This document shows positions 1 to 64,000 of a DNA stretch of 64,000 nt, piece by piece. Both the position numbers and the translations under genes were made by a program. The stretch's first letter is position 1, and each line of letters starts with the position of its first letter. Location: the NCBI GenBank assembly GCA_017555965.1, contig JAFZFH010000048.1, forward strand, positions 1 to 64,000, in the 5' to 3' direction. Origin of the DNA: Bacteroidales bacterium (GTDB lineage: Bacteria > Bacteroidota > Bacteroidia > Bacteroidales > UBA932). Below the pieces are notes generated by a model. That model was given only the letters and a program-made list of their open reading frames with translations, ran no database searches and had not been told where the DNA came from.

Positions 1-51
1 GGCTACGCCTACGATGAAGTCAATGCATTGATAAATACTTTTTTTAAATAA
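1..51 (+). CDS. 3' end of a probable host gene (partial)
   Basis: The window opens inside an open frame that ends with TAA at 49-51; the last 16 residues read GYAYDEVNALINTFFK. It is followed at once by a strong hairpin terminator and faces another gene end on the minus strand. I cannot identify the protein. The convergent arrangement with a shared terminator is typical of chromosome, so I take it as flanking host DNA, not phage. Confidence 0.4.
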   Translation, partial: GYAYDEVNALINTFFK

Positions 52-55
52 AACG

Positions 56-89
56 AAAAGGTCCCATCTCTTACGAGTTGGGACCTTTT
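56..89. terminator. Bidirectional hairpin terminator between convergent gene ends
   Basis: A perfect 11-bp stem (AAAAGGTCCCA at 56-66, TGGGACCTTTT at 79-89) with a 12-nt loop. The A-run on one side and T-run on the other make it usable in both directions. It sits between the plus-strand frame ending at 51 and the minus-strand frame ending at 106. Confidence 0.75.
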
Positions 90-105
90 GATTTATGATA
101 GCTTA

Positions 106-189
106 TTACTTAGCAGCCTTGATAGCAGCCTGAGCAGCAGCAATTGAGTGTTGAATATCAGCGTGTTCCGGTAATGCTCTAAATGGGTT
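106..189 (-). pseudogene. 3' end of a probable host gene cut by the prophage (candidate attL side)
   Basis: Read on the minus strand, an open frame ends in tandem TAA codons at about 103-108 and has the alanine-rich tail HSIAAAQAAIKAAK. Going upstream the frame closes at a stop at 190-192, so only a C-terminal stub is present. With a tyrosine integrase at the far end of the window, the simplest reading is that the phage inserted into the 3' part of this gene and the junction lies near 165-195. The gene family was not recognised and the core site cannot be defined without the right junction. Confidence 0.35.
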
Positions 190-195
190 TCAGGG

Positions 196-375
196 TTATT
201 GGGGCTTTATAATTCCTTGCGGACTTACCCACTCTTTTTTCCATTTGTCGAACATGATCGCCGTGTCTGCTCCAGTTCTGCAGTATCTTCCGTTGAGGGC
301 GATGATGTATAATAAAGCGACGCCAATGATGATTAGTATCGCTTTTATGTACCTTGTGCTCTTGTCCTTATCCAT
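196..375 (-). CDS. Small membrane protein, 59 aa
   Basis: ATG at 373-375 and TAA at 196-198. The protein has a charged N-terminus (MDKDKSTRY), one clear membrane helix at about residues 9-27, and a basic C-terminal half (RYCRTGADTAIMFDKWKKEW). It lies just downstream of another small membrane protein and the repressor on the same strand, so it is probably expressed with them in the lysogen. Possible roles are a lysogenic conversion or exclusion protein, but nothing in the sequence proves this. It is the outermost phage gene on this side. Confidence 0.6.
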   Translation of the reverse strand: MDKDKSTRYIKAILIIIGVALLYIIALNGRYCRTGADTAIMFDKWKKEWVSPQGIIKPQ

Positions 376-393
376 AGATTGACGAGGTGTTTG

Positions 394-777
394 TTATAAG
401 GCTGAAATGAAGGTTAGTATTGCGGTTATTGCCCCGATTAGTATAGTGGCAAATATGCTCCACTTTACAAGCTTGTTATTTTGCTTCATGGCGGACATTT
501 GTTCAGTATGCCTTTCGGCGGCGATTCTTTCCATCCTTTCCTTTTCGCTCCATGCTCCGCTTTGTGCAAAGATCCGACCTATATCATTTATCGTAAATAT
601 GGGAGCTGCGCCATTACACTGATAGGATGTTGTTCCGTATGGCGTGAGCAAATCAAGCGCCTCAATTAGTAAATCGGCGTCGTTAGTTGAAACAGAGGAT
701 GGGTAACAATGGCCTCCTGCTGTTAGTGCGGCTTCTTTCAGGATGCTTTCCGCCAACTGTTTTGCGTTGCTATTCAT
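394..777 (-). CDS. Putative tail-anchored membrane protein, 127 aa, next to the repressor
   Basis: A soluble N-terminal part (residues 1-85) is followed by a short charged helix and one C-terminal membrane helix (about 104-125, WSIFATILIGAITAILTFISAL). The start codon overlaps the stop of the repressor gene (TAATG), so the two are translationally coupled and co-expressed in the lysogen. No family recognised. Its position beside a repressor suggests a lysogen-expressed function such as superinfection exclusion; this is inference. Confidence 0.75.
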   Translation of the reverse strand: MNSNAKQLAESILKEAALTAGGHCYPSSVSTNDADLLIEALDLLTPYGTTSYQCNGAAPIFTINDIGRIFAQSGAWSEKERMERIAAERHTEQMSAMKQNNKLVKWSIFATILIGAITAILTFISAL

Positions 778-1166
778 TATTTATTCAAAATCTGAATTAC
801 TTTATCCTTTAGCCCCATCTTGATAAATTCGTCAGGAGTCACGTCAAGCTCTACTATAACTCTTGTAGAATTTCCTTTGTCTGATCTGAGGGAAAGATTT
901 TCCTTTCGCAGGGATTCTATTTCCCTTTCGGCTTTGGAAAGCTTTTCCTGAATTTCGGCAATACGGCATACATCCTCTTCCTCGAAGAAATAGGATACAG
1001 GGATATTGAAAATTGTCGAACACTCGCGGAGGATAGATGTGTTAACATCCTCCTTTTCAACCATTTCATATACGGCAGGGCGAGTTCTATTGAGTCGCCT
1101 TGCAAGTTCTGCGAGGGATATGCCGTCCCTTTCGCATAATTGTTTGATTTTAAGACCGATACTCAT
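777..1166 (-). CDS. C1-like phage repressor, HTH plus coiled coil
   Basis: 129 aa. Residues 4-60 form an XRE/Cro-C1 helix-turn-helix (ISLAELARRLNRTRPAVYEM, then a helix ending in VSYFFEEED). Residues 65-95 are a coiled coil likely used for dimerisation, and the C-terminus is a small alpha/beta tail. There is no LexA-type serine-lysine protease domain, so induction would not work by simple self-cleavage. The gene is transcribed away from the Cro-like gene at 1293, with a promoter and a palindrome in between, the usual lysogeny switch layout. The fold assignment is firm; the role as main repressor is inferred from position. Confidence 0.8.
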   Translation of the reverse strand: MSIGLKIKQLCERDGISLAELARRLNRTRPAVYEMVEKEDVNTSILRECSTIFNIPVSYFFEEEDVCRIAEIQEKLSKAEREIESLRKENLSLRSDKGNSTRVIVELDVTPDEFIKMGLKDKVIQILNK

Positions 1167-1206
1167 ATAGAGATAAAATTTTCTTTACAATTAGTTAAGT
1201 TTTTCC

Positions 1207-1236
1207 TTGCATATTGAAAAGAAAAACCTATCTTTG
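1207..1236 (+). promoter_or_regulatory. Bacteroidales-type early promoter
   Basis: TTG at 1207-1209, 19 nt, then TATCTTTG at 1229-1236. This matches the known Bacteroidales sigma-factor consensus (TTTG region at -33, TAnnTTTG at -7). Transcription would start near 1243 and read into the Cro-like gene at 1293 and on through the early operon. Confidence 0.7.
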
Positions 1237-1263
1237 CAACGTTTTCAATTATATCACTGACTG

Positions 1264-1278
1264 ATTACAGTCTGTAAT
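1264..1278. promoter_or_regulatory. Palindromic candidate operator
   Basis: A perfect 7-bp inverted repeat around one base: ATTACAG T CTGTAAT. It lies about 20 bp downstream of the expected start of the early promoter and before the Cro-like start codon, where a bound dimer would block early transcription. The neighbouring HTH repressor is the natural candidate ligand. Confidence 0.55.
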
Positions 1279-1292
1279 GAAGTAGATTAAGG

Positions 1293-1547
1293 ATGCAAAG
1301 TAAAGAAAATTCTACCACAGATGCAAGGACATTCCCGGAGATTTGGAAGTCCCTAACACAGTATGAGCAACGTAATCTCCGCGCGGAGATTGTGCATGCT
1401 ACAAAATGCACAACGGTAACTATATATCGTTGGCAGACAGGGGAGACCACCCCAAGTTCGCAGCCGGCTAAAGATAAGGTTGCGCAAGTCGTCTCAAAAT
1501 TCCTTGGTCGCAGGTGTTTCGCATACACCTTATTCCCCAACAAGTAG
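1293..1547 (+). CDS. Cro-like small DNA-binding protein, 84 aa
   Basis: First gene of the rightward early operon. Residues 14-70 look like a compact helical DNA-binding fold (FPEIWKSLTQYEQRNLR, then VTIYRWQTGETTP, which resembles a recognition helix and wing). It is placed opposite the repressor behind the early promoter and the palindrome. I infer a Cro-type antirepressor role; a direct family match was not certain from sequence alone. Confidence 0.65.
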   Translation: MQSKENSTTDARTFPEIWKSLTQYEQRNLRAEIVHATKCTTVTIYRWQTGETTPSSQPAKDKVAQVVSKFLGRRCFAYTLFPNK

Positions 1548-1571
1548 TATTCATGCTAAAGTAATACCGAT

Positions 1572-1940
1572 ATGAGAACAGGTTCAAAGGAGAGGATCAG
1601 GCAAATCGCCCTCCGAATCCTCAGCGACGATGCATATGCGCTGCAGGATGATTATTCAGACGAGCAAATCGCCGACTTGGTGACAAGCGTTGTCTCGCAT
1701 TTCAAATTTCACTCAACTACCCCTTGCATCAGGACATTCGCAGACGGAGAGTTGTTGATTAAGGTCAGGAACGAACTCACAGGATCAAGTGTGAGTATTT
1801 CTAATGGGGGGGGCACAGGGTTGTCTAACAGCCTTGCATACATCATCCAGCTACACGAGGAAGAAAACGAGGACGAGGTAAAGGAAACGATTGAAATGCT
1901 CGACGAGGCTTACTGCGCTTTGATGAATTATTATGCATAA
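1572..1940 (+). CDS. Hypothetical early protein, 122 aa
   Basis: An N-terminal helical part (residues 1-45), a middle segment with a beta-like stretch (DGELLIKVRNELTGSSVSIS), and a very acidic C-terminal helix. The middle contains a Gly-Gly-Gly turn coded by a run of eight G at 1806-1813, one of three long G tracts in this window. No family recognised. Part of the early operon by orientation and close spacing. Confidence 0.7.
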   Translation: MRTGSKERIRQIALRILSDDAYALQDDYSDEQIADLVTSVVSHFKFHSTTPCIRTFADGELLIKVRNELTGSSVSISNGGGTGLSNSLAYIIQLHEEENEDEVKETIEMLDEAYCALMNYYA

Positions 1941-1959
1941 CCGATAAACCCATAGTACC

Positions 1960-2208
1960 ATGAAAAAGAATCAGAGAATAATCGACGTATTGTTGGCAAT
2001 AGTATTTGTATTCGGCTTTGTTATGACAGTTAGCGACGGCTTTAAGGAGTTCTTCGGATGCACTCAGGCTGTTCAATATCTTGCCAACTTCATATACATA
2101 GTGGTCGTGCTCCCTGCCTGTATAACTTGCAGTTCTTTCCCTCAGTGGGTAAATCCTGAGCTCTTTTGCGAGGGTACCGATAGCGCCGCGGAGGAGCGCA
2201 AGGTATGA
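1960..2208 (+). CDS. Small membrane protein, 82 aa
   Basis: Two hydrophobic segments, at about residues 8-25 (IDVLLAIVFVFGFVMTV) and 40-57 (LANFIYIVVVLPACITC), joined by a short loop. The stop overlaps the start of the next gene (ATGA), supporting the call. A competing minus-strand frame over 1843-2211 lacks such coupling and is judged a shadow. Function unknown. Confidence 0.6.
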   Translation: MKKNQRIIDVLLAIVFVFGFVMTVSDGFKEFFGCTQAVQYLANFIYIVVVLPACITCSSFPQWVNPELFCEGTDSAAEERKV

Positions 2209-2471
2209 CAATGATTCAGTTCTCCGACAAGATGGTCACTTATGAAACTTTCATGAATGATCTTTCCGCGCGAATAGTCGCCCAGATAAAAAGCACACAG
2301 AATGATCCTGAGTATGTTTCCCAGAAGCAGGCGTACAGGATTTTCGGCAGAGCCAATGTTGAGAGGTGGCGCAGACAGGATAAGGTACATCCGCGCAGAC
2401 GACCCGGCAAGCTTGAGTATTCAATGGTAGAGCTTCGCAAGTTACAGAGTGTTTCACAAGATTATTATTAG
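2205..2471 (+). CDS. MerR/excisionase-like small HTH protein, 88 aa
   Basis: The C-terminal half reads VSQKQAYRIFGRANVERWRRQDKV with a basic patch (HPRRRPGK), then YSMVELRKL. This is the pattern of winged-helix excisionase/MerR-like domains in Bacteroidales mobile elements: helix, recognition helix with WRRQ, wing, then a closing helix. It begins with an ATGA overlap on the previous gene. Likely a DNA-binding architectural or regulatory protein; whether it is the phage excisionase is not shown. Confidence 0.65.
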   Translation: MTMIQFSDKMVTYETFMNDLSARIVAQIKSTQNDPEYVSQKQAYRIFGRANVERWRRQDKVHPRRRPGKLEYSMVELRKLQSVSQDYY

Positions 2472-2478
2472 TTCTAAT

Positions 2479-2754
2479 ATGAGTTGTCCAGAATGCAAGC
2501 CATATGGGCTGTCAAGCTGCCCTATGTGCGAAGAGCCGCCGAAAGAGTGCCCGTCATGCAGGGGCTTCGGCGTGGTTGATTGCACAGCCCTCAATATAGC
2601 CACCGATGAAGAGGTGGACGTGACACAGGAAACGTTCTATTGCTTACCCTCTACACGTATGGAGGCAGAGCAGAAGAGACAGAACTATATCAGACTTAAT
2701 AAGGAGCCATGCCACAGATGTGGAGGCTCCGGAAAGGTCTGGGAAAAAGAATAG
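2479..2754 (+). CDS. DnaJ-type zinc-ribbon small protein, about 91 aa
   Basis: Three CxxC pairs and a CxxCxGxG pair: MSCPECKPYGLSSCPMC, CPSCRGFG, and CHRCGGSG near the C-terminus. These resemble the DnaJ cysteine-rich zinc repeats, which bind zinc and mediate protein contacts. I place the start at 2479 (MSCPEC) because the upstream in-frame ATG at 2449 lies inside the previous gene and adds ten unrelated residues. Exact role unknown. Confidence 0.65.
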   Translation: MSCPECKPYGLSSCPMCEEPPKECPSCRGFGVVDCTALNIATDEEVDVTQETFYCLPSTRMEAEQKRQNYIRLNKEPCHRCGGSGKVWEKE

Positions 2755-2934
2755 AGTCCCGCTGAGAGGTGCGACTAAGACCGGAAATAGGATGTTGTGA
2801 ATAAATCGTAAAAGAGTACCATTAGTTAAGATTTCATAAGGTTGCGGGCGCCTCCGGTCTGCGCCCCATACGAAAGCAATTGCCCCGCTGCATAAGGTTT
2901 AGGTTTTAGTACATCTGGGTTAGGGGCAACCCAA

Positions 2935-2968
2935 CCCTGCGACGCTTGATCGTGTCGCAGGGAGCCAA
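2935..2968 (+). promoter_or_regulatory. Stem-loop followed by GGGAGCCAA, copy 1
   Basis: CCCTGCGAC (2935-2943) pairs perfectly with GTCGCAGGG (2954-2962) across a 10-nt loop. The right arm runs into GGGAGCCAA (2960-2968). An ATG follows at 2994, about 25 nt later. No T-run follows, so it is not a simple terminator. The same tail string recurs upstream of recT. Confidence 0.45.
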
Positions 2969-2993
2969 ACTCAATAAAAGTGATCCGTCACTT

Positions 2994-3059
2994 ATGATTA
3001 TTGCACCGTTAGCGCAAGGTACGGCCAGCGGACAACCTGAATGCGATGACAATCGTTAG
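2994..3059 (+). CDS. Possible 21-aa leader peptide
   Basis: Starts with ATG 26 nt after the first GGGAGCCAA motif and ends with TAG at 3057-3059, overlapping the next short frame. The peptide (MIIAPLAQGTASGQPECDDN plus R) matches no family I know. It could be a leader peptide linked to the preceding stem-loop. Low confidence. Confidence 0.2.
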   Translation: MIIAPLAQGTASGQPECDDNR

Positions 3060-3159
3060 ATACAGGTTCTCCAAGAAACCTAAAGACCGCATACATAGCG
3101 ACTCGGAGGACACTGCGGCAAACACCGTAATTCGCCCCGCTAAAGGGAAAGGCAGATAA
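3046..3159 (+). CDS. Possible 37-aa basic peptide
   Basis: ATG at 3046, TAA at 3157-3159, overlapping the preceding mini-ORF, which would allow coupling. Composition is basic and hydrophilic (MTIVRYRFSKKPKDRIHSDS, then ending in RPAKGKGR), consistent with a nucleic-acid-binding peptide. No family recognised. Codon use is not clearly different from chance. Confidence 0.3.
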   Translation: MTIVRYRFSKKPKDRIHSDSEDTAANTVIRPAKGKGR

Positions 3160-3258
3160 GCAATATGGTAGCGCGTATTGTAAGGTAATGACGAACATGA
3201 GTAGCAAGTATGACTTTTAATTCAGCGTTAAGTCGCTGACCTACATATAGAGTAATGT

Positions 3259-3321
3259 CCCGTGCTCTTGGGTCTGACTCAGGGCTGTAAGCGTTTACAT
3301 CGGAACACGCACGGGAGCCAA
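3259..3321 (+). promoter_or_regulatory. Stem-loop followed by GGGAGCCAA, copy 2, upstream of recT
   Basis: CCCGTGC (3259-3265) pairs with GCACGGG (3309-3315) around a long loop, and the right arm continues into GGGAGCCAA (3313-3321), 26 nt before the recT start codon. The same tail follows the stem at 2935-2962, also about 25 nt before an ATG. The repeat suggests one regulator or RNA fold acting at both sites. Confidence 0.45.
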
Positions 3322-3347
3322 GTTAAACACACTTTAATTAACTTTCT

Positions 3348-4301
3348 ATGGGTAATATTAACATTACAGTTGAACGGCTCAATAGTTTGGGCGCGCTCAA
3401 CATCGTAAAGGATGAAGCCGTAAAGGCTCGTTTCATCCACATCTACAACACCATCACAAACACAGAGGATGGAGAGGCTTTCTATGAGAAGGAAAGCAGG
3501 CATTTTAACAGGATTATTTCAGAGAATGAATACCTGCAGAAGTGCACGCCGTTCTCTGTGTTCACATCATTCATCGACCTTGCGGTCTGCGGTTTGTCCG
3601 TGGAGCCGGGAGCTCGCGCAATGTGTTATCTTATTCCGCGCAGTTACAAGATTGCGACTCCTAACGGCAGGGATAGCTATGAATACCGTTGCAATCTTAC
3701 CATTTCAGGTTACGGCGAACTTGTGCTACGAATCAACTGTGGTCAGATCAGGCACGCCGACAATCCTGTAATCGTGTATGCAGAGGATGAATTCACGTTC
3801 TCGGATAAGGACGGACGTAAGTCTGTTTCATATTCATGCAGGTATCCGCACGCTTCCGGACATGTCATTGCAGGCTTCATGCGTATCACTCGTAATGACG
3901 GTTCGATTGACTATGCTGTCATGTTTGAAGAGGACTGGATGCGCCTGCAGAGCTATTCGGGCAAGAACAACAAGTACTGGGATAAGGAGAAGCAGGCTTA
4001 TGTCGAGCGTCCTAACGCTCTCTATTCAAGCGGAGTCAATGGTGGTATTGATACCGGCTTCCTTTCTTCCAAGATCATCAAGCACGCATTCAAGACTTAT
4101 CCGAAAGTCAAAATCGGTAAGTCAACACAGCTTGAAACTGAAATGGAAGAGCCTGTAAGCATGGATGATATTTACGGAGTTGAAGACCCTGTGGGCAATC
4201 CTCCGGCACAGCCTGCTGCGTTCGGCGATGAGCCTGATATGTCGGGCGGCGTCAAGGTTGACCCTCAGGTTGCGGCAGGGCAGGATGATGGCGCATTCTA
4301 A
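3348..4301 (+). CDS. recT: RecT-family single-strand annealing protein
   Basis: 317 aa. The core at residues 60-240 has RecT hallmarks: AVCGLSVEPGARAMCYLIPR, NLTISGYGELVLR, and a C-terminal part ending the fold near HAFKTYPKVKIG. The last 70 residues are an acidic Pro/Gly-rich tail. RecT anneals complementary single strands and works with a 5'-3' exonuclease in phage recombination. The candidate exonuclease is encoded two genes downstream (5518-6180). The gene opens a tightly packed operon of DNA-metabolism genes. Confidence 0.9.
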   Translation: MGNINITVERLNSLGALNIVKDEAVKARFIHIYNTITNTEDGEAFYEKESRHFNRIISENEYLQKCTPFSVFTSFIDLAVCGLSVEPGARAMCYLIPRSYKIATPNGRDSYEYRCNLTISGYGELVLRINCGQIRHADNPVIVYAEDEFTFSDKDGRKSVSYSCRYPHASGHVIAGFMRITRNDGSIDYAVMFEEDWMRLQSYSGKNNKYWDKEKQAYVERPNALYSSGVNGGIDTGFLSSKIIKHAFKTYPKVKIGKSTQLETEMEEPVSMDDIYGVEDPVGNPPAQPAAFGDEPDMSGGVKVDPQVAAGQDDGAF

Positions 4302-4313
4302 AGATGTAAAGCT

Positions 4314-5516
4314 ATGGCAAACGAATTAACAATGGTGACCACCGAGAATATCTCGGTGATCACTCAAAATGCACCACAGGCATACCAGAACAATAAGACA
4401 TCCCATGACAGATGTATAGAGTTCGGTCAGAGCCTGCTTAACAGAGTCAGGGCGGAAGGCATGACTGACGAGCTGGATCAAGAGATTGCTACCTTTATTG
4501 ACAGGGCGCGTAAGACTGTCAAGAAGATGAACGACGGTCGTGCTCCTATCACAAAGCTGTTTGATGAATTCCGTAAGGTGTTCACAACTATGGAGAATGA
4601 TGTGGACGTCACAAAATCCGGTAGCATTCCGGCGCTTCTGCAGGAAGAACGTAATAAGTATGCAAGAAAGAAAGCCGCTGAGGAAGCAGCGCGTAGAGCA
4701 GAGGAGGAGCGCAAGCATCTTGCAGAGCAGGCGCGTAAAAAATATCGCGCTGACTTGATGGATGATTATCAGAGGCAGTTTAATACTTATGTCGGCCAGA
4801 TATTGAACGGATTGACGCAACTCAATTCTTCTCTGTCGCTTGACAATTGGGATGCAGTCACTGCCGAAATGAAAGGCGTGTCTGACGTACTCGCTCCAGC
4901 ATGGATAGAGAGCGTGTATTCATCTGTCCTGCGCCCCGTAAACCTCACATTGGAACAGCAGAGTGAAATCCGTAATTCTGTGGCTGCAGAGTTGCGTCCA
5001 CGTTTTGAAGAGCAATTCAAGTGGGAGGTCGGAGAACATAAGTCACAGTTGCTGGCGAGACTCCCGTCGAAGAAGCAGGAACTTGAATCTGCTGCCAAAG
5101 CTTCCGCAGAAGAGGCGGCACGAATTCAGGCGGAAATGCAGGCACGCGAAGCGGCGGAGGCTGCTCGTCAAGAACAGGAGCGCAGAGAGCGTGAGGAGCA
5201 GGAAAGGCGTATGCGTGAGACTGCTGGTCAGATTGCAGAAGTCGGGGGACTATTTGACAACGCAGCTGTGTCTGTTCCGTCATATCAGCCGAAGACTTCT
5301 GTCAAGAAGAAAATTACGCCTCTCAATGTCGAAGCTTTCCCAGTTATGTTCGCTTTCTGGTGGGAAGAAGTTGGACGTAAGATGACGGTAGAAGAGTTGT
5401 CTAAGCAGTTTAAGACTATTCAGACATTCTGCGACAAGCGCGCTAACGACAAGAGTAGTCCGGTATTCCTGCAAGACGAGAACATCTATTATGAGGATGA
5501 TATAAAAGCCAAATAG
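4314..5516 (+). CDS. Coiled-coil protein between recT and the exonuclease, 400 aa
   Basis: Residues 1-110 are helical and predicted soluble. Two highly charged coiled-coil stretches follow at about 113-150 (KKAAEEAARRAEEERKHL) and 255-310 (alternating AEEAAR and QEQERREREE). The C-terminal 75 residues form a separate small domain (FPVMFAFWWEEVGRKMTVEE). I do not recognise a named family. Its place inside the recombination operon suggests an accessory to RecT or the exonuclease, perhaps linking them to the replication machinery. Confidence 0.8.
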   Translation: MANELTMVTTENISVITQNAPQAYQNNKTSHDRCIEFGQSLLNRVRAEGMTDELDQEIATFIDRARKTVKKMNDGRAPITKLFDEFRKVFTTMENDVDVTKSGSIPALLQEERNKYARKKAAEEAARRAEEERKHLAEQARKKYRADLMDDYQRQFNTYVGQILNGLTQLNSSLSLDNWDAVTAEMKGVSDVLAPAWIESVYSSVLRPVNLTLEQQSEIRNSVAAELRPRFEEQFKWEVGEHKSQLLARLPSKKQELESAAKASAEEAARIQAEMQAREAAEAARQEQERREREEQERRMRETAGQIAEVGGLFDNAAVSVPSYQPKTSVKKKITPLNVEAFPVMFAFWWEEVGRKMTVEELSKQFKTIQTFCDKRANDKSSPVFLQDENIYYEDDIKAK

Positions 5517-5517
5517 C

Positions 5518-6180
5518 ATGAATCATAATCCAGACGAGTATTATAACAGGAGTGAGGTCAGTAACTCTGACCTCACCGAATTGAAGAACCTACTACATCC
5601 GCGCTTGCAGTTCGGTGATAGAGAAGCGGCGTTCAGATTCGGTACACTGGTAGATGCAATAATAACGGAGCCTAACAGGGTGAATTATTATCGCCTCACA
5701 GTAGATGATGTTCGGTATTCGGAGGACGAGTTTCGTCATGCTCAGGAAATGCACAGGGCATTATGTGCTGAGGCGCGTCACGATCAGTTCCTTGCAAAGG
5801 TGCTTGAGATTGCAGAGACGCAGCGGTTCATGGTGAACAAGCAGCAACAGTTTGAATACGGCGGTTTTCCGTTTGCCCTTGACACTCGTTGCAAGTGGGA
5901 TTGGTTCCTGCCGGTCATGAACTTCGGAGGCGATCTTAAGACTACGTTTGCGACATCGCAGAAGCAGTTTGACGAAGCTGTTGATTTCTTTGACTGGGAC
6001 AGGAGCCGCGCATGGTATATGGATATTGCTGGATCCGACAGGGATTTCATATATGCGATAAGCAAGAGTAACGGCTGCGTATTCAAGAAGTTCATCACCC
6101 GTGGTGATGAAACTTACAAGCGCGGTCGTGATAAATATGAAGAGCTGGCTTTCCAGTACTGGTGTCTGAATCTGATGTAA
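5518..6180 (+). CDS. RecE-like PD-(D/E)xK exonuclease
   Basis: 220 aa. The N-terminus YYNRSEVSNSDLTEL plus FRFGTLVDAIITEP is the start of the RecE/PDDEXK exonuclease fold, where His or Asp in GTLVDA helps bind metal. The catalytic core is at residues 121-145: LDTRCKWDW and GGDLKTTFATSQ, giving the D-x-K motif. Length fits the compact phage RecE-like family. It would resect 5' ends to give single strands for RecT. It starts 1 nt after the previous stop. Confidence 0.8.
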   Translation: MNHNPDEYYNRSEVSNSDLTELKNLLHPRLQFGDREAAFRFGTLVDAIITEPNRVNYYRLTVDDVRYSEDEFRHAQEMHRALCAEARHDQFLAKVLEIAETQRFMVNKQQQFEYGGFPFALDTRCKWDWFLPVMNFGGDLKTTFATSQKQFDEAVDFFDWDRSRAWYMDIAGSDRDFIYAISKSNGCVFKKFITRGDETYKRGRDKYEELAFQYWCLNLM

Positions 6181-6186
6181 CTAACT

Positions 6187-6621
6187 ATGAAGATATATTG
6201 CCAAGTTACCGCTCATGGGCTTGTGCCTATGTATGACAGCGACTATGACGAAAAGCAACGCCTGAGAGTCGGAGAGACCGTCTTGTGTGATATCACGAAG
6301 CCAAGGAACTACGAATTTCATAAGAAGTTCTTTGCTCTGGTACGCCTGACATATCAGAATCTTCCCGAGCGTCTGCATGTTATGCTGAACATTCAGAGCG
6401 AAGATGATATGCTTACTTGTCTCAAGCTTGACATCGGTCTTGCTTCCGTGATCTATCAGGGAGGCAGACATTTGATTAAGGTCGGCAGTATATCTTTTGC
6501 CTCAATGGATGAAACGGAATTTGAGGATTTTTACAATAAGTGCGTGGATGTGATTCTGTCGAAGTATCTGCGGGGTACAGAACGACAGGAGCTCATTGAC
6601 GAAATAGAGAAATTCAAATGA
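6187..6621 (+). CDS. DUF1367 family protein
   Basis: 144 aa. The string RNYEFHKKFFALVRLTYQNLPE at residues 40-60 is the signature of DUF1367, a small family in prophage recombination and replication clusters of enteric and Bacteroidales phages. The biochemical function is not established; the common neighbourhood suggests a recombination accessory. The stop overlaps the start of the helicase gene by 4 nt. Confidence 0.8.
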   Translation: MKIYCQVTAHGLVPMYDSDYDEKQRLRVGETVLCDITKPRNYEFHKKFFALVRLTYQNLPERLHVMLNIQSEDDMLTCLKLDIGLASVIYQGGRHLIKVGSISFASMDETEFEDFYNKCVDVILSKYLRGTERQELIDEIEKFK

Positions 6622-8042
6622 AAGAACTGAAACACAAGCTGAAAGTGGAGCCGTATCCGTATCAAGTCGAGGGCATAGTCCGAGGACTTGAACAGAAGCG
6701 GCTCTTTATCGGCGATGAGCCGGGACTGGGAAAGACCCTGCAAAGCATAGGGATCGTTGATACAGCCGACGTCTATCCTTGTCTGGTGATATGCCCGTCC
6801 TCTCTGAAGATAAACTGGCAGCGCGAGTTCGAGAAGTTCACAGACAAGAAGGCTCTTATCCTTGATGACGGTACGCGCACGACATGGCCGTATCTTCTTC
6901 AGATGCGCATGTTCAATGTTGCAATCGTCAATTATGAGAGCCTGCGCAAATACTTTGTGTGGGATATTCAGGGAGGTCGCAAGACCTTTCGTCTAAAGGA
7001 CGTTGTCTTTTGCCCTCAGATCAAGATGTTCAAGTCAATAATAATTGACGAGAGTCATAGGGTAAAGGATCCAGCTGCACAACAGACGATTTTTACAAAG
7101 GGCATATCAAGTGGGAAGGAGTATATAATCCTCCTGTCGGGTACGCCTGTTGTCAATCGTCCTGTTGATCTCGTGGCTCAGCTGTCTATCATGGAACGGC
7201 TGAACGAATTTGGCGGAAGGGGCTATTTTGTGGGGCGCTATGGAGAGGGGGACAACCTCAACGAACTATCCGACATGTTGTACTCAAAGTGCATGATACG
7301 CAGGGAGAAATCGAAAGTGCTGACGCAGCTTCCTGATAAGACGCGCGTCGATTTATACGTTGATATCTCCAACAGGGATGAATACAGCCTTGCGGCGAAT
7401 AACCTCGCAGAGTATCTGCGCCAGTACAGGGAGTGTACCGAGGCGGAGATACGTCGCAAGATGCGCATGGAGGCGCTTGTCAAGTTCATGGCGCTGCGTT
7501 CTCTTGCGGCAAAGGGCAAGGTGAAGCAGGCAATCGACTTTGTAAAGGTATTCCTTGAAAATGGCGAGCCTCTGATATTGTTCTGCTCTTTCCATGAGAT
7601 TGTGGACGAGCTGCGCAAGGCGTTCCCGAGCGCGGTAACTGTTACGGGCAGGGATAGTCAAGTTGCCAAACAGGCGGCTGTCGATAGTTTCCAAAGTGGA
7701 AACAGTCGGTTGATAATCTGCTCCATAAAGGCTGCCGGCGTCGGGTTGACCCTCACGGCTTCTTCCAATGTTGGTTTTGTTGAGTTCCCGTGGACTTATG
7801 CTGACTGTTGTCAGTGTGAAGACAGGGCGCACCGTATCGGTCAAAAGAATAACGTCACATGCTATTATCTGATAGGAAAAGGAACGATAGACCATAGGCT
7901 CTATCAGCTGATTCATACAAAGAAGAGTATTGCTAATCAGATAATGGCAGCCAGCGATGATATTCCTACTGACGAAATGTACTTTGATGAACTCGCAGAT
8001 GCGCTGCTTAACGATTTGTTTGCATATGATAAGCAAGACTGA
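6618..8042 (+). CDS. SNF2-family DNA helicase/translocase
   Basis: 474 aa, the compact phage form with only the two RecA-like lobes. Q-like YPYQVEG at residues 13-19, Walker A GDEPGLGKT (32-40), DESH Walker B near 142-145, motif III LLSGTP near 173, and motifs V/VI in the second lobe (ICSIKAAGVGLTLTASS, then EDRAHRIGQ). It hydrolyses ATP to move along double-stranded DNA. A second, unrelated helicase module of the strawberry-notch type is carried in the giant virion protein, so the phage codes two. Likely role in recombination or replication. Confidence 0.9.
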   Translation: MKELKHKLKVEPYPYQVEGIVRGLEQKRLFIGDEPGLGKTLQSIGIVDTADVYPCLVICPSSLKINWQREFEKFTDKKALILDDGTRTTWPYLLQMRMFNVAIVNYESLRKYFVWDIQGGRKTFRLKDVVFCPQIKMFKSIIIDESHRVKDPAAQQTIFTKGISSGKEYIILLSGTPVVNRPVDLVAQLSIMERLNEFGGRGYFVGRYGEGDNLNELSDMLYSKCMIRREKSKVLTQLPDKTRVDLYVDISNRDEYSLAANNLAEYLRQYRECTEAEIRRKMRMEALVKFMALRSLAAKGKVKQAIDFVKVFLENGEPLILFCSFHEIVDELRKAFPSAVTVTGRDSQVAKQAAVDSFQSGNSRLIICSIKAAGVGLTLTASSNVGFVEFPWTYADCCQCEDRAHRIGQKNNVTCYYLIGKGTIDHRLYQLIHTKKSIANQIMAASDDIPTDEMYFDELADALLNDLFAYDKQD

Positions 8043-8220
8043 CACGGCGATATTGATAAGGTTCCTTGACGACGCTGCCGCCTTTTACAGGAGGCACGCT
8101 GCAAATTCTAAAGAGTCCGACAGGTCAAGGCTGTTGGGCATAATGAGTAAGAAACTTAAAAGAAAGTTGAACTATGGGAGTAGTAACAAGAAAGCAGGAG
8201 CGACGTCTTGTCACGTCTGA
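8026..8220 (+). CDS. Small conserved-looking protein, 64 aa
   Basis: The frame is open from 7957, but the first 23 codons lie inside the helicase gene; I choose ATG 8026, giving MISKTDTAILIRFLDDAAAF and then a basic helix YRRHAANSKESDRSRLLGIMSKKLKRK. It overlaps both neighbours (17 nt upstream, 47 nt downstream). The chosen part looks like a helical, basic protein that may bind nucleic acid. Function unknown. Confidence 0.55.
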   Translation: MISKTDTAILIRFLDDAAAFYRRHAANSKESDRSRLLGIMSKKLKRKLNYGSSNKKAGATSCHV

Positions 8221-9073
8221 TCCAGCGGAAATGCTTAACATGTTTCTTGTCTGTGACCTGAAAAGGTCGTGGAAAGAGGCGTTTTGTGATGATGATACAG
8301 GCGAGGTGATCGAGATTGACAGATATGAAATTGTCTGCGAGAAAGGTACGTTGATAGACAGGGATGTTCTGTCGTCAATATCTTTCTATTTGCAGTCAGG
8401 GGATATTACAGAAGTCGAAGTCTCTGACCAGCGCAGGATGGCAAAGGAGCAGTACAAGTGTTATCAGGTGCTGTTTAAGTCAAAGGTTCAGTTCGGGTCA
8501 AAGAAATCAACTTTTCTCCTCAACGCCCACTCTGTCGAGAATGTGTCGGAGATTCTTCGCGACTACATAGAACTGAACTATAAGGGCGGTTTCCGTATCC
8601 TCTCCATATCAGAGATTGATTCATGCCACGTGATTATTGATAATCTTAAGACCCGCAAGCAGGTCAACGCGGAGCTTGATACGGCATACCTGAGGGACGA
8701 GATAACGACAGAGCAATATCTGAAAGCTTCTGATAAGGAGGCAGAAGAGAATCAGTCTGTCGAGGATACCAATATCCGCAAGTTCTATCAGATTGAGGCG
8801 CGCATCGTGACAAAGGATCAGGAAGGAGAGGAAAACGAGTTTTCGCGTCCGTTCATCGTCTTCTCATACAATGCGACGAGAGCGAGTATGTTGATTGAGA
8901 AGTTCCTGAATGACGAGCAGGACAGGATAGCCCGCGAAGCTGCCGAGCGCGGAGACAAGTTCGTGAAGAAGGACATGTTTTCTCATATTGAGGAATGCCG
9001 CATCGTGAATATCTCTGCGTACGTTCCTCTGGAATTTTCAAAGGCGTATAGCTATCATGAGGAAGAAGATTAG
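8174..9073 (+). CDS. Two-domain protein with an internal duplication, 299 aa
   Basis: Residues 70-150 (YKCYQVLFKSKVQFGSKKST ... NVSEILRDYIEL ... RILSISEID) and residues 200-290 (KFYQIEARIVTKDQEGEENE ... RASMLIEKFLND ... RIVNISAYVP) share the same order of beta strands, helix and strand, so the protein seems to hold two copies of one domain. This is reminiscent of small Bacteroidales DUF4494-like domains, but I am not certain. Encoded between helicase and nuclease, so a DNA-metabolism accessory is likely. Confidence 0.75.
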   Translation: MGVVTRKQERRLVTSDPAEMLNMFLVCDLKRSWKEAFCDDDTGEVIEIDRYEIVCEKGTLIDRDVLSSISFYLQSGDITEVEVSDQRRMAKEQYKCYQVLFKSKVQFGSKKSTFLLNAHSVENVSEILRDYIELNYKGGFRILSISEIDSCHVIIDNLKTRKQVNAELDTAYLRDEITTEQYLKASDKEAEENQSVEDTNIRKFYQIEARIVTKDQEGEENEFSRPFIVFSYNATRASMLIEKFLNDEQDRIAREAAERGDKFVKKDMFSHIEECRIVNISAYVPLEFSKAYSYHEEED

Positions 9074-9491
9074 CATTGATCTCGCAAAGGAGCTGGGTTT
9101 GGTGGAAGCCGAGCCCAGCTCAAGAAAGCGCCGTCCTTCTTCGGAAGAAGAGTATCATCTGCAATGTAATTGCGTCAAGTGGTTTAGGCTTCAATACCCT
9201 CGTATGAAACATAATCTGTTTGCCGTACCTAACGGCGGGGGGAGAGGCAAAGCCGATGCGGGCAAATTAAAGGCAGAGGGTGTTCTGTCCGGAGTGTCTG
9301 ACTTGATTCTGTTGAAAAGAAACACCGAGTATGGGGGACTCATGATAGAAATGAAGACAAAGAAAGGCGTTCAAGCTGACTCGCAAAAGGATTGGCAGGA
9401 GAAAATCAGTAAGGACGGTTATAAGTATGTCGTGTGTCGTTCTTTGGAGGACTTCATGCGAGAGGTGAATGAGTATTTATCTTCTTCTTAA
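9057..9491 (+). CDS. VRR-NUC domain nuclease
   Basis: 144 aa. The VRR-NUC core spans residues 28-135: EEYHLQCNCVKWFRLQYPRM (helix with the N-terminal acidic residue), FAVPNGGGRGKADAGKLKAEG, GVSDLILLKR, GLMIEMKTKKG (E-x-K catalytic pair), and HQ-like closing helix SQKDWQEKISKDGYKYVVCRS. Members of this restriction-fold family act on branched or single-stranded DNA junctions. It fits the recombination cluster as a resolvase-like enzyme. Overlaps the previous gene by 17 nt. Confidence 0.85.
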   Translation: MRKKISIDLAKELGLVEAEPSSRKRRPSSEEEYHLQCNCVKWFRLQYPRMKHNLFAVPNGGGRGKADAGKLKAEGVLSGVSDLILLKRNTEYGGLMIEMKTKKGVQADSQKDWQEKISKDGYKYVVCRSLEDFMREVNEYLSSS

Positions 9492-9502
9492 AACGTATAA
9501 TT

Positions 9503-10429
9503 ATGGCAAGACCACGAAAACAAGGCATAGGTTACTTTCCGTTTGATGTGGACTTCTTTGAAGACGACAAAGTAGCTCTTATTGAGGCTGAGTTTGGTGC
9601 TAAGGGCGTCGTTGTTGCCATCAGATTGTTGTGCAAGGTATATAAGACCAATGGTTATTACTACCAGTGGGGTGAGGACGAGTGTCTGCTGCTCAGTAAG
9701 CAGCTGGGTAACGGCTTTGCTCCAAATCTGGTAAAGGAAATCCTTGCTGGGTTGATCAGGCGTTCCTTTTTTGATAAAGGGGTTTTTGATTCGTCCGGCA
9801 TATTGACCAGTATCGGAATACAGCGCAGATATCTTGAGGCAATAAAGGGGCGTGCAAGTGTCAATCCTCGCCAAGATGTGTGGCTATTGGAGACCGAAAA
9901 GAGGTTTTCTACGGAAAAACCCTCGTTTTCTACGGAAAAACCCTCGTTTTCTACGGAAAAATGCGACAAACTAAATAAAAGAAAATTAAATAAAACTAAT
10001 TCTTCGTGTACGAACGAGCCGTACACTCAGGAAGAAGATGATGTTTTTTTTGAAATTCTTTTTTGGAGAAATGTTATTGATCCGTTAGGCGAGACGGTGC
10101 GTTTCGTGGAATATAACGAAAAGAACAATTGGAGTAAACTCCCAACGCGCAGAGATAGGGCGGAGGCGATCATGAAATGGAATCCGGAGAAGAAAGGTAT
10201 AAGGCGCAACATTGAATTCCTTGCCGCTTGGAACAAGTTGTATCAACGCTTGAAATCACAAGAGCCGCAAATAGCCTCGACGATGCTGGCCGTAGATACT
10301 CGCGGCGTAATAAATAACGGATGCTATGTGATTCATTGTGCGGACGGCATTCGTCAGTTCATTAGCGCAGAAGTACCGCAGGAGTTGAAGGATTACGCAA
10401 AGTGCACTATCAAGGTTGCCGGGCTTTAA
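9503..10429 (+). CDS. Replication initiator, Lin1244/Lin1753-like N-terminus
   Basis: 308 aa. Residues 1-115 match the Lin1244/Lin1753-like domain (formerly DUF4373): GIGYFPFDVDFFEDDKVALI, GAKGVVVAIRLLCKVYKTNG, WGEDECLLLSKQLG. Such proteins are taken to be DnaD-like primosome or initiator proteins. Residues 135-152 are three copies of FSTEKPS, which are the translation of the DNA iterons at 9905-9961. A linker rich in Lys/Asn follows (the AT-rich stretch), then a C-terminal domain from about residue 175. The arrangement copies the lambda O gene, where the origin lies between the DNA-binding and partner-binding halves. Confidence 0.8.
   Translation: MARPRKQGIGYFPFDVDFFEDDKVALIEAEFGAKGVVVAIRLLCKVYKTNGYYYQWGEDECLLLSKQLGNGFAPNLVKEILAGLIRRSFFDKGVFDSSGILTSIGIQRRYLEAIKGRASVNPRQDVWLLETEKRFSTEKPSFSTEKPSFSTEKCDKLNKRKLNKTNSSCTNEPYTQEEDDVFFEILFWRNVIDPLGETVRFVEYNEKNNWSKLPTRRDRAEAIMKWNPEKKGIRRNIEFLAAWNKLYQRLKSQEPQIASTMLAVDTRGVINNGCYVIHCADGIRQFISAEVPQELKDYAKCTIKVAGL
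9905..9961 (+). repeat. Three 21-bp iterons (third partial), candidate replication origin
   Basis: Perfect direct repeats at 9905-9925 and 9926-9946, and the first 15 bases again at 9947-9961. Each unit begins TTTTCTACGGAAAAA and ends CCCTCG, and contains the near-palindrome TTTTC...GAAAA. They sit in the middle of the initiator gene, as expected for a phage origin bound by its own product. Confidence 0.65.
9967..10007. other. AT-rich stretch beside the iterons, candidate DNA unwinding element
   Basis: About 40 bp almost free of G/C on one strand (ACTAAATAAAAGAAAATTAA and onward), directly after the iterons and still inside the initiator gene. In lambda-type origins the AT-rich segment next to the iterons is where the helix opens. 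Function here is inferred from position and composition. Confidence 0.5.
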
Positions 10430-10440
10430 TAGAGATAATT

Positions 10441-10644
10441 ATGGAACAGGTGGTTAAGAATGCAATCTGCGAAATTATCGCAGAGAAGAAGCGTGCGCGG
10501 AATCCTCTTGCATACGCTGTTTCTATTGAAGTTTCGCATAGGACGGGGCTTCCTGTCGCTCGCGTTGAGCAGATTGCTCATGAGCTGGCTGAGGTTAAGA
10601 TAGGTAGAACGTTAAATCATGAGTACTATGTTGCCTCCATGTAG
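10441..10644 (+). CDS. Small winged-helix-like protein, 67 aa
   Basis: I start at ATG 10441 (MEQVVKNAICEIIAEKKRAR), 11 nt after the initiator stop; the upstream in-frame ATG lies inside the initiator. The helix pattern ICEIIAEKK, ISIEVSHRTGLPVARVEQIA and ELAEVKIGRTLNHEYY resembles a small winged helix (helix, recognition helix, wing). It overlaps the methyltransferase start by 26 nt. Possibly a replication or regulatory accessory. Confidence 0.65.
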   Translation: MEQVVKNAICEIIAEKKRARNPLAYAVSIEVSHRTGLPVARVEQIAHELAEVKIGRTLNHEYYVASM

Positions 10645-11350
10645 CGAGGTTTTTAATATGGACTGCATGGAATATATGAAGTCCATTCCTGATAAGTATT
10701 TTGACCTCATTGTTGCTGACCCTCCGTATTTCTCGGGACCAGAACGCAGGGCGTTTTATGGGAAGGCGGTTTCAACGACATCTGTAGCAAGGAAACAGTA
10801 TCCAGTTTCGGACAAGTGGAAAGTGCCAACTGCGGAAGTGTTTGATGAAATCAGGAGAATCAGCAAGCATTACATTGTTTGGGGCTGCAACTATTTCGAT
10901 TACGTCTTCGACCATGGTCGAATCGTATGGGATAAGTGCAATGGGAATAGTTCATTCTCCGACTGTGAGATTGCCGCAACAAATCTGTTCGATTCTGTCA
11001 GGATGTTCCGTTTTATGTGGAATGGAATGCTGCAGGGTAAGAGCATTGCCGAGGGGCATATAATGCAGGGCGATAAGTCGAAGAATGAATTTCGTATTCA
11101 TCCCACGCAAAAGCCTGTTGCTCTCTATGGCTGGATCTTCCAGAATTATTGTCGGGGGGGGCAGAAGGTACTGGATACACATTTGGGCTCCGGATCAAGC
11201 CGAATAGCTGCTTATCGTATGGGGATAGATTTTTACGGATGCGAGATCGATAAGACATATTTTGATGCTTCTCAGAAACGTTTTCTAAAGGAGTGCTTGG
11301 GGGTCGAGGTAATAAACGGCCGAACGGTTACACAACAATCGTTGTTTTGA
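10619..11350 (+). CDS. DNA adenine/cytosine-N4 methyltransferase (DPPY type)
   Basis: 243 aa. Catalytic DPPY at residues 34-37, followed by a target-recognition stretch, then HPTQKP near 160 and the SAM-binding motif LDTHLGSGSSRIAA near 185, with GCEID (acidic residue that contacts SAM ribose). The order motif IV before motif I is the beta-class layout of the N6/N4 MTase family. No restriction partner is nearby, so it is a solitary phage methylase, probably for defence against host restriction or for timing. A run of eight G (11154-11161) lies in frame in the gene. Confidence 0.88.
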   Translation: MSTMLPPCSEVFNMDCMEYMKSIPDKYFDLIVADPPYFSGPERRAFYGKAVSTTSVARKQYPVSDKWKVPTAEVFDEIRRISKHYIVWGCNYFDYVFDHGRIVWDKCNGNSSFSDCEIAATNLFDSVRMFRFMWNGMLQGKSIAEGHIMQGDKSKNEFRIHPTQKPVALYGWIFQNYCRGGQKVLDTHLGSGSSRIAAYRMGIDFYGCEIDKTYFDASQKRFLKECLGVEVINGRTVTQQSLF

Positions 11351-11370
11351 CGGCAAAACTACAAAACATC

Positions 11371-11550
11371 ATGGAAACAGATACTATCATCATCGAAGAT
11401 GCTATAAGTGCGTTACGCAGTTGCGACAAGGTGCGCATAATAGCAGTCGGGGGGGGGCAGAGACATAGATGTCGTAATCAAGTCCCCTATTGCGTGCCGG
11501 TGCGTCCGGCTCGCCTTACAGGATTACAAACAAAATCATTTGAAAAATGA
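11371..11550 (+). CDS. Small protein with a G9 tract; frame uncertain
   Basis: ATG 11371 opens METDTIIIEDAISALRSCDK and then VRIIAVGGG. The glycines are coded by nine G (11449-11457). In the present frame the rest is Arg/Cys-rich (QRHRCRNQVPYCVPVRPARL) and ends in an ATGA overlap with the next gene. With one G less the frame would give RDIDVVIKSPIACRCVRLAL, which looks more like a folded protein, ending at about 11586. The tract may be a slippage or phase-variation site or a sequencing error. Function unknown. Confidence 0.5.
   Translation: METDTIIIEDAISALRSCDKVRIIAVGGGQRHRCRNQVPYCVPVRPARLTGLQTKSFEK
11449..11457 (+). repeat. Homopolymeric G9 tract in a coding region
   Basis: Nine consecutive G within the 11371 gene, at the point where the downstream reading frame looks wrong. 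Two further G8 tracts occur at 1806-1813 and 11154-11161, both in frame and both followed by CA. Confidence 0.8.
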
Positions 11551-11945
11551 GCGGATTTATAGACAGCGTGTCGGACAGAATCATTGAGTATCTAACCGAC
11601 AATAGAACATGGGACATGCGGGAGGTTCGCAATATTATTTCGCTGCATTTCTCGCAAGGAATGGAAAAGATTCTTCGTAGTGAAGAGGCTGAGCTTGCAG
11701 CTGAGCAGGAGAAGTTGATTGCGGAGCAGCGTAAGTGTTACACTTCGTCAAGGCGAAATGCGGAAATAAATGCAGAGCTGTTGAAACTTTCAAGAAAGCG
11801 CAAGGCAATACGTATGAGGGTAGGGCAGGCTCAGGACGAATCGGAGCTTGCATTGCTCAAGAAGTACCTACGGCAGAATGATCCTGAGCTGCTTGAACGG
11901 TTCTATACGACAATTCCCAAACGTCAAAGATTCGCAAAGATATGA
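11547..11945 (+). CDS. Helical early protein, 132 aa
   Basis: Residues 1-35 form a small helical domain; residues 36-105 are a long charged coiled coil (EEAELAAEQEKLIAEQRKCY, then ELLKLSRKRKAIRMRV). The C-terminus is again short helices. It starts with an ATGA overlap and ends by overlapping a 21-codon ORF the same way. No family recognised. Confidence 0.7.
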   Translation: MSGFIDSVSDRIIEYLTDNRTWDMREVRNIISLHFSQGMEKILRSEEAELAAEQEKLIAEQRKCYTSSRRNAEINAELLKLSRKRKAIRMRVGQAQDESELALLKKYLRQNDPELLERFYTTIPKRQRFAKI

Positions 11946-12007
11946 TTGTAACAATTCTAATCTGCTGCGCTTTAATTACGCAGCTTAGGTGGAGAAAACA
12001 GGAATGA
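11942..12007 (+). CDS. 21-aa membrane peptide
   Basis: ATGA overlap with the preceding stop at 11943-11945, TGA at 12005-12007. The peptide is hydrophobic then basic (MIVTILICCALITQLRWRKQ plus E), the pattern of a one-helix membrane peptide. The tight overlap and spacing to the next gene (3 nt) support a real gene in spite of its size. Confidence 0.45.
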   Translation: MIVTILICCALITQLRWRKQE

Positions 12008-12010
12008 GTC

Positions 12011-12295
12011 ATGAAAAAGGTTGAGAACAAGCAAGGCTTTCTTGTATTGGAAGTCAGCAGAGCTGTCATAATGGGAGCTCTTGCCAACTATGGGAGCACA
12101 GGAATTTGTGATTCCTGTGCGCAATCAACAGATTCCGGATATTATATAGCAGTCCTGAATCAGTGGTTTTGCCCCAAATGCTATGAGGCATGGCTGTCTC
12201 GCGCCGTCAGGTACGTAGCTGACGTGCCGATAGAAGAGCGGCGATTCAAGTTTTATGAGGCTGTATTCCGTAAAGTAGAAAAGGAACTATGCTGA
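12011..12295 (+). CDS. Zinc-binding small protein, 94 aa
   Basis: Two CxxC pairs separated by about 20 residues: GICDSCAQS near 33-36 and WFCPKCYEAW near 53-56, which would hold one zinc ion. The remainder is helical and charged. The family is not recognised; such knuckles occur in many phage regulators and adaptor proteins. It overlaps the next gene by 7 nt. Confidence 0.65.
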   Translation: MKKVENKQGFLVLEVSRAVIMGALANYGSTGICDSCAQSTDSGYYIAVLNQWFCPKCYEAWLSRAVRYVADVPIEERRFKFYEAVFRKVEKELC

Positions 12296-12498
12296 TACTA
12301 TTTATTGCTTTTGTGCTTGTCGTGATACTATTTGTCGCGATTGCAGTCAGTGCTCTCATTGCAGAGTCTTTTTCAGATCCAGATTGGATGGGTGCCGTGA
12401 ATTGGGAGGAACCCAGCAAACGCGACGTCCTTGAAATGGAGAATACTGAGTTTACGCTTGGACATAATATTAAACATCATTCGGAGGAATTTCTATGA
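12289..12498 (+). CDS. N-terminal-anchored membrane protein, 69 aa
   Basis: Residues 1-26 are one continuous membrane helix (MLILFIAFVLVVILFVAIAV); the rest is acidic and soluble. It starts within the previous gene and ends in an ATGA overlap with the next. Unknown function; one of several tiny membrane proteins in the early region. Confidence 0.6.
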   Translation: MLILFIAFVLVVILFVAIAVSALIAESFSDPDWMGAVNWEEPSKRDVLEMENTEFTLGHNIKHHSEEFL

Positions 12499-12875
12499 AA
12501 GTAAAGGTTTTGATTGCAGCTTGCGAAGACAGGGTGTGTAATCCGCCCTGTCTTATGATAAATTTCCCGTTCAAGCCGGTAGTGGGTGACTGCGTTAGCT
12601 TGCATCCCGACGAGTCGCGTTATTTTGAAGATGCTATTTTGACGGACTTGCAAAGGTTGCGTGAGTATAGCTGCTGGATAGAGGGAGAAAGGCGCGGCCA
12701 GCATGTCAGCGTCATGCCAAATGTGGTGATAGACGCTGCGTTTATACCGGACTATGAGAAGCCTCGTTCTATGATATATCAGATAAAGCTGACGAAGCGG
12801 GGTATGAGCCGGACGAAACGTCAGGTTACCGAAGAGGATTATCGGGCGTGTTTGGAGAATGTTTTACCATTTTAA
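12495..12875 (+). CDS. Hypothetical early protein, 126 aa
   Basis: Begins MKVKVLIAACEDRVCNPPCL, with a beta-rich N-terminal half (FKPVVGDCVSLHPDE) that suggests a small barrel, and a basic helical C-terminus (LTKRGMSRTKRQVTEEDYRA). No recognised family. Coupled to the previous gene by ATGA and overlaps open frame of the next by 17 nt if that gene used its upstream ATG. Confidence 0.65.
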   Translation: MKVKVLIAACEDRVCNPPCLMINFPFKPVVGDCVSLHPDESRYFEDAILTDLQRLREYSCWIEGERRGQHVSVMPNVVIDAAFIPDYEKPRSMIYQIKLTKRGMSRTKRQVTEEDYRACLENVLPF

Positions 12876-12888
12876 CGAATCAATTATC

Positions 12889-13284
12889 ATGATGGAAATT
12901 TTAGGAACAATAAACATGAGTAAGGACTCCGTTTACAACGGCAAGAGAATCGCCGATATGACGGATGAGGAAAAGGCTGACGTCGTAAAGCAGATGTCTC
13001 GCTATGGCGGTCGGTGTGTTATCGAGGGCTATAACGATAATCAGGAAAGTAAGGTATGTCCAGATTGCGCACAAACTCCGGCGTCGGGTATAGGAAAGCA
13101 GGTAAATAACACTAATATAGCGATATGTTTGGGAGAGCCGGATTACAGGACTCGTCTTAAGCATAAGTACGCTGGAATGGCAATGCAGGGACTGTTATTG
13201 AGAGGCGCCCCTGATAGCCTTGAGCATCTTGCCGAGTATTGCCATCGAGTTGCGAACATTCTTGTAGAAGAAGTAATGAGATAA
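12889..13284 (+). CDS. Hypothetical early protein, 131 aa
   Basis: I prefer the ATG pair at 12889/12892 (MMEILGTINMSKDSVYNGK) to the upstream ATG at 12859, which lies in the previous gene. Residues 50-60 contain VCPDCAQTP, a lone CxxC. The C-terminal third is helical (YRTRLKHKYAGMAMQGLLLR). No family recognised. Confidence 0.6.
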   Translation: MMEILGTINMSKDSVYNGKRIADMTDEEKADVVKQMSRYGGRCVIEGYNDNQESKVCPDCAQTPASGIGKQVNNTNIAICLGEPDYRTRLKHKYAGMAMQGLLLRGAPDSLEHLAEYCHRVANILVEEVMR

Positions 13285-13289
13285 CAGTT

Positions 13290-13412
13290 ATGGCATTTTG
13301 GCATAGATTACTATGGTTATATTACCATTGGCAGATAAAACGCAAAACAAAAATCATTGACAAGAACAATGAGGAGAGGAATGCTAAAATAAATAAGGGG
13401 GAATTGCAATGA
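13290..13412 (+). CDS. Small basic protein, 40 aa
   Basis: ATG at 13290, TGA at 13410-13412 overlapping the next start (ATGA). The peptide has an aromatic N-terminal helix (MAFWHRLLWLYYHWQ) that could lie in a membrane interface, then a Lys/Asn-rich tail. The 5-nt gap upstream and ATGA coupling downstream argue for a real gene that fills an otherwise empty 125-nt gap. Confidence 0.55.
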   Translation: MAFWHRLLWLYYHWQIKRKTKIIDKNNEERNAKINKGELQ

Positions 13413-13705
13413 AGGAAGAATTAACAGGTCGCGTTGGGTGTGTGAAGACACACCACGTCGAAGGAGATGTAGTTCAAAACTTCTCTTTATGCGTTGAGGA
13501 GATCATTAACGACGGAATCCCTCGATTGCACACGACATGGCATAACGTGACTGCTCGTAATCTTGAGAAAGTTAATAAGGGTGATAAGGTTACAGTAATC
13601 GGTTTGACGAGAAGTGTGCCGTACATTCATAGCGACGGATATACAAGAGAGCTCAAAGAGTTTATCGTAAATCGACTAATTAAACATAAAGATGAAATTC
13701 AATAG
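13409..13705 (+). CDS. SSB-like OB-fold protein, 98 aa
   Basis: The order GRVGCVKTHHVEGDVVQNFS, then HTTWHNVTARNLEKVNKGD, KVTVIGLTRSVPYI and a closing strand KEFIVNRL follows bacterial single-strand binding proteins (GRVG..., WFNVTAW, KGDKVYVEG, EIVANRV). It is about 100 aa, so it has the OB-fold without the acidic C-terminal tail that recruits host partners. Likely coats single-stranded DNA during replication or recombination. Confidence 0.75.
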   Translation: MKEELTGRVGCVKTHHVEGDVVQNFSLCVEEIINDGIPRLHTTWHNVTARNLEKVNKGDKVTVIGLTRSVPYIHSDGYTRELKEFIVNRLIKHKDEIQ

Positions 13706-14024
13706 TCAGATATGCACAACGAGGGAGCAGTCGGAAAGGCTGCTATCCCTCGGTCTCAAGAAAGAGACTGCGGATATGATTCATGTTGATTACGGAGGAC
13801 GCAATTATATGATTCGACCTTATGATTGGCTACCCACTTCTGAGGCGGATATGGAGAAATATATCCCTGCGTGGAGTCTGCACAGACTTTGGGAAATGGC
13901 CGCTATTTCACAAGTTGGCCTTGGTGCAGTAGGTGAGATTGCTAAACTATATGACTTAGTAATCAATAATATAGAATCCTTGATTTTAATTGGAAGTTTC
14001 AAAAAGGAGTATTTGGAGGACTAA
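13692..14024 (+). CDS. Hypothetical protein, paralogue of the 14732 gene
   Basis: 110 aa. The N-terminus MKFNSQICTTREQSERLLSL plus GLKKETADMI is nearly the same as that of the protein at 14732-15229 (MNFNSQLCTTKEQSEMLIGF), and both share PAWSLHRLW/PAWCLHRLV later. So the phage carries two divergent copies of this family within 1 kb. Function not known. Confidence 0.75.
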   Translation: MKFNSQICTTREQSERLLSLGLKKETADMIHVDYGGRNYMIRPYDWLPTSEADMEKYIPAWSLHRLWEMAAISQVGLGAVGEIAKLYDLVINNIESLILIGSFKKEYLED

Positions 14025-14026
14025 CT

Positions 14027-14224
14027 ATGGTACCACAAGATTACAAGATTGACGGAGAATACCTCTGCATCAGTAAGGAAGAACTGGAGAAGTGGAGAGA
14101 CCATTATTATCAACTGGCTTGTCATCACAAGACAAATAATGACTCTTTCCGCCAATCACTTTACATCGGTAAGCACTCTGTAATGTGTGATATGTTGAAA
14201 ATGTTTGAACCGTTGGAGGGGTAG
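14027..14224 (+). CDS. Hypothetical small protein, 65 aa
   Basis: A helical protein (ISKEELEKWRDHYYQLACHH). It starts 2 nt after the previous gene and ends 3 nt before the next. No recognised domain. Confidence 0.6.
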   Translation: MVPQDYKIDGEYLCISKEELEKWRDHYYQLACHHKTNNDSFRQSLYIGKHSVMCDMLKMFEPLEG

Positions 14225-14227
14225 CGA

Positions 14228-14452
14228 ATGGCGGAGACAAAAAAGATCAGACTAACCAAGCGGGCAAGTGTAACGTTTGACTGCTTTTGGCTGCGTACTG
14301 CTGCGAGGACGGTGTTTTATCTGATACCTCAGATTAAAATCACTCGGTTAAAGGTAGATTGCGAACATACATTGCCTGAATATGTTGTTGCATTCCATTG
14401 GCTCTACATTTTGGCTGATATGAACATATTTATTAAGAAGGAGGAAAAGTAA
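14228..14452 (+). CDS. Hypothetical small protein, 74 aa
   Basis: Basic N-terminus (MAETKKIRLTKRASVTFDCF) followed by a moderately hydrophobic middle. No family recognised. Its TAA overlaps the ATG of the next, interrupted gene (TAATG). Confidence 0.55.
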   Translation: MAETKKIRLTKRASVTFDCFWLRTAARTVFYLIPQIKITRLKVDCEHTLPEYVVAFHWLYILADMNIFIKKEEK

Positions 14453-14730
14453 TGATTTAAAAGAAGGAAGTTTATGTCGCCTACTGTGATGAGTGTGGCG
14501 AATCTTTGATGTATGATGATGTCGAGGTGTGCTATGACACAGAAGAAGACGTCAAGAGTCAGATGGGTTGGAGTGAGTGGGAATGGATTGGAGATAAGGT
14601 GTATTGTCCTGAGTGTATTGAGAAGTATTTTGAGTATGACGCGGATAATGATACCTATGTAAGAATTCCTAACGAAAGCCGTGTTGTTCTCGACGGGAGC
14701 GAATTGATGAATGCTTTAAAAGACTTGTAA
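14452..14730 (+). pseudogene. Zinc-knuckle protein gene with a stop at codon 3
   Basis: ATG 14452 overlaps the previous stop, as neighbours do, but the frame reads Met-Ile-stop (TAA 14458-14460) and then continues open: KKEVYVAYCDECGESLMYDD to a normal end. The first CxxC (YCDEC) lies just after the stop and pairs with a second CxxC (YCPEC) about 40 residues later, so the intact protein was probably a 92-aa zinc protein. The only ATG after the stop (14506) would remove one zinc pair. Either a point mutation, a sequencing error or readthrough explains it. Confidence 0.6.
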
Positions 14731-14731
14731 G

Positions 14732-15229
14732 ATGAACTTTAATTCGCAACTCTGTACGACGAAAGAACAATCAGAAATGCTGATTGGCTTCGGTATCAAG
14801 AAAGAAACGGCTGATATGGTGTGGCATTATACTGAGTCGCGTTGCAAAGCAATGGAGTGGGAGCTTAAGCCGCATCCGCCAACGTTAAGGAGTACCACGC
14901 GTTTTAACATCGAAAGGCTCAATATACTCGGTCAAAAGAACGCTGACGGTAGAGTCATGACAGGGGAGGAGTATTTTGATAAGCTTTGGGGGCGAGATGT
15001 CCCAGCATGGTGCTTACACCGGTTGGTAAAGATGCTGCCATGCGTGATTGATGCGCACCCAACCCTGCATTTGACGCTAATGCCGGATGCTGTATTCTAC
15101 ACCACCGAGAATAACGACGAAGATTATGAACGCCCGTTCTCTATTCATGGTAATATCTATGATAATATCATTGACTGCGTGGAATGGTTAATTCAGCAAG
15201 GTCATTTTAACGAAGATTATTTGGTATGA
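14732..15229 (+). CDS. Hypothetical protein, paralogue of the 13692 gene
   Basis: 165 aa. Shares the N-terminal NFNSQLCTTKEQSEMLIGFG and the later PAWCLHRLVKMLP with the 110-aa protein at 13692, but has an extra middle insert (residues 35-85). The C-terminal part is acidic and aromatic. Unknown function. It overlaps the next start with ATGA. Confidence 0.75.
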   Translation: MNFNSQLCTTKEQSEMLIGFGIKKETADMVWHYTESRCKAMEWELKPHPPTLRSTTRFNIERLNILGQKNADGRVMTGEEYFDKLWGRDVPAWCLHRLVKMLPCVIDAHPTLHLTLMPDAVFYTTENNDEDYERPFSIHGNIYDNIIDCVEWLIQQGHFNEDYLV

Positions 15230-15414
15230 ATTTGCAGGAATTTGCTGAGCGCGTCTATGTAATGAGGGATGCGCAGAAGGTAATGAATGCGGCGTTAGAT
15301 GAAGCTGACGATTATAGTGAGGCGCTTATCTATGTCCGCAGGGCAGAAGTGCTTGAACATGAGATTGATGAACTTCTTAAACAGATTAGATCATGCAAAA
15401 AGAAGATTGGATAA
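15226..15414 (+). CDS. Small helical protein, 62 aa
   Basis: Almost entirely helical (MNLQEFAERVYVMRDAQKVM, then LEHEIDELLKQIRSCKKKIG), with heptad-like spacing in the second half. ATGA-coupled to the gene before, overlapping the next by 22 nt. Function unknown. Confidence 0.6.
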   Translation: MNLQEFAERVYVMRDAQKVMNAALDEADDYSEALIYVRRAEVLEHEIDELLKQIRSCKKKIG

Positions 15415-15578
15415 AGGTTGACGAAAGTCTGCCGGAGCCTGACGAGGATGTGCTTGCCTATGACGACATGCATGGCGTCATTATAGCGTCCTATGATACG
15501 AATTATGGTTGGCTATCATACGAGCATGGTGCACTGGATCATGTTACGCATTGGAGCCAGTTGGTTTTACCAGAATAG
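15393..15578 (+). CDS. DUF551-like protein, 61 aa
   Basis: Pattern WIKVDESLPEPDEDVLAYDD, Y..NYGWLS, VTHWSQLVLPE matches DUF551, a very short family common in phages and defined by W.kvsE.LP at the start and VTHW near the end. No biochemical role is known. It overlaps the preceding gene. Confidence 0.7.
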   Translation: MQKEDWIKVDESLPEPDEDVLAYDDMHGVIIASYDTNYGWLSYEHGALDHVTHWSQLVLPE

Positions 15579-15586
15579 GAACAATC

Positions 15587-15724
15587 ATGACAGCACAGGA
15601 AAAGGAGCAGAAGTTCGAGGAATGGAAGTCCAAAAATGAAGGGTGGGATAAGCTGCCTGAGTATGGACTTGCCGCGGAGGATGTTATTCGCTGGGTACGC
15701 GGTTATGACTTTGAGGATGATTGA
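15587..15724 (+). CDS. Small acidic protein, 45 aa
   Basis: I take ATG 15587 (MTAQEKEQKFEEWKSKNEGW), just after the DUF551 gene; the longer frame from 15509 lies inside that gene. Acidic and helical, ending VRGYDFEDD. Unknown function. Confidence 0.5.
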   Translation: MTAQEKEQKFEEWKSKNEGWDKLPEYGLAAEDVIRWVRGYDFEDD

Positions 15725-15726
15725 GC

Positions 15727-15990
15727 ATGAGTAACACAAGCGAATGGTATCGCGCGGAAGTTCGCGAGCCGAAAGAAGCCTATCGCGTTGCTTACGCAAA
15801 AGAACGATTAGAAAGGCTGGGATACGAAGTAACAGAGATCAGAGGCAATAAGTCTCTGGTCTTTTTTCATAATGGACACCGCATAACCTTTTATCCGTAC
15901 AAAGGATGGTTTTCCGGCAAGGGCATAAAGGACGGTCGCGGCATTGAAACTCTTATAAGAAGATTGAATCATGGAAAAGATGCTCATTGA
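15727..15990 (+). CDS. Hypothetical protein, 87 aa, possible hydrolase-like small fold
   Basis: ATG 15727 is preferred over the TTG at 15721. The sequence YAKERLERLGYEVTEIRGNK, SLVFFHNGHRITFYPYKGWF, SGKGIKDGRGIETLIRRL has an alpha-beta-beta-alpha order seen in small restriction-fold or ASCH-like domains, but there is no catalytic signature. Unknown function. A 20-nt overlap with the next gene. Confidence 0.6.
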   Translation: MSNTSEWYRAEVREPKEAYRVAYAKERLERLGYEVTEIRGNKSLVFFHNGHRITFYPYKGWFSGKGIKDGRGIETLIRRLNHGKDAH

Positions 15991-16141
15991 GAAAGCGGCA
16001 GAAATGCGCGCTGCTCAAAAGACGTATTTCAGAACGCGCACGGCCACTGCGCTATCTCGCAGCAGGTCTCTTGAGAGAGCCTTTGACAATCTGTATGAGG
16101 TTTATAAGGAGCGGCAGGCAAAGCAGCCGGAGTTGTTTTGA
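15971..16141 (+). CDS. Small helical protein, 56 aa
   Basis: ATG 15971, TGA 16139-16141. The protein (MEKMLIEKAAEMRAAQKTYF, then SLERAFDNLYEVYKERQAKQ, ending PELF) is a clean helical coding frame. It is preferred over the Arg/Ser-rich frame at 15987-16187 that overlaps it. It is the last gene before the DGR-linked lectin gene. Function unknown. Confidence 0.6.
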   Translation: MEKMLIEKAAEMRAAQKTYFRTRTATALSRSRSLERAFDNLYEVYKERQAKQPELF

Positions 16142-16198
16142 AAAACACAAGGAAAATATGTCTGAAAAGACTTGTAAAATTATGTAATACTTACAAAG

Positions 16199-16930
16199 AT
16201 GAAAGATTATCAAGAAAGAATGATCGCAGAGTTCAAGGAACTTAGCGACAAGAGAGCAAAGCTCGAAAAGTTTATGGCATCAGTATCATTTAAGAAGCTT
16301 TCCTTTTCGGAAAAGCACGATATGAGCCATCAGTTGTGCGCTATGAAAGAATACGAAAAGGCTTTATTCTCGAGATTGCAGAGAGCAGGAGTGTTCTTCT
16401 GCGGATTCGGCTATGTGGAGGTGCCTTGCGCGGCCAAAGATTGCCTTGTTGAATCTGAATCGCCATCGCATCAATGCGAAGAAGTAACAGATTCTCCTGC
16501 TCCAGCTGCTTTTGAGGGCTTCGTTGATCTTGGTCTTCCGTCGGGAACTCTTTGGGCAGAAGAAAATGCCGAGGGTTTCTATACGTTTGATGATGCCGTT
16601 GCAGAATTTGGGGATAGCCTCCCATCTGCAAGGCATATGATAGAACTATATGAGTGCTGCCAGTGGAAGTGGGACAGCGAGCGTAAGGGTTATGAGGTGA
16701 TAGGCTTGAACGGAAGCTCTATCTTCCTTCCTGCTGCCGGTTATAGATATCAGAATTCGGCCGAAGTTAGGGGAGCTGGCTCTGAGGGTAATTATTGGAC
16801 TCGTTGTCCTGACAAATTCTCCGCTGCGTACGGTCGTGGCCTCAGTTTCATTTCAGGCAGCGTGAACCCGCTGTATTACGGCTACCGTGCGTACGGCTTC
16901 TCTGTGCGCGCCGTCCGAGAATCAAATTAA
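16199..16930 (+). CDS. Second DGR target: coiled-coil plus C-type-lectin-like protein
   Basis: 243 aa. Residues 1-65 are a helical bundle or coiled coil (MKDYQERMIAEFKELSDKRA); a Pro-rich linker follows; residues 107-243 are a formylglycine-enzyme/C-type-lectin fold typical of DGR targets (VDLGLPSGTLWAEENA, FLPAAGYRYQ, GSEGNYWT, YGFSVRAVRE). The last 100 nt of the gene match the template repeat 8.6 kb away, with changes at template adenines, and the stop codon and following hairpin are identical to those of the main target. It lies at the end of the early operon, not with tail genes. A surface-binding or non-virion role is possible. Confidence 0.8.
   Translation: MKDYQERMIAEFKELSDKRAKLEKFMASVSFKKLSFSEKHDMSHQLCAMKEYEKALFSRLQRAGVFFCGFGYVEVPCAAKDCLVESESPSHQCEEVTDSPAPAAFEGFVDLGLPSGTLWAEENAEGFYTFDDAVAEFGDSLPSARHMIELYECCQWKWDSERKGYEVIGLNGSSIFLPAAGYRYQNSAEVRGAGSEGNYWTRCPDKFSAAYGRGLSFISGSVNPLYYGYRAYGFSVRAVRESN
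16819..16919 (+). repeat. DGR variable repeat 1 (VR1), remote from the RT
   Basis: 101 bp aligned to the template (25536-25636, opposite strand) without gaps. Twelve positions differ; eleven are template adenines (to T or G) and one is a T to G next to a changed A. Upstream of 16819 the proteins still align but with a 2-residue insertion and DNA identity is lost, so VR1 is shorter than VR2. Confidence 0.8.
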
Positions 16931-16940
16931 AACCTTTAAT

Positions 16941-16970
16941 CCGTCTGCCCCATTTTTACAGGGCAGACGG
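16941..16970 (+). promoter_or_regulatory. DGR target hairpin after VR1 (also a likely terminator)
   Basis: CCGTCTGCCC and GGGCAGACGG form a perfect 10-bp stem around a 10-nt loop. It lies 21 nt after the end of VR1, within a 54-nt block (16920-16973) identical to that after VR2. In known DGRs a hairpin just past the variable repeat is needed for efficient retargeting. The following GATGTTTTAT could also make it a terminator. Confidence 0.75.
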
Positions 16971-16993
16971 GATGTTTTATAAATCCACAAGTC

Positions 16994-17227
16994 ATGAAAA
17001 AGAAAACACTTTTGGAAATCATTATTGATTTCCTCTTCGGGCATAAGTATTATGCCAACGTCATTCATGTGAAAGGGACAACGACGCGAGAGTTGTCTTG
17101 CTTCATCTTTTACACAAAGGAGCAGGCTCAGGAGCATCGGGTTACATTGGACGAGACGCGCAGTTTCGGATTCGTTGAAACGGTCTCATTCAGATCCAGA
17201 GAAGATTACTCGGAGAGTAATAGATAA
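16994..17227 (+). CDS. Hypothetical small protein, 77 aa
   Basis: Starts MKKKTLLEIIIDFLFGHKYY with a short amphipathic or membrane-touching helix, then beta-like strands (ELSCFIFYTKEQAQEHRVTL). Its stop codon is embedded in a late promoter box for the next gene. No recognised family. Confidence 0.6.
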   Translation: MKKKTLLEIIIDFLFGHKYYANVIHVKGTTTRELSCFIFYTKEQAQEHRVTLDETRSFGFVETVSFRSREDYSESNR

Positions 17228-17259
17228 AAAACACAAACGCTACCATTGACTTATATTCG
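17217..17259 (+). promoter_or_regulatory. Phage late promoter (family member E)
   Basis: GTAATAGATAAAA (17217-17229), 22 nt, then TATATTCG (17252-17259). Matches five other sites upstream of late units. The downstream ATG (17265) begins only 5 nt after the -7 box, so the transcript is expected to be leaderless or nearly so. Confidence 0.6.
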
Positions 17260-17264
17260 CTGTC

Positions 17265-17669
17265 ATGATACGAAAGTTTTTACATTGGTTGCAGGAGAGT
17301 AGCTCCTGCCATATTGTCGCAGACGCGGCAGACAATTCCATCACCTTTTCGCGTAAGCTGTTCAGGAAACTGCGCAAAGCGGGGCTTGATGCAGCAAAGG
17401 TGTACGTCTTTTGGGTGCCGGAACTGAAGTGCTACGCGTTCGCCCTCAATCCTGAACTGGATACCGAAACTCAGCTTGCAGAAGTCATGTACAATAGCAA
17501 GCATAAGTGTGTCGGCTTTGAGTCGCTGGTGCCTACCGTGAACAGGATATTCTACGATTACGGCTTGCCGTCAGGAATACATTGCAAGCTGACAGTGAAG
17601 CCCTGTCGCACAAAAACGGGAATGTTGTTTTATCAAATTTGCAGACCTTATGAAAAGCATCTTGGGTAG
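17265..17669 (+). CDS. Hypothetical late protein, 134 aa
   Basis: First gene behind a late promoter. Contains an alternating helix-strand pattern (ITFSRKLFRKLRKAGLDAAK, VYVFWVPELKCYAFALNPEL, then MLFYQICRPYEKHLG). The C-terminus overlaps the next gene by 20 nt. It may form a pair with the next protein, which is also about 130 aa. No family recognised. Confidence 0.65.
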   Translation: MIRKFLHWLQESSSCHIVADAADNSITFSRKLFRKLRKAGLDAAKVYVFWVPELKCYAFALNPELDTETQLAEVMYNSKHKCVGFESLVPTVNRIFYDYGLPSGIHCKLTVKPCRTKTGMLFYQICRPYEKHLG

Positions 17670-18033
17670 TACCCGCTGTCCTGACATATCGTTTCATAGA
17701 AACGGACAGATTGACATTACGGCGCGTATCTCGAACGCTATCGGCATCGAGGAGGGCGACGTCATTGACATTGCGGAGGACAGAGGGGAATACTATCTAT
17801 ATGTGCGCGTTAAGTCTGCAGAGGTAGTTGGCAGGCATGAAGCACGCTGCTATCCTACAAAACGAGGGAAGAAAGGGAGAGGGCGTAATCTTCGCGCTTA
17901 TAGCAAGCGTCTTTGTGATTTCGTCCTCTCCTGCTCTGGCTCCTGCGACGTGGCGCGTGTTCCGGCGGGGAAGAGTGAGGATATTCCCAGCTTGGGCAAG
18001 GCTATCAATGTAATACTCGGCTGCAATCTATAA
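17650..18033 (+). CDS. Hypothetical late protein, 127 aa, barrel-like
   Basis: Residues 13-55 (ISFHRNGQIDITARISNAIG, EEGDVIDIAEDRGEYYLYVR) have the swapped-hairpin feel of AbrB/SpoVT or double-psi barrels, but this is only a shape resemblance. A basic loop (PTKRGKKGRGRNLRAYSKRL) follows. It overlaps its neighbour and precedes the 887-aa virion candidate. Function unknown. Confidence 0.65.
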   Translation: MKSILGSTRCPDISFHRNGQIDITARISNAIGIEEGDVIDIAEDRGEYYLYVRVKSAEVVGRHEARCYPTKRGKKGRGRNLRAYSKRLCDFVLSCSGSCDVARVPAGKSEDIPSLGKAINVILGCNL

Positions 18034-18046
18034 AGCACAATGATAT

Positions 18047-20710
18047 ATGATAAAGGAACTGAAATACGGTGGTCTGACAGCCTCTCCGCTTGACTATGAA
18101 TGTAACGACGGAGATATGGCAATATCTATGGACTTGATGCCTGAGGACGGAGCGTTAAAACCGGTATTGCCGCCGAAGCGTGTGCTGAGTATCCCTGCTA
18201 CTTACAGCCTGCTTTATGTGCATGAGGGAAATGGCTATAAGAACTACATCGTTCGCAACTCTTCGGATATACTGGCTTTGCCGGAGGGATATGTGAAGCA
18301 AGAAGGCGATGATTATAGGATTCTGCTGCTGTCTTCCTCTGTCGAGCTGTATCAGATAAACGCCATAGGCAATACATTGATAATACTGACAAGTGAGGGA
18401 ATAAATTATCTTCTGTATAAGGGCTCTTCATATATAAGTTTGGGAACGGATTTTCCTGAGTGTTCTTTGTCTTTCGGTCTTTCCGGTAGCAAGATGGAGT
18501 ATTCTGACTCGGTTCAGGTTTCTTGCGCCGCTCACTCTCCGTACCATTTGGTGGGGAACAGGACTTTTGATATTACCGAGTTCTCTGACGATAATAAGAT
18601 AAAGATTACCGATGCAGTTCTTGGGCAGGTTAACAAGTTCATTGCAGAGAAGGCGACGCAAGCAGGCCGCTTCTTAATGCCTTTCTTCGTCAGGTGTGCG
18701 TTTCGACTTTACGATGGCTCTTTGACAATGCATTCGCCGCCGGTATTGATGATGTGCGACTCGGGTATTACGCCATGCTGTGGGGTGACAAGCGCGAGCG
18801 ACTCCAAAGGAGATTCGCTGAGTACCATATATACAAATACAGCAGTTACCCAATTCGATATCAAGATATTTGGAATGATCCATAGTCTTGATTACGCAGC
18901 AGGGTCAAATTCTTTTATATCAGAGCTAAAGAAGTGGTCTGATATAATTACTTCTGTCGATGTATTTATATCGGCGCCGATATATCGTCTCGATATAAAC
19001 GGCAAGTGTAAATCATTTTTGGGTCCTTATACCGACTTGGGGTACTCAATATGCAAGTTGGCGACAGGAACGCATTACGGGCATCGCTCTAATAATAATA
19101 GTAATACTGCGGAATTACTGGCTACTATAGATTTGCCAACCCGATCCTATGAGGATTATACATCCGATATTAAGGACTGCTCAAACTTTTATTTCCTGAA
19201 AAGCATTCCGATAGACAAACTGAGTGCTACAAGAAAGGTTATAGATATTGACGAAGGCTACCTCGGATCACTTGTTAATCGTGAGGTAATGACGGATGAT
19301 TACGATAGTCACGATAAATTGTTTGCGGAGCGTTCGTTTGTCTATAACAACAGGTTAAATCTGTCGGGAATCAAGAAGCGGATATTCAAAGGCTATTCGC
19401 TGTTCAGCATGTTGTGCTACAGCGACGCGCCGTACAACTACGTAAGCGCCACTGGCCGTCTGACGATTGAGGTCGAAGAGAGCGGTAAGCATTTGTGCTT
19501 TGTTGGCGATTCCGGCACTATTGGCGCGCTCACTCCTATATATTACCTCTACTATCCGAGCGCAGGGGCGAAAAAAGTGTTGTTCCAAAGAACCTACGCT
19601 GGTAGCGTTTATGAACGTGAGGTCGAATTTACCCCTCACGCGCTTCTTAACGGCTCATTCTATTATAAGGGAGGCTCAGGCATGAGCCCTGCTCTGGTGA
19701 CAACGGCGACGACAAAGACGGGAAAAGATGAGATTATAGAATACCCCAACAAATTATATACCTCGGATGTTAATAACCCGTTCTATTTTCCTGTAACAGG
19801 TATAAATACAATTGGCACGGGTTCAATATTGGGCATTAGCTCTGCTGTAAAGGCTCTTTCTCAGGGTCAGTTCGGTCAATTCCCTCTCTATGCATTCACA
19901 TCAGATGGGGTATGGGCGCTGGAAGTCAGCAATACCGGTTCATTTACTGCAAGACAGCCGGTGACGCGAGACGTCTGCGTAAATCCGGAAAGCATCACTC
20001 AAATTGATAGCGCAGTTCTGTTCGTTACAGATCGCGGTATAATGCTGCTTGCTGGATCTGAAACGACCTGTATAAGCGAAGTAATAGATGGCGCACTACC
20101 TGATATCTTGTCATATCCGTCAGGGAAGAATCTTGTCGGACTAACAGGCATTACGGAGTCCGCTTTCGAGTTTGTTGAGTTTAGGGAGTTTCTGAAAGGG
20201 TGCAGGATGTTTTATGACTATACGCATCAGAGAATTGTCGTGTTCAACCCATCGTATGGATATGCCTATGCATATTCGTTGAAGAGCAAGGCGTGGGGCA
20301 TGATGAGCTCGCAGATGAAGGCATCTGCGAATTCATATCCTGAAACTGCGGTGCAACTTAACGACGGTTCCGTCGTGGATTATACAGGAGAAGGGGATTA
20401 TGATAATCTTGTTGGGTTTATGCTTACGCGCCCGTTAAAGCTCGATAATCAGGACATTTTGAAGACCGTCTATTCTGCGATTCAGCGCGGCAAGTTTAGG
20501 AGGGATGCTGTCAAGGTTGTCCTTTATGGTTCGCGTGATCTGGAAAACTGGCACTGCGTATTCTCAAGCAATAATCAGTATTTGCGTGGCTTTGCAGGCA
20601 CTCCTTACAAGTATTATAGAATTGGTGTTATTACGTCCTTTACGACAGGGAATAGCTTGTACGGATGTAGTATCAATTATGAAAATAAACAGGTCAATGA
20701 CCTGCGTTAA
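18047..20710 (+). CDS. Probable virion protein with beta-propeller-like repeats, 887 aa
   Basis: All-beta composition with many short strands and Tyr/Gly/Ser turns. Recurrent units such as FPLYAFTSDGVWALEVSNTG and AVLFVTDRGIMLLAGSETTC are typical blade motifs. Large beta-propeller proteins of this size close the head or form the tail ring in podovirus-like phages (compare P22 gp10 type stabilisation proteins), so I suggest a neck or tail-hub role. It is transcribed from the late promoter at 17217 and ends at a strong terminator. The exact family is not certain. Confidence 0.65.
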   Translation: MIKELKYGGLTASPLDYECNDGDMAISMDLMPEDGALKPVLPPKRVLSIPATYSLLYVHEGNGYKNYIVRNSSDILALPEGYVKQEGDDYRILLLSSSVELYQINAIGNTLIILTSEGINYLLYKGSSYISLGTDFPECSLSFGLSGSKMEYSDSVQVSCAAHSPYHLVGNRTFDITEFSDDNKIKITDAVLGQVNKFIAEKATQAGRFLMPFFVRCAFRLYDGSLTMHSPPVLMMCDSGITPCCGVTSASDSKGDSLSTIYTNTAVTQFDIKIFGMIHSLDYAAGSNSFISELKKWSDIITSVDVFISAPIYRLDINGKCKSFLGPYTDLGYSICKLATGTHYGHRSNNNSNTAELLATIDLPTRSYEDYTSDIKDCSNFYFLKSIPIDKLSATRKVIDIDEGYLGSLVNREVMTDDYDSHDKLFAERSFVYNNRLNLSGIKKRIFKGYSLFSMLCYSDAPYNYVSATGRLTIEVEESGKHLCFVGDSGTIGALTPIYYLYYPSAGAKKVLFQRTYAGSVYEREVEFTPHALLNGSFYYKGGSGMSPALVTTATTKTGKDEIIEYPNKLYTSDVNNPFYFPVTGINTIGTGSILGISSAVKALSQGQFGQFPLYAFTSDGVWALEVSNTGSFTARQPVTRDVCVNPESITQIDSAVLFVTDRGIMLLAGSETTCISEVIDGALPDILSYPSGKNLVGLTGITESAFEFVEFREFLKGCRMFYDYTHQRIVVFNPSYGYAYAYSLKSKAWGMMSSQMKASANSYPETAVQLNDGSVVDYTGEGDYDNLVGFMLTRPLKLDNQDILKTVYSAIQRGKFRRDAVKVVLYGSRDLENWHCVFSSNNQYLRGFAGTPYKYYRIGVITSFTTGNSLYGCSINYENKQVNDLR

Positions 20711-20742
20711 TTCTTTTCATCGGTTAGTTTATTTGTTATGAA

Positions 20743-20774
20743 GAATGCCGGTAGTCGTGAGATTACCGGCATTC
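20743..20774. terminator. Bidirectional terminator between convergent late units
   Basis: An 11-bp perfect stem GAATGCCGGTA (20743-20753) and TACCGGCATTC (20764-20774) with a 10-nt loop, between the plus-strand virion gene ending at 20710 and the minus-strand paralogue ending at 20796. AAGTTT follows on the plus side. Confidence 0.8.
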
Positions 20775-20795
20775 AAGTTTAACTATGGGTACAAA

Positions 20796-21305
20796 TTAGA
20801 AAGGGCTCGAAGTGCGTCGCACTCTTCCGGCTCTTTTGTTTTTTGCTGAGTGTATCTTGCTTCGTATATTTTCAATCTTTTTGTCCCAGACTTCCGCATA
20901 TTTCCCTGCGGTTATACTGAGCCAATCTTCAAGGATACGATAGACAAAGTATTCGTGTATGAGCTTTGTCAGCAAAGTTACGGAACTTTTTGCAAAGTCG
21001 TCAGGAAGTTCCATTGTAATAATGTATTCCTGCGGTGCATCAAGGTCGTTGCTTGTAGTCTCTACCTTTTCACATAATTCCTTTGTGTATGGATAGAGCA
21101 TTTCTACAACCTCAGAATAGGCGAGATTGAGCACTCGGGAAACCCTGTCGATATTCCCTTCCTGACAGATGTCGAGAACTTGGTGACGGGCGTGTTCCGT
21201 GTCCACCTGCATAATGTCCCCTACGACATACGCATAGTTCCCTATATCCAGCAGCACTTCGGAGCGCTTGAATGTCAAGGTCGCTTGTTTAGTTCTCGGC
21301 TTCAT
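20796..21305 (-). CDS. Tandem paralogue family, copy 3, 169 aa
   Basis: Same architecture as the two upstream genes: N-terminal beta strands (ATLTFKRSEVLLDIGNYAYV), a helix pair, a strand segment around IITMELPDDFAKS, then LIHEYFVYRILEDWLSITAG and a basic Arg/Ser-rich C-terminus. Copies 1 and 2 show the matching ATLNMPNSFDATL and ALSMPTNYNDSTR. The conserved W near the C-terminal helix is shared by all three. Probably small virion proteins; function unknown. Confidence 0.75.
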   Translation of the reverse strand: MKPRTKQATLTFKRSEVLLDIGNYAYVVGDIMQVDTEHARHQVLDICQEGNIDRVSRVLNLAYSEVVEMLYPYTKELCEKVETTSNDLDAPQEYIITMELPDDFAKSSVTLLTKLIHEYFVYRILEDWLSITAGKYAEVWDKKIENIRSKIHSAKNKRAGRVRRTSSPF

Positions 21306-21327
21306 ATCTGTTAGGAATTATGTGGCG

Positions 21328-21825
21328 TTATTCTGTTGGAGCTGTTCGCGACGGACGTGTGCGCTTGTTAACAGCTTCGCGTATTGCCTCAACGTTCTCG
21401 GCGGCCAACGAGACATAGTCCGCTGCATCACTCTTGTTGGTGATGGTAAACCACTCTGAAATAGTCTTATTAACAATGAACTTATGCATAGCTGCTGATA
21501 GGGCTTCTCTTGTGGAATCGTTGTAGTTTGTAGGCATGGAAAGAGCCACCTTGAGTTCCGAATTTTGCTCCAGCTGTATGTTGTTAGCTGTTGTTCCTGT
21601 TTCTGCAAGATACTCGGCAAGCTTTGTCTTGAGAGTGGCAAAGGCGTCGCCGATTGAGCGAAGGATCTGGTTGATGTTTTCCTCGTCTTCGTTGGCTTTC
21701 ATGTTGGCAACCTCTTCGTGGTTGTTTCCGGTTTCGCGGCTTCTTCCTGTCAGGTGAGTCTTATTCATAACCTCGTAGAGAATCTCTGACATAAAAAGAG
21801 TGATTGTGAGTGTTTTACGTGCCAT
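21328..21825 (-). CDS. Tandem paralogue family, copy 2, 165 aa
   Basis: Begins MARKTLTITLFMSEILYEVM with a beta start, has the middle LKVALSMPTNYNDSTREALS and the helix MHKFIVNKTISEWFTITNKS, then a basic Arg/Pro end. All these align with copies 1 and 3. 22 nt separates it from copy 3 and 19 nt from copy 1. Late operon from the promoter at 22326-22367. Function unknown. Confidence 0.75.
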   Translation of the reverse strand: MARKTLTITLFMSEILYEVMNKTHLTGRSRETGNNHEEVANMKANEDEENINQILRSIGDAFATLKTKLAEYLAETGTTANNIQLEQNSELKVALSMPTNYNDSTREALSAAMHKFIVNKTISEWFTITNKSDAADYVSLAAENVEAIREAVNKRTRPSRTAPTE

Positions 21826-21844
21826 AAATGTATTGGATTATATG

Positions 21845-22321
21845 TTAAACAGTTGGCTTTACTCTGGTAGGTTTCTTCCTATAATAGATTTTGCCCTTTA
21901 CGTCTTCGAGCATGACTGCCGCGTTTTTTAAGTACGCAGACGACTCATCCTTGTTTACGTATTCATACCATTTGCCTACAATGTAGTTTGTGAAGTAGCT
22001 GAACAGGGAGTTGTTTATGCTCTCTGTTAGGGTGGCGTCGAACGAATTCGGCATATTGAGCGTTGCCGAGAAGTTGTTGCTCAGATCAATGGTGTGGCTT
22101 TCCACAAGCGTGCTGAGTCTTGCGATAAACGGCTTCAATAGTCCGACTACCGCATTGCACGCCTCATTCCAAAACCTTTCCAACGCTACGCGGTCTTCAT
22201 CTATGGTGAAGATACGCATGTACGCGCTGCCGTTCTCGTCCATCTTGGCACCGGTATATGAAGATGTCTTCGACACCTCGTCATACACATTGATCTTTGT
22301 TACAAGTATATTGATATCCAT
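21845..22321 (-). CDS. Tandem paralogue family, copy 1, 158 aa
   Basis: MDINILVTKINVYDEVSKTS opens with the shared beta segment; SATLNMPNSFDATLTESINN and SYFTNYIVGKWYEYVNKDES match the other copies. It is the promoter-proximal gene: only 4 nt lie between the -7 box and its ATG, so translation likely starts on a leaderless message. An inner Met (residue 27) would drop the conserved first strands, so the 22321 start is kept. Confidence 0.75.
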   Translation of the reverse strand: MDINILVTKINVYDEVSKTSSYTGAKMDENGSAYMRIFTIDEDRVALERFWNEACNAVVGLLKPFIARLSTLVESHTIDLSNNFSATLNMPNSFDATLTESINNSLFSYFTNYIVGKWYEYVNKDESSAYLKNAAVMLEDVKGKIYYRKKPTRVKPTV

Positions 22322-22325
22322 AGTG

Positions 22326-22367
22326 CAAAAGTATGATTGCCGTGCTGTATCGCATTTTATTTATTAA
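22326..22367 (-). promoter_or_regulatory. Phage late promoter (family member A)
   Basis: Minus strand: TTAATAAATAAAA (22355-22367), 21 nt, then TACTTTTG (22326-22333). The upstream box overlaps the end of the spanin-like gene. It serves the three-paralogue unit. Confidence 0.65.
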
Positions 22368-22982
22368 CTATCTCCCGATACTGAGGATGTTGTATTTCAG
22401 ATTCACCTCTACAAACGGCATGAGCTGCGTCTGCTGTTGCAAGTTCATATCAAAGCCACCGCTACATCCAAAAGACCATCGGTTGTAATTCAGCTCAACG
22501 CCAATATTCGGGCTTGCATAGTGTCCTGTCCCTGTCCTGCCGACATCCAGTCCGCCATAGACATTGAACGCCCATTTGGCTTTTGTCTGTGCCTGTACGT
22601 TGGTGTAATGGGTGGCGGCATATTTGACACGCAGGCTGTCGATGCTTGGGTCAATGCCGGAATACCATATATCAACATTATCCTTGCTAAGAAACCTGTG
22701 CTCCCTTTCAAGCATTACGTATCTTATGCTATCCTTAACGATTGTCTTGGTTTCTGTCTGCGGGATAAATATGAACTGGGGAACCTTTGCGACTGGCGAT
22801 GTCTTCAGCTCCATAGGCTTGCTCAGGTCTCTTCTCGAATAGGACGTGTCTCTGTATTCAATCCTGACCGTTTCGACGCCCCGCGGCTTTATCAGCCTCC
22901 CTCTGACGAATGCGCCAACAAAGCAGCCGAATATGACTCCGGCTGCTCCTGCGTAAATGAGTTTTCTAATGGTATCCATCAC
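22368..22982 (-). CDS. Spanin-like lysis accessory with outer-membrane-like C-terminus, 204 aa
   Basis: Residues 8-27 are a membrane helix (IYAGAAGVIFGCFVGAFVRG), residues 30-120 a periplasm-type linker, and 135-204 an alternating-residue beta segment (WAFNVYGGLDVGR, GVELNYNRWSFGCSG, MPFVEVNLKYNIL) like a half barrel of an outer membrane protein ending in aromatic strands. One inner-membrane anchor plus an outer-membrane-type end is what a single-gene spanin needs to bridge both membranes. It overlaps the endolysin gene by 4 nt, and Bacteroidales phages often carry this gene beside a muramidase. Role inferred. Confidence 0.65.
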   Translation of the reverse strand: MMDTIRKLIYAGAAGVIFGCFVGAFVRGRLIKPRGVETVRIEYRDTSYSRRDLSKPMELKTSPVAKVPQFIFIPQTETKTIVKDSIRYVMLEREHRFLSKDNVDIWYSGIDPSIDSLRVKYAATHYTNVQAQTKAKWAFNVYGGLDVGRTGTGHYASPNIGVELNYNRWSFGCSGGFDMNLQQQTQLMPFVEVNLKYNILSIGR

Positions 22983-23485
22983 TCTTCGAATTGGAAAGAA
23001 TCAAGTCTGTTCATCCATCCTTTGAGAAACTCTTTTTGAGACGGATCGCGTTTGACAATGTTCAGGTAGAATTGGTGTCGCCCGCTCCACAGCCTATCGA
23101 ATAGCTCCTTTTGATTTGCAGAATTGATAGCTGCAAGTGACTTCGGTCCGATGATTCCATCCGGCTTTACTCCGGCAATTTCTTGTGTTCGTCTTATACC
23201 TGCGATACCTGAATTCACATACCAGTCCACGATAATCTCGGCAATAGACTGGTTGTCTATCTTGTCCGCCTTGCACACGTCCCAGTGTTCTTCGCTCATG
23301 ACAACAAGCCATTCTCCTTCCGTCATGTTCCAGAGGTCGTCAATGGTTTTGTCTTGTCCGAAGATTCTGCGGAAAGTGGTAAGCGTCACGCCGCGGTTTG
23401 TGGCTCCGCCTTTGTCTTTTGGGTGGAACGAGCGTCCTCCCTCAAAGACTTTGAGTTTTGGTGCGTATATGTTAAAGTTTGCCAT
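22979..23485 (-). CDS. Endolysin, GH108 N-acetylmuramidase with PG-binding domain
   Basis: 168 aa. The N-terminal FEGGRSFHPKDKGGATNRGV (residues 14-33) is the GH108 signature; Glu15 is the expected catalytic acid. After the core, residues 95-155 match the peptidoglycan-binding domain 3 (GIIGPKSLAAINSANQKELF). Cuts the glycan backbone of peptidoglycan to free progeny phage. It lies between a holin-like and a spanin-like gene, forming a lysis cassette. No signal peptide, so release would depend on the holin. Confidence 0.9.
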   Translation of the reverse strand: MANFNIYAPKLKVFEGGRSFHPKDKGGATNRGVTLTTFRRIFGQDKTIDDLWNMTEGEWLVVMSEEHWDVCKADKIDNQSIAEIIVDWYVNSGIAGIRRTQEIAGVKPDGIIGPKSLAAINSANQKELFDRLWSGRHQFYLNIVKRDPSQKEFLKGWMNRLDSFQFEE

Positions 23486-23486
23486 A

Positions 23487-23942
23487 TCAATGCTCGGTTT
23501 TAGAAAGTTTTACCAAATCTGTCTGCTTAAGTCCCGCAAGCTCGACGATAGTTCCGAAGGGAGGGTCTCTGTCGTCGCATTTGAGCTTGACGCACCTCAT
23601 CATCGAGGCGACTGCCAGTCTTGTAGAAAGGTCGTCTATCGTATCGCGCATTTCGGACTTCTCCTGCTCAAGCTTGTCGCGCATGGCTGATTTTTCCCGC
23701 TGCAGCTCATCAATCTTGGCGTCCTTTTTATCGACGTCGTCTTTCAGCTCCTTTCTTCTTTGTTCCTGTTCTTCTATGATGCGATCTTTGGCATCAAGGG
23801 ATTTCTGCATAGAGTCAACGACTTTCTGCATATTTTCGGCGGCTTTACCGTCTTTTACCTCTCGGCGGGTGAAGAAGATCATGAGCCCTCCTCCTGTGAA
23901 TAGACCGCCGATTACAGCTATTACAATCTGAGTCCATTCCAT
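23487..23942 (-). CDS. Holin-like membrane protein with coiled coil, 151 aa
   Basis: Residues 5-26 form one membrane helix (QIVIAVIGGLFTGGGLMIFF). Residues 30-110 are a long coiled coil (KDRIIEEQEQRRKELKDDVD), and the C-terminus is a small domain. It is 1 nt from the endolysin gene. The small N-terminal anchor next to an endolysin suggests a holin or a lysis regulator; its length exceeds typical holins. Confidence 0.65.
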   Translation of the reverse strand: MEWTQIVIAVIGGLFTGGGLMIFFTRREVKDGKAAENMQKVVDSMQKSLDAKDRIIEEQEQRRKELKDDVDKKDAKIDELQREKSAMRDKLEQEKSEMRDTIDDLSTRLAVASMMRCVKLKCDDRDPPFGTIVELAGLKQTDLVKLSKTEH

Positions 23943-23954
23943 ACCTTGTCCTCC

Positions 23955-24305
23955 TTAATCGTTAAAGATTGTTTTGGCGAGCGCCTTACATTCCTCTGCA
24001 AAAGCGTTATATACAGAGAATTCTTCCGGCTTTTCGTCTCTCTGTCTCATGATGGCCAGCTCGTCAGAAACAGAGTACTTCTGTCTGATCAGGGCTTCGA
24101 TAAGAGTTTCATATGACGGCTCTTTATCCATGTCGAATTCATCGCACAGATATACGTCATACTCTTCCACATCTTCAACGTCGCTGTCATCTCTGTGAAT
24201 TACGTTGCGCTCTGTGTCTTTCTCTACATTCAGATACACTCTGAATCTTCCGTCAGGAAGCTTCTGCGTTTTGGGTGGTACGCTACCGAACTTTGCTTTT
24301 TTCAT
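23955..24305 (-). CDS. Hypothetical acidic protein between RT and lysis genes, 116 aa
   Basis: Begins MKKAKFGSVPPKTQKLPDGR with a beta hairpin (RFRVYLNVEKDTE), continues with an acidic loop (HRDDSDVEDVEEYDVYL) and ends helical. Lies 4 nt downstream of the RT stop, so it is likely co-transcribed with the DGR. I do not recognise the family; it could be part of the lysis or DGR module. Confidence 0.65.
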   Translation of the reverse strand: MKKAKFGSVPPKTQKLPDGRFRVYLNVEKDTERNVIHRDDSDVEDVEEYDVYLCDEFDMDKEPSYETLIEALIRQKYSVSDELAIMRQRDEKPEEFSVYNAFAEECKALAKTIFND

Positions 24306-24309
24306 ATTG

Positions 24310-25500
24310 TTATGGTTTTATAATGGTTGCTCTTTCGTATCTTTCGCTAAAATCAAAGACTCTTTTAAGTGGCGAATTATCCAGTGTGAGTTTGATGGCT
24401 TTGTGTTCGCTAAAGTGCTTGAGGTAGCCGAGATGTGAGTTGAGTGAACATAGCATAGTCTGTAAGTCTGGATTGTCGCAGTCCAGCAACTTCTCGCAGG
24501 TCTTGACGCATCTGCGAAAACGTTTCATGGTGTCATTGCTCACATATCTTCTGTGATTCTTTAGTACGGCTCCGAGGAAGAATACTTCTTCCGTTGAGCT
24601 GATCATTGTTTTGCTCGGGTGCATTTTGAGTTTGAGCCTATTGCTTAGAAACTCTCCGATTGCTTCTTTGCAGTCTTCAAGGTATGCGATATTCTTGCTG
24701 ATTAGTTTTGCGTCGTCAACATATCTTCCCCAGTGCTCTCCACGCAATTCACGCTTTACGTATTGGTCAAGTGCGTTTAGATAAATGTTAGAATTAAGTT
24801 GATTGGTCACCTTCCCAATAGGGACGCCGGTCCCTAATAATGAATACCATAGACTTTTGCTTTTAGGCATTCTTTCCCTTGCGCTTTGATCGCCTATCAG
24901 TCGGCAATTCTCTAAAGGATTAGTGAATAGGTCTATCCTTATCAGATAGTCTATGAATGAAAAGTCCAGCACGTCGTTCCAAACGGTTGTGCTTCCTTTC
25001 GCAACAGGGCGATACTTATACTTCTCAAGGGTGTCGCAGATAATGCTGTACAGGATACCTTTGTTAATCCCCATGAAATATCCTGATATATCTATATTAA
25101 GCACGCCAGCTTCGTGTCTGTAGTTGTCGGTGCAGGAACGAATATGATGCTCTATCCTTTCAATTCCAAACAAAGTTCCTTTGCCTACGCGGCAGGAGTA
25201 GCTATCATAGATGAAAGTCCTCTCGAATATGGGGTTAATCATGTCAAATAGAATGTGGCTAACTGTCGCGTCGTCCACATGAGGGAAGAAAACTTCCCTG
25301 ATAGTAGGATCTTCTATCATAAAGCATCCATACGACTTTGTCTGATACTCCCGTCGGTACAAACTACGAGCTATGTCATATATTCTTTTCTCCAGTTCTA
25401 CCTCAAACTGCAATGGGTGGAAGTGATTGCGAATATTCTTCCTCTCGATGAAGTATGCCTTGGTCGTTAATTCGTGGATTTGTTCAAAGGTTAGTTCCAA
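24310..25500 (-). CDS. DGR reverse transcriptase
   Basis: About 396 aa if started at the TTG at 25498-25500 (first residues read MELTFEQIHELTTKAYFIER). The frame is open further up to 25890 but that part is the template repeat. Retroviral-type RT core: palm and fingers around IEDPTIREVFFPHVDDATVS, LNIDISGYFMGINKG, LLGTGVPIGKVTNQLNSNIY (the DGR-type IGxxxxQ variant of motif 4), and the catalytic GRYVDDAKLI at residues 258-267 (DNA 24712-24723). Copies TR RNA with errors at adenines to produce mutagenic cDNA. Start codon uncertain: no ATG lies between the template and motif 1. Confidence 0.9.
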   Translation of the reverse strand: MELTFEQIHELTTKAYFIERKNIRNHFHPLQFEVELEKRIYDIARSLYRREYQTKSYGCFMIEDPTIREVFFPHVDDATVSHILFDMINPIFERTFIYDSYSCRVGKGTLFGIERIEHHIRSCTDNYRHEAGVLNIDISGYFMGINKGILYSIICDTLEKYKYRPVAKGSTTVWNDVLDFSFIDYLIRIDLFTNPLENCRLIGDQSARERMPKSKSLWYSLLGTGVPIGKVTNQLNSNIYLNALDQYVKRELRGEHWGRYVDDAKLISKNIAYLEDCKEAIGEFLSNRLKLKMHPSKTMISSTEEVFFLGAVLKNHRRYVSNDTMKRFRRCVKTCEKLLDCDNPDLQTMLCSLNSHLGYLKHFSEHKAIKLTLDNSPLKRVFDFSERYERATIIKP

Positions 25501-25535
25501 AGTTGTAGTTGTTATAAAGGGCTGGCTCTTGAATG

Positions 25536-25718
25536 CTCGGACGGCGCGCACAGAGAAGCCGTTCGCACGGTTGTTGTTATTCAGCGGGTTCACGTTGCCT
25601 GAATTGAAATTGAGGTAACGACCGTTCGCAGCGGAGTTCGGCACCGCACACCAGTAGTTGCCGTTGCTGCCGACATTGTTGAGACCGCCGGAGTCCCTGT
25701 TGCGGTAACCTGACGCCG
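25536..25718 (-). repeat. DGR template repeat (TR), 183 bp
   Basis: Read on the minus strand it encodes many Asn (AAC/AAT) codons at positions that vary in the targets (LNNNNRANG against LSSNHRAYG in VR2). It aligns end to end with VR2 (26501-26683) and for 101 bp with VR1 (16819-16919). The 3' end is the GC-rich block shared with both VRs (initiation region), after which the TR diverges from the VR flank. It lies immediately upstream of, and in frame with, the RT. Confidence 0.92.
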
Positions 25719-25925
25719 TATTTTGTAGTACCTCGCTCTTGAACGCAGTGGCTGACGAATAGAAAGCCGATGCGGACTCCTGCGATAGCGTTGTTGCTGT
25801 CGCAAGAATGATTACTATGTAGAGTTTCCAAAACATAATGGAGATACTGAATTCAAATTGCACACTCCACACTATTGCGAATGACCGCACGGTAGTGTGA
25901 ATACTGGCTATCGCCAGCCCTGAAG
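25719..25925 (-). other. Leader between Avd and TR: RNA structure and relic of a coding frame
   Basis: Holds short hairpins (CTGGC tatc GCCAG near 25906-25919; CACACT/AGTGTG near 25860-25900). Between 25890 and 25719 there is an open frame in register with the TR that reads MFWKLYIVIILATATTLSQE, like a signal peptide, then a lectin-like run. This is probably the 5' part of the TR RNA, and the frame a relic of the gene from which the TR arose. Confidence 0.4.
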
Positions 25926-26282
25926 TTATCTGTTATTCGTTTCTTTAGTTTTGTTTAGCCATCCGACAAGCTGCCTCGTCAACTCTTCCTCTTTCCGGAT
26001 CACAACGCTGTATCCCTTTGTGGAGATGTGGTTGAGGTCTTTCATGATGCGGATTCGTATCGTTATCTTGTGCAGGTCGCTTAGCGCCTTTTCAAGGAAT
26101 GAAATCCTTTCTTCAGCTTTCTCATTCGCAAATGCAATGTGTTCCATTATCGCCATAGCCATAAGCTGCAAATCGCGGACATAGGTATATCTTATGTCGC
26201 GAGGGACTTTCTGCGTGCTCTTGATTAGCTGCATTGCCAATTCTCTTGCCTTGTTGTATGCTGGTAATTTATAGTGTTCCAT
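25926..26282 (-). CDS. avd: DGR accessory variability determinant (Avd-like)
   Basis: 118 aa, four predicted helices: PAYNKARELAMQLIKSTQKV, RDIRYTYVRDLQLMAMAIME, EKAEERISFLEKALSDLHKI, EEELTRQLVGWLNKTKE. This is the four-helix bundle of Avd, which forms a pentamer, binds the RT and the TR RNA, and is needed for mutagenic cDNA synthesis. It precedes the TR on the same strand in the standard order. A 55-aa ORF overlaps its start. Confidence 0.85.
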   Translation of the reverse strand: MEHYKLPAYNKARELAMQLIKSTQKVPRDIRYTYVRDLQLMAMAIMEHIAFANEKAEERISFLEKALSDLHKITIRIRIMKDLNHISTKGYSVVIRKEEELTRQLVGWLNKTKETNNR

Positions 26283-26436
26283 CTGAGAGTTTCTTCTTGA
26301 TTTTCCTTATAAACTCCATGCAATCTATTGGCGTTTTTGATGCGATGTCGAAATTTTCTATCTCGTTTTTCAAAGAATCCGTTCTCAGATTGATAGTTAT
26401 ATTAACCGTGGAGTTCTTTATCTTAATTCTGTCCAT
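26269..26436 (-). CDS. Small protein between VR2 and avd, 55 aa
   Basis: ATG at 26434-26436, TAA at 26269-26271, overlapping the avd start by 14 nt. Sequence MDRIKIKNSTVNITINLRTD, then LKNEIENFDIASKTPIDCME and a Lys-rich end. A beta-hairpin start followed by helices. It fills the gap between the VR hairpin and avd, so it may be an extra DGR accessory or a brake on expression. No family recognised. Confidence 0.6.
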   Translation of the reverse strand: MDRIKIKNSTVNITINLRTDSLKNEIENFDIASKTPIDCMEFIRKIKKKLSDGTL

Positions 26437-26449
26437 TGCTTTGTATATC

Positions 26450-26479
26450 CCGTCTGCCCTGTAAAAATGGGGCAGACGG
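26450..26479 (-). promoter_or_regulatory. DGR target hairpin after VR2
   Basis: Same 10-bp stem and 10-nt loop as after VR1, in the identical 54-nt block (26447-26500). It follows the stop codon of the target gene. This is the expected target-recognition hairpin and may also end transcription of the target. Confidence 0.78.
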
Positions 26480-26489
26480 ATTAAAGGTT

Positions 26490-27788
26490 TTAATTTGATT
26501 CTCGGACGGCGCGCACAGAGAAGCCGTACGCACGGTGGTTGCTACTCAGCGGGTACACGTAGCCTGAATAGAAATTGAGGTAACGACCGTTCGCAGCGGA
26601 GCCCGGCACCGCACACCAGCAGTAGCCGTAGCCGCCGACATAGTAGAGACCGCCGGAGTCCCTGCTGCGGCAACCTGACGCCGCGAAGAAATGTCCTACA
26701 GTATCATCGCTATTACGCTTAAAGAACCAGCCGGCTGTAAACGCTCCCACAACATTAAACTGCGTTGCATCAGATGTGTTGGATCCGGTAGTTGTAAAGC
26801 CTGTATATACGCGAGCGTTCGGCACTTTCCAGCCGACAGGACACGGGTCGTAAATCGTCTTTACAATTACATTGTCTGATATACCTGCAGATTGATTGCC
26901 GGCACACCAAAGATCCAGTCTTCCGTCAGGCTCCCACTTGTAAGAATTAGCCTCTGTTCCATAGAAGAAAGAATAAGGTCGCTTGATTGCGTCTGCAATC
27001 GTTGTTGCGTTTGTCTCTGCGTTTTCGGTAGTAAAGGTACGCTGACCGTAGGTCGTGATGATGCTTGTCGAGTTATACGCCCTTGGGCATGGGAACGGGT
27101 CTTTTCTTCCCCACTGGAAGTGCGGGTTCTTACCTTTTAGACGATCGGAACTGTCCCATTTCCAGCCGATGTTTACGGGCATAAAGTCATACACCTTTGG
27201 TGTTCCGTTGGTAATCTGCACTGGTGTCAGGTCTTCCGACGTAACCCAGATATGCCATGACCACATGATGTTGCCTGAGCCGTCCTTTACAGCTACGACT
27301 GCGTTGGCGCCGGTTACGGGAACGCTGTCCACTTCAAACTGGATGTACTTGCAATCGCCGCCCTCAACGATTTCGAGATTGACAAGCAAGTCAACTTCAT
27401 CCTGCCAACATATCTCAGCTGACTTAGGCATACAGTTGGCATTACCCTCAATGAATGGAGAGGTGATGTTGTTTCCGAGGTGGTTTACAAATCTCTCATA
27501 CGCCGCAGTATTGGCTACGCCGTCCTTAAGGGCATTGCCGTACACGATAGGGAATCTGTATGCTCCCGCTGCGCGGATAACATAGCAGTTTGCGGTAGAT
27601 CGTCCGAGAAGTGACGACCCGTCAGTGTCATACATCGACAGGTCTTTGTATTCTGCCGATAGAAATTTCTGTGCATCCACTACAATGAATTTTCCAGTAG
27701 TCTTGTCGTGAACTTTGAATGCCTTGTTCTTGAGCGCCGCTGGGCTGCTGTGAACAGGATAATCTAAAATGTTTACTTCGTCTGCCAT
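26490..27788 (-). CDS. Main DGR target: tail lectin / receptor-binding protein
   Basis: 432 aa. N-terminal part (1-60, MADEVNILDYPVHSSPAALK, then FKVHDKTTGKFIVV) looks like a virion attachment domain. The middle is a beta-rich jelly-like domain. The C-terminal 170 residues are the formylglycine-type C-type lectin fold (IYDPCPVGWKVPNARVYTGF, then FAASGCRSRDSGG) ending in the variable repeat (residues 369-429). It starts 4 nt after the long fibre gene, matching a tip or adaptor of that fibre. The variable Tyr/Asn/Ser/His residues should form the ligand-binding face. Confidence 0.88.
   Translation of the reverse strand: MADEVNILDYPVHSSPAALKNKAFKVHDKTTGKFIVVDAQKFLSAEYKDLSMYDTDGSSLLGRSTANCYVIRAAGAYRFPIVYGNALKDGVANTAAYERFVNHLGNNITSPFIEGNANCMPKSAEICWQDEVDLLVNLEIVEGGDCKYIQFEVDSVPVTGANAVVAVKDGSGNIMWSWHIWVTSEDLTPVQITNGTPKVYDFMPVNIGWKWDSSDRLKGKNPHFQWGRKDPFPCPRAYNSTSIITTYGQRTFTTENAETNATTIADAIKRPYSFFYGTEANSYKWEPDGRLDLWCAGNQSAGISDNVIVKTIYDPCPVGWKVPNARVYTGFTTTGSNTSDATQFNVVGAFTAGWFFKRNSDDTVGHFFAASGCRSRDSGGLYYVGGYGYCWCAVPGSAANGRYLNFYSGYVYPLSSNHRAYGFSVRAVRESN
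26501..26683 (-). repeat. DGR variable repeat 2 (VR2)
   Basis: 183 bp aligned gap-free to the TR. I count 17 differences, all at positions that are adenine in the sense strand of the TR, changing 16 codons. No difference at C, G or T. This is the pure adenine-mutagenesis pattern of an active DGR. Confidence 0.92.
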
Positions 27789-27792
27789 AATA

Positions 27793-30700
27793 TTAAAGTG
27801 TTATTTCAAGATATGCTATCATTGAACCTGCGTCATATAGCTTCACATATAAGGTAGGGGAATAATTGATTGTATAGTTACCAGTTGAATGATTGCCAAA
27901 GCCGAAACTTCCTCCGTCTCTAAACTTGCAGTTGGTTGAAGAATATAGAATTTCAGTCTCTGTTTTTAGAGTACTTACGGGATAGCTTGAATACAATGTT
28001 TGATTTGTTTGTTCACCACTGGTTTTTACAAAATATATAGAACTGTCATAAGATGAAGATAGAGTACCGCCAACCTTGAGTTTCATGTATTTGACTAACC
28101 CTTCAGGGATGTCGATAACCGTTACTCCACTTAAATACTTCAATGAGGTGCCTATCGCATTGCTGTAGGTTTTTATGCTTGCCAAATCCTCATATTGTGC
28201 CCCTTCATGTGTGCATGGGTATATGCCACCATTAAAATTAAACCATCCCAACGGGCTTTTTGCTCTCAATACCCTTGCACTATTACTATATTCATCGTAC
28301 ACATCAAATGTAACACTTGAACCCGGTGCAAGAATCAGGTAACTATACAGACTCATAAGTGATGAAACTTTCTTGTTCGATTCCGCGATTCTTGGCATGG
28401 CTATCTTTGCACCACTTATATATATATATGATGGGCTGGTTGTGTTAGTTGAAATAATAGTTACGGAACCTAATCTCTTGATAGGGTTTGCGGATGATAC
28501 ATTTGCTGAATTATACGAACCGACACTAATGCTACTGCCTGAGGTTATGTTTGTACTTATAAAGACTGTCCTATTTAGTGCATTTGTTGTGTTTCCGATT
28601 GGATTCAACCATGCTCCACTGATTTCGCCATCGCCGTCCGAATCCCATGAAACTGCTCCGCTTGCGAGGTGTCCGCTACCGTCGGTATTGAGCAAGATCT
28701 TTTCGTTTGCTATAGAAACCTTACCTCCGATATTACATCCTTCTGTAAGGGTCATTTTTGATGCTGTAATAGACTGGGCAAACAATTCATCAACAGCAAT
28801 CATGGCGGCAGTAATCGCCTTTGCTTCAATGAGTGCAGCATTGAGGCGTCCGCCCTTAATTATGATCCTCTCGCTTTCAGCAAGGGCTTTCAGTGCGGCG
28901 TAATCCGAATATCCCAATTTCTGCGCCATGTTGTCGGCAAGACTCTGCTCTGCGGCGCCTGTGTAAGCTTTGGAAATCTCCACTCTCGTCTTTTCTTCCT
29001 GAGAAAGGTATAGCCCGAGCTTTTGGTATAGCGTGGCTCTGAACGAGTTTGTGACAACCGTCGATCCGTTCCCGAAGATATTGCCTACGTTAATAAGATA
29101 CTGCTGCAGGTTTTTGAATGCAGTACATAACGGGGAAACAATGCTGCTCACTTTATCTGTTTGGCATGTCTCTAAAGCTTCGTTGAATATAGCGTGGAAT
29201 GTTCCTGTTCCGTCGGTCGCTACAGTATCATCGTCTTCTCCATAGACAAAGACCTCTGTTAGATTAGATATGACGCTGTATATCTGTTTTAGAGAGCTCT
29301 TCTCAATGACCGTCAGGATGCAATCGGCTTCATCTACGCTTTCGAGTAACTCCTCTGTGACGCCGAGAATCTCTTGAGAAACGCCCGCCGCCTTTAAGGC
29401 TTTTTCCGCCTCGTCAAGCGCAACCTGCTTCTGAGCTTCTGTATAGTACGCCTGCGCATCGTTGATAAGAGCGGTTTCGGCGACATGATAAGCGGTCAGA
29501 ATGAGGGCAAAGTCTTGCCTGTTGAATCCGGCAAAAGACTCATTGCTATATAGGCGGATAGACCTGAGGTATTCTCTCAATGTCTCATACGCAAGGTCAA
29601 GATCATCGGTGCCCTTGTGCTGATATACGGCGACTTCTCCACCGTAGTTCACTCTCTTTCCGTCGTATGTGACGATCACGTCGCTGCCTGTAGCGTCCAT
29701 GTATCCGAGACTTTCAGCCAGCGCCAGCGCCTTGCTGTATGTGCCTTCTGCGCTTGGTGCATTAAGGGATTGAGCGCCGTTGATCAGCTCCCACTGGGTG
29801 CGGATGTTCCTTTTCTCAATGACGTCAAGGATTGTATCATCATTGATACTTTCCAGTATGACCTTGAACTGCTCCGTCGCAGCCATAGCCTCCTGCGCAG
29901 CCTCCTGTGCCTCGCGGGCAAGTGTCTCTGCCGCGTTTGCCGCTTCTTTCGCAAGGTCTGCAACCTGCTTTGCGGCTAACGCAATGGCTGTAAGAATCTC
30001 TGTGCGTGCGTCGTAGAATTCCGTTTGTACGACATCGAAGTCAGTCTGCAGGGTAATTGCATCGTTGTTCTTAATCAGGTCTTGCAGATAGCCTTTATAT
30101 TTGGTATATGCGGCAGAATATGTTGCATACAAGGCATCTTCGTTGCTTATTGAATATGCTCCTTTCCGGTTGTCGATTTCATCCTTGTCTGCATTTATGA
30201 AAGCAAGTTCGTCGGATACGCCCTGCTTCTCGAATGGCGATATGACGTTATCGGCACTCCAACTTGCAAGCGTACTCTTAGCCTCGTTCGCGGTTTGCTG
30301 AGCAGCTGCCGCATCACTTTGTGCATCCTCTGCCTCACTCTGCGCTGTTGCTGCAGCCTGTTTTGCAGCCTCGGCAACTCCGCTGATTCGCGAGCTTTCG
30401 CTGACAAGTTCAGCTACTTTTTTATTATACTCGTCAGAGCCTACCTTTGTTTCTTCTAATTCTTCGTATAAACTTTGAAGATTTTCCGCAGATTTTTGAA
30501 GAGTGTTCGCCAGCGATAGAGCATTATCTGCGGTAGTCTGCGCAGTATCTGCCGCGGATTGAGCATTGTTAGCAGTGCTTTGTGCTGTATCCGCTGCATT
30601 TTGGGCGTCGTTAGCGGCTTTCTGTGCATTTTCTGCGTCTTGCTTTGCGCCGTCTGCGGTTCCTTGTGCATGGTCTGCTGCATTCTGTGCAGCATCAGCC

Positions 30701-33700
30701 AATTCTTTTGCAGCATCAGCGGCTGTGTCATCGGTATATTTGTCCTTTTTCTCCCAATGGTCGGCATTGAACTTGTCGCTACTCTGTTTCGCGACTACCA
30801 TTGTGCCGGCAGAATATTCAACTCCGTTGATAGTATATGCGCTTTCAAGAATCCAGACGTCGTTTATGTGATATTCCACAGGTTTGCTTGTAAAGAACGT
30901 CGCCTTGCCATCTATCTTATCAAACAGGGATTGCGGAATAGGGGTTACTTTCCACTTATATGTCCCACCGGCATATTCATATATTGCGGTGGCTCCAGCT
31001 GGGACGCCGTTGACAATTTCGCTGCCATTGTTCCACCAGATGTCGTGTTCGTGCTCAGCCTTTAGCTCATCTGTGTTCCATGCTGCTGCGGGATCGGTAC
31101 TTTGCACAAAGGTCTCCGCCTTGCTGTCGATAGATTCCTTAATCTTGATGAGGTCGTCGGCATATTCTCCCTTAACGAATTCGTCAATCGCTCCGGCGGC
31201 TTGCGTCTTGGAGTGATATCGCTGGGCTCTATCAAGCAGGAATGCTTCTGCCTGATAATACCTGTTAAAGAATTCTACCATTTCCGTGCGCACGAATCCC
31301 TCAGTAATGTCGTCGCTGTATATCTTTACCTTTGTAAGGTAATTCTTCAAGTCCTCGTACGCTATTGTCAGGTCTTCTTCTCCTGTATGCTGGTACAGGA
31401 TAGCCTGCCCGTCGTAGGTGGCAATCTGTCCGTCGTAGGTTACTTGCACCGTGTCTCCGGTGGTATATCCCAACTTCTTTACAACGCAGAGCGTGTCATA
31501 ATATGAACCCTTTTCGCCGTGAATAGACAAAGATGCCAATCCGTTTATCAGCTCCCACTGGGTGCGGATATGGGATTTCTCGGCAACGTCAAGCATGGTG
31601 TCGTCGTTGATCTTGTCGAGCATTTCCTTCAGCGCTTGGGCGTCTCTTATTGCCTGCTCTGCTGTCTGTTGTGCATGGTCTGCTGCATTCTGTGCAGCAA
31701 CGGCAAGTTCTGCCGCTTCATTGGCTGCGGTTTGGGCGTCATCAGCAACCGCTCTCGCCGCGTCAGCAATAGCATCAAGGATGGCAGTACGCGCGCTGTA
31801 GTAGTCTGTTTGAAGTTGTGCAAGGTTATCTACCGCAGCTTCTCCCTCAGTATCAATGATTGCTTCGAGCTTTGTTTTGTATGCTATATACGCCCCATTG
31901 TAGGATACGTATATAGCGTTTTCGTCTGCGAGTTCATAACGGAACCGCTGGTACTCTACATCCTCATTGTCAGCCATGATAAATGCGAGTTCGTTTTTCA
32001 GTTCGGTCTTCTCGACAGGCGATATGATATTGTCAAGCGCCCATTTTGCAAGCGTGCTGTTAGCATTGTCGGCGGTATCCTGTGCTCCCTTTGCCTTTCT
32101 GTCAGCTTCTTCTGCTGCCGATGTTGCGTCTTCTGCAATCTGATTGACGTCCTGTATGAGTTTGTCAATTTCCGCCAGCTTCGCCTTGTATTCTTCGCTG
32201 CCTACCTTTGTGCTCTGTAGTTCTGTTGCAAGTTTGTTGGCAGCCTCTGCAACCGATGAAACCTGCTCGGCATAAGTTTGCGCGTCGTCGGCTGCGCTTT
32301 GTGCTTGTTCAGCTGCCGTCTGTGCGCTTTCAGCCTTTTGTGCTGCCTGTTCGGCGTCTGCCTTTGCCTGCTCCGCATCTGCCTTCGCCTCGTCGGCTGC
32401 GCTCTGCGCTTTGCCGGCGACATCTCCCGCGGCATCTGCTGCGGTTTGTGCCGCTTCGATTGCTTCATTCAGTTCCTCTTTGGTGGCTGCAATGCGCTCG
32501 TCCACGTCTTCGCTATCTGTATAGCTGTCCTTTTTCTCCCAATGGTCGGCGTTGAACTCGTCGCTGTCCGCCGTAGCAACAACGATTGTTCCCATAGGGT
32601 ACGTATGTTCTCCAAGCTTATATTCAGCTTCAAGAATCCAGATGTCGTTGACGTTGTATTTCGACGGTTTGCTGACAAACACTCTTGCCTTGCCGTCTAT
32701 CTGGTCGAATAGGGACTGAGGAACGGGGGTGACCTCCCAGAAGTATTCACCGTCCTTCGATTGGTAGATTGCCGTAGCTCCTGCTGGAACGCCATTGATT
32801 TCGCTATCGCTGTTGTTCCACCAGATGTCGCTTATATGCGTGTGCCTTGTGTCTTCGTCAGTCCATTCTTCTGACGGGTCTGTCGGCTGAACATGCGTCT
32901 GCGCACTTTGGTCAATCTGCCGTTTTAAGGTCTGTATGTCGTCGAGGTATTCTCCGTTGATGAAGTTTTCGAGGGCATTTTCAGCCTGAGTCATTGAATA
33001 ATACCTCTGCGCACTATCAAATAATTTTGTCTCTTCGCGGTAGTATGAATTGAAGAGCTGCACCATCCGAATGCGGTCAAACTCTTCTGTCGGATCATTG
33101 CTGTATAACTTAACAGCGACGAGGAACTCCCGCAACGCTTCATATGCAAGGTCAATGTCCGACGAGCTGCCACTTGGATATACGACAATCTCTCCGTCAT
33201 AAACAGGAATATCGCCCCCATACGACACTCGCACGGCATTGTCAGAAGCGTCAAGGTAGCCTATTTTCCTCGCGAGCTCTATCGTGTCGTAATATGAGCC
33301 TGTAAGTCCTTTCAGGTTTAACGATGCGGTTCCGTTAATCAGTTCCCATTGAGTGCGCAGATGCGTCTTTTCGGTAACGTCGAGCACGGTGTCGTCGTTG
33401 ATCTTCGATAGCATTTCTTTCAGTGCCTCAGCATCCCGCATAGCCTGATTGGCTACGCCGAGCGCTTCGTTTGCCATCTTGTCGTCGGTGTACTTCGACG
33501 CGAGTATCCAATGATTTATGTCAAATGGGTTTCCGGAGGCTTTTGGCTCAACAGCGCGGAGCACTTCATTTGTGTATAGGGTCTCGTAGTTGGCGTTCAC
33601 CCAAAGGTCGCCAACCTCGTATTCATCTTCGTCCGTCGGCTGACGTGTGAATGTTTTGCGTTTTCCGTCCGCTGTATCTTGCGCCTTTGCTGCAGCAGCA

Positions 33701-34410
33701 AGGGCTGCCGCTGCTGTCTGGTCAATGATTTCTACCCAACAGAACTCACCGTCCACGATTTCCCAACTATACGACCTGTTGTCAAGCTTGTTGGTAAATG
33801 TGTCGTTCAGGTGGGCTTCCTTTTCTTTGAGGGTGGTCCATTCGGATGCCGGCGCGTTCTCTGCGGTAGGTGTATATAGACCGAAGTGCGACGTTATTGT
33901 TCCGTCAAGCTGCGTAAAAATGCCGTTCAGCTCTTCCCGTAGCACTCCGTTTATGTATTGTTCTGCTTCTTCTGCTGCTGTCAGAGCTTTTTCTGACTGT
34001 TCTTTCAGCAGCTCCGCGAGTTTTTTCAGATCGGCGATTGCCGTCTTGGATTCCTCTGCGGTCAGGTTCAGTGATTCGAGCCTCTCGATGATTGCTTTAT
34101 ATTCGGCAAGGGAGGCGAATCCTTTTGAGTCAGCGGCGAATTCTATCTTTCCTCTGATTGTGCCTGCAACATTGAGGTCGTGATGCAGGTTAAGGTCTTC
34201 GTAAATGTCGGTTGTTTCTCGCGGCAGGCTTTCCGAGGGTACAGACGCGAGGTCTTTTGAACTTATCCACTCGTTCTGGAATTTGTCCCAGAACTGTGTA
34301 TATCCTTCAGCTGTACAATAATCTCCTTCCTTGCCGCCTCGCGGATATGCTTTCCACAGGGCGGCAAGATCAAGGAAATTACCTAAGTTATTTAATTTGA
34401 GATACTCCAT
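27793..34410 (-). CDS. Very long fibre-like tail protein with three repeat modules, 2,205 aa
   Basis: N-terminal domain (1-60, GNFLDLAALWKAYPRGGKEG) then long Ala-rich coiled coils (repeats of AADxAQ) alternating with folded modules. One module, ending in EKTHLRTQWELINGTASLNL, recurs three times, near residues 335-480, 935-1080 and 1530-1680. GDLWV-type domains (EVGDLWVNANY, VNDIWILEAEY, INDVWILESAY) recur too. The C-terminus (from 1890) is a beta-rich tip with a short chaperone-like or carbohydrate-binding part. It reads into the DGR lectin, so it probably carries the lectin as a long side or central fibre. Confidence 0.8.
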   Translation of the reverse strand: MEYLKLNNLGNFLDLAALWKAYPRGGKEGDYCTAEGYTQFWDKFQNEWISSKDLASVPSESLPRETTDIYEDLNLHHDLNVAGTIRGKIEFAADSKGFASLAEYKAIIERLESLNLTAEESKTAIADLKKLAELLKEQSEKALTAAEEAEQYINGVLREELNGIFTQLDGTITSHFGLYTPTAENAPASEWTTLKEKEAHLNDTFTNKLDNRSYSWEIVDGEFCWVEIIDQTAAAALAAAAKAQDTADGKRKTFTRQPTDEDEYEVGDLWVNANYETLYTNEVLRAVEPKASGNPFDINHWILASKYTDDKMANEALGVANQAMRDAEALKEMLSKINDDTVLDVTEKTHLRTQWELINGTASLNLKGLTGSYYDTIELARKIGYLDASDNAVRVSYGGDIPVYDGEIVVYPSGSSSDIDLAYEALREFLVAVKLYSNDPTEEFDRIRMVQLFNSYYREETKLFDSAQRYYSMTQAENALENFINGEYLDDIQTLKRQIDQSAQTHVQPTDPSEEWTDEDTRHTHISDIWWNNSDSEINGVPAGATAIYQSKDGEYFWEVTPVPQSLFDQIDGKARVFVSKPSKYNVNDIWILEAEYKLGEHTYPMGTIVVATADSDEFNADHWEKKDSYTDSEDVDERIAATKEELNEAIEAAQTAADAAGDVAGKAQSAADEAKADAEQAKADAEQAAQKAESAQTAAEQAQSAADDAQTYAEQVSSVAEAANKLATELQSTKVGSEEYKAKLAEIDKLIQDVNQIAEDATSAAEEADRKAKGAQDTADNANSTLAKWALDNIISPVEKTELKNELAFIMADNEDVEYQRFRYELADENAIYVSYNGAYIAYKTKLEAIIDTEGEAAVDNLAQLQTDYYSARTAILDAIADAARAVADDAQTAANEAAELAVAAQNAADHAQQTAEQAIRDAQALKEMLDKINDDTMLDVAEKSHIRTQWELINGLASLSIHGEKGSYYDTLCVVKKLGYTTGDTVQVTYDGQIATYDGQAILYQHTGEEDLTIAYEDLKNYLTKVKIYSDDITEGFVRTEMVEFFNRYYQAEAFLLDRAQRYHSKTQAAGAIDEFVKGEYADDLIKIKESIDSKAETFVQSTDPAAAWNTDELKAEHEHDIWWNNGSEIVNGVPAGATAIYEYAGGTYKWKVTPIPQSLFDKIDGKATFFTSKPVEYHINDVWILESAYTINGVEYSAGTMVVAKQSSDKFNADHWEKKDKYTDDTAADAAKELADAAQNAADHAQGTADGAKQDAENAQKAANDAQNAADTAQSTANNAQSAADTAQTTADNALSLANTLQKSAENLQSLYEELEETKVGSDEYNKKVAELVSESSRISGVAEAAKQAAATAQSEAEDAQSDAAAAQQTANEAKSTLASWSADNVISPFEKQGVSDELAFINADKDEIDNRKGAYSISNEDALYATYSAAYTKYKGYLQDLIKNNDAITLQTDFDVVQTEFYDARTEILTAIALAAKQVADLAKEAANAAETLAREAQEAAQEAMAATEQFKVILESINDDTILDVIEKRNIRTQWELINGAQSLNAPSAEGTYSKALALAESLGYMDATGSDVIVTYDGKRVNYGGEVAVYQHKGTDDLDLAYETLREYLRSIRLYSNESFAGFNRQDFALILTAYHVAETALINDAQAYYTEAQKQVALDEAEKALKAAGVSQEILGVTEELLESVDEADCILTVIEKSSLKQIYSVISNLTEVFVYGEDDDTVATDGTGTFHAIFNEALETCQTDKVSSIVSPLCTAFKNLQQYLINVGNIFGNGSTVVTNSFRATLYQKLGLYLSQEEKTRVEISKAYTGAAEQSLADNMAQKLGYSDYAALKALAESERIIIKGGRLNAALIEAKAITAAMIAVDELFAQSITASKMTLTEGCNIGGKVSIANEKILLNTDGSGHLASGAVSWDSDGDGEISGAWLNPIGNTTNALNRTVFISTNITSGSSISVGSYNSANVSSANPIKRLGSVTIISTNTTSPSYIYISGAKIAMPRIAESNKKVSSLMSLYSYLILAPGSSVTFDVYDEYSNSARVLRAKSPLGWFNFNGGIYPCTHEGAQYEDLASIKTYSNAIGTSLKYLSGVTVIDIPEGLVKYMKLKVGGTLSSSYDSSIYFVKTSGEQTNQTLYSSYPVSTLKTETEILYSSTNCKFRDGGSFGFGNHSTGNYTINYSPTLYVKLYDAGSMIAYLEITL

Positions 34411-35072
34411 TACTGCATTAGGCTTGCGCTTACTCCTTTGAGGTGTTCTGCCTGTTGGCTATCTTTCAGTGTCGTCGCCACAAGGGATGCGGCATAATAG
34501 ACGGTTGCGGATTTCAGCTTTTCACAGATGTCGATGTCGCCATTGTTATCTATTGCCGGAAGCGCGATATAACGCGCTTTCTTGATTTTAACGTCGGCTC
34601 CGGAAATACATGAGTAGAACTCCAATGTCAGACCGACAGCCGTATGAACAATAGCCACCACGGGTTTTTCAGGACAGCCTCGTATTCCTGAGTAACGGCT
34701 GGCCTGCAGATAGTATTTAGGATGATTCTCGTTGATGGCCTCTGTAACGGCGCGGCTCCAGTCGCTCATTTGAAAGCAAATGAGGCGCAGAAAATTGCGC
34801 GGCAGGGTAATGCTTCCCTTGCCATATCCTTTCTGTCCGCTGTCCCATGATATGGAATCACCGAAATGGAGCCCTCCGTCAATTCCTCCGTCCAAAAGGT
34901 GGTTGGGGGCTTTGAGGACAACGATACGCGTGGCATCGACAATCTTGCTCTTGATTATTTCGTCAAGGGTAAGCGTGTCGATGTCTCCGGTATCGAGAAG
35001 TTGGGTGCTTACCTTGTTTTGGTCAAGGATAACACGTATTTCCTCCATTAGAGCCGTTACTGCGTACAACAT
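34410..35072 (-). CDS. Hypothetical structural protein, 220 aa
   Basis: Alpha/beta composition with a cluster MEEIRVILDQNKVSTQLLDT, later SISWDSGQKGYGKGSITLPR and DWSRAVTEAINENHPKYYLQ. Sits between the fibre gene and the capsid genes (TAATG overlap with the fibre start), so a head-tail connector or fibre-attachment protein is plausible. No family recognised. Confidence 0.65.
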   Translation of the reverse strand: MLYAVTALMEEIRVILDQNKVSTQLLDTGDIDTLTLDEIIKSKIVDATRIVVLKAPNHLLDGGIDGGLHFGDSISWDSGQKGYGKGSITLPRNFLRLICFQMSDWSRAVTEAINENHPKYYLQASRYSGIRGCPEKPVVAIVHTAVGLTLEFYSCISGADVKIKKARYIALPAIDNNGDIDICEKLKSATVYYAASLVATTLKDSQQAEHLKGVSASLMQ

Positions 35073-35083
35073 ATGCGGGTGAT

Positions 35084-35581
35084 TTAGATGCCTACGAATT
35101 CGACGCCGTTGGCAAGAGCTGCCTCCTTAATGGCTTTCAGACTCCTGAGCTTCGTGCGGCTGTAGCCGAATTTCTCACACAGGTAGTCCTTTGCATCATC
35201 AGGATCAGTCACGTTGACCTGAATGAGGTCTGACGGCGCGTCTGTCGTTTCCGCCTCGTTAGTGTCTTCCTCCTCGCCCTCGGCGTCAGCGTCTTCTGTT
35301 CCTTCGTCGTTGTTGGTCTCATCCCCCTTTTCCGTAGGAGTGTCGTCAACCTTTGTGGCTGTTGGTGCAGACTTCTTAGGCTTCTTATCTTCGATCGTCT
35401 CTCCGAGCTTGAACAGCTCTCCGAATCTGTAATGTCTTTCGATTGCCTTCTGTAGGTCTTCGTCGTCGGTACGGAAAGTACTGCCGCCGCCCGTCTTTGC
35501 GACAAACGAAACACGCCTTGTGTGCCCGTTTACATTGACTACAATGCACGGGATTGAACTGGCTTTGTAAACTTTGGTCAT
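35084..35581 (-). CDS. Head-associated protein with acidic linker, 165 aa
   Basis: I use ATG 35581 (MTKVYKASSIPCIVVNVNGH) instead of the TTG at 35608. N-terminal beta domain (to residue 70), a highly acidic Glu/Asp/Thr linker (75-125), then a C-terminal helical hairpin DAKDYLCEKFGYSRTKLRSL resembling small SAP/HeH-type DNA-binding folds. It follows the MCP; similar proteins occur as head decoration or completion proteins. Function inferred only from position. Confidence 0.65.
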   Translation of the reverse strand: MTKVYKASSIPCIVVNVNGHTRRVSFVAKTGGGSTFRTDDEDLQKAIERHYRFGELFKLGETIEDKKPKKSAPTATKVDDTPTEKGDETNNDEGTEDADAEGEEEDTNEAETTDAPSDLIQVNVTDPDDAKDYLCEKFGYSRTKLRSLKAIKEAALANGVEFVGI

Positions 35582-35609
35582 ATCTATTGAGATTATTTTA
35601 ATTGACAAA

Positions 35610-35633
35610 GGGCGGGCGTTATCCTGCCCGCCC
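35610..35633. terminator. Hairpin after the capsid gene
   Basis: A perfect 8-bp GC-rich stem, GGGCGGGC (35610-35617) and GCCCGCCC (35626-35633), between the MCP stop (35658) and the next gene. It may partly terminate or stabilise the abundant MCP transcript; the downstream genes lack another visible promoter, so readthrough is needed. Confidence 0.7.
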
Positions 35634-35657
35634 AGTTTTTATGATGTCAGAGGAAGG

Positions 35658-37082
35658 TTACGCTGCCTTCTTGGCAAGCTTCATTCTCGCATGTGCGTTT
35701 GCATAGCGCAAGTAGAGACATGCAACCTCCTGAATTACCGCTGCATTGGTGTTACGTACACCAGCCTTCTTAAGGTCGAGGATGTTACGCGACCAGCTTA
35801 CATGAGTCTTCTTTGACAGATACTCTGGATCCATTGCGAATCCGCAGTCGCTCATGCCGTTTGCATCGAAGAGCTCATGATGGATAGTAAGCACTTCGCC
35901 GAAGTCTGTATCCCAGCTCTTGAACTTGAGGTTCCATACCTCAACGGTATCCTTAAGACGGAACTTGTCGCTCTTGATCTTTGAGAAAGCAGAAAGCATG
36001 TCGCTACCACAGAAGAGAATCTTTCTCTTGTTTCCGCCGATACCAGTGCCGACAAAGAGGTCTTTTGTAATATCCACAAGGTTGTCGTCGCTGATAACGG
36101 TACAGCCGGCTGCGTCGTCCCACTCTCCGACCTCGATGTCCTTTCCTGCCATCCACCAGATACCTCCGGTGAACCAAGTAGTCATACCGTCCTTTGAGAC
36201 GTGGTTAATCTTATTCTTTACGCCGAACAGGTATGAGTTCTCCTGCGCAAGTCTCATGTCGTAGATGCCATCCTCTTCGAGGTCAGTGAAGTTCCACTCA
36301 ACTTCCTTGTCTGCGATTCTGTCGAAGAATGACTGCTCTACCTGAATCATGAAGTTCTGGCAATACTGAATCTCGGCAGTAGGGATGTTGTTGAAGCGTC
36401 CTGTCTGTACATCGAGCTCACCGCACGCCTTACCCATACGAACGAGTGTAGTACCCTGTGGGATTGCAGGAAGCCAAATTGGCTGACCGGCAGCGTCGAG
36501 GTGTCCGTTTACGGCATATACGATAGGCATGTTTGTCTCTGTGTCTCTACCGCATACGCAGAGCTGGAGATCAGGGGTCTTGCCGTCGTTTGCATATGCA
36601 ACGCCTTTCTCGTTTGTGATACCCTTGATGCCTACTACACGGATAGTGTCGTCGAGTGTAAACATGTTTGCATCGTCCACAACGAGCTTAACACTTGCTC
36701 CTGCGCTCTGTTTCTCGACGGCAGTTGTTACCGTACTCGCAATAGGGCGAGTGCCGACGCTGTAATACTTGACCTCAAAGCTACCACTTGACTGCGCCTT
36801 TGCATAACGGCTGATCTGATCAACAGGTGTAGCCATAGGGCGAATCTTGGTAATCTTCGCATCCACCTCTTTGGTGTAGAACTCTGGATCACCATCTGCG
36901 CGACCCTGAGTTTCAGTTGCGATACCTCCTGTGCCGTTAGGGTCACCAGCATTTGTCACTCCGGCGTCAGGCATATTGCTCGCGTTTGCCATGATTACAC
37001 CAGAAGACGCGCCCGTCACGAATGTGATGAGCATCAGCATGAAGCTGAGCAGAAAGTTTCCTGCTTTCTTGACTGTTTTCAT
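35658..37082 (-). CDS. Major capsid protein with an N-terminal hydrophobic helix
   Basis: 474 aa from ATG 37082 (MKTVKKAGNFLLSFMLMLIT); an in-frame extension to 37160 is not favoured because it runs into the scaffold gene. HK97-fold MCP by size, by location after the scaffold gene, and by features of the SU10-like/DUF5309-like capsid group: an N-arm, EIQYCQNFMIQVEQSFFDRI, IGGNKRKILFCGSDMLSAFS, then FGEVLTIHHELFDANGM. Unusually, residues 8-31 are hydrophobic and end in small residues (TGASSG), like a signal anchor. Expected to build the head shell. Confidence 0.8.
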   Translation of the reverse strand: MKTVKKAGNFLLSFMLMLITFVTGASSGVIMANASNMPDAGVTNAGDPNGTGGIATETQGRADGDPEFYTKEVDAKITKIRPMATPVDQISRYAKAQSSGSFEVKYYSVGTRPIASTVTTAVEKQSAGASVKLVVDDANMFTLDDTIRVVGIKGITNEKGVAYANDGKTPDLQLCVCGRDTETNMPIVYAVNGHLDAAGQPIWLPAIPQGTTLVRMGKACGELDVQTGRFNNIPTAEIQYCQNFMIQVEQSFFDRIADKEVEWNFTDLEEDGIYDMRLAQENSYLFGVKNKINHVSKDGMTTWFTGGIWWMAGKDIEVGEWDDAAGCTVISDDNLVDITKDLFVGTGIGGNKRKILFCGSDMLSAFSKIKSDKFRLKDTVEVWNLKFKSWDTDFGEVLTIHHELFDANGMSDCGFAMDPEYLSKKTHVSWSRNILDLKKAGVRNTNAAVIQEVACLYLRYANAHARMKLAKKAA

Positions 37083-37120
37083 GTCTTTGTGTGTTTTTAG
37101 AAAGTTGAACTTAAAGTTGA

Positions 37121-37906
37121 TTATTGAATTTTTGTACGTTTCTCGTTTCCGCGTTCCCAAATGTTGCCCCCGCTTGCGCGGTCGATTGCTCCGAGGTTGC
37201 GGACTGGCCTTGTCTTGCCGTCATTGTTCTTGCCGTCAAGTCTCGCGGTTCCGTCGCCGCTCTTCTTCTTGCGAAGCGTCGCCTCGACCTTTGTGTTCTT
37301 GCCCTTGACCTCTCCCTCGTAGTTAGCCTGCTCAACATCGGCATCGTGATTGATCGCCTTAAGCGCCATTTCAAAGCTTTCAGGGGCGAAGATACCGAGC
37401 ACTCCATTTTTCATGATCTCGACGAGGAATAACATTACCTCATCACCCTCTTCGTCAGAAAGTCCGTGCTCGCTCTGGAACTTCTCAAGCGCCTCCATGG
37501 AAACGACCATGTTCTTTTTGTATTCTTCTTCAAGCTCCTTGGCTTTTGATACCCTGTCGAGGTATTCTTTATTGGCTGCGGAAATCTCGTCGAGTTTTTC
37601 AGGGTCATCAATGATATCCTTGATGTCGGTTCCGAACTGCCTGATAAGCTCAACAAGAGGGTCTGCGCCATTTCTCCAATTCTGGAAGAATGCGGCACTC
37701 CTGTAATCGCTTGTAAACATGTCAGAGAAAGCAGCTTCGCGCTGTTTCATCTCTTCCGTGCTCTTATCGTAAGCGTCGAAATCATCGTGAATCTGACCGT
37801 AAATCGCTTCGTCGTCCTCGAAGTTTCCTTCGGGATGCTTGGCTCTCAATCTTTCGAGCATCAAGTCTCTTTTAGATTTAGTAGTCTGTGTTTCAGGCTT
37901 TTCCAT
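37121..37906 (-). CDS. Capsid scaffolding protein
   Basis: 261 aa. Directly upstream of the MCP gene. Highly charged and helical with coiled-coil stretches (KAKELEEEYKKNMVVSMEAL) and a basic C-terminus (KGKNTKVEATLRKKKSG), the normal composition for scaffolds, whose basic tail binds the capsid inner face. N-terminal MEKPETQTTKSKRDLMLERL. First gene behind the late promoter at 37940-37982. Confidence 0.75.
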   Translation of the reverse strand: MEKPETQTTKSKRDLMLERLRAKHPEGNFEDDEAIYGQIHDDFDAYDKSTEEMKQREAAFSDMFTSDYRSAAFFQNWRNGADPLVELIRQFGTDIKDIIDDPEKLDEISAANKEYLDRVSKAKELEEEYKKNMVVSMEALEKFQSEHGLSDEEGDEVMLFLVEIMKNGVLGIFAPESFEMALKAINHDADVEQANYEGEVKGKNTKVEATLRKKKSGDGTARLDGKNNDGKTRPVRNLGAIDRASGGNIWERGNEKRTKIQ

Positions 37907-37939
37907 TGTCTTACATGTTTATGAAATTTCTTATACAGA

Positions 37940-37982
37940 CAAATATAATCGGCTCAAATCGGCTGGTTCTTTTATTTATTAA
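37940..37982 (-). promoter_or_regulatory. Phage late promoter (family member C)
   Basis: Minus strand: TTAATAAATAAAA (37970-37982), 22 nt, TATATTTG (37940-37947). Expected start near 37933, leaving about 25 nt before the scaffold ATG at 37906. Drives the capsid and probably the fibre/DGR/lysis genes. Confidence 0.68.
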
Positions 37983-38023
37983 CCAGCGTGTTTCTAAATT
38001 TGAATAAGCAGAGAGCTGTATAA

Positions 38024-38461
38024 ATGAAGAATGTCGGAGCTATATTTGAGTATGAAGATGAGCGCAATAGAGACTTAATGCGCGCCTACAAGGAGCAACT
38101 GTCTTCGCGCGAAAATAAAGATCTGCAGGACGTTCTCAGTAAGGTAGTCAATATGCCCTCTAAACGATTTTGGGTCAGCGAGGAAAGGGCTGCTATCGTT
38201 ATTTCGGAAATGATACGCGGAAGGGGATTGAATTGCAAGAGGAACGAAAAGATAGAAATGTATAAAGAAATCTACAGGCGCGTCGTGGCTTTACGAGAAG
38301 ATCATCCGGATATGTCTGTATATGACCTTACTTTTATGGTGGTAACAGGACCAGCTCCGAAATTTTATCTCACCCCCGGCTCTGCAAAGGTTATTATCCA
38401 TAAAGTAAAGAAGCAATGGTACGAAGAAAGGAAGCGAAAATTACGGCACTGCTTGTGGTAG
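38024..38461 (+). CDS. Candidate small terminase, 145 aa
   Basis: Helical protein: MKNVGAIFEYEDERNRDLMR, then KRFWVSEERAAIVISEMIRG and YKEIYRRVVALREDHPDMSV. The helix-turn-helix-like middle and its place two genes before the large terminase fit a small terminase subunit that recognises phage DNA. It is transcribed away from the capsid operon. The family is not definite; an alternative candidate is the protein at 62866. Confidence 0.55.
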   Translation: MKNVGAIFEYEDERNRDLMRAYKEQLSSRENKDLQDVLSKVVNMPSKRFWVSEERAAIVISEMIRGRGLNCKRNEKIEMYKEIYRRVVALREDHPDMSVYDLTFMVVTGPAPKFYLTPGSAKVIIHKVKKQWYEERKRKLRHCLW

Positions 38462-38898
38462 GAGTCACGCTTGTGCTCTGCTTCCTCAACGTTCCGTTTT
38501 CAGAAGTTGGAATAATGAAAGGTTGTGCCTTTGCGTCTCGCTTGGTATATCACTTCTTTCACGCTTCGCTGCTCCATTGGTTTGCCAATGCGTGGTGTCT
38601 GTTATCTTTGTTTTTTATATATAATATGTCCTTGAGAGAGTTGACGACGGCGTTTGTTGCGTCGTCTCTCGTTCCTCTATCCATACTGCCTGAGCTTCCT
38701 ACGGTAGGACTGTCTGGTATATGCTTCTTCCTCATGGGCAGGATTGCGTTGTCTGTAAGAAGAAAGCTATATTATCAGGCGTGGCTTGCGGTTTATCTTG
38801 CATTGGGATTCCTGTTCCCTAATTCTAATGGATGGCTGCATCTATATTGCTACTTGATCGGCTTGTTTATCGGTTTCTTAAATATGCCGTTGCGATGA
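38416..38898 (+). CDS. Rhomboid-family intramembrane serine protease
   Basis: 160 aa, six membrane helices, the minimal bacterial rhomboid core. Catalytic Ser100 in GLSG (VGLSGICFFLMGRIAL), catalytic His142 (WLHLYCYLIGLFIGF), and the oxyanion HxxxN at His54-Asn58 (HASLLHWFANAWCLLSL), all in the right order and spacing, close to GlpG. The enzyme cuts within or near membrane helices at small residues. It overlaps the gene before by 46 nt and ATGA-couples to the large terminase. A rhomboid in a packaging cassette is very unusual; the neighbouring MCP has a candidate substrate helix. Confidence 0.88.
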   Translation: MVRRKEAKITALLVVGVTLVLCFLNVPFSEVGIMKGCAFASRLVYHFFHASLLHWFANAWCLLSLFFIYNMSLRELTTAFVASSLVPLSILPELPTVGLSGICFFLMGRIALSVRRKLYYQAWLAVYLALGFLFPNSNGWLHLYCYLIGLFIGFLNMPLR

Positions 38899-41003
38899 AG
38901 AAGGGGAAAAATATACAGATTATTCCAGAGGTCGCTGCTATCATCCAAGAGAATAAGCGGAGAAACGCAGAGATCAAGGCTGTCTTCAATCCTATTACCG
39001 GTAAGAATTCTACAGGAAAGCGCGTGAAGGTAGAGATACCTGATTTCCCCATCAAGGTGCAGTGGCTTCCTGAGAGGATGTTGTCAATCCCATTAGTTAA
39101 GCGTTTGATTGCGGCTGGTACACTTCATGGCTTCATGGTGGACGAGTTCGGGGAAGACTATACTTTGGAGGATAGGCAGAAGCTCATAGAAAGCTTTGTG
39201 CGTCTGCGAGTGAGGTACGACTTTCCTTTCTGGGCTGCATTCTATGTGTATATCAAGTGTAAGGGTGGTGGCGAGGACGTGTTGTTTCGTCTGAATAGAC
39301 CCCAGCGCAGGCTGATAGAGAAACTGGAGAAAATGAGACTGGCGCACAAACCGATCCGTCTCATACTCTTGAAAGCCCGACAATGGGGCGGCTCTACGTG
39401 TGTGCAGATATATTTCGCTTGGTTGCAGCTTGTTCATAATGTCGGACTAAACTCCCTGATTGTCGGTCACGTGAAGGACGCCTCTACTGAGGTTAAGGAT
39501 ATGTTTGACCGCATGCTGAAGGCGTATCCTGTGGGCATGCTTTACAAACAGGGCGAAATCTATTCAGATAATGAGCCCAAGCTGGTGGGAGTTGGTGGAG
39601 CGCAGAACATACAGAGAATCCCACAAAGAAACTGCAAAATCAAGATTGGTACCGCCGAGAAACCTGATTCTGCCCGTGGTGGTGACTACAACCTCGTCCA
39701 TTGTACCGAGGTGGGACTGTGGAAAAAGACCGACGGAAAAACGCCGCAGCAGATTGTACGTTCGGCTTGCTCTGGTATTCTTCTTCGTCCAAATACTGCT
39801 ATTGTATATGAGAGTACAGCCAACGGAACAGGCAACTTCTTTCAGATTGAATACGACGCGGCAAAGGAAGGTAAATCGCAGTTCGACTACCTTTTTATCT
39901 CTTGGTTTGAGATTGAGCAGTATGCAGCTCCGATAGTAGATATAGTTGAGTTTGCCACAAAGTTGTGGCTGAACAGAAACAACAAGAACACCGAAACAAA
40001 CCGAGAGGAGAGTGGCGAGTATCTATGGTGGCTTTGGGAGAAGGGCGCATCACTGGAGGCGATAAACTGGTACATACAGGAGAGAGCAAAATATACGGAT
40101 CATGGCGACATGGCGTCCGAATATCCATCCGATGATGTTGAGGCTTTTGTTCATTCGGGTGCGCGTGTATTTGATAAATACAAGGTTGAGGCGTTAAAGA
40201 AGACCTGTAAGCCGCCAAAGTATGTGGGCGATATCTATGCCAACGGAGACGAGGGCAAGGAAGCTTTGTCCGGTTTGCGCTTTTCAGAGGATGCGCAGGG
40301 GCAATTATGGGTGTGGACTCTGCCGGACATCGACCCTGACGAGATAGTGACAGATCGCTATGTTACGGTTGTAGATATTGGCGGTCGTTCCAATAAGGCC
40401 GACTATTCGGTTATTGTGGTATTTGACCGACTTAATCAGATGGACGGAGGCAAGCCGACGGTAGTGGCGCAGTGGTACGGGCATATCGACATGGATAGGC
40501 TTGCATGGAAAGCGGCTCAGATCGCGGCGTTCTATGACAATGCGCGTCTTGTGATAGAAAGCAACACGCTTGAAACCCACGACAAGGAAAGGCAGGTTGA
40601 CGGTGATCAGTCTCTCTATATCCTGAATCAGATCAAGGATGTCTATGACAACCTGTATGAGAGAGCGCAGAGCGATGAAGAGATACGCGAACAGGCACCG
40701 AAGAAATACGGATACCATACCAATACCGCAACGAAACCGAAACTGATATCAAATCTTGTGAAGGTTGTGCGTGATGGGCTGTATGTAGAACGTGACTTGC
40801 GTTGTATTGACGAATACCTGACGTATGAGAAGAAACAGAATGGCGGATGGGGCGCGATTGCCGGAAAGCATGACGACTTGCTTATGACAAGGGCAATAGG
40901 ACTGCTGATATGTTTCTATGAAATGGAGCTTCCGAGAATAGTAAAACGACACGGTAGGAATGGCGCAAAGAGGCGTACGGCCGTATCTGAAGCAACAATA
41001 TAA
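38895..41003 (+). CDS. Terminase large subunit
   Basis: 702 aa from ATG 38895 (the upstream start lies in the rhomboid gene). ATPase: Walker A-like KARQWGGST near residue 160, Walker B-like NLVHCTE near 266, coupling motif STANG near 308. Nuclease: VVDIGG near 490, VIESNT near 553, and a third acidic site KHDDLLM near 655, the RNase H-like triad. It cuts and pumps DNA into the head through the portal. Starts by ATGA overlap on the rhomboid gene. Confidence 0.88.
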   Translation: MKKGKNIQIIPEVAAIIQENKRRNAEIKAVFNPITGKNSTGKRVKVEIPDFPIKVQWLPERMLSIPLVKRLIAAGTLHGFMVDEFGEDYTLEDRQKLIESFVRLRVRYDFPFWAAFYVYIKCKGGGEDVLFRLNRPQRRLIEKLEKMRLAHKPIRLILLKARQWGGSTCVQIYFAWLQLVHNVGLNSLIVGHVKDASTEVKDMFDRMLKAYPVGMLYKQGEIYSDNEPKLVGVGGAQNIQRIPQRNCKIKIGTAEKPDSARGGDYNLVHCTEVGLWKKTDGKTPQQIVRSACSGILLRPNTAIVYESTANGTGNFFQIEYDAAKEGKSQFDYLFISWFEIEQYAAPIVDIVEFATKLWLNRNNKNTETNREESGEYLWWLWEKGASLEAINWYIQERAKYTDHGDMASEYPSDDVEAFVHSGARVFDKYKVEALKKTCKPPKYVGDIYANGDEGKEALSGLRFSEDAQGQLWVWTLPDIDPDEIVTDRYVTVVDIGGRSNKADYSVIVVFDRLNQMDGGKPTVVAQWYGHIDMDRLAWKAAQIAAFYDNARLVIESNTLETHDKERQVDGDQSLYILNQIKDVYDNLYERAQSDEEIREQAPKKYGYHTNTATKPKLISNLVKVVRDGLYVERDLRCIDEYLTYEKKQNGGWGAIAGKHDDLLMTRAIGLLICFYEMELPRIVKRHGRNGAKRRTAVSEATI

Positions 41004-41020
41004 ACCCTATATACTACATT

Positions 41021-41434
41021 ATGAATATCTTTATCAAGTTCAAAGCCTATCTTCGCTTCAAGGAGGCGATCAGGCAAGCGGAGGAAAAATTGAAATCTAC
41101 TGGCCAGCGACACTATGTGCTTCGAGGTAGGTTCTGCGAGTTGGTTGTTACAGATCGTAAGAACTATCGCGGCATGCGCATGAAGCATTATATCAGTGAC
41201 GCAGAAGCAAAGATTGCAGATGTTGTTGAGCGCTGTCTATATCATACATCATATCGCGATGGAGTGGGTGCTATGTCTGTGGAAGAGCTTGACAAGCGCA
41301 TGAATAAGTATTACGATTGGTATGAGTCTGCGCGGCGCGAAAAGCGTATCTATAAGCGTCAGCAGCGCAAGAAGCGTCGCGAAATGAGGAAGAAGATTCG
41401 TCAAAAGAGAAAGGAGGCACGCTATGATAAATAA
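41021..41434 (+). CDS. Basic helical protein, 137 aa
   Basis: N-terminal MNIFIKFKAYLRFKEAIRQA and a mid part, then a strongly basic C-terminal helix (YKRQQRKKRREMRKKIRQKR). The composition suggests nucleic-acid contact or a localisation tail. It follows the large terminase and overlaps the next small gene (ATGATAA). Function unknown. Confidence 0.65.
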   Translation: MNIFIKFKAYLRFKEAIRQAEEKLKSTGQRHYVLRGRFCELVVTDRKNYRGMRMKHYISDAEAKIADVVERCLYHTSYRDGVGAMSVEELDKRMNKYYDWYESARREKRIYKRQQRKKRREMRKKIRQKRKEARYDK

Positions 41435-41564
41435 GAAACAAGACCTATCGGGGATAGCTACATTGTCCGGAAATCCGCTTACGACTTATCATCTTGCAGC
41501 AGATAGAGCAAAGCAAGTACCCAAGTCGGGGGCAAAGACAATGAAAAAGGGCAGTCGTAAGTGA
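41424..41564 (+). CDS. Small protein ending the packaging cassette, 46 aa
   Basis: ATG 41424 overlaps the previous stop; TGA at 41562-41564 lies within a terminator stem. Sequence MINKKQDLSGIATLSGNPLT, then a Lys-rich end (KSGAKTMKKGSRK). Its position and neat coupling suggest a real gene. No family recognised. Confidence 0.55.
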   Translation: MINKKQDLSGIATLSGNPLTTYHLAADRAKQVPKSGAKTMKKGSRK

Positions 41565-41570
41565 CTGCCC
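41549..41570. terminator. Bidirectional terminator between packaging cassette and portal unit
   Basis: 8-bp perfect stem GGGCAGTC (41549-41556) and GACTGCCC (41563-41570) with a 6-nt loop, A-run before and T-rich sequence after. Separates the plus-strand packaging genes from the minus-strand portal gene ending at 41577. Confidence 0.72.
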
Positions 41571-41576
41571 TTGCTG

Positions 41577-43541
41577 TTATGCTGCCGGTCTGCCTCGCAG
41601 CATTTCGTATGCCCTGTTGACGTTCTGTATGTTTGCGCCTTGCTGAGCCTGTGCCAAAAGCTCCGGTGAAACGCCTTTTGGAGTCTGACCCTGTTCGATT
41701 GATTCCTGTTGACTTTGTATGCTCTGCAAAAGCTCGTCTGCAAAAGGAAAGTCGCCATGCTGCAAGAGGTTTTGCAGGGATATCTGTCCGCTGCGCCAAA
41801 TCTCAAGCAGGAAGTCATTTGCCATCTGCCTATATGCGGGTGTCGTAGTGCTTTCGGCGATGTTGAGGTCAAATTCTACGTCGCGAATCTTCTTAGGGTC
41901 GTATTCAATTTGCGCCCCGCTCTTGCCTGCGATGTTGAATACTCGTTTTGTGTCATAGAACTGCTGCATGTTCTTGACGTCTTTAAACGCCCCGTCAACA
42001 ACAAAGTCGCTATAACTTTCGAGCAGGTCAAGGAGCGACATAGTCGCGTTTTGCGTCTGCTGTGCATGGTGCTGTGCGCTTTCTCCGGCAAAGCCCGGCT
42101 TTCCTTGCAGTGCCCCATTCACTCCCGAGATATCCTCAAAGAATTTCAACTGGAGATTCAGTAGCTCGGTAATTCCGATATTCGTCGAATTGTTTGCAAT
42201 CTGTTGAGGCAGCGGTACGCCTGCTTTTCTTGCCTTGATCATAATGACGCCGTTAAATCTGCTCCATTCGTCGGCGATGTCTTCTATTGTCATACCTTCT
42301 GGCAAGTATTCTTCTGGGAATAGCAAGACTCCCTTTGCACTTGCCCTCATGATCCAGTCGTACATTGTTATCAGACGGTTGGTGTACCTCTGCTGATCTA
42401 TTACGTCATTGACGAAGCTGTGAATCTCTCCGTCGATGAATGGGTATGCTTGGAATACGTACGGGTGACTGCCGTGTTCATACGGCGTTTCTCCCTCCTT
42501 CAGGATGTCTCCGAACGGGGTGAGATAATAGAAGTACCAATATGAATCTATCTTCCACTCAGCCTTTATGAGCGGGATTTCCTCGCGCGCCATTCCCGCT
42601 TCCATTCCTCTGCGGAGTCTGTCTTCATTGACGGCTACCACCATTTCGTCATAATCTTCAATGTCAATCTTGTAGTAGTCTCCGTTGTTGTAGTCATGAC
42701 AGTAGTATCGCGGCTTTGCCTCCTTTCTCCATACCTCAATGACGCGGCACCTATTCGGGTCTGGGGTAAATAGGAAGTCTATGTTCTTAAGGCTGCTTGT
42801 TCCGAACTGCTCGCAATATCCTACCATATACCGCCTGTTGTTGGCAAGCGAATAAATGCGGCGCAGCTTCTCGTAATCCGCTGGGGATTGAGCGAACTCC
42901 TGACAAATAGTGTCAAAGCTGACGTCATGCACTTCTCCGAGGAAGCTGACGTCCCAGCCGCGGAAGTCTCTCATATAATTGTCGATGAAGAAATTATTTG
43001 GCTGAACGTAGTCCGTCCAGCAATCACACTTGTCATTTCTCCATCCGAACCACTTCTTATGGACGATAAGCGCGCTGATCATAAATTCTTCCATTGACCT
43101 TGCGTGCATCCTTGACATTCGATTGAGCTGCATATTACATTGCAGTATAGTGCTCATGGTCTCGCCAAGTTTCTGCTCATCCCTGTCTCGCGCTATGCAT
43201 ATAGGTTCTTTAGATTGGCTGCGGTACACTCCGAGAACGGACTTGACAAGTCTGCGGATGAGATTGTTTTTCAACGGCACGTTGCCCTGACTCTTTATAT
43301 ATTCCTCTTCCTTCATTGTCTTTCCGTCCACAACGACAATGTCGTCCCACTGCTTGCCATAAGCGTATTTCTTGTTTCGATCTCTTTCTTTGCGAAACTC
43401 GCTCATGTTAGACCAGTGCTGCTGGGCTTCCATAAGGATTTCAAACGCCCTGCGCCCCTCGTATTTCTTCGAGGCTTCAACCGTATCCATTTCAGGTTGC
43501 CTGCTGATACGGCTCAATGGTATAAGTCTTTCCTGTTTCAT
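41577..43541 (-). CDS. Portal protein (P22-like)
   Basis: 654 aa from ATG 43541 (MKQERLIPLSRISRQPEMDT). The earlier in-frame ATG at 43586 is upstream of the promoter -7 box, so it is not used. Typical portal elements: AYGKQWDDIVVVDGKT, NLIRRLVKSVLGVYRSQSKE, and ISGVNGALQGKPGFAGESAQ (the common GxxxG(E/K) signature of this class), with a Gln/Ala-rich C-terminal helix. Forms the dodecameric ring of DNA entry. Served by its own late promoter. Confidence 0.85.
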   Translation of the reverse strand: MKQERLIPLSRISRQPEMDTVEASKKYEGRRAFEILMEAQQHWSNMSEFRKERDRNKKYAYGKQWDDIVVVDGKTMKEEEYIKSQGNVPLKNNLIRRLVKSVLGVYRSQSKEPICIARDRDEQKLGETMSTILQCNMQLNRMSRMHARSMEEFMISALIVHKKWFGWRNDKCDCWTDYVQPNNFFIDNYMRDFRGWDVSFLGEVHDVSFDTICQEFAQSPADYEKLRRIYSLANNRRYMVGYCEQFGTSSLKNIDFLFTPDPNRCRVIEVWRKEAKPRYYCHDYNNGDYYKIDIEDYDEMVVAVNEDRLRRGMEAGMAREEIPLIKAEWKIDSYWYFYYLTPFGDILKEGETPYEHGSHPYVFQAYPFIDGEIHSFVNDVIDQQRYTNRLITMYDWIMRASAKGVLLFPEEYLPEGMTIEDIADEWSRFNGVIMIKARKAGVPLPQQIANNSTNIGITELLNLQLKFFEDISGVNGALQGKPGFAGESAQHHAQQTQNATMSLLDLLESYSDFVVDGAFKDVKNMQQFYDTKRVFNIAGKSGAQIEYDPKKIRDVEFDLNIAESTTTPAYRQMANDFLLEIWRSGQISLQNLLQHGDFPFADELLQSIQSQQESIEQGQTPKGVSPELLAQAQQGANIQNVNRAYEMLRGRPAA

Positions 43542-43563
43542 AGCGGTATAATGGTGTCCGCAA

Positions 43564-43606
43564 CAAAGGTATGTTGCCACGGACACCGTTACATTTTATT
43601 TATTAC
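43564..43606 (-). promoter_or_regulatory. Phage late promoter (family member B)
   Basis: Minus strand: GTAATAAATAAAA (43594-43606), 22 nt, TACCTTTG (43564-43571). The upper box overlaps the stop codon of the giant gene. Its position fixes the portal start at 43541, 22 nt past the box. Confidence 0.68.
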
Positions 43607-46600
43607 TCTTCATCCTTATGGAGTTCATCTACAAGCATCTGCTTGATTTCAGATATGCGTTGTTCGATTTCTTCCCTCTGGGTTTTGTCTGCGTATTTCA
43701 GGTTTGAATTCAGCTTGCTGACGGCGTTAACGTATCCTTTCAGTTCAACATATCTCTTGAACTCCGGTGTTTGCATGAAGCCGTTAAGGATTTCCGCATA
43801 CTCCATAGCTCCCATCTTGATCTGCTTCTTATACCCGCTGATCCTGTGCTCAATTTCGTCATGATCTTCCTTGTAGTCGAAGTACTCTCTGTTGAGCTGG
43901 CTGCCGGTCGTGCGTTCTTCTGCTTCCTGATAGAAGCTGCTTGCGATAGGCACGTTTCGCCATTCTCTCATGTCTTCATTCCATAGCATTGAAAAGGTCT
44001 TTGCGCCTTTGTTCAGGGTCTTGCCAACACCTCCGAGGTAACTTTCGAACAGATGTTCAATCAGTGCCGGATTGAGGTCTATTACACCACTCTTCACGTT
44101 GTCGCCTCCGGTGATGTCATTAAGCCATTTTGTGGCATTGACGAGCAAAGCGCTTGTGCCCTTGTAGGCTTTTGTCCATTCCGGATCCAGCTTGTTGTAG
44201 TCATTCTTCTTGTAGATAGGCTTTCCGAAGTAATCCTTATTGACGACGATCTGCGCGAATGGCTGAGCAATGGTCGGCGTAAAGTTGACGGCTATATTGC
44301 CCGCGTTGCCAGTATAATCAAGAGGGAGAAGTCCTGAAAATCCCTGAACAGCCTTTCCTATTGCGTCTTCCGCCTCCTCCTTGCCCGCAAGGCATGAGAA
44401 TGCAAGCTCTCCCATACCGAAGAATGGACGAAGTTCGTGAGGTAGAGGAATTGTAAAGTATCCGTTCTTGCTCCATGGAACAAAGAATACAAGGTTATTC
44501 CTGCGTACCCATTCCGGCAAATCCCAATAGCTGTTTTCATCGTCGTCGCCAAACATCGCCTGCATTGCTACCGCAAGCAGAGGTGTGAGCATTCCTGCCA
44601 TTGTGAACGTTGATAGAGCCATTGTAGTCTTTACCGGATGGTGGTACAGCATCTTACCGAAGTTCGCAAGGCTCTGGATGGTGGCGTTGAAGAAGATGTA
44701 GGCGAAGTTCATCACGCTTGAACCGAAGCCGCCGCTTCCTTTCTTGTTGAAGTTTACGGTGATCTCCTTTGCGTCGTACACACTATCGGCAACACTTCTA
44801 CCCATCTGCCTTGAAGTCATGTACACCATGAATCTTGTAGTATCCTCAGCACATCTATTCATGAACTCAATTCCATTCCAAAGTCCTCTCCATGTTTTTT
44901 GAGGTATCTTGGCTACTCCGTTAGCATTTGCTTCTTTCAGAAAACGCTCGATGTCGCGCTTGTAGTCCTCTACGGTATTGAGCTCTGTGAATCCTGTCTC
45001 TCCGCCGTTACGGATGAACTCGTCGAAGTATCTTTCTGTCTCGTTGCCCATGTCGAGCGTGCAGTGTTTGAACTTATAGAGCAGTACAGGGAGTTTAACC
45101 TTTATGAAAGCACCACCGATATTCTTGGTGTACTGCCTTGCATAGTCCTTGTCTTCCTTGACTGACACAGCGGTTCCTGCCCAAATGACATCTCGGAATA
45201 AGTTGGTAATGACAAATGCAGGGTTCTTTGATGTGAACATGCGCGCCATGAAGCTCTTTACAGCCTGTGCCCATCTGCGAAGACTGCTGTCGGATGCGTC
45301 AGGATTGGTCAATCCGTTGACAGCCTGCGCTGCCCTCGGATTGCCATTGATGTATATGCAGAACTCCTTGCCACCTCTCTTCACGCGGATGCAGTGCTCC
45401 TGACCTTCGTATGCTGTCACATGCTTGCCAAGTCTCAGTCCATCGCGCACCTTTGTCGCCTGCTTGGTTGCTTTAAGAGCTTCCATATCTGCCTCGAACT
45501 GCTCTACAATGTCAGATACTTGGTCTGCGGTAGCGTCCTCAGGAATCTTCGGATTGCGCGCTTCCCAGTTTCCGGTAGCAGCATCAAGGACGTACCACTG
45601 CTCGCTAACGGTTGCAAGGCTTGTAGGGTTATTAAGAACAAAATTCAGCAGTTTCTGCTTCATTAGATTGCGGTTGCCCTGAATAATAGAGCTCTCTGCC
45701 ATGTATCCTATTGTGGCTATAGGATCGTCAGCAATACTCTTTCTTCCTTCCGCTGCTTTGAGCGCAGGGGATAGTTTTGGGCGACTGCTTGATAAGTACT
45801 CATACTCATTAGCCGCTACATCGGCATCCCAGCCGCGTAATGGAATGTAGTTCTGGAACATGTCACGCACCTTTTTGTAGGTCTCTTTTGTCATAAGCCC
45901 GCTTTCGTAGCTTTTGCGCAAAGTCTCTTTAGTTGCTGCATTGATCCTGCTCCATAGGTCTGTCGTGTTGAAGCTGCTTTCAAACGAATTTACCATATCC
46001 TCGGCGAGGTCTGTGAAATTGTCCTTGCTTCCAGTAAGGTCGGTTAATCCCGAATAGTCTTCGCTGACGCTTCCGTCCCATGTTCCGCCTTCTGCTTCCG
46101 CGTCTCTCTTCGAGAATACGAGGTTTCGCTCCAGACCATGCTTTGCAATAAGGTACTTTACAATGTCTTCGTAAGTAGCGCCCTGCTTTGTAAGTTCAGC
46201 TACGGCATCCTGCAGTGGCTTATAGAAGTCTCTCATGTAAACTTCCGCCTGTCCTCTGTTCTGCGAACTCATGCGGTTTTCCGCTATGTATGCGTTCTCG
46301 TTGTGGGATATAGTCTTGCCGGTTTCTGCTACAATAGCCTCCTGTAACTTTTTCAATGCAAGCATGCTGTCCTGATAACTTTCTCTCAGTCTGTGCTTTA
46401 TATTGGCAGTCCTTGTTTTCTTACCCTCCTTATTCGTAATGCGCACGGCATCCTCATAGATGCTTCTTGCCAGCCCTGACGATGTAGGCGTTGGGCCGCT
46501 ATCTCTGAATCGAAGTTCTCCGATGCCGAGCTTATGTCTCATTACAACATCCTCGGCAACGGCAGCTGCACCATGTGACTTCTGCATCTGATAGCTTCTC

Positions 46601-49600
46601 CAGAGCATATATCGCAGGTCGTTGTCGTTGAGGTGGTAGCCAAGCGCAATCTTGGCTTTGCTCAACATGTCCGCAAAGAAGTCGCGTATCATCTCCCAGA
46701 TATTCCTGCTTTCGCGGTCTTTGAATCCCGCTTCGGCAAGTTGTGCGATGTATTCCTCGGTTGCCTCTCTTGTGTCCCAGTTTCGAGACTTTGAGAGTTC
46801 AACAATCTTTCTTCTTGTATCTTCTGAAACGTAGCGGAATATGGCGTCGAGGAAATCGTTAAAGTTCTTTGACCCAACAAGCGCCCTCAGACCCATGTGT
46901 CCTACGACTTCATGCATGACAGTTGATTCAATGTCAGCCACGCTATGGTTGTTCGGCAAGACTATTACAATTTCCTTGCTGTCTGTGTCAAACCATCCTT
47001 TTGACCGCCTCATGCGTTTTTGCTTGCTTGCATTGTCGCTTGTAAGCTCATTAGCATTAGATACGATTCGGACTTTAACTCCGAGGGAATCTCCGAGTCT
47101 GTTGGCTGCTTCCGCCATTCCTTCAGGGGTGCTTGCGTTCCTTCTTAGTATTTCGTCGTTCAGCTTTTCGATCTGCTCGTCAGTAATGGCGCCTTTCTGT
47201 CGTTTCTGCGGCTCTCTTCCTGCCTCTTTTACAATTTCGTCAACCTCCGTAGGAGTAAGGAGCCTGTTTACCTTCATGGCTCCGGTTATGATCCACGGGT
47301 CAGTTTCCGGATTCGGATTTGTTCTGTATGTGTATGCTCCGTTCTCAGGTACTCTTGGGAGTCCTGCGTATGAGTGGCGGAAATTTCCGTTTTCGGTATA
47401 GCCGTAGCTCATAGCCTCCTGCTGGTAGTCCACATCGTTGGCATATTCCACCTCTGCCCATACGAAATCCTTAGGGAACAGCTCTCTTTCTCCTGTCTCA
47501 GAATCAAGTCTATTGAACTGAAGTGCATATGGAATCTCCCCCAAGTGCCAGCCCGGACGATACGAAAGTTGTCCGCCGCCTCCCTGCGTTCCTTTACCGC
47601 CTGCCTTCACTTGTGGTCTGCCTGTCTTTGACTGTCCAGATACAGGCGCTGCATCAGCGTCGAGCCATACTCCGGTAGGGGTATCGGCTCCCTCAGGATT
47701 TGCCACCATTGGTGGGTATAGCTTGCCGTTCTTAAGATAGAATACTTTGTATCCGATACCAGTATTTACAGGCGGCTCGTTTTCGCGGATTCTATACCTC
47801 TCGTTTTCAGCTTCTTCCGGCAAAATAAGTGATTCGCTATTTGTTTTCTTAACGCCTTTTAATAACTTTGCACCTGTAATGGAATTGATAGAACTATCGG
47901 GGTTATTTGGAGTTTCTCCCTCTCCCTTCCAGCTTGACTGGCGTTCTTCTATCAGTTCCATTTCTTGCACCTCGTAGGTATAATACTTATCCCCCTGCCT
48001 TACCCTTTTTACGGTTGATTTTACGCGGTAAAGCACACCTTCTGTTTCAAAGGCATTATATAACCTCATAATATCGAAGTCGCCTCCCTTTTTGTCTGCA
48101 TGAATCTCGGCAGGGATGCCAGTGCGGATGAAATCGAGCACAGATTGTAGAGCTGCAAGATGCACAGGAATAGAGACACTTTGTTCATGGGCTTTCTTGC
48201 TCAGCATCTTATCTACCGAGTCTCTGCCAATGCTGATTCTCTCGCCTGTAAACTCGTTTATTTCTGACTTGCCTTGCAAATTTGTCCGCGCCCACTTTTC
48301 TGCTTCGTTGAAGTTTTTGAATGAGCCCTTGCTGTGTAGTATAGGGGTTTCCATACCGGCGATTTCGGATGGAGAGAACGAATGCGAGTTGTTTTCTTCG
48401 CTATCGCGATACCTGTTATTGTCTTGCTCCGGCTCTTCCTTGACCTTTACGCCCAGCTTTGAGAGTTCCTTAACAACTGTCTCGATATTGTCGATAGTAA
48501 TATCAGCCCTCAACTGACCGCGATAAGGATAGAAGCCATGACTGTGGACGGCTTTCAATATAGCCTTGTTTTCAAAGAATTTAGCTCCATCCTTTTTTGT
48601 CTTCGGCACGGTGAGGTAGAACATTTCAGCCCATTTGCTGCCTGAAATCATAACCTTGCCATCGTGGCTTTCAACAGGAGTGAAATTCTTGATCTGCCTC
48701 AAAAGACTTATCAGGGGAGCGCCGCTTGTCTTTAGCATTGAAGCGTTCCATTTGTCAGGCATTAGAATACCGTCATGAATATTTCCGTCGATGTCAGTAT
48801 AGCTGATAAGCTGCCCCGGATAGCCACCATACTCGTCTTGTGTGTCAGCAATTGCCTGAAGGATGTTTCCAGTCATAATATAGCCTTCTTTGCGAGTCTC
48901 GTTAGGTATTTGACTGTCCCAGTTTTCAAGGGTTGTATTCTGCGCTGTATCCCAGTTCAAGTCGGTCGTTCTTTTGATACTGTCAAGCGCTCCTATCTGT
49001 GATAACTTAACCTCCACGCGCCTGCGTCCGTCAAGCGTTGCGAAGACTGCAAAAGTTGTAGATGCTGTAATCTTGCTCTCTTTCGCCTTGTATCCGCAGA
49101 AGATAGCAGGTGAAGCAAAATCGAATATCATTGATTCAAGGTTCTCAGGAACGAGGTATGATCTGCCCACTGAAAACATTCTGAGTCTGCGCATCAGCTG
49201 ATCGCTATTTGCGTTGATTCTTGCGATATTGTCGCTATGCTTTTCCTCGATCTTGTCGTTAGTTTCCTGAGTGTAGCTTGCAATAGCAGTCAGCTTTTCT
49301 TCCTCACTGCGTTTCTGCTGGCGGTTTATCTTTTCCGCTTGCTTTGCGATGTCCTCAGCTGCTTTCTCTTTTGCTTTTTCGTATCTGCGGTCTTCGGCGG
49401 CAAGTCTTGCCTCATCTTCCGTTAGGATTGTATCAATAATTGTCTGGCGGTAGTCGTCAGGGTTCATGCTTTTGTTTACCTGCTCAATGGTCTTTCGTAC
49501 TTCTTCTGCCTTCATTGGCTTGCGCAGTACGTCCATTTCCACCCTTTCTACAAAAGAGTTGCGTGCAAAAGGGTTGTCGCCGTTAGGGTCAATACCTTCT

Positions 49601-52600
49601 GAGGATACGCGCCTCTCGATCGTCTTTGCCTTTAGCGGCATGACGGTAATCTTAAGGTCGTTGTTTCCGGTGTCGTTGAGATATTTGATTAGCTCATTGT
49701 ATCTTCTTACGACATCGTCGTAGAAGTCTTCCTGCTCTTTTGTCGTCAGAAGGGCTACATATCCTGTCACTCTGCGTGCATCATCCTCTTGTGCCTTGTA
49801 TTCATCAAGGTCATTGGATGAAACGCTGCCTCCTCCCTGAGCTCCCTTCTTGAGTGGGGCGCCCATTTTTTCGTATATGTCAATGTTGTCTCGCAAGTAC
49901 TCAACGACAACTTGACTTCCATACTTATTAAGAAGGTCAGGAGCCTCCACATCATTACTCTCGCTGTCCTGTGATGTAGTAGTGTTAGCATTCAGAGATT
50001 TCAGCTTTGTTGAGAGCATCATAAGGAAGCGGTTTTCAGCTGGGACAGGCAATCCGAGGTTTATGTAGTATCCTCTATGAACCTGTCCTGTGCGGTCAAT
50101 GCGTCCTATCATCTGCATATAGTCGTTGATGTCACTCAAAGGCTGAGCGATAATCATTGAACGCTGGCGCTGATCACTGAACTTCTCGGATGCATGCAAA
50201 CTGATACCAGTTGAGGCTGATTTGTTGAGGATAAGGACATCGAGTTTCCCGCTGTTGAAGTCTCTCTGCATCCTCTTTTTATCTTTATCCGTCCTCTTCC
50301 TTACTACGACTCTTCCAGAATCGTCGTGTTCTACATACATGTCGCGACCAGTGAGCTCACCTACCTTGTAGCCCTTTTCTCTCAGTCTCTCAATAATAGC
50401 GTCGAGTGGGCTTATAAATATACCGGTGGTGCTTTGCTTGATAAATTCCTGAAGCTCGTAGTATGCTTTCTCACCAGCGCTTCCGAGCTGCGATGGCGTA
50501 TAGCGCTCGTGACGCTCTTTGCCGTTCTCGTCTTTTACGGTGTATTGCATTACGGTATCAAGTCCCCTCAGCAGGCTTGCGCTGAATGTTGGTTCAGATA
50601 TCACCTCACCTACGGTGTAGTCCTTGATATTGCTTTCCATTGTGCTTTCCAAGGCTATTACAGGGTGCCTGCCGGCTTTGATTTCAGCCTCGACTTCATT
50701 GGCAATAGCTTCTACTTTGAGCGCAAGCATGAGCTGCTTGGTGTAATTATACGTCTTGCTTGCAAATGGCACATTTTCTACGCCAAGCTTATTTGTTCCT
50801 CTCTTGATTCCGGCGCTTTCTGCATATACAGCAAGCTCAGCATCAAGATTTGCAATCATAGGCTTCACATAGTCCTCTTGGAACTTAATGATGGCATTGA
50901 AGGCAGCGATAGTGCTGTCGTAATTCTCCCTTGCACGTCTTACGGTCTCAGGATCATTGATGGTCTTCCAGTCGGTAACGACGCCAGCCATGTCGCGCTC
51001 TCTGCGTACCATCTGTCCAGCGTTTGTGAGCTCCCTACTCATGATTTCCTGCAATGTGACTCCGCCCTTTTCAATAATGCTTATAAGCTTGTCAGGCTCT
51101 ACTTTAGCCTGACTCATAGCAGTGCGAATGGCGTATAGTGGCATTGTGTCAGGGCGTTTTGCAAACGTTGCGCTGGCAAAGGTTACGGCTTTTGCGCTGC
51201 GGATGATGCTCTGTAGATACATTCCGGTGTTGCTGGATCCTGCCGCCGTATGACTTTCGTCAAGGAAGATGTAATTGTTTTCTGCAATCGAACGCAGGAA
51301 TGTTGCTTTAGGAGTAGCCTTTCCTTCTTTTGCACTCTTACTCTTTTTCGCTCTGCGACCTGCAGATTTTGCTGCATTGTCAGCTTCTTGCTGGCTGACT
51401 GCGTCGCCGGTGTTTACCTGAGAGTATGTTAATACAGCAAAGTCGTATTCGTCTGGGAGAACACCTGACTCCATGACCTTTTTCATAGCAGCATCCGAAA
51501 GACCTTTATAAACGATGTTTCCGTTTACGTCAACCATCTCTCCCTTATTCTCTTTTGCAGAAGGGGAGTTGAAAATAAATGGCACAAGGTCTCCACTTCC
51601 GATATCTACCAAGTCGCGATAAATATCAGAGAATAGGTCTGCTTTCTGTGTAATGAAGATAGGTTTTTCTCCGCGCCTTACAGCCCAGCGGATAAGCGCA
51701 GCCATCTGTCGTCCCTTGCCGACTCCTGTTTGGTCTCCGATAATAAGTGCCTGACCTTGCTTCATCTGATAGATAGCCATTGCTACGCTATCCATCTGTT
51801 CAGCAGCAAGCGCTAAGTGGGTTTCAGAAAGAGTCTCATATCCGAGCTCGTTCTTTACGAATTCGTCAATACTTCCGTGCTTGGCTTCAATCTGCGTAAG
51901 CACGTTATCCATAGCCTCAACCATAGCGGCAGGGGCTACGCTTTCAAGGCTAAATGCTGTGTTGTGCGGTCTATACGGCAGCTTTTCTTCAGAAAGTCCG
52001 CGTTTCTTGGACTCTTGCTTTAATCCCAGTCTGCTTGGTTGAACGTCCAGTCCATCCACTGGCTGAGTCCCATTTCCCACAGCTCGTTGTTCAGGTCTTC
52101 CTCCGACATTTCGAGGCTCTCCAGCGGTACCAGCTCTGTTCCCGGTCTTGCCAGCTGCAACATTCTGTCTTCGTTCTCCCAGTACAGGCTTCTGGCGTTC
52201 CTGAGCGTCTCTCTCCAATCCGGCTCTTCCTCGCCCTCCTGCTCTGCTTGTACCCTCATCATCCTTCGCAGGTTGTCTATTATGTCCTGCTCCGTCAGTA
52301 TTCCGTCGTGATCCGTCAGTGTCAGGTTGAGGTCGCCCTCCTTGGCTACGTAAAATTTCTGTTCCATTTGTCTTATCGTTAGATTTGAGTAATACATCTA
52401 TGATATCATAGAGCTCGTCAAAGCTTTCAGCCTTTCGGATTGCCGCGCCCTCCACAGGAGGATATACGGCGGTCTGTGCACGCTCTTCCTCGCTTCTTCT
52501 GCCCTCGATAAGAATCATTCTTGTCGGGAATGTTGTACCCTGCCTTGCGTACATTCTACCGTCCATATCTACGACGCCTTTCACGTTGTAGTGATCATAC

Positions 52601-55600
52601 AGGTACGTGAAGAATGCTTTCATGCCTTTTATCGCGCCGTTGCTCGCATACTCCATGTTGCCACCGATTATGATAGCAGCTCTTCCGTCGTCTTTCATGC
52701 TTGAGAGAGCGTTCAGAGTGATCTGCGGGTCGAGTCCGCCGATCATCTTTCCATCGTATTCTATTGCCTCTCTCTTGCCGAAAGGAGGATTAGCAATAAC
52801 AACGTCATACTGCTTTCCGCCCTCGAATGGTTCTACGGCGTCATGCTGTGTCACTTGCGCGAATCCTTGCTCTCTGAGGTTGGCAAGCCTTGTTTCATCA
52901 AGTTCGTTTGCATGTACCTGTTCAACTGGAACAGTAAATACAAGCATTCCGTTTCCTGCCGTAGGCTCCAGCACCTTTCCGTCTGACTTGTTAGCCATCG
53001 CAAAGCGATTTGCCACCCATGCCATTGGGAGAGGCGTCGAATACTGCTGCATCTTTATGCGATTGCTGCTTCTTGCTGCAATCGTTGGCTGCATTTCATA
53101 GAGCTTACAGATAAGGTCGAATGATTTTCTACTAACTCTTCCATGCTTGCCTATGATTGTTCTTGCAGCTCTTACAAGACCGTCCTCGACAAGTTCCTGT
53201 AAAAGGATGTCACTTCTTCCCTCATTGTCAACTTCCATTCCGACGCCACTTGCTCTCTTCCTTATGTCGAGAATGCTTCTGTATGGCTTGACGTCATTGT
53301 CAAGCGCTGTGAGCATGTCGGAGGTGACGGTCTGCGCAAATCGTCGCTGTGCCTCAATTTCGGCATTGTCTGCTTCTGCAAAAGCTTCGTCAAATAAACC
53401 TGCTGACTCCGGCTGTGAAGTTACATCATTTTTCTTTGACTTATTGCTTGCTGGCCGTGCTTTCTTTATTGTTTCAGCAGCTATCTCTGCCTGTTGCTCC
53501 ACTTCCTGCTCTTTGACTACCTGCTCTGCGGCAGCAAAGGCGTCTGGTGACGATTTGCCAAAACTTGACAAATCGAATGCGCGAACCTCGTCGTATGGCG
53601 TCATTTCATCTGCAAGACCACTGTCTGTCATCTCCGGAAGCTCCCTTGCGCCGTTGTAGAATGCCTTGAGGTATGGGCGAATCATGTCGCCCAAATCCTC
53701 AATCATATTCTTTGCATAGTCAATGAATTTCCTTGCACCCTTTTCGATATGGTAAACCGCCATTTCTGTACCGATAGCAAGAATCTCCGGATCAATGCCC
53801 ATGTTCATCTGTCCGCCGAGTTTCTTTCTCATGCGTTCGCGCAATTCAGCATACCTTTCATCAGTCACAAGCTTGTTTCCGCTTGGGTTTGGCTTCGGAG
53901 CTTCCCAGTTCTCACTCTGAAGAATCTCCGCAACATCTTCAAATGACATTTGCAGATTCTCTCCGCCCACACTTGTGGTGTTCACATCGACAACTGCGGT
54001 GCGCTTTGTCCCGTCAGTCTGCTTTATACGGATTTTCTGCTTTCCGTCCTTGGTTGTTAGCTCCTGACCGAATGAAGACAACACTAACTCTGCCTGCTTG
54101 TCTTCGGTGTGGTCGCTCAACTTGGCTTCTCCCTTTTCCTTAAGCTCTCCGAGCAGGCTTTCAACGTTAACCCTCTTCGGCTTGATCGGCGGTGTGTCGA
54201 TTTTTGATACTTCATCCCAGTTGCCTACGACATAGAGAATAGGGGCGAGTCCTGTATCAAGCACCGGTCTATGGTCTCCGTATTCTTCAAAGTCATGGAT
54301 TGCCACTTCCTTGCCCTGATACATTACTTTTTCGCCAACCTTGAATCCATTGAAGCCTCCATCTTCGCGGATGATCCTGTCAAACTCGCGAATCTTGATT
54401 CTGTTTTCCAGAGCCGCCTCAACCTCTTTGAGCGCATCCTGCATGCCATTCAGAGGATTTCGGAGAATGTCAAGCATTTCTTCCGGAGTGTTGGCAGAGT
54501 AGTTGAAGTGATCATCGCCGATAGGGTAGATTCCGCTCACGTCCTCGCGCGAGATAGCTGTGTATCCTGATCTTCTGTCAACAGAAACAGTGTATCTCCA
54601 TTTTGGCGTCTTTTCTTCTGTATTGACAGTCGGCTCCTCTGCTTTTTTGGGCTGAATGAACGCCACATCTCCGTCTGTTACAGAAAGGAGGTCAGCCATT
54701 GACACTGGCTCTTGCGCCTGTGCATCTAAAGCGTAATCTGCAAGCTTCTTCGCGTCCTCTTCGCTTCGCATCATGAATCCGCCCTTCTCCTTGTCCCACC
54801 AGCCTTTCAGCTCTTTCGCATATCCTTTGACGACACGCTTCACTCCCTCGCGGAGTTCCTCGTCGAACTTAACAAGGTGCATGTCAAGAACTTTTCCTCT
54901 CTTGGTTGTGTACTGTGCTGGCTCAACAGAATAGCCCTGATTTAGAACAGAAACCGCTGCTTTTGGAACACTTTTGACTGCTTCGGGAACAGATTCGTCG
55001 CTTTTGAGAACGGAATGATGTTCTTTCAAACGTCGTTCATGTTCCTTCTTTGCTGCATAAGTGGCATCGACGTTGATTGATCCGCGAACATTCATGATAG
55101 CCTCTATCATGTCGTCAGGGAGAGTACGCATGAGCTCGTCATAAAGTTCGCCACGTCTTTTCAGAGTGATTCCTTTGACGATTTCATTTGTCACAGGTCG
55201 AATTGCTGCCTGAATCTGACTGAGCGTAATACCGCTCTCTCTCTCGGAGTCTGTCTTATCCGGAGCTGTATATGTACGTTGGTCAGTATCTACCAGCTCA
55301 TATCTGCGATTGTTATATGAGTTCATAGTCTTGGTAGAGACCTCGGTGCCATCAAAGTCAATTTCTGCAATAGTGGTAACGCCATTGCGGCTATGCTTCT
55401 TGATGCGATACAGAACCTTTGTGTAATAATCCTTGACGATGTCTCCCTCATGCCAATCTGCAAGATTGAACAGGTGCTCATTGCTATCCTCTCCCGCATT
55501 CTGTCCCGCTGTCGCTTTGATGTTTTTATATTCGCTGAAAGGCTTTGTCTTCCTGTGGGAAGATTCAAGCCATTTCTTGAATTCGTCTTTGCTGACTTCG

Positions 55601-58600
55601 GTAATAGTGCCTAATCCTTTCCAGCCTTTTTCGTAGTTGGCAAGATAAGCCGCTTCCGCTTTTTCTGCGGAGTTAAAGCCATACATTACCTTATGTTCGT
55701 CAAATTGCTGAGTGTCAGGGTTGATTTGGTCTATTACATAAACATTTCCTTCAGTAGGGTTGTCGGATAGGAATATGTCGATATGATCGCCATCGATGGA
55801 CTGTGACCCTTTTATATAGCCATAATCGTTGGCCATTTCCGTTTCCCATTTCTTGCCGGTCTTGCTGGTACCTCGGCGGATGCTGCCTTTTGGATTTTCA
55901 ATAGTGATGTCAAGGCCATCAATCTTGACATGCCCCATGCGGTAATTTCCAGCCTCTTTCTGTGCTTCGGTTGGGTTTGTGTTGACTTCTGTCCTTGCTT
56001 TTGCTATACTCAAAAGGTCTATTAGCTGCTTTACGGGCTTCTTGAATCTGATTATAGGGTCAATGAAGTACACAGTCCCGTCCTCTCCAAGCAGCGCATT
56101 ATCGCCCTCTACATCAGTTACTGATACGAGGTCGTTACCGAATGAGTATTTTGTTTCTGGCTGAAGTCCACGTGCGGCAAGGGCTTCGGTGATCTGCTCT
56201 TTTGTTGGCTGCCCGTAGGTGGTGATTAAGTCTTGCGAAAGAATAATACGTACCTCGCCAAACTGTTCGCTGATACCCTCGAATGTGTAAGCCGTTTCTG
56301 GAAACAGGAGATTATGAATAATGTGCTCATAGATTGCATCTTCCGCTTCTACACCGGCTTTCATTGCTGATTTGGCATAAGGATCTTTGACTTTTATAAC
56401 CCTCTCAGCTTCGCTGTCAATATAGACAACGCTTTCGCCTGTGCGCTTTGGATGCTTCTCTCCGAATTGTCTTGTTTCCTCATGAGGAACAAACATTCCG
56501 TTTCGCTTCGCGATGCTTACCAGCCTTTTGGATTCCGCTTCGCGTCGATCTCTCTCGCTGTACTCTGAATTGTCATTATGTTGAGCGGCCAGCCCTTCTT
56601 CAAACATTCGTATATCGCCTCTGTCGCCAGTTCGTGATACTTTTCCGGTTGAGTCATGAGCCACTCCTGTGCCGTCTGCTTCCCGTTGCTCATCATTATC
56701 TGATCCAACGGCTGCTGCTGTTTTTTCTGCATGGTGTTCGTGTGTTTGCTGTTCGTATGCTTCCGGCAGGTCGCCTATTTCTTCATACTCTCCAATTGTT
56801 TCTGTCGGAGGTACATGGCTAAAGCCCGATTGCTCAAAGATCGGAGGTTCTTCCTGCTCTTCTGCGCTTTGGTAAACTGCTCCTGAGTAATCAGGTTCTT
56901 CTCCATGCACCATTTCAGAGCTGTCCGTATCTCTGTTTTCGGGTCTTTGTCCTTCATGTATTGTGTGGCGAACGCCATCGCCTGCTCTACCGTTGTCATA
57001 ATCCTGCTGTTGATAAAGTTCTACAAATATACTATTAAATTCTTCGTCCGCCATATTGTCAGCTTCCTGCATGTAGATAGAGAAGCTGTCGAGGTATGAC
57101 TGCCATTCGTCAGTAGTCATGCCGTGTGCCTCTGCTTCCATTTCGAGATTATGCTGCATGAGTCCTTCAGCGTAATCGTCCATATCGCGCTCGATTTCGT
57201 TGCGCCTTTCTGCCGCCGCCTCAAACATTCCTCTATGGGAGTTTCCATGGGTCAGGACTACATCGAGAAGCTCGCTCAGGGCATCCATAGATGAAACATT
57301 GGTGACATCTTCTGCATATCCGTCGGTAGCCCCGAATGTCTCTGCGTATCCCTGCAATAGTGCTTCTGCTGCTGCCTGAGGATACATGCCCTCTTCATTG
57401 TTGAGCATCCATATCCTCTTTGCCATTTCGCTTTGGTTGCCCTTGAATCCCAAATGTCCTGCGAGTCCTTTCGATACGCCGTTTGAATCGTCGGACCATT
57501 TGAGTTTCATGCCGCCCCTTGCAAGTGTACGCATCACGTAATCACGGAAGTCGAGGTAATCTCCGAGAGCCTTGTCTTCCTCAGAGTATCTTCCTTTCTG
57601 CTGCTGGATTCTGCGTGCCTCCGCGAGACGGAGATTTCTTTGCCTCTTCGCCTCTTCCTCGGCTGCCTTTTCCTGCGCAGCCTTATATCCTGCCACGTTG
57701 TTCCAGTAATTAACCTGCTCCTGCAAGCGCTTTATGTTGGCTTTCTGCGCTGCCTTAGCCTGCTGGATCTCGCTAACACTGCTTCCGCCTTTCGGTTTCT
57801 GCTTCATGGCTTTGTCAAGCTCTCTCTTGGCATTGTTAGCCATGATCTGTGCTGTGTCGATAGCTTCTGCTTCGTCACCCTCGTTCATTTCAACGAGTGC
57901 TGCCCAGCTGTCTTCGATAGGCGCCTGTTCAAAAATCTGGTCTCCATGCTCATTTACAGGAATACGCGATATCGCGCTCTGCGGTTCATCTGCCTTATCT
58001 GCGGTGCTGGATGTTTCTTTTACTGACATCGGCTCTGCCGCCTCTATATCTTCTCCGTTGTGCTGAACAATGATTGTATCGAGCTCTTCCGGAGTGAGAA
58101 GATTTACACGATTGCCGTTGATTGGTTGCTCTGTATAGACTTCGTATTTTCCATCAGCTTCATTGAAAGGAGCGGTTATCTGCCCTCTTACAGGCTCTCC
58201 ATTTTCGTTGCGAATTGTTATCTGGTCATTAAATTCATAAATACGCTTTGTTGGCTGATTTTGCTGGGCTATTGCAGCTTCTTTCTTTGCTTCCTTTTGT
58301 TTCTCATACTCTGATAGTCGTGCAAGGTTAGATGCATTCGTCATAGTCTGCACCTGCTCTTTAGGAAGCGTGGCAGGGGTTGCATCTATGATTACGTTAA
58401 CGGTGCCGTCTCCGTTATCATGTACACCGTTTACATCTGTGACAATAGTAATAGTGTGCGGAATTCCCTGCTCGTCAATGCCATTATATACGTCGCCAAG
58501 ATTAAAAGGCAAAATGCCGTCAATCTTATTGGCTGCTTCCTGTGCGTATGTCTGCATGATCTGCTGTCTCATCGCCTCCTTTTCCTGTGTCGCATCGACA

Positions 58601-61062
58601 GCATCGTCTATGCTCAAGAAATCATATGGACTTGCGAATTCCAGTTTTCCGGTTTCTGCATCACGAATAATGATACTCTCGTCGGCGTTGCTGCGATCAA
58701 CGGTCTTGCCGTCTTCCTGCATTGCGATGTTGCCGTTCACAACGTATACCTTCCTGTCAGTTGTTAGCGTAGCAGGGTGGATAAATCCGTCATGGTGTAC
58801 GTGCGAGTCTATCTGTCGATTGCTTGCCTCAACCCTGCTTGCAATATCGTCTTTGACATGCTGAATCATACCTTCGTAGGTTGCTTTCGCGTTGGCGTAA
58901 TCCATTACCCAGCCTATGAAGTTGTCATGAGCGCCGTTTTCAATAAGTTTTTCTATGTATGCTACTGGATTGCCTATATGCGCATCGACATCTGCATCGT
59001 CTTCAAGGCCGAATTGCAAACGGATGATGTCTTTCTGTCGTTCATACATATTCTTTGCATCGTTGAGTTCCTGCGGCTCTGATAGATCATATCCGTTATC
59101 GAATGAAGTCTCAAGATCAGTTTCGACGCTGTTTGGGTTTTCCATGTGCTTTTTCTCGTCGCCTTTCTGAGCGCCTTTGTATTTCTGAACAGCTGCAGCG
59201 TAGTCGAGAACTGCACGTTTCTTGTCTTCTGTTATGTCATGGTTTGTCATGATGTCCACAAGGAATGGCGTCGCCTCTTCTGTTCCTGCATAAAGCACGT
59301 CGTGAATAGGCTTCCATTCCTCTTCGCCGAACAAAGCTGAGCCGGCAGAGTCCGCGCTGTTCATCTTTCGCTTATTGATATATTTGCCACCTACATAGCC
59401 AAGTGTCTTTGCTGAGCTGATTGTGCCACCGAGAAGGGCTACGCCAAGGAATGTATCTATATTTTGATCCAGATTGAATACTCCGGTTCCCTCGGCTGCG
59501 TCAAAAGTCATATCTCCTACAACAATGGAATTCATAATGTTTCCAACAACCTCTTCCGCATATTCGCCTATGACTCCGTTCCACTGCGAATGCTTTTCAA
59601 AGTCGGCTACGAGCTTGCCGAAATCGCTCATTGAGACATCGTCGATGAACTGATTAACCTTTCCGAGTCCTATTTTGTCAAGACCTTTACTTACTCCCTT
59701 TCCGACTACGCCAAGCACAGGTGCGAAGTAGTTACCGACCATCTCGGAGTAGTTCTCTATCGTAGTTCCGGCAAATGCTTTAGCGAATGCCGTGCCGACA
59801 TCGTCTCCCTCTGTGTGTCCTACGAAAGCGCTCTGACCGTCCTCGTCTGTGTCGAATTGAATATGTCCTGCTGCACGCTCTGTTGCGTCAGCAAGTGTTC
59901 TGACGGAGCCTGTGGTCGCCGCCATTGTTGCAGCACCGGCTATGTCACCTGCAACACGTGTTGCCGTCTTTGCGGCTGCGAGTTTGCCAGCATTCTTCTT
60001 TATAGCCTGCTTGCCAAATCTTTCAATAGCATATCTTGTGAGTTGGCTCTGGGCGGACTTACCCATGCTGGCAGCGGGATTGATGCACATTTCAATCATG
60101 AAAGGAATACTTTCTGCAGTTACCTTCCCTGCTTTGTATCCTCTTCCGACCTGCGACCCAAAATAGGCATTTGTCGCCAATTCTACGGCTTTTGCATCAA
60201 GCATAGCCTGCTGTTCGTCTGTGAGCTTTTGTCCGTTGTCGTATGCTCTCAATGCTGCATAGAGGGTAGAAGCGTCTTCCATTTCGGACATACCCATATC
60301 CCAATTTTCTATGTCAAATGTTTTCTGTCCGAATCCTCTGACTGCTCCGCCTGCGAATGATCTTTCAAGCCACTTACCGAAAGAGCCCTCTTGTGCATTG
60401 TGATCAGCTTCGGCTATAATGCGTTGAGCATTGGTCATTGCCCTTTGCGCAACTTTCAGGTTGGTGATACTCTTCTCTATATCAAGGTCTTCCTGATCAA
60501 GAGGAACTTCACTATGTCCTATGTCTCCGCCAGCGGGCCCTGTGGGGCTTCCGCCCGATGTTGCCAAGGCGTGTGATAGATTTGACCAAAAGCCTTTTGC
60601 TGCTGCTTTCTTTCTGTCGTTCACTTTCTTTGCAATCTGCCTACCTTGTGCTTCGTTCAACAAGGAATCAATCTTAGGTGCAAGCTCTGCAACCTGCTGG
60701 CGATTGGTCTGCTGCAGGAAATCCTCTCTATTCTTATATAGGGACGGGTTTGGTTCGTCGCCAAACATTGGGAACGAGCTGTCAGGTGCTATCTGTGCTG
60801 GGGTTTCTTTAGCCTGCGGTATTCCCGCCTCAACAGGCTTGCCAACAATAGGTTTAGTCGTCTCGATTGCCGGAGCCTGTTTCTCATAGCCGAGCTGCTT
60901 TGAGAAAGACTCGAAATCGCCGAAGTCGTAGTCCTTGCTCGTAGCATTGTAGAGCTTCTTTCTCTTTTCTTCATTGTCTATATCTACGCTGAATTGCTCG
61001 AAGGTGCCCAAGTCGTAATCTTGCGACAGGGCATCATACAATCTTTTTTTATTCTCGTTCAT
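43603..61062 (-). CDS. Giant polyvalent internal-virion protein, 5,819 aa
   Basis: One frame of 17.5 kb. Residues 2-58 hold a duplicated motif (KRLYDALSQDYDLGTFEQFS / KKLYNATSKDYDFGDFESFS). Then an Ala/Gly-rich region (200-560). Around 1520-1690 is a protein-kinase-like polyvalent domain (VVYIDSEAERVIKVKD); around 1700-1840 an inorganic-pyrophosphatase-like domain (SIDGDHIDIFLSD); around 2690-2860 an N6-adenine methyltransferase (NPPF near 2757); around 3080-3800 a strawberry-notch-like SNF2 helicase (GDQTGVGKGR near 3107, DESH near 3267); near 4715 a zinc-protease-like HEVVGH; and from about 5200 an LPD38-like end with membrane-like helices. Such proteins are packaged and injected to protect and establish phage DNA. 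Three other ORFs lie within it. Confidence 0.85.
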   Translation of the reverse strand: MNENKKRLYDALSQDYDLGTFEQFSVDIDNEEKRKKLYNATSKDYDFGDFESFSKQLGYEKQAPAIETTKPIVGKPVEAGIPQAKETPAQIAPDSSFPMFGDEPNPSLYKNREDFLQQTNRQQVAELAPKIDSLLNEAQGRQIAKKVNDRKKAAAKGFWSNLSHALATSGGSPTGPAGGDIGHSEVPLDQEDLDIEKSITNLKVAQRAMTNAQRIIAEADHNAQEGSFGKWLERSFAGGAVRGFGQKTFDIENWDMGMSEMEDASTLYAALRAYDNGQKLTDEQQAMLDAKAVELATNAYFGSQVGRGYKAGKVTAESIPFMIEMCINPAASMGKSAQSQLTRYAIERFGKQAIKKNAGKLAAAKTATRVAGDIAGAATMAATTGSVRTLADATERAAGHIQFDTDEDGQSAFVGHTEGDDVGTAFAKAFAGTTIENYSEMVGNYFAPVLGVVGKGVSKGLDKIGLGKVNQFIDDVSMSDFGKLVADFEKHSQWNGVIGEYAEEVVGNIMNSIVVGDMTFDAAEGTGVFNLDQNIDTFLGVALLGGTISSAKTLGYVGGKYINKRKMNSADSAGSALFGEEEWKPIHDVLYAGTEEATPFLVDIMTNHDITEDKKRAVLDYAAAVQKYKGAQKGDEKKHMENPNSVETDLETSFDNGYDLSEPQELNDAKNMYERQKDIIRLQFGLEDDADVDAHIGNPVAYIEKLIENGAHDNFIGWVMDYANAKATYEGMIQHVKDDIASRVEASNRQIDSHVHHDGFIHPATLTTDRKVYVVNGNIAMQEDGKTVDRSNADESIIIRDAETGKLEFASPYDFLSIDDAVDATQEKEAMRQQIMQTYAQEAANKIDGILPFNLGDVYNGIDEQGIPHTITIVTDVNGVHDNGDGTVNVIIDATPATLPKEQVQTMTNASNLARLSEYEKQKEAKKEAAIAQQNQPTKRIYEFNDQITIRNENGEPVRGQITAPFNEADGKYEVYTEQPINGNRVNLLTPEELDTIIVQHNGEDIEAAEPMSVKETSSTADKADEPQSAISRIPVNEHGDQIFEQAPIEDSWAALVEMNEGDEAEAIDTAQIMANNAKRELDKAMKQKPKGGSSVSEIQQAKAAQKANIKRLQEQVNYWNNVAGYKAAQEKAAEEEAKRQRNLRLAEARRIQQQKGRYSEEDKALGDYLDFRDYVMRTLARGGMKLKWSDDSNGVSKGLAGHLGFKGNQSEMAKRIWMLNNEEGMYPQAAAEALLQGYAETFGATDGYAEDVTNVSSMDALSELLDVVLTHGNSHRGMFEAAAERRNEIERDMDDYAEGLMQHNLEMEAEAHGMTTDEWQSYLDSFSIYMQEADNMADEEFNSIFVELYQQQDYDNGRAGDGVRHTIHEGQRPENRDTDSSEMVHGEEPDYSGAVYQSAEEQEEPPIFEQSGFSHVPPTETIGEYEEIGDLPEAYEQQTHEHHAEKTAAAVGSDNDEQREADGTGVAHDSTGKVSRTGDRGDIRMFEEGLAAQHNDNSEYSERDRREAESKRLVSIAKRNGMFVPHEETRQFGEKHPKRTGESVVYIDSEAERVIKVKDPYAKSAMKAGVEAEDAIYEHIIHNLLFPETAYTFEGISEQFGEVRIILSQDLITTYGQPTKEQITEALAARGLQPETKYSFGNDLVSVTDVEGDNALLGEDGTVYFIDPIIRFKKPVKQLIDLLSIAKARTEVNTNPTEAQKEAGNYRMGHVKIDGLDITIENPKGSIRRGTSKTGKKWETEMANDYGYIKGSQSIDGDHIDIFLSDNPTEGNVYVIDQINPDTQQFDEHKVMYGFNSAEKAEAAYLANYEKGWKGLGTITEVSKDEFKKWLESSHRKTKPFSEYKNIKATAGQNAGEDSNEHLFNLADWHEGDIVKDYYTKVLYRIKKHSRNGVTTIAEIDFDGTEVSTKTMNSYNNRRYELVDTDQRTYTAPDKTDSERESGITLSQIQAAIRPVTNEIVKGITLKRRGELYDELMRTLPDDMIEAIMNVRGSINVDATYAAKKEHERRLKEHHSVLKSDESVPEAVKSVPKAAVSVLNQGYSVEPAQYTTKRGKVLDMHLVKFDEELREGVKRVVKGYAKELKGWWDKEKGGFMMRSEEDAKKLADYALDAQAQEPVSMADLLSVTDGDVAFIQPKKAEEPTVNTEEKTPKWRYTVSVDRRSGYTAISREDVSGIYPIGDDHFNYSANTPEEMLDILRNPLNGMQDALKEVEAALENRIKIREFDRIIREDGGFNGFKVGEKVMYQGKEVAIHDFEEYGDHRPVLDTGLAPILYVVGNWDEVSKIDTPPIKPKRVNVESLLGELKEKGEAKLSDHTEDKQAELVLSSFGQELTTKDGKQKIRIKQTDGTKRTAVVDVNTTSVGGENLQMSFEDVAEILQSENWEAPKPNPSGNKLVTDERYAELRERMRKKLGGQMNMGIDPEILAIGTEMAVYHIEKGARKFIDYAKNMIEDLGDMIRPYLKAFYNGARELPEMTDSGLADEMTPYDEVRAFDLSSFGKSSPDAFAAAEQVVKEQEVEQQAEIAAETIKKARPASNKSKKNDVTSQPESAGLFDEAFAEADNAEIEAQRRFAQTVTSDMLTALDNDVKPYRSILDIRKRASGVGMEVDNEGRSDILLQELVEDGLVRAARTIIGKHGRVSRKSFDLICKLYEMQPTIAARSSNRIKMQQYSTPLPMAWVANRFAMANKSDGKVLEPTAGNGMLVFTVPVEQVHANELDETRLANLREQGFAQVTQHDAVEPFEGGKQYDVVIANPPFGKREAIEYDGKMIGGLDPQITLNALSSMKDDGRAAIIIGGNMEYASNGAIKGMKAFFTYLYDHYNVKGVVDMDGRMYARQGTTFPTRMILIEGRRSEEERAQTAVYPPVEGAAIRKAESFDELYDIIDVLLKSNDKTNGTEILRSQGGRPQPDTDGSRRNTDGAGHNRQPAKDDEGTSRAGGRGRAGLERDAQERQKPVLGERRQNVAAGKTGNRAGTAGEPRNVGGRPEQRAVGNGTQPVDGLDVQPSRLGLKQESKKRGLSEEKLPYRPHNTAFSLESVAPAAMVEAMDNVLTQIEAKHGSIDEFVKNELGYETLSETHLALAAEQMDSVAMAIYQMKQGQALIIGDQTGVGKGRQMAALIRWAVRRGEKPIFITQKADLFSDIYRDLVDIGSGDLVPFIFNSPSAKENKGEMVDVNGNIVYKGLSDAAMKKVMESGVLPDEYDFAVLTYSQVNTGDAVSQQEADNAAKSAGRRAKKSKSAKEGKATPKATFLRSIAENNYIFLDESHTAAGSSNTGMYLQSIIRSAKAVTFASATFAKRPDTMPLYAIRTAMSQAKVEPDKLISIIEKGGVTLQEIMSRELTNAGQMVRRERDMAGVVTDWKTINDPETVRRARENYDSTIAAFNAIIKFQEDYVKPMIANLDAELAVYAESAGIKRGTNKLGVENVPFASKTYNYTKQLMLALKVEAIANEVEAEIKAGRHPVIALESTMESNIKDYTVGEVISEPTFSASLLRGLDTVMQYTVKDENGKERHERYTPSQLGSAGEKAYYELQEFIKQSTTGIFISPLDAIIERLREKGYKVGELTGRDMYVEHDDSGRVVVRKRTDKDKKRMQRDFNSGKLDVLILNKSASTGISLHASEKFSDQRQRSMIIAQPLSDINDYMQMIGRIDRTGQVHRGYYINLGLPVPAENRFLMMLSTKLKSLNANTTTSQDSESNDVEAPDLLNKYGSQVVVEYLRDNIDIYEKMGAPLKKGAQGGGSVSSNDLDEYKAQEDDARRVTGYVALLTTKEQEDFYDDVVRRYNELIKYLNDTGNNDLKITVMPLKAKTIERRVSSEGIDPNGDNPFARNSFVERVEMDVLRKPMKAEEVRKTIEQVNKSMNPDDYRQTIIDTILTEDEARLAAEDRRYEKAKEKAAEDIAKQAEKINRQQKRSEEEKLTAIASYTQETNDKIEEKHSDNIARINANSDQLMRRLRMFSVGRSYLVPENLESMIFDFASPAIFCGYKAKESKITASTTFAVFATLDGRRRVEVKLSQIGALDSIKRTTDLNWDTAQNTTLENWDSQIPNETRKEGYIMTGNILQAIADTQDEYGGYPGQLISYTDIDGNIHDGILMPDKWNASMLKTSGAPLISLLRQIKNFTPVESHDGKVMISGSKWAEMFYLTVPKTKKDGAKFFENKAILKAVHSHGFYPYRGQLRADITIDNIETVVKELSKLGVKVKEEPEQDNNRYRDSEENNSHSFSPSEIAGMETPILHSKGSFKNFNEAEKWARTNLQGKSEINEFTGERISIGRDSVDKMLSKKAHEQSVSIPVHLAALQSVLDFIRTGIPAEIHADKKGGDFDIMRLYNAFETEGVLYRVKSTVKRVRQGDKYYTYEVQEMELIEERQSSWKGEGETPNNPDSSINSITGAKLLKGVKKTNSESLILPEEAENERYRIRENEPPVNTGIGYKVFYLKNGKLYPPMVANPEGADTPTGVWLDADAAPVSGQSKTGRPQVKAGGKGTQGGGGQLSYRPGWHLGEIPYALQFNRLDSETGERELFPKDFVWAEVEYANDVDYQQEAMSYGYTENGNFRHSYAGLPRVPENGAYTYRTNPNPETDPWIITGAMKVNRLLTPTEVDEIVKEAGREPQKRQKGAITDEQIEKLNDEILRRNASTPEGMAEAANRLGDSLGVKVRIVSNANELTSDNASKQKRMRRSKGWFDTDSKEIVIVLPNNHSVADIESTVMHEVVGHMGLRALVGSKNFNDFLDAIFRYVSEDTRRKIVELSKSRNWDTREATEEYIAQLAEAGFKDRESRNIWEMIRDFFADMLSKAKIALGYHLNDNDLRYMLWRSYQMQKSHGAAAVAEDVVMRHKLGIGELRFRDSGPTPTSSGLARSIYEDAVRITNKEGKKTRTANIKHRLRESYQDSMLALKKLQEAIVAETGKTISHNENAYIAENRMSSQNRGQAEVYMRDFYKPLQDAVAELTKQGATYEDIVKYLIAKHGLERNLVFSKRDAEAEGGTWDGSVSEDYSGLTDLTGSKDNFTDLAEDMVNSFESSFNTTDLWSRINAATKETLRKSYESGLMTKETYKKVRDMFQNYIPLRGWDADVAANEYEYLSSSRPKLSPALKAAEGRKSIADDPIATIGYMAESSIIQGNRNLMKQKLLNFVLNNPTSLATVSEQWYVLDAATGNWEARNPKIPEDATADQVSDIVEQFEADMEALKATKQATKVRDGLRLGKHVTAYEGQEHCIRVKRGGKEFCIYINGNPRAAQAVNGLTNPDASDSSLRRWAQAVKSFMARMFTSKNPAFVITNLFRDVIWAGTAVSVKEDKDYARQYTKNIGGAFIKVKLPVLLYKFKHCTLDMGNETERYFDEFIRNGGETGFTELNTVEDYKRDIERFLKEANANGVAKIPQKTWRGLWNGIEFMNRCAEDTTRFMVYMTSRQMGRSVADSVYDAKEITVNFNKKGSGGFGSSVMNFAYIFFNATIQSLANFGKMLYHHPVKTTMALSTFTMAGMLTPLLAVAMQAMFGDDDENSYWDLPEWVRRNNLVFFVPWSKNGYFTIPLPHELRPFFGMGELAFSCLAGKEEAEDAIGKAVQGFSGLLPLDYTGNAGNIAVNFTPTIAQPFAQIVVNKDYFGKPIYKKNDYNKLDPEWTKAYKGTSALLVNATKWLNDITGGDNVKSGVIDLNPALIEHLFESYLGGVGKTLNKGAKTFSMLWNEDMREWRNVPIASSFYQEAEERTTGSQLNREYFDYKEDHDEIEHRISGYKKQIKMGAMEYAEILNGFMQTPEFKRYVELKGYVNAVSKLNSNLKYADKTQREEIEQRISEIKQMLVDELHKDEE
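52020..52397 (-). CDS. Nested ORF in +1 frame of the giant gene, 125 aa
   Basis: Same strand, shifted frame. The protein looks genuine: acidic, balanced, with helices (KFYVAKEGDLNLTLTDHDG, EQDIIDNLRRMMRVQAEQEG, LESLEMSEEDLNNELWEMGL). A start at the inner Met (52367) is also possible. Over this stretch the giant protein itself is low-complexity Arg/Gly/Asp (SRRNTDGAGHNRQPAKDDEG), the pattern expected if the overlapping frame is under selection. Function unknown. Confidence 0.5.
   Translation of the reverse strand: MYYSNLTIRQMEQKFYVAKEGDLNLTLTDHDGILTEQDIIDNLRRMMRVQAEQEGEEEPDWRETLRNARSLYWENEDRMLQLARPGTELVPLESLEMSEEDLNNELWEMGLSQWMDWTFNQADWD
56517..56732 (-). CDS. Nested ORF in +1 frame of the giant gene, 71 aa
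   Basis: MQKKQQQPLDQIMMSNGKQT, then AQEWLMTQPEKYHELATEAI and STAREIDAKRNPKGW. Helical, with good hydrophobic spacing. It lies 42 nt after the 74-aa nested ORF in the same frame, and the giant frame here is a hydrophilic linker (DSTGKVSRTGDRGDIRMFEE). The two may be one transcription and translation pair. Confidence 0.45.
   Translation of the reverse strand: MQKKQQQPLDQIMMSNGKQTAQEWLMTQPEKYHELATEAIYECLKKGWPLNIMTIQSTAREIDAKRNPKGW
56775..56999 (-). CDS. Nested ORF in +1 frame of the giant gene, 74 aa
   Basis: MTTVEQAMAFATQYMKDKDP, then TEIRTALKWCMEKNLITQEQ and FTKAQKSRKNLRSLSNRALA. Looks like a compact helical protein. Overlies a low-complexity Glu/Gln/Pro linker of the giant protein (EEQEEPPIFEQSGFSHVPPT). 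Same strand, +1 frame, ATG near the end of the preceding giant-protein segment. Confidence 0.45.
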   Translation of the reverse strand: MTTVEQAMAFATQYMKDKDPKTEIRTALKWCMEKNLITQEQFTKAQKSRKNLRSLSNRALAMYLRQKQLESMKK

Positions 61063-61072
61063 GTGTCTCTAA

Positions 61073-62272
61073 TTAGTTCATTGGGTTAGGCTTCTTGTAT
61101 CCCACGGGCTTCGGTGTGCCTTTAGGTACTTGAATACTCTGCTGTCCGTTGCTGTAATAATCATATTGCTCAGGATCATAGGACGGCTTTTGCGACGTCG
61201 GCTGCGATGGTTTTGGCACAGGCTTCTCTCCTGCGAGTTCACGGAGCGCATTTTGTGCATCAATGTTACCTTCGATATTTGCACCGATAGCAATGAGCAT
61301 TGCTTCAGGAGTTGGATCTTGATAACCTACGATGATATCCTGACCGGCGATGTCCTTACCTTTGATCGGAGCACCCTTTATTTGACTTCTGACGGCCTCC
61401 GGCAGCTTGTTGAATACATAAGATATATTCGCATTATTAAGGGCATCTTTCGGTATAGAAATACTACCCATTCCCTCTCCAAGAGCAAATGCAACTTTAT
61501 CCTTTGCCATTTCACGTGCAAGGCGCGCAGATTCATTCTTAAGTCTTGTAGCCGCCTGCTGAGACGAAACATTGAACTGCCTTACCTGTTCGTCAAATGT
61601 CTTCTGCCAGCGCTCTGCCTCCTGCTTAGTGCGTGCTTCATATCTTTCATCCTCAATCTTCTGACGTTCTGCAATGCGTCTCTGCTCGTCTTCGTATCGC
61701 TTGTCTGCAAGTTTATCGCGCTCGATCTGTCTTTTCCAATTCCTGCCGTCGCGCTCAACTGCGTCGTCCGCCTGCTGTGCCTGCATATAAGCAGAGACAT
61801 AAGCTGCTGTATTCTTCTTGCGCTCTGCATCCACTTTGTCCCATCGTTCGCGCAATTTGCCGGACATCGAATCCTTTGCATTATACATGCTGGGAGCGCC
61901 CTGTGTCGTGAAGTACAGATTTGACATTGCGCTTATACCGTCGCCGATAGCCGCAACAATGGAAGCGGTCTTGCGCTTCTTCCTTTCCTTTTCAAGCTCT
62001 TCTTCCGTTGGTGGCTTGTAGGGATTCATTTGCTGCATCATTTCGACATAAGTCAGCCTCTTCGGCTCTGCGGTTGTCGTCGCAGTTTCGGCTTGCCCTT
62101 GCGGCGCCACTACGGTCTTGACGGTTCCTTCCTGCTGCGAAAGCTGCGGAGTGGCTTTCTTTTCTTCCGTTCCTCCGTTCTGGAATGAAGTAGTCTTCAT
62201 GACTCCGCTCTGTGTATCCTCGGCGTCCTGTTGATTGAGGATAGCTTCGTACGTTCCTTTTTCTCCTGCCAT
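61073..62272 (-). CDS. Coiled-coil internal virion protein, 399 aa
   Basis: N-terminal Gln/Thr-rich linker (1-75), a small hydrophobic segment near 105-125, then a long charged coiled coil (KLADKRYEDEQRRIAERQKI) up to about 240 and a C-terminal domain with a Pro/Gln end. Comparable to ejection-type proteins encoded next to giant internal proteins. It is in the same unit as the giant gene, 11 nt before its start. Confidence 0.65.
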   Translation of the reverse strand: MAGEKGTYEAILNQQDAEDTQSGVMKTTSFQNGGTEEKKATPQLSQQEGTVKTVVAPQGQAETATTTAEPKRLTYVEMMQQMNPYKPPTEEELEKERKKRKTASIVAAIGDGISAMSNLYFTTQGAPSMYNAKDSMSGKLRERWDKVDAERKKNTAAYVSAYMQAQQADDAVERDGRNWKRQIERDKLADKRYEDEQRRIAERQKIEDERYEARTKQEAERWQKTFDEQVRQFNVSSQQAATRLKNESARLAREMAKDKVAFALGEGMGSISIPKDALNNANISYVFNKLPEAVRSQIKGAPIKGKDIAGQDIIVGYQDPTPEAMLIAIGANIEGNIDAQNALRELAGEKPVPKPSQPTSQKPSYDPEQYDYYSNGQQSIQVPKGTPKPVGYKKPNPMN

Positions 62273-62283
62273 AGCTCAATAGA

Positions 62284-62778
62284 TTAGAATCCGAGTTGTG
62301 CGATGTTACTTCCTACTGTAGCAAGACCCTGAACAGCGCTGGAGATAGCCTGAGCTTTTTGCGCTTCATTTTGGTTGAGCTGCTGATTGAATCCTGCTTC
62401 TTTTTCCTGATATGCTGCCTCGATGCTATCCTTGCGCGCGTCTGCCTGTGCTGCGATCTGACTTGTGGCTTCTGCAAGTGCGGCGTTGTTTGCAGCCTTT
62501 TCTGCAGCAACGGCTTCGGCTGTACCTCCCATGACGGCAGCACTTCCTGCGGCTGCCTTGTTGCGTTTCTTGATGCTTTCCTCGGTCATTGTGAGAAGCC
62601 TCTGCGCGTCTGCGCGCTGCGTGGCATCTTCATTATACCGACGGTCGTACCAGTTCTGGTTTTCACGCTTCTGCGTTTCGATATTCTCTTTGATTTTCTT
62701 CGCAGTTTTGGCGGCCTGTATGCCGCCGAAGATTGATCCTGCGGCTTGCATTCCTGCGCCGATGATTGAGCCTATCAT
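62284..62778 (-). CDS. Ala/Gln-rich internal virion or ejection protein, 164 aa
   Basis: Starts with a Gly/Ala-rich hydrophobic segment (MIGSIIGAGMQAAGSIFGGI), continues in long Ala/Gln/Lys helices (TAEAVAAEKAANNAALAEAT) and ends with another Gly/Ala stretch. This profile is common among small ejection proteins of podoviruses that form a channel through the envelope. First gene of the leftward virion unit after the divergent late promoters. Confidence 0.65.
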   Translation of the reverse strand: MIGSIIGAGMQAAGSIFGGIQAAKTAKKIKENIETQKRENQNWYDRRYNEDATQRADAQRLLTMTEESIKKRNKAAAGSAAVMGGTAEAVAAEKAANNAALAEATSQIAAQADARKDSIEAAYQEKEAGFNQQLNQNEAQKAQAISSAVQGLATVGSNIAQLGF

Positions 62779-62798
62779 ACTGACAATGAATTGAATTG

Positions 62799-62841
62799 TT
62801 AATACTTAAAATCCTGCGACCAAATTACGCGCTTATCTTCG
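62799..62841 (+). promoter_or_regulatory. Phage late promoter (member D, rightward)
   Basis: TTAATACTTAAAA (62799-62811), 22 nt, then TATCTTCG (62834-62841). Reads into the gene at 62866. It overlaps the leftward promoter, and the two upstream boxes face each other as an inverted repeat. Confidence 0.55.
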
Positions 62842-62862
62842 CAGTATCTTTTTAAGTATTAA
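62820..62862 (-). promoter_or_regulatory. Phage late promoter (member D, leftward)
   Basis: Minus strand: TTAATACTTAAAA (62850-62862), 22 nt, then TAATTTGG (62820-62827; one mismatch to TAnnTTTG). Reads into the ejection-protein gene at 62778 and through to the giant gene. Confidence 0.5.
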
Positions 62863-62865
62863 CGC

Positions 62866-63153
62866 ATGAAAGGGAAAAAGACAGGGGGCAGACAGAAGGG
62901 CACGCCCAACAAGATTACGTCAGATACAAAGGAGGCTATCGCCAACCTTTTGAACAACTATGCCATATCAGGCGATATGGAAAAGGATTTCAAAGCGATA
63001 AAGTCTGGCAAGGATAGATTGTATGTTGCAGAGAAGTTCGCTCAATACATTATACCAAAGCAACAGGCTATAACCGCAGAGGTTGGCGTCGATGTTCATG
63101 AACAGACAATAGAGGATAGACTTGTGGAGCTCTCCAAGGATCCAGAAGAATAA
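62866..63153 (+). CDS. Small basic DNA-binding-like protein (possible terminase small subunit), 95 aa
   Basis: N-terminus MKGKKTGGRQKGTPNKITSD is the basic Gly-rich start typical of many small phage DNA-binding or terminase-small-like proteins; the rest is helical (DTKEAIANLLNNYAISGDM, YVAEKFAQYIIPKQ) with an acidic tail. It is alone behind a late promoter, facing the integrase terminator. An alternative candidate for small terminase is at 38024. Confidence 0.55.
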   Translation: MKGKKTGGRQKGTPNKITSDTKEAIANLLNNYAISGDMEKDFKAIKSGKDRLYVAEKFAQYIIPKQQAITAEVGVDVHEQTIEDRLVELSKDPEE

Positions 63154-63212
63154 TCTACTTTTGTCTGTTTTAGACTTGTCAAAATTGGCAAATTCTACTT
63201 TTGACCAAAAAA

Positions 63213-63250
63213 GAAAGAGCCTTGCGAATAATATCGCGAGGCTCTCTTTC
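63213..63250. terminator. Terminator between late gene and integrase
   Basis: GAAAGAGCCT (63213-63222) pairs with AGGCTCTCTTTC (63239-63250) with an inner GCGA/TCGC helix and small loop. Between the plus gene at 62866 and the minus-strand integrase, with A-run before. Confidence 0.65.
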
Positions 63251-63254
63251 TGTA

Positions 63255-63326
63255 CAGTTTTGTACAAAAAGCGTGAAATAAGCACTGAAATTTGCGCTTA
63301 ATCTGTGCAGTTTTGTACAAATAAGC
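63255..63326. repeat. Two direct repeats next to the integrase
   Basis: CAGTTTTGTACAAAAAGC (63255-63272) and CAGTTTTGTACAAATAAGC (63308-63326). Each holds the inverted element TTGTACAA. They lie between the integrase stop and the terminator, a position where integrase arm or excisionase sites often occur. A longer inverted repeat AAATAAGC ... GCTTATTT (about 63319-63354) may terminate the integrase gene. Confidence 0.4.
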
Positions 63327-63354
63327 AAAAATGTCGTTTCGGCTATGCTTATTT

Positions 63355-63999
63355 TTAGAATCCCTTTCCTTTGGTGCGTTCATGTATGCTGACCTGTTTC
63401 TTATCAAGGTTTTCTATTTTGAATTGCACGGCAGAACGGACAGGAATATCATCAGGGATGAACTGGATGAGAGCGGCAATGATTTCATCCACGTTGTTGA
63501 ATCCGGTATCCTGTACTTCGCCAAGTTTTACGCCTTTGAAAAATGCTGTACCTTTCATCATATGCTTTGCGGAGAAGCGCTGCAAGTCTGCTGGCTTTTC
63601 TATTGTTTCCATACTTGCCCTGTGCGACTTTGTATTTGAGAAGAAAATCAGTTCAATAACCTTTTCATTGAGTTCCCATGCAGGCTCAAAGTTTAGCTTT
63701 ATATATCCCCGTGTAACAGTATGACCAGCAGAGTGATTCATTCCGAAAGCAACGTCAGATATTGAAGCACCGCAGTCGTTTTGAGCGACAGTTCCCCAAG
63801 TGTGGCGAAATGTATATACGCAGTACCATTCTTCTTTCGGGATTCCCATGCTTTCGCATATTTTCCTCAGTCCGCTGTTCACATTAGCCCCAAAGCTGTC
63901 CGATGTTGAGTGGCGTTCATGGAAGTTGAACAGGTATTCATCATTCTTTGCTGCTTTGTATTTTTCAAAAAGCGGAGCTATGATAGGTGGCACTCGCAT
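63355..63999 (-). CDS. int: Tyrosine recombinase / integrase, C-terminal part (cut by window edge)
   Basis: The frame runs off the window, so the true start is beyond 64000. Catalytic elements: YTFRHTWGTVAQNDCG (box II; Tyr in place of the usual first His, Arg present), GHTVTRGYIKLN (His and the nucleophile Tyr), and an extra ~100-residue C-terminal extension after the tyrosine. Catalyses site-specific integration. Placed at the end of the phage opposite the host-gene stub at 106-189, which supports a prophage. Confidence 0.8.
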   Translation of the reverse strand: MRVPPIIAPLFEKYKAAKNDEYLFNFHERHSTSDSFGANVNSGLRKICESMGIPKEEWYCVYTFRHTWGTVAQNDCGASISDVAFGMNHSAGHTVTRGYIKLNFEPAWELNEKVIELIFFSNTKSHRASMETIEKPADLQRFSAKHMMKGTAFFKGVKLGEVQDTGFNNVDEIIAALIQFIPDDIPVRSAVQFKIENLDKKQVSIHERTKGKGF

Positions 64000-64000
64000 C

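Follow-up and report, generated by a model that had tools for sequence, protein, structure and literature searches.

Diversity-generating retroelements (DGRs) of phages are usually accounted for as a means of switching surface receptors, and the published systems, cited here from excerpts of the papers concerned, provide several points of comparison for a cassette with a distant second target. In Bordetella phage BPP-1, inverted repeats directly downstream of the variable repeat (VR) form a hairpin or cruciform without which homing is inefficient, and a foreign gene given the homing-start sequence plus this hairpin becomes a target of the DGR (PMC3240598). BPP-1 resembles the locus described here in having a reverse transcriptase (RT), a template repeat (TR), a VR and a hairpin after the VR, but it is described with one native target, whereas our locus has two (PMC3240598). 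A single tail-side VR is described in the excerpts of the hankyphage papers, and the survey by Roux (2021), in the portion available, reads most viral targets in three DGR clades as belonging to tails. Two-target DGRs are reported in the Faecalibacterium paper, also cited in part. The tentaclin phages nd4 and nd12 have, like our locus, one TR and two different lectin targets; unlike in our locus, the DGR cassette itself contains the two targets, and the excerpted text discusses them as receptor-binding or virion proteins (PMC10743442). The Bacuni phages of Bacteroides uniformis also have two targets, one of them distant as in our locus, and in the passages at hand their authors read both as host adhesion (PMC8143477).

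Going by its description in excerpts of the paper, Quimbyvirus is, like the phage considered here, a Bacteroides phage with a tail-side target and an opposite-strand distal target; the distal one, a C-type lectin, lies near a nuclease, methyltransferases and a tRNA ligase, and was read as suggestive of a non-structural role (Benler et al. 2021, PMC8008677). Unlike in our phage, the Quimbyvirus RT is split over three frames, and the excerpts make no mention of a crAss001_48 fusion (PMC8008677). Among induced gut prophages, four prophage species were found to have distal second VRs near counter-defence genes; our material is likened to theirs by description, and the available part of that paper does not describe a contig pair such as the one presented below (Nature 2025, PMC12629997). 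Distal, apparently non-structural second targets are therefore already in print (Benler 2021; Nature 2025), and the kind is known. What is new in the 64,000-nucleotide stretch of Bacteroidales DNA analysed here (the window) and in its relatives is a fusion of a crAss001_48 domain to a lectin-like domain, the recurrence of remote targets and a natural experiment in the form of two nearly identical phage contigs, G786 and G787. Within the open-licence PMC papers, our searches turned up neither a crAss001_48-lectin target nor contigs that differ only in a distal VR, and no paper on crAss001_48 or its Pfam family PF21825.

One template and two target genes in the window

The window carries a tailed-phage genome, kin of the Bacteroides phages BKO1-TP3 and BS-TP4, and its DGR spans 24310-26683. 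The RT gene (24310..25500, minus strand; RVT_1 above cut-off, PHROG 1423) adjoins a 186-bp TR (25533..25718, minus strand), and an accessory variability determinant (Avd; 25926..26282, minus strand) is recognized by PHROG 3206, 'Avd protein of DGR', at E 1.2e-15, while in Pfam this frame matches bAvd below its cut-off and 23S_rRNA_IVP above. The near target (26490..27788, minus strand) has a weak, below-cut-off match to Fib_succ_major and adjoins a 2205-aa gene with tail-protein matches, from which we infer that its product is a receptor binder. Its VR, VR2 (26498..26683, minus strand), matches all of the TR with 18 differences, 17 of them at TR adenines, and is followed by a 54-nt tail with a hairpin (26447..26500, minus strand).

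The second, remote target (16199..16930, plus strand) encodes a protein of 243 aa with a crAss001_48 N-terminal domain and a lectin-like C-terminus. A distance of ~7.4 kb separates it from the RT gene, and the DGR and the tail-side lectin gene are on the other strand. As the first-pass annotation had noticed, its N-terminus is unlike that of the tail-side lectin: aa 2-62 (16202..16384, plus strand) match PF21825 at E 6e-14, the sole PF21825 match in the examined part of this genome, and the N-terminal part also matches PHROG 774, a family of unknown function. Over its C-terminal half, the VR1 protein can be aligned with lectin-like proteins of a 'DLGLPSG' family; neither the Pfam lectin models nor any PDB chain gave a match to it (PDB searches with the queries VR1p, A3, p887 and A4 gave nothing usable), so the fold is deduced from the family and the link to the DGR. 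VR1 itself (16819..16919, plus strand) is a true DGR variable repeat: over 101 bp, which correspond to the 3' part of the TR, it differs from the TR at 12 positions, 11 of which are TR adenines, the exception being a T>G at 16838. If the aligned block is taken at its full 104 bp, 11 of the 13 differences are at A (hypergeometric p = 6.6e-7), and this adenine bias by itself rules out a chance similarity between TR and VR1.

The tail proposed to be shared by the two targets is indeed identical. The 54 nt after VR1 (16920..16973, plus strand) include the stop codon TAA (16928-16930) and a 10-bp stem (16941-16950/16961-16970) that begins 22 nt after VR1; the same 54 nt follow VR2 and are absent after the TR. 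Accordingly, the window holds inverted repeats of 104 nt (16819-16922/25533-25636, 88%) and of 155 nt (16819-16973/26447-26601, 90%). A search with the TR (E <= 0.01) of the window's genome, which is 86% complete, returned three copies only, namely TR, VR1 and VR2. The proposal that one DGR serves two proteins thus stands insofar as the remote gene codes for another kind of protein and lies at a distance from the tail module; the receptor-binding role given to the first is an assignment from its matches and neighbour.

Several other features of this genome deserve mention. The open frame of the RT runs upstream through the TR to 25890 (24310-25890, minus strand), with the TR in the VR reading frame and a hydrophobic stretch before it. 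A TR open into the RT is found in 13 of 27 DGRs by script and in one more (G236) by direct reading, which seems to be more than chance would give. Three neighbouring ORFs at 20796-22321 (minus strand) have PHROG matches that overlap (all three to family 19255, two of them to 35482) and are apparent paralogues. A single ORF of 5819 aa occupies 43603-61062 (minus strand); its counterpart by position in BKO1-TP3, following the portal gene, is a giant gene with the annotation 'DarB-like antirestriction'. There is also a second reverse transcriptase in the window's genome (L002, G000:C38:3530-4093).

Variation of the remote repeat between related phages

A relative of the window's phage is found on a 10-kb contig from a sheep-cecum Bacteroidales MAG (L039), which has the window's layout, an RT with 80% amino acid identity, its own TR and VR2, the end of the VR1 gene and downstream genes in the window's order. 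Scored symmetrically, i.e. with all mismatches treated alike, as was also done for the adenine counts of the window, G354 and G236, the VR1 of L039 differs from its own TR at 14 positions, 13 of them adenines. The TRs of the two phages differ at 8 of 104 sites, and at all eight both VR1 and VR2 carry the base of their own TR. Between the two VR1 copies, 27 of 104 sites differ: 18 are A in both TRs, 8 are the sites at which the TRs differ and 1 is of another kind. The 54-nt tail is identical (54/54) after all four VRs of the two phages. The first-pass annotation had proposed two tests, whether VR1 varies across related phages and whether the shared tail reflects a recent recombination with identical flanks further out. 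VR1 does vary, mainly at TR adenines (18 of the 27 sites), and the identity ends after the hairpin, with DNA identities of 74% for the RT gene and, in ungapped comparisons, of 181/234 (77%) for p77 and 283/405 (70%) for p134; neither outcome refutes the proposal. At the level of sequence, then, the remote repeat of these phages displays adenine-specific change, copying from the local TR and a hairpin in common with the near repeat.

The remote gene is missing from some kin. BKO1-TP3, BS-TP4 and BF1-TP2 all have p887, and p77 and p134 are present in the first two as well, yet a search of the examined parts of the three genomes with the VR1 protein gave no match, so the gene is accessory and not essential to the phage type. 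In the part of BS-TP4 that was examined there is a near VR only, and a scan of BKO1-TP3 for TR/VR pairs found none.

Single-protein scans of viral contigs with the VR1 protein and the RT, together with a pattern scan, returned no relative; an alignment-based scan of IMG/VR gave 13 loci, among which six useful records (L125-L130) hold a homologous target, five of the six together with an RT. Two of these records, the 46.7-kb phage contigs G786 and G787, amount to a natural experiment. In an ungapped, unscored comparison, they are identical over 46,584 bases, 7,602 before and 38,982 after the remote VR, and differ at 18 sites, all of which are inside the 110-bp remote VR and 16 of which are at TR adenines. 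The near VR and the TR are identical in the two. A third contig, G788, has a further variant of the remote VR and is ~97% identical where aligned. As read from these contigs, recent diversification of the remote VR has occurred in a homologous system (G786-G788), not in the window's phage.

Recurrence and neighbourhoods of remote targets

How often does a DGR have a remote target? We surveyed 398 genomes of the window's family, 31 of which have an RT at E <= 1e-30, at 32 places, and scanned the flanking DNA. Segments of 50 bases with at least 7 A, taken in 5-base steps within 1.5 kb around each RT on both strands, were compared with the examined contig DNA; all groups listed (at least 2 segments) were TR/VR pairs, their reciprocals or VR-VR pairs, which serves as an internal control. 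TR/VR pairs were found at 24 of the 32 RT places; six of the 32 have a second VR at a distance of over 4 kb from the RT (the window, G354, G236, G382:C15, G394:C2 and G195:C11), a count that is a lower bound because many contigs are short. By symmetric scoring, the differences lie at TR A in 15 of 16 cases for the remote VR of G354 and in 13 of 14 for that of G236. Beyond the survey, remote VRs also occur in L039, Bacuni F2, G785, G789, G790 and G786-G788. The alignments used for Bacuni F2, G382, G394, G195 and G785-G790 penalized mismatches at TR A less, so that their adenine fractions and p-values lean towards the DGR pattern; with this leaning, the fractions are 22/22 for G382:C15, 19/19 for G394:C2, 11/13 for Bacuni F2, 13/16 for G789, 14/14 for G790 and 6/6 for G195:C11, a Bacuni-like prophage whose remote VR (157.5-158.3 kb) has only 51 bp of TR homology and is frameshifted within the VR. 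Two tandem remote targets lie at 13590-14519 of L125 (G785, reverse orientation), one with a VR in which 14 of 16 differences are at A and one with a decayed VR (13 of 27), counted in the same A-favouring manner. Elsewhere in the collection, the DGR target protein of L050 (G149:C9, 9852-11480, minus strand) starts with a lipoprotein-like signal sequence, and this DGR is perhaps cellular.

The distant target of Bacuni F2, gp29 in the partial genome examined, is an Lcl_C-like lectin (below the Pfam cut-off) with an N-terminus other than the window's. Pfam scans of five other remote targets (G354, G236, G382, G394 and Bacuni F2) did not find the crAss001_48 domain. Hairpins recur to varying degrees. 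In the window and L039, there is a hairpin shortly 3' of each VR and none after the TR; the two VRs of G354 have the same downstream hairpin sequence and those of G236 nearly the same; the hairpins that go with the two VRs of Bacuni F2, of G195 and of G786 agree in position but only in part in sequence. For the remote VRs of G382 and G394, the downstream sequence showed no GC-rich hairpin comparable to the others, and a route by way of a shared hairpin is therefore not valid for all of these phages.

Where do the remote genes lie? In G354, the target follows the repressor and integrase, as the first ORF of at least 70 aa past the repressor and on the other strand, and precedes a gene with a weak helicase-loader match. 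In G236, it adjoins a polynucleotide kinase and an endonuclease, with a weakly Toprim-like gene further on and, ~7 kb downstream on the same strand, a head maturation protease, which counts against an intracellular role. One small gene separates the G786 target from DNA primase, and the G195 target is upstream of primase. In G790, the target comes after exonuclease, SSB, NinB, DnaB helicase and pyrophosphohydrolase and, like that of the window, is on the other strand from the DGR; in Bacuni F2, DNA polymerase is on one side and a methyltransferase on the other. In two Mu-like phages (L107, G382:C15, and L116, G394:C2), the remote target directly adjoins a Mu-type transposase gene. In all eight phages outside the window's lineage for which neighbours could be typed, the remote gene thus adjoins genes of lysogeny, replication, nucleic-acid processing or transposition. 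Most typed neighbours are of these kinds, many others have no informative match, and gene position bears on function only indirectly.

The window is less clear-cut than its relatives in this respect. Its remote gene is preceded on the same strand by genes for RecT, exonuclease VIII, a helicase and replication initiation, and is followed, after three small genes, by the conserved gene p887 (18047..20710, plus strand), which belongs to a family of five members, three to four of which have weak matches to internal virion and structural families. Since p887 may be a virion protein, the VR1 gene that precedes it could be expressed late. The earlier view that the gene is early, not late, is thus favoured by the strand that it shares with recombination and replication genes and weakened by p887; we judge from gene order that it is likely early, and the placement in an early region appears clearer in the relatives than in the window. 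Similarly, the second VR is far from the RT and on the other strand, and a position outside the structural module is likely in the typed relatives and, given p887, uncertain in the window. The suggestion that the protein might be displayed on the host finds no support: a simple Kyte-Doolittle hydropathy scan, run at the usual threshold and on a G382 protein lacking its first residue, gives no signal peptide or transmembrane segment in any of six remote targets (window, G354, G236, G382, G394 and Bacuni F2).

Possible roles of the remote protein

One explanation that needs no function for the remote repeat is that the VR end and hairpin were copied once from the VR2 gene by ordinary recombination and are no longer acted on by the DGR. 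VR1 and VR2 do have 54 nt in common beyond the TR homology, and there is a decayed copy in G785 (14 of 27 differences not at A) and a frameshifted one in G195. A relic of a single recombination would not, however, track the local TR at 8/8 sites, vary between phages mainly at TR adenines or be the one thing that separates G786 from G787, and on these grounds we reject it as very improbable. A more substantial alternative is that the remote target is also a virion protein, be it a minor tail, decoration or internal (ejected) protein, and that its distance from the tail genes is an accident of gene order. The weak virion matches of p887 downstream on the same strand point in this direction, and there is precedent in two-target phages (tentaclins, Bacuni), for which the excerpts available treat both targets as proteins of the virion or of adhesion. 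Against it, we set the typed neighbours of the eight phages outside the window's lineage and the remote proteins themselves, which are small (149-268 aa) and, in G354 and G236, resemble the window's tail-side target solely at its C-terminal end. Moreover, the two VRs of seven phages share residues at 22 of 93 variable codons, and one pair of the seven exceeds shuffles (G382, p ~0.03); this gives no general sign of a common ligand, and the two proteins probably meet different ones. We regard a virion role as unlikely, while still giving it appreciable weight.

A further possibility is that the remote protein has its function in the lysogen or is directed at rival phages, in superinfection exclusion or as a sensor with a varying ligand. 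The place of the G354 target just past the repressor, on the other strand, and of the targets beside transposase in the Mu-like phages would suit such a role; targets embedded among replication genes in G786, G790 and Bacuni F2 would not, and we think a role of this kind improbable. We favour instead, with somewhat better than even confidence, the view that VR1 is a live second DGR target reached through the shared TR 3' end and hairpin, and that its product is a putative soluble intracellular binder for takeover or counter-defence. In this mechanism, RT and Avd would copy TR RNA with errors at adenines, and the cDNA would home to two sites, VR2 and VR1, that have the same TR 3' homology and then the same hairpin. 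VR1 has homology to just the last 101 bp of the TR, and rewriting would therefore be confined to the C-terminal part of the lectin-like domain. By analogy, the window holds a natural counterpart of the BPP-1 retargeting experiment, with two otherwise different genes on opposite strands that carry the same TR 3' end and hairpin. The product would be a soluble cytoplasmic binder whose variable face meets variable molecules of the host or of rival phages, and the crAss001_48 domain might be its oligomerizing or effector part.

The broader proposal, to which we give an even chance, is that several Bacteroidales phage lineages carry a DGR-driven hypervariable cytosolic lectin, made from the same template as the tail-side lectin and used early against variable host defences or targets, and that in at least one phage type this lectin is changing while the tail-side lectin stays fixed. 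With the G786/G787 pair and the Bacuni isolates, these ideas can be put to the test. A second target that recurs among replication and lysogeny genes, and that changes while the tail target and the rest of the genome are fixed, suggests that targeted hypermutation can be selected for reasons other than adsorption. If the remote product does act inside the cell, these phages would have a self-diversifying binder for the intracellular arms race.
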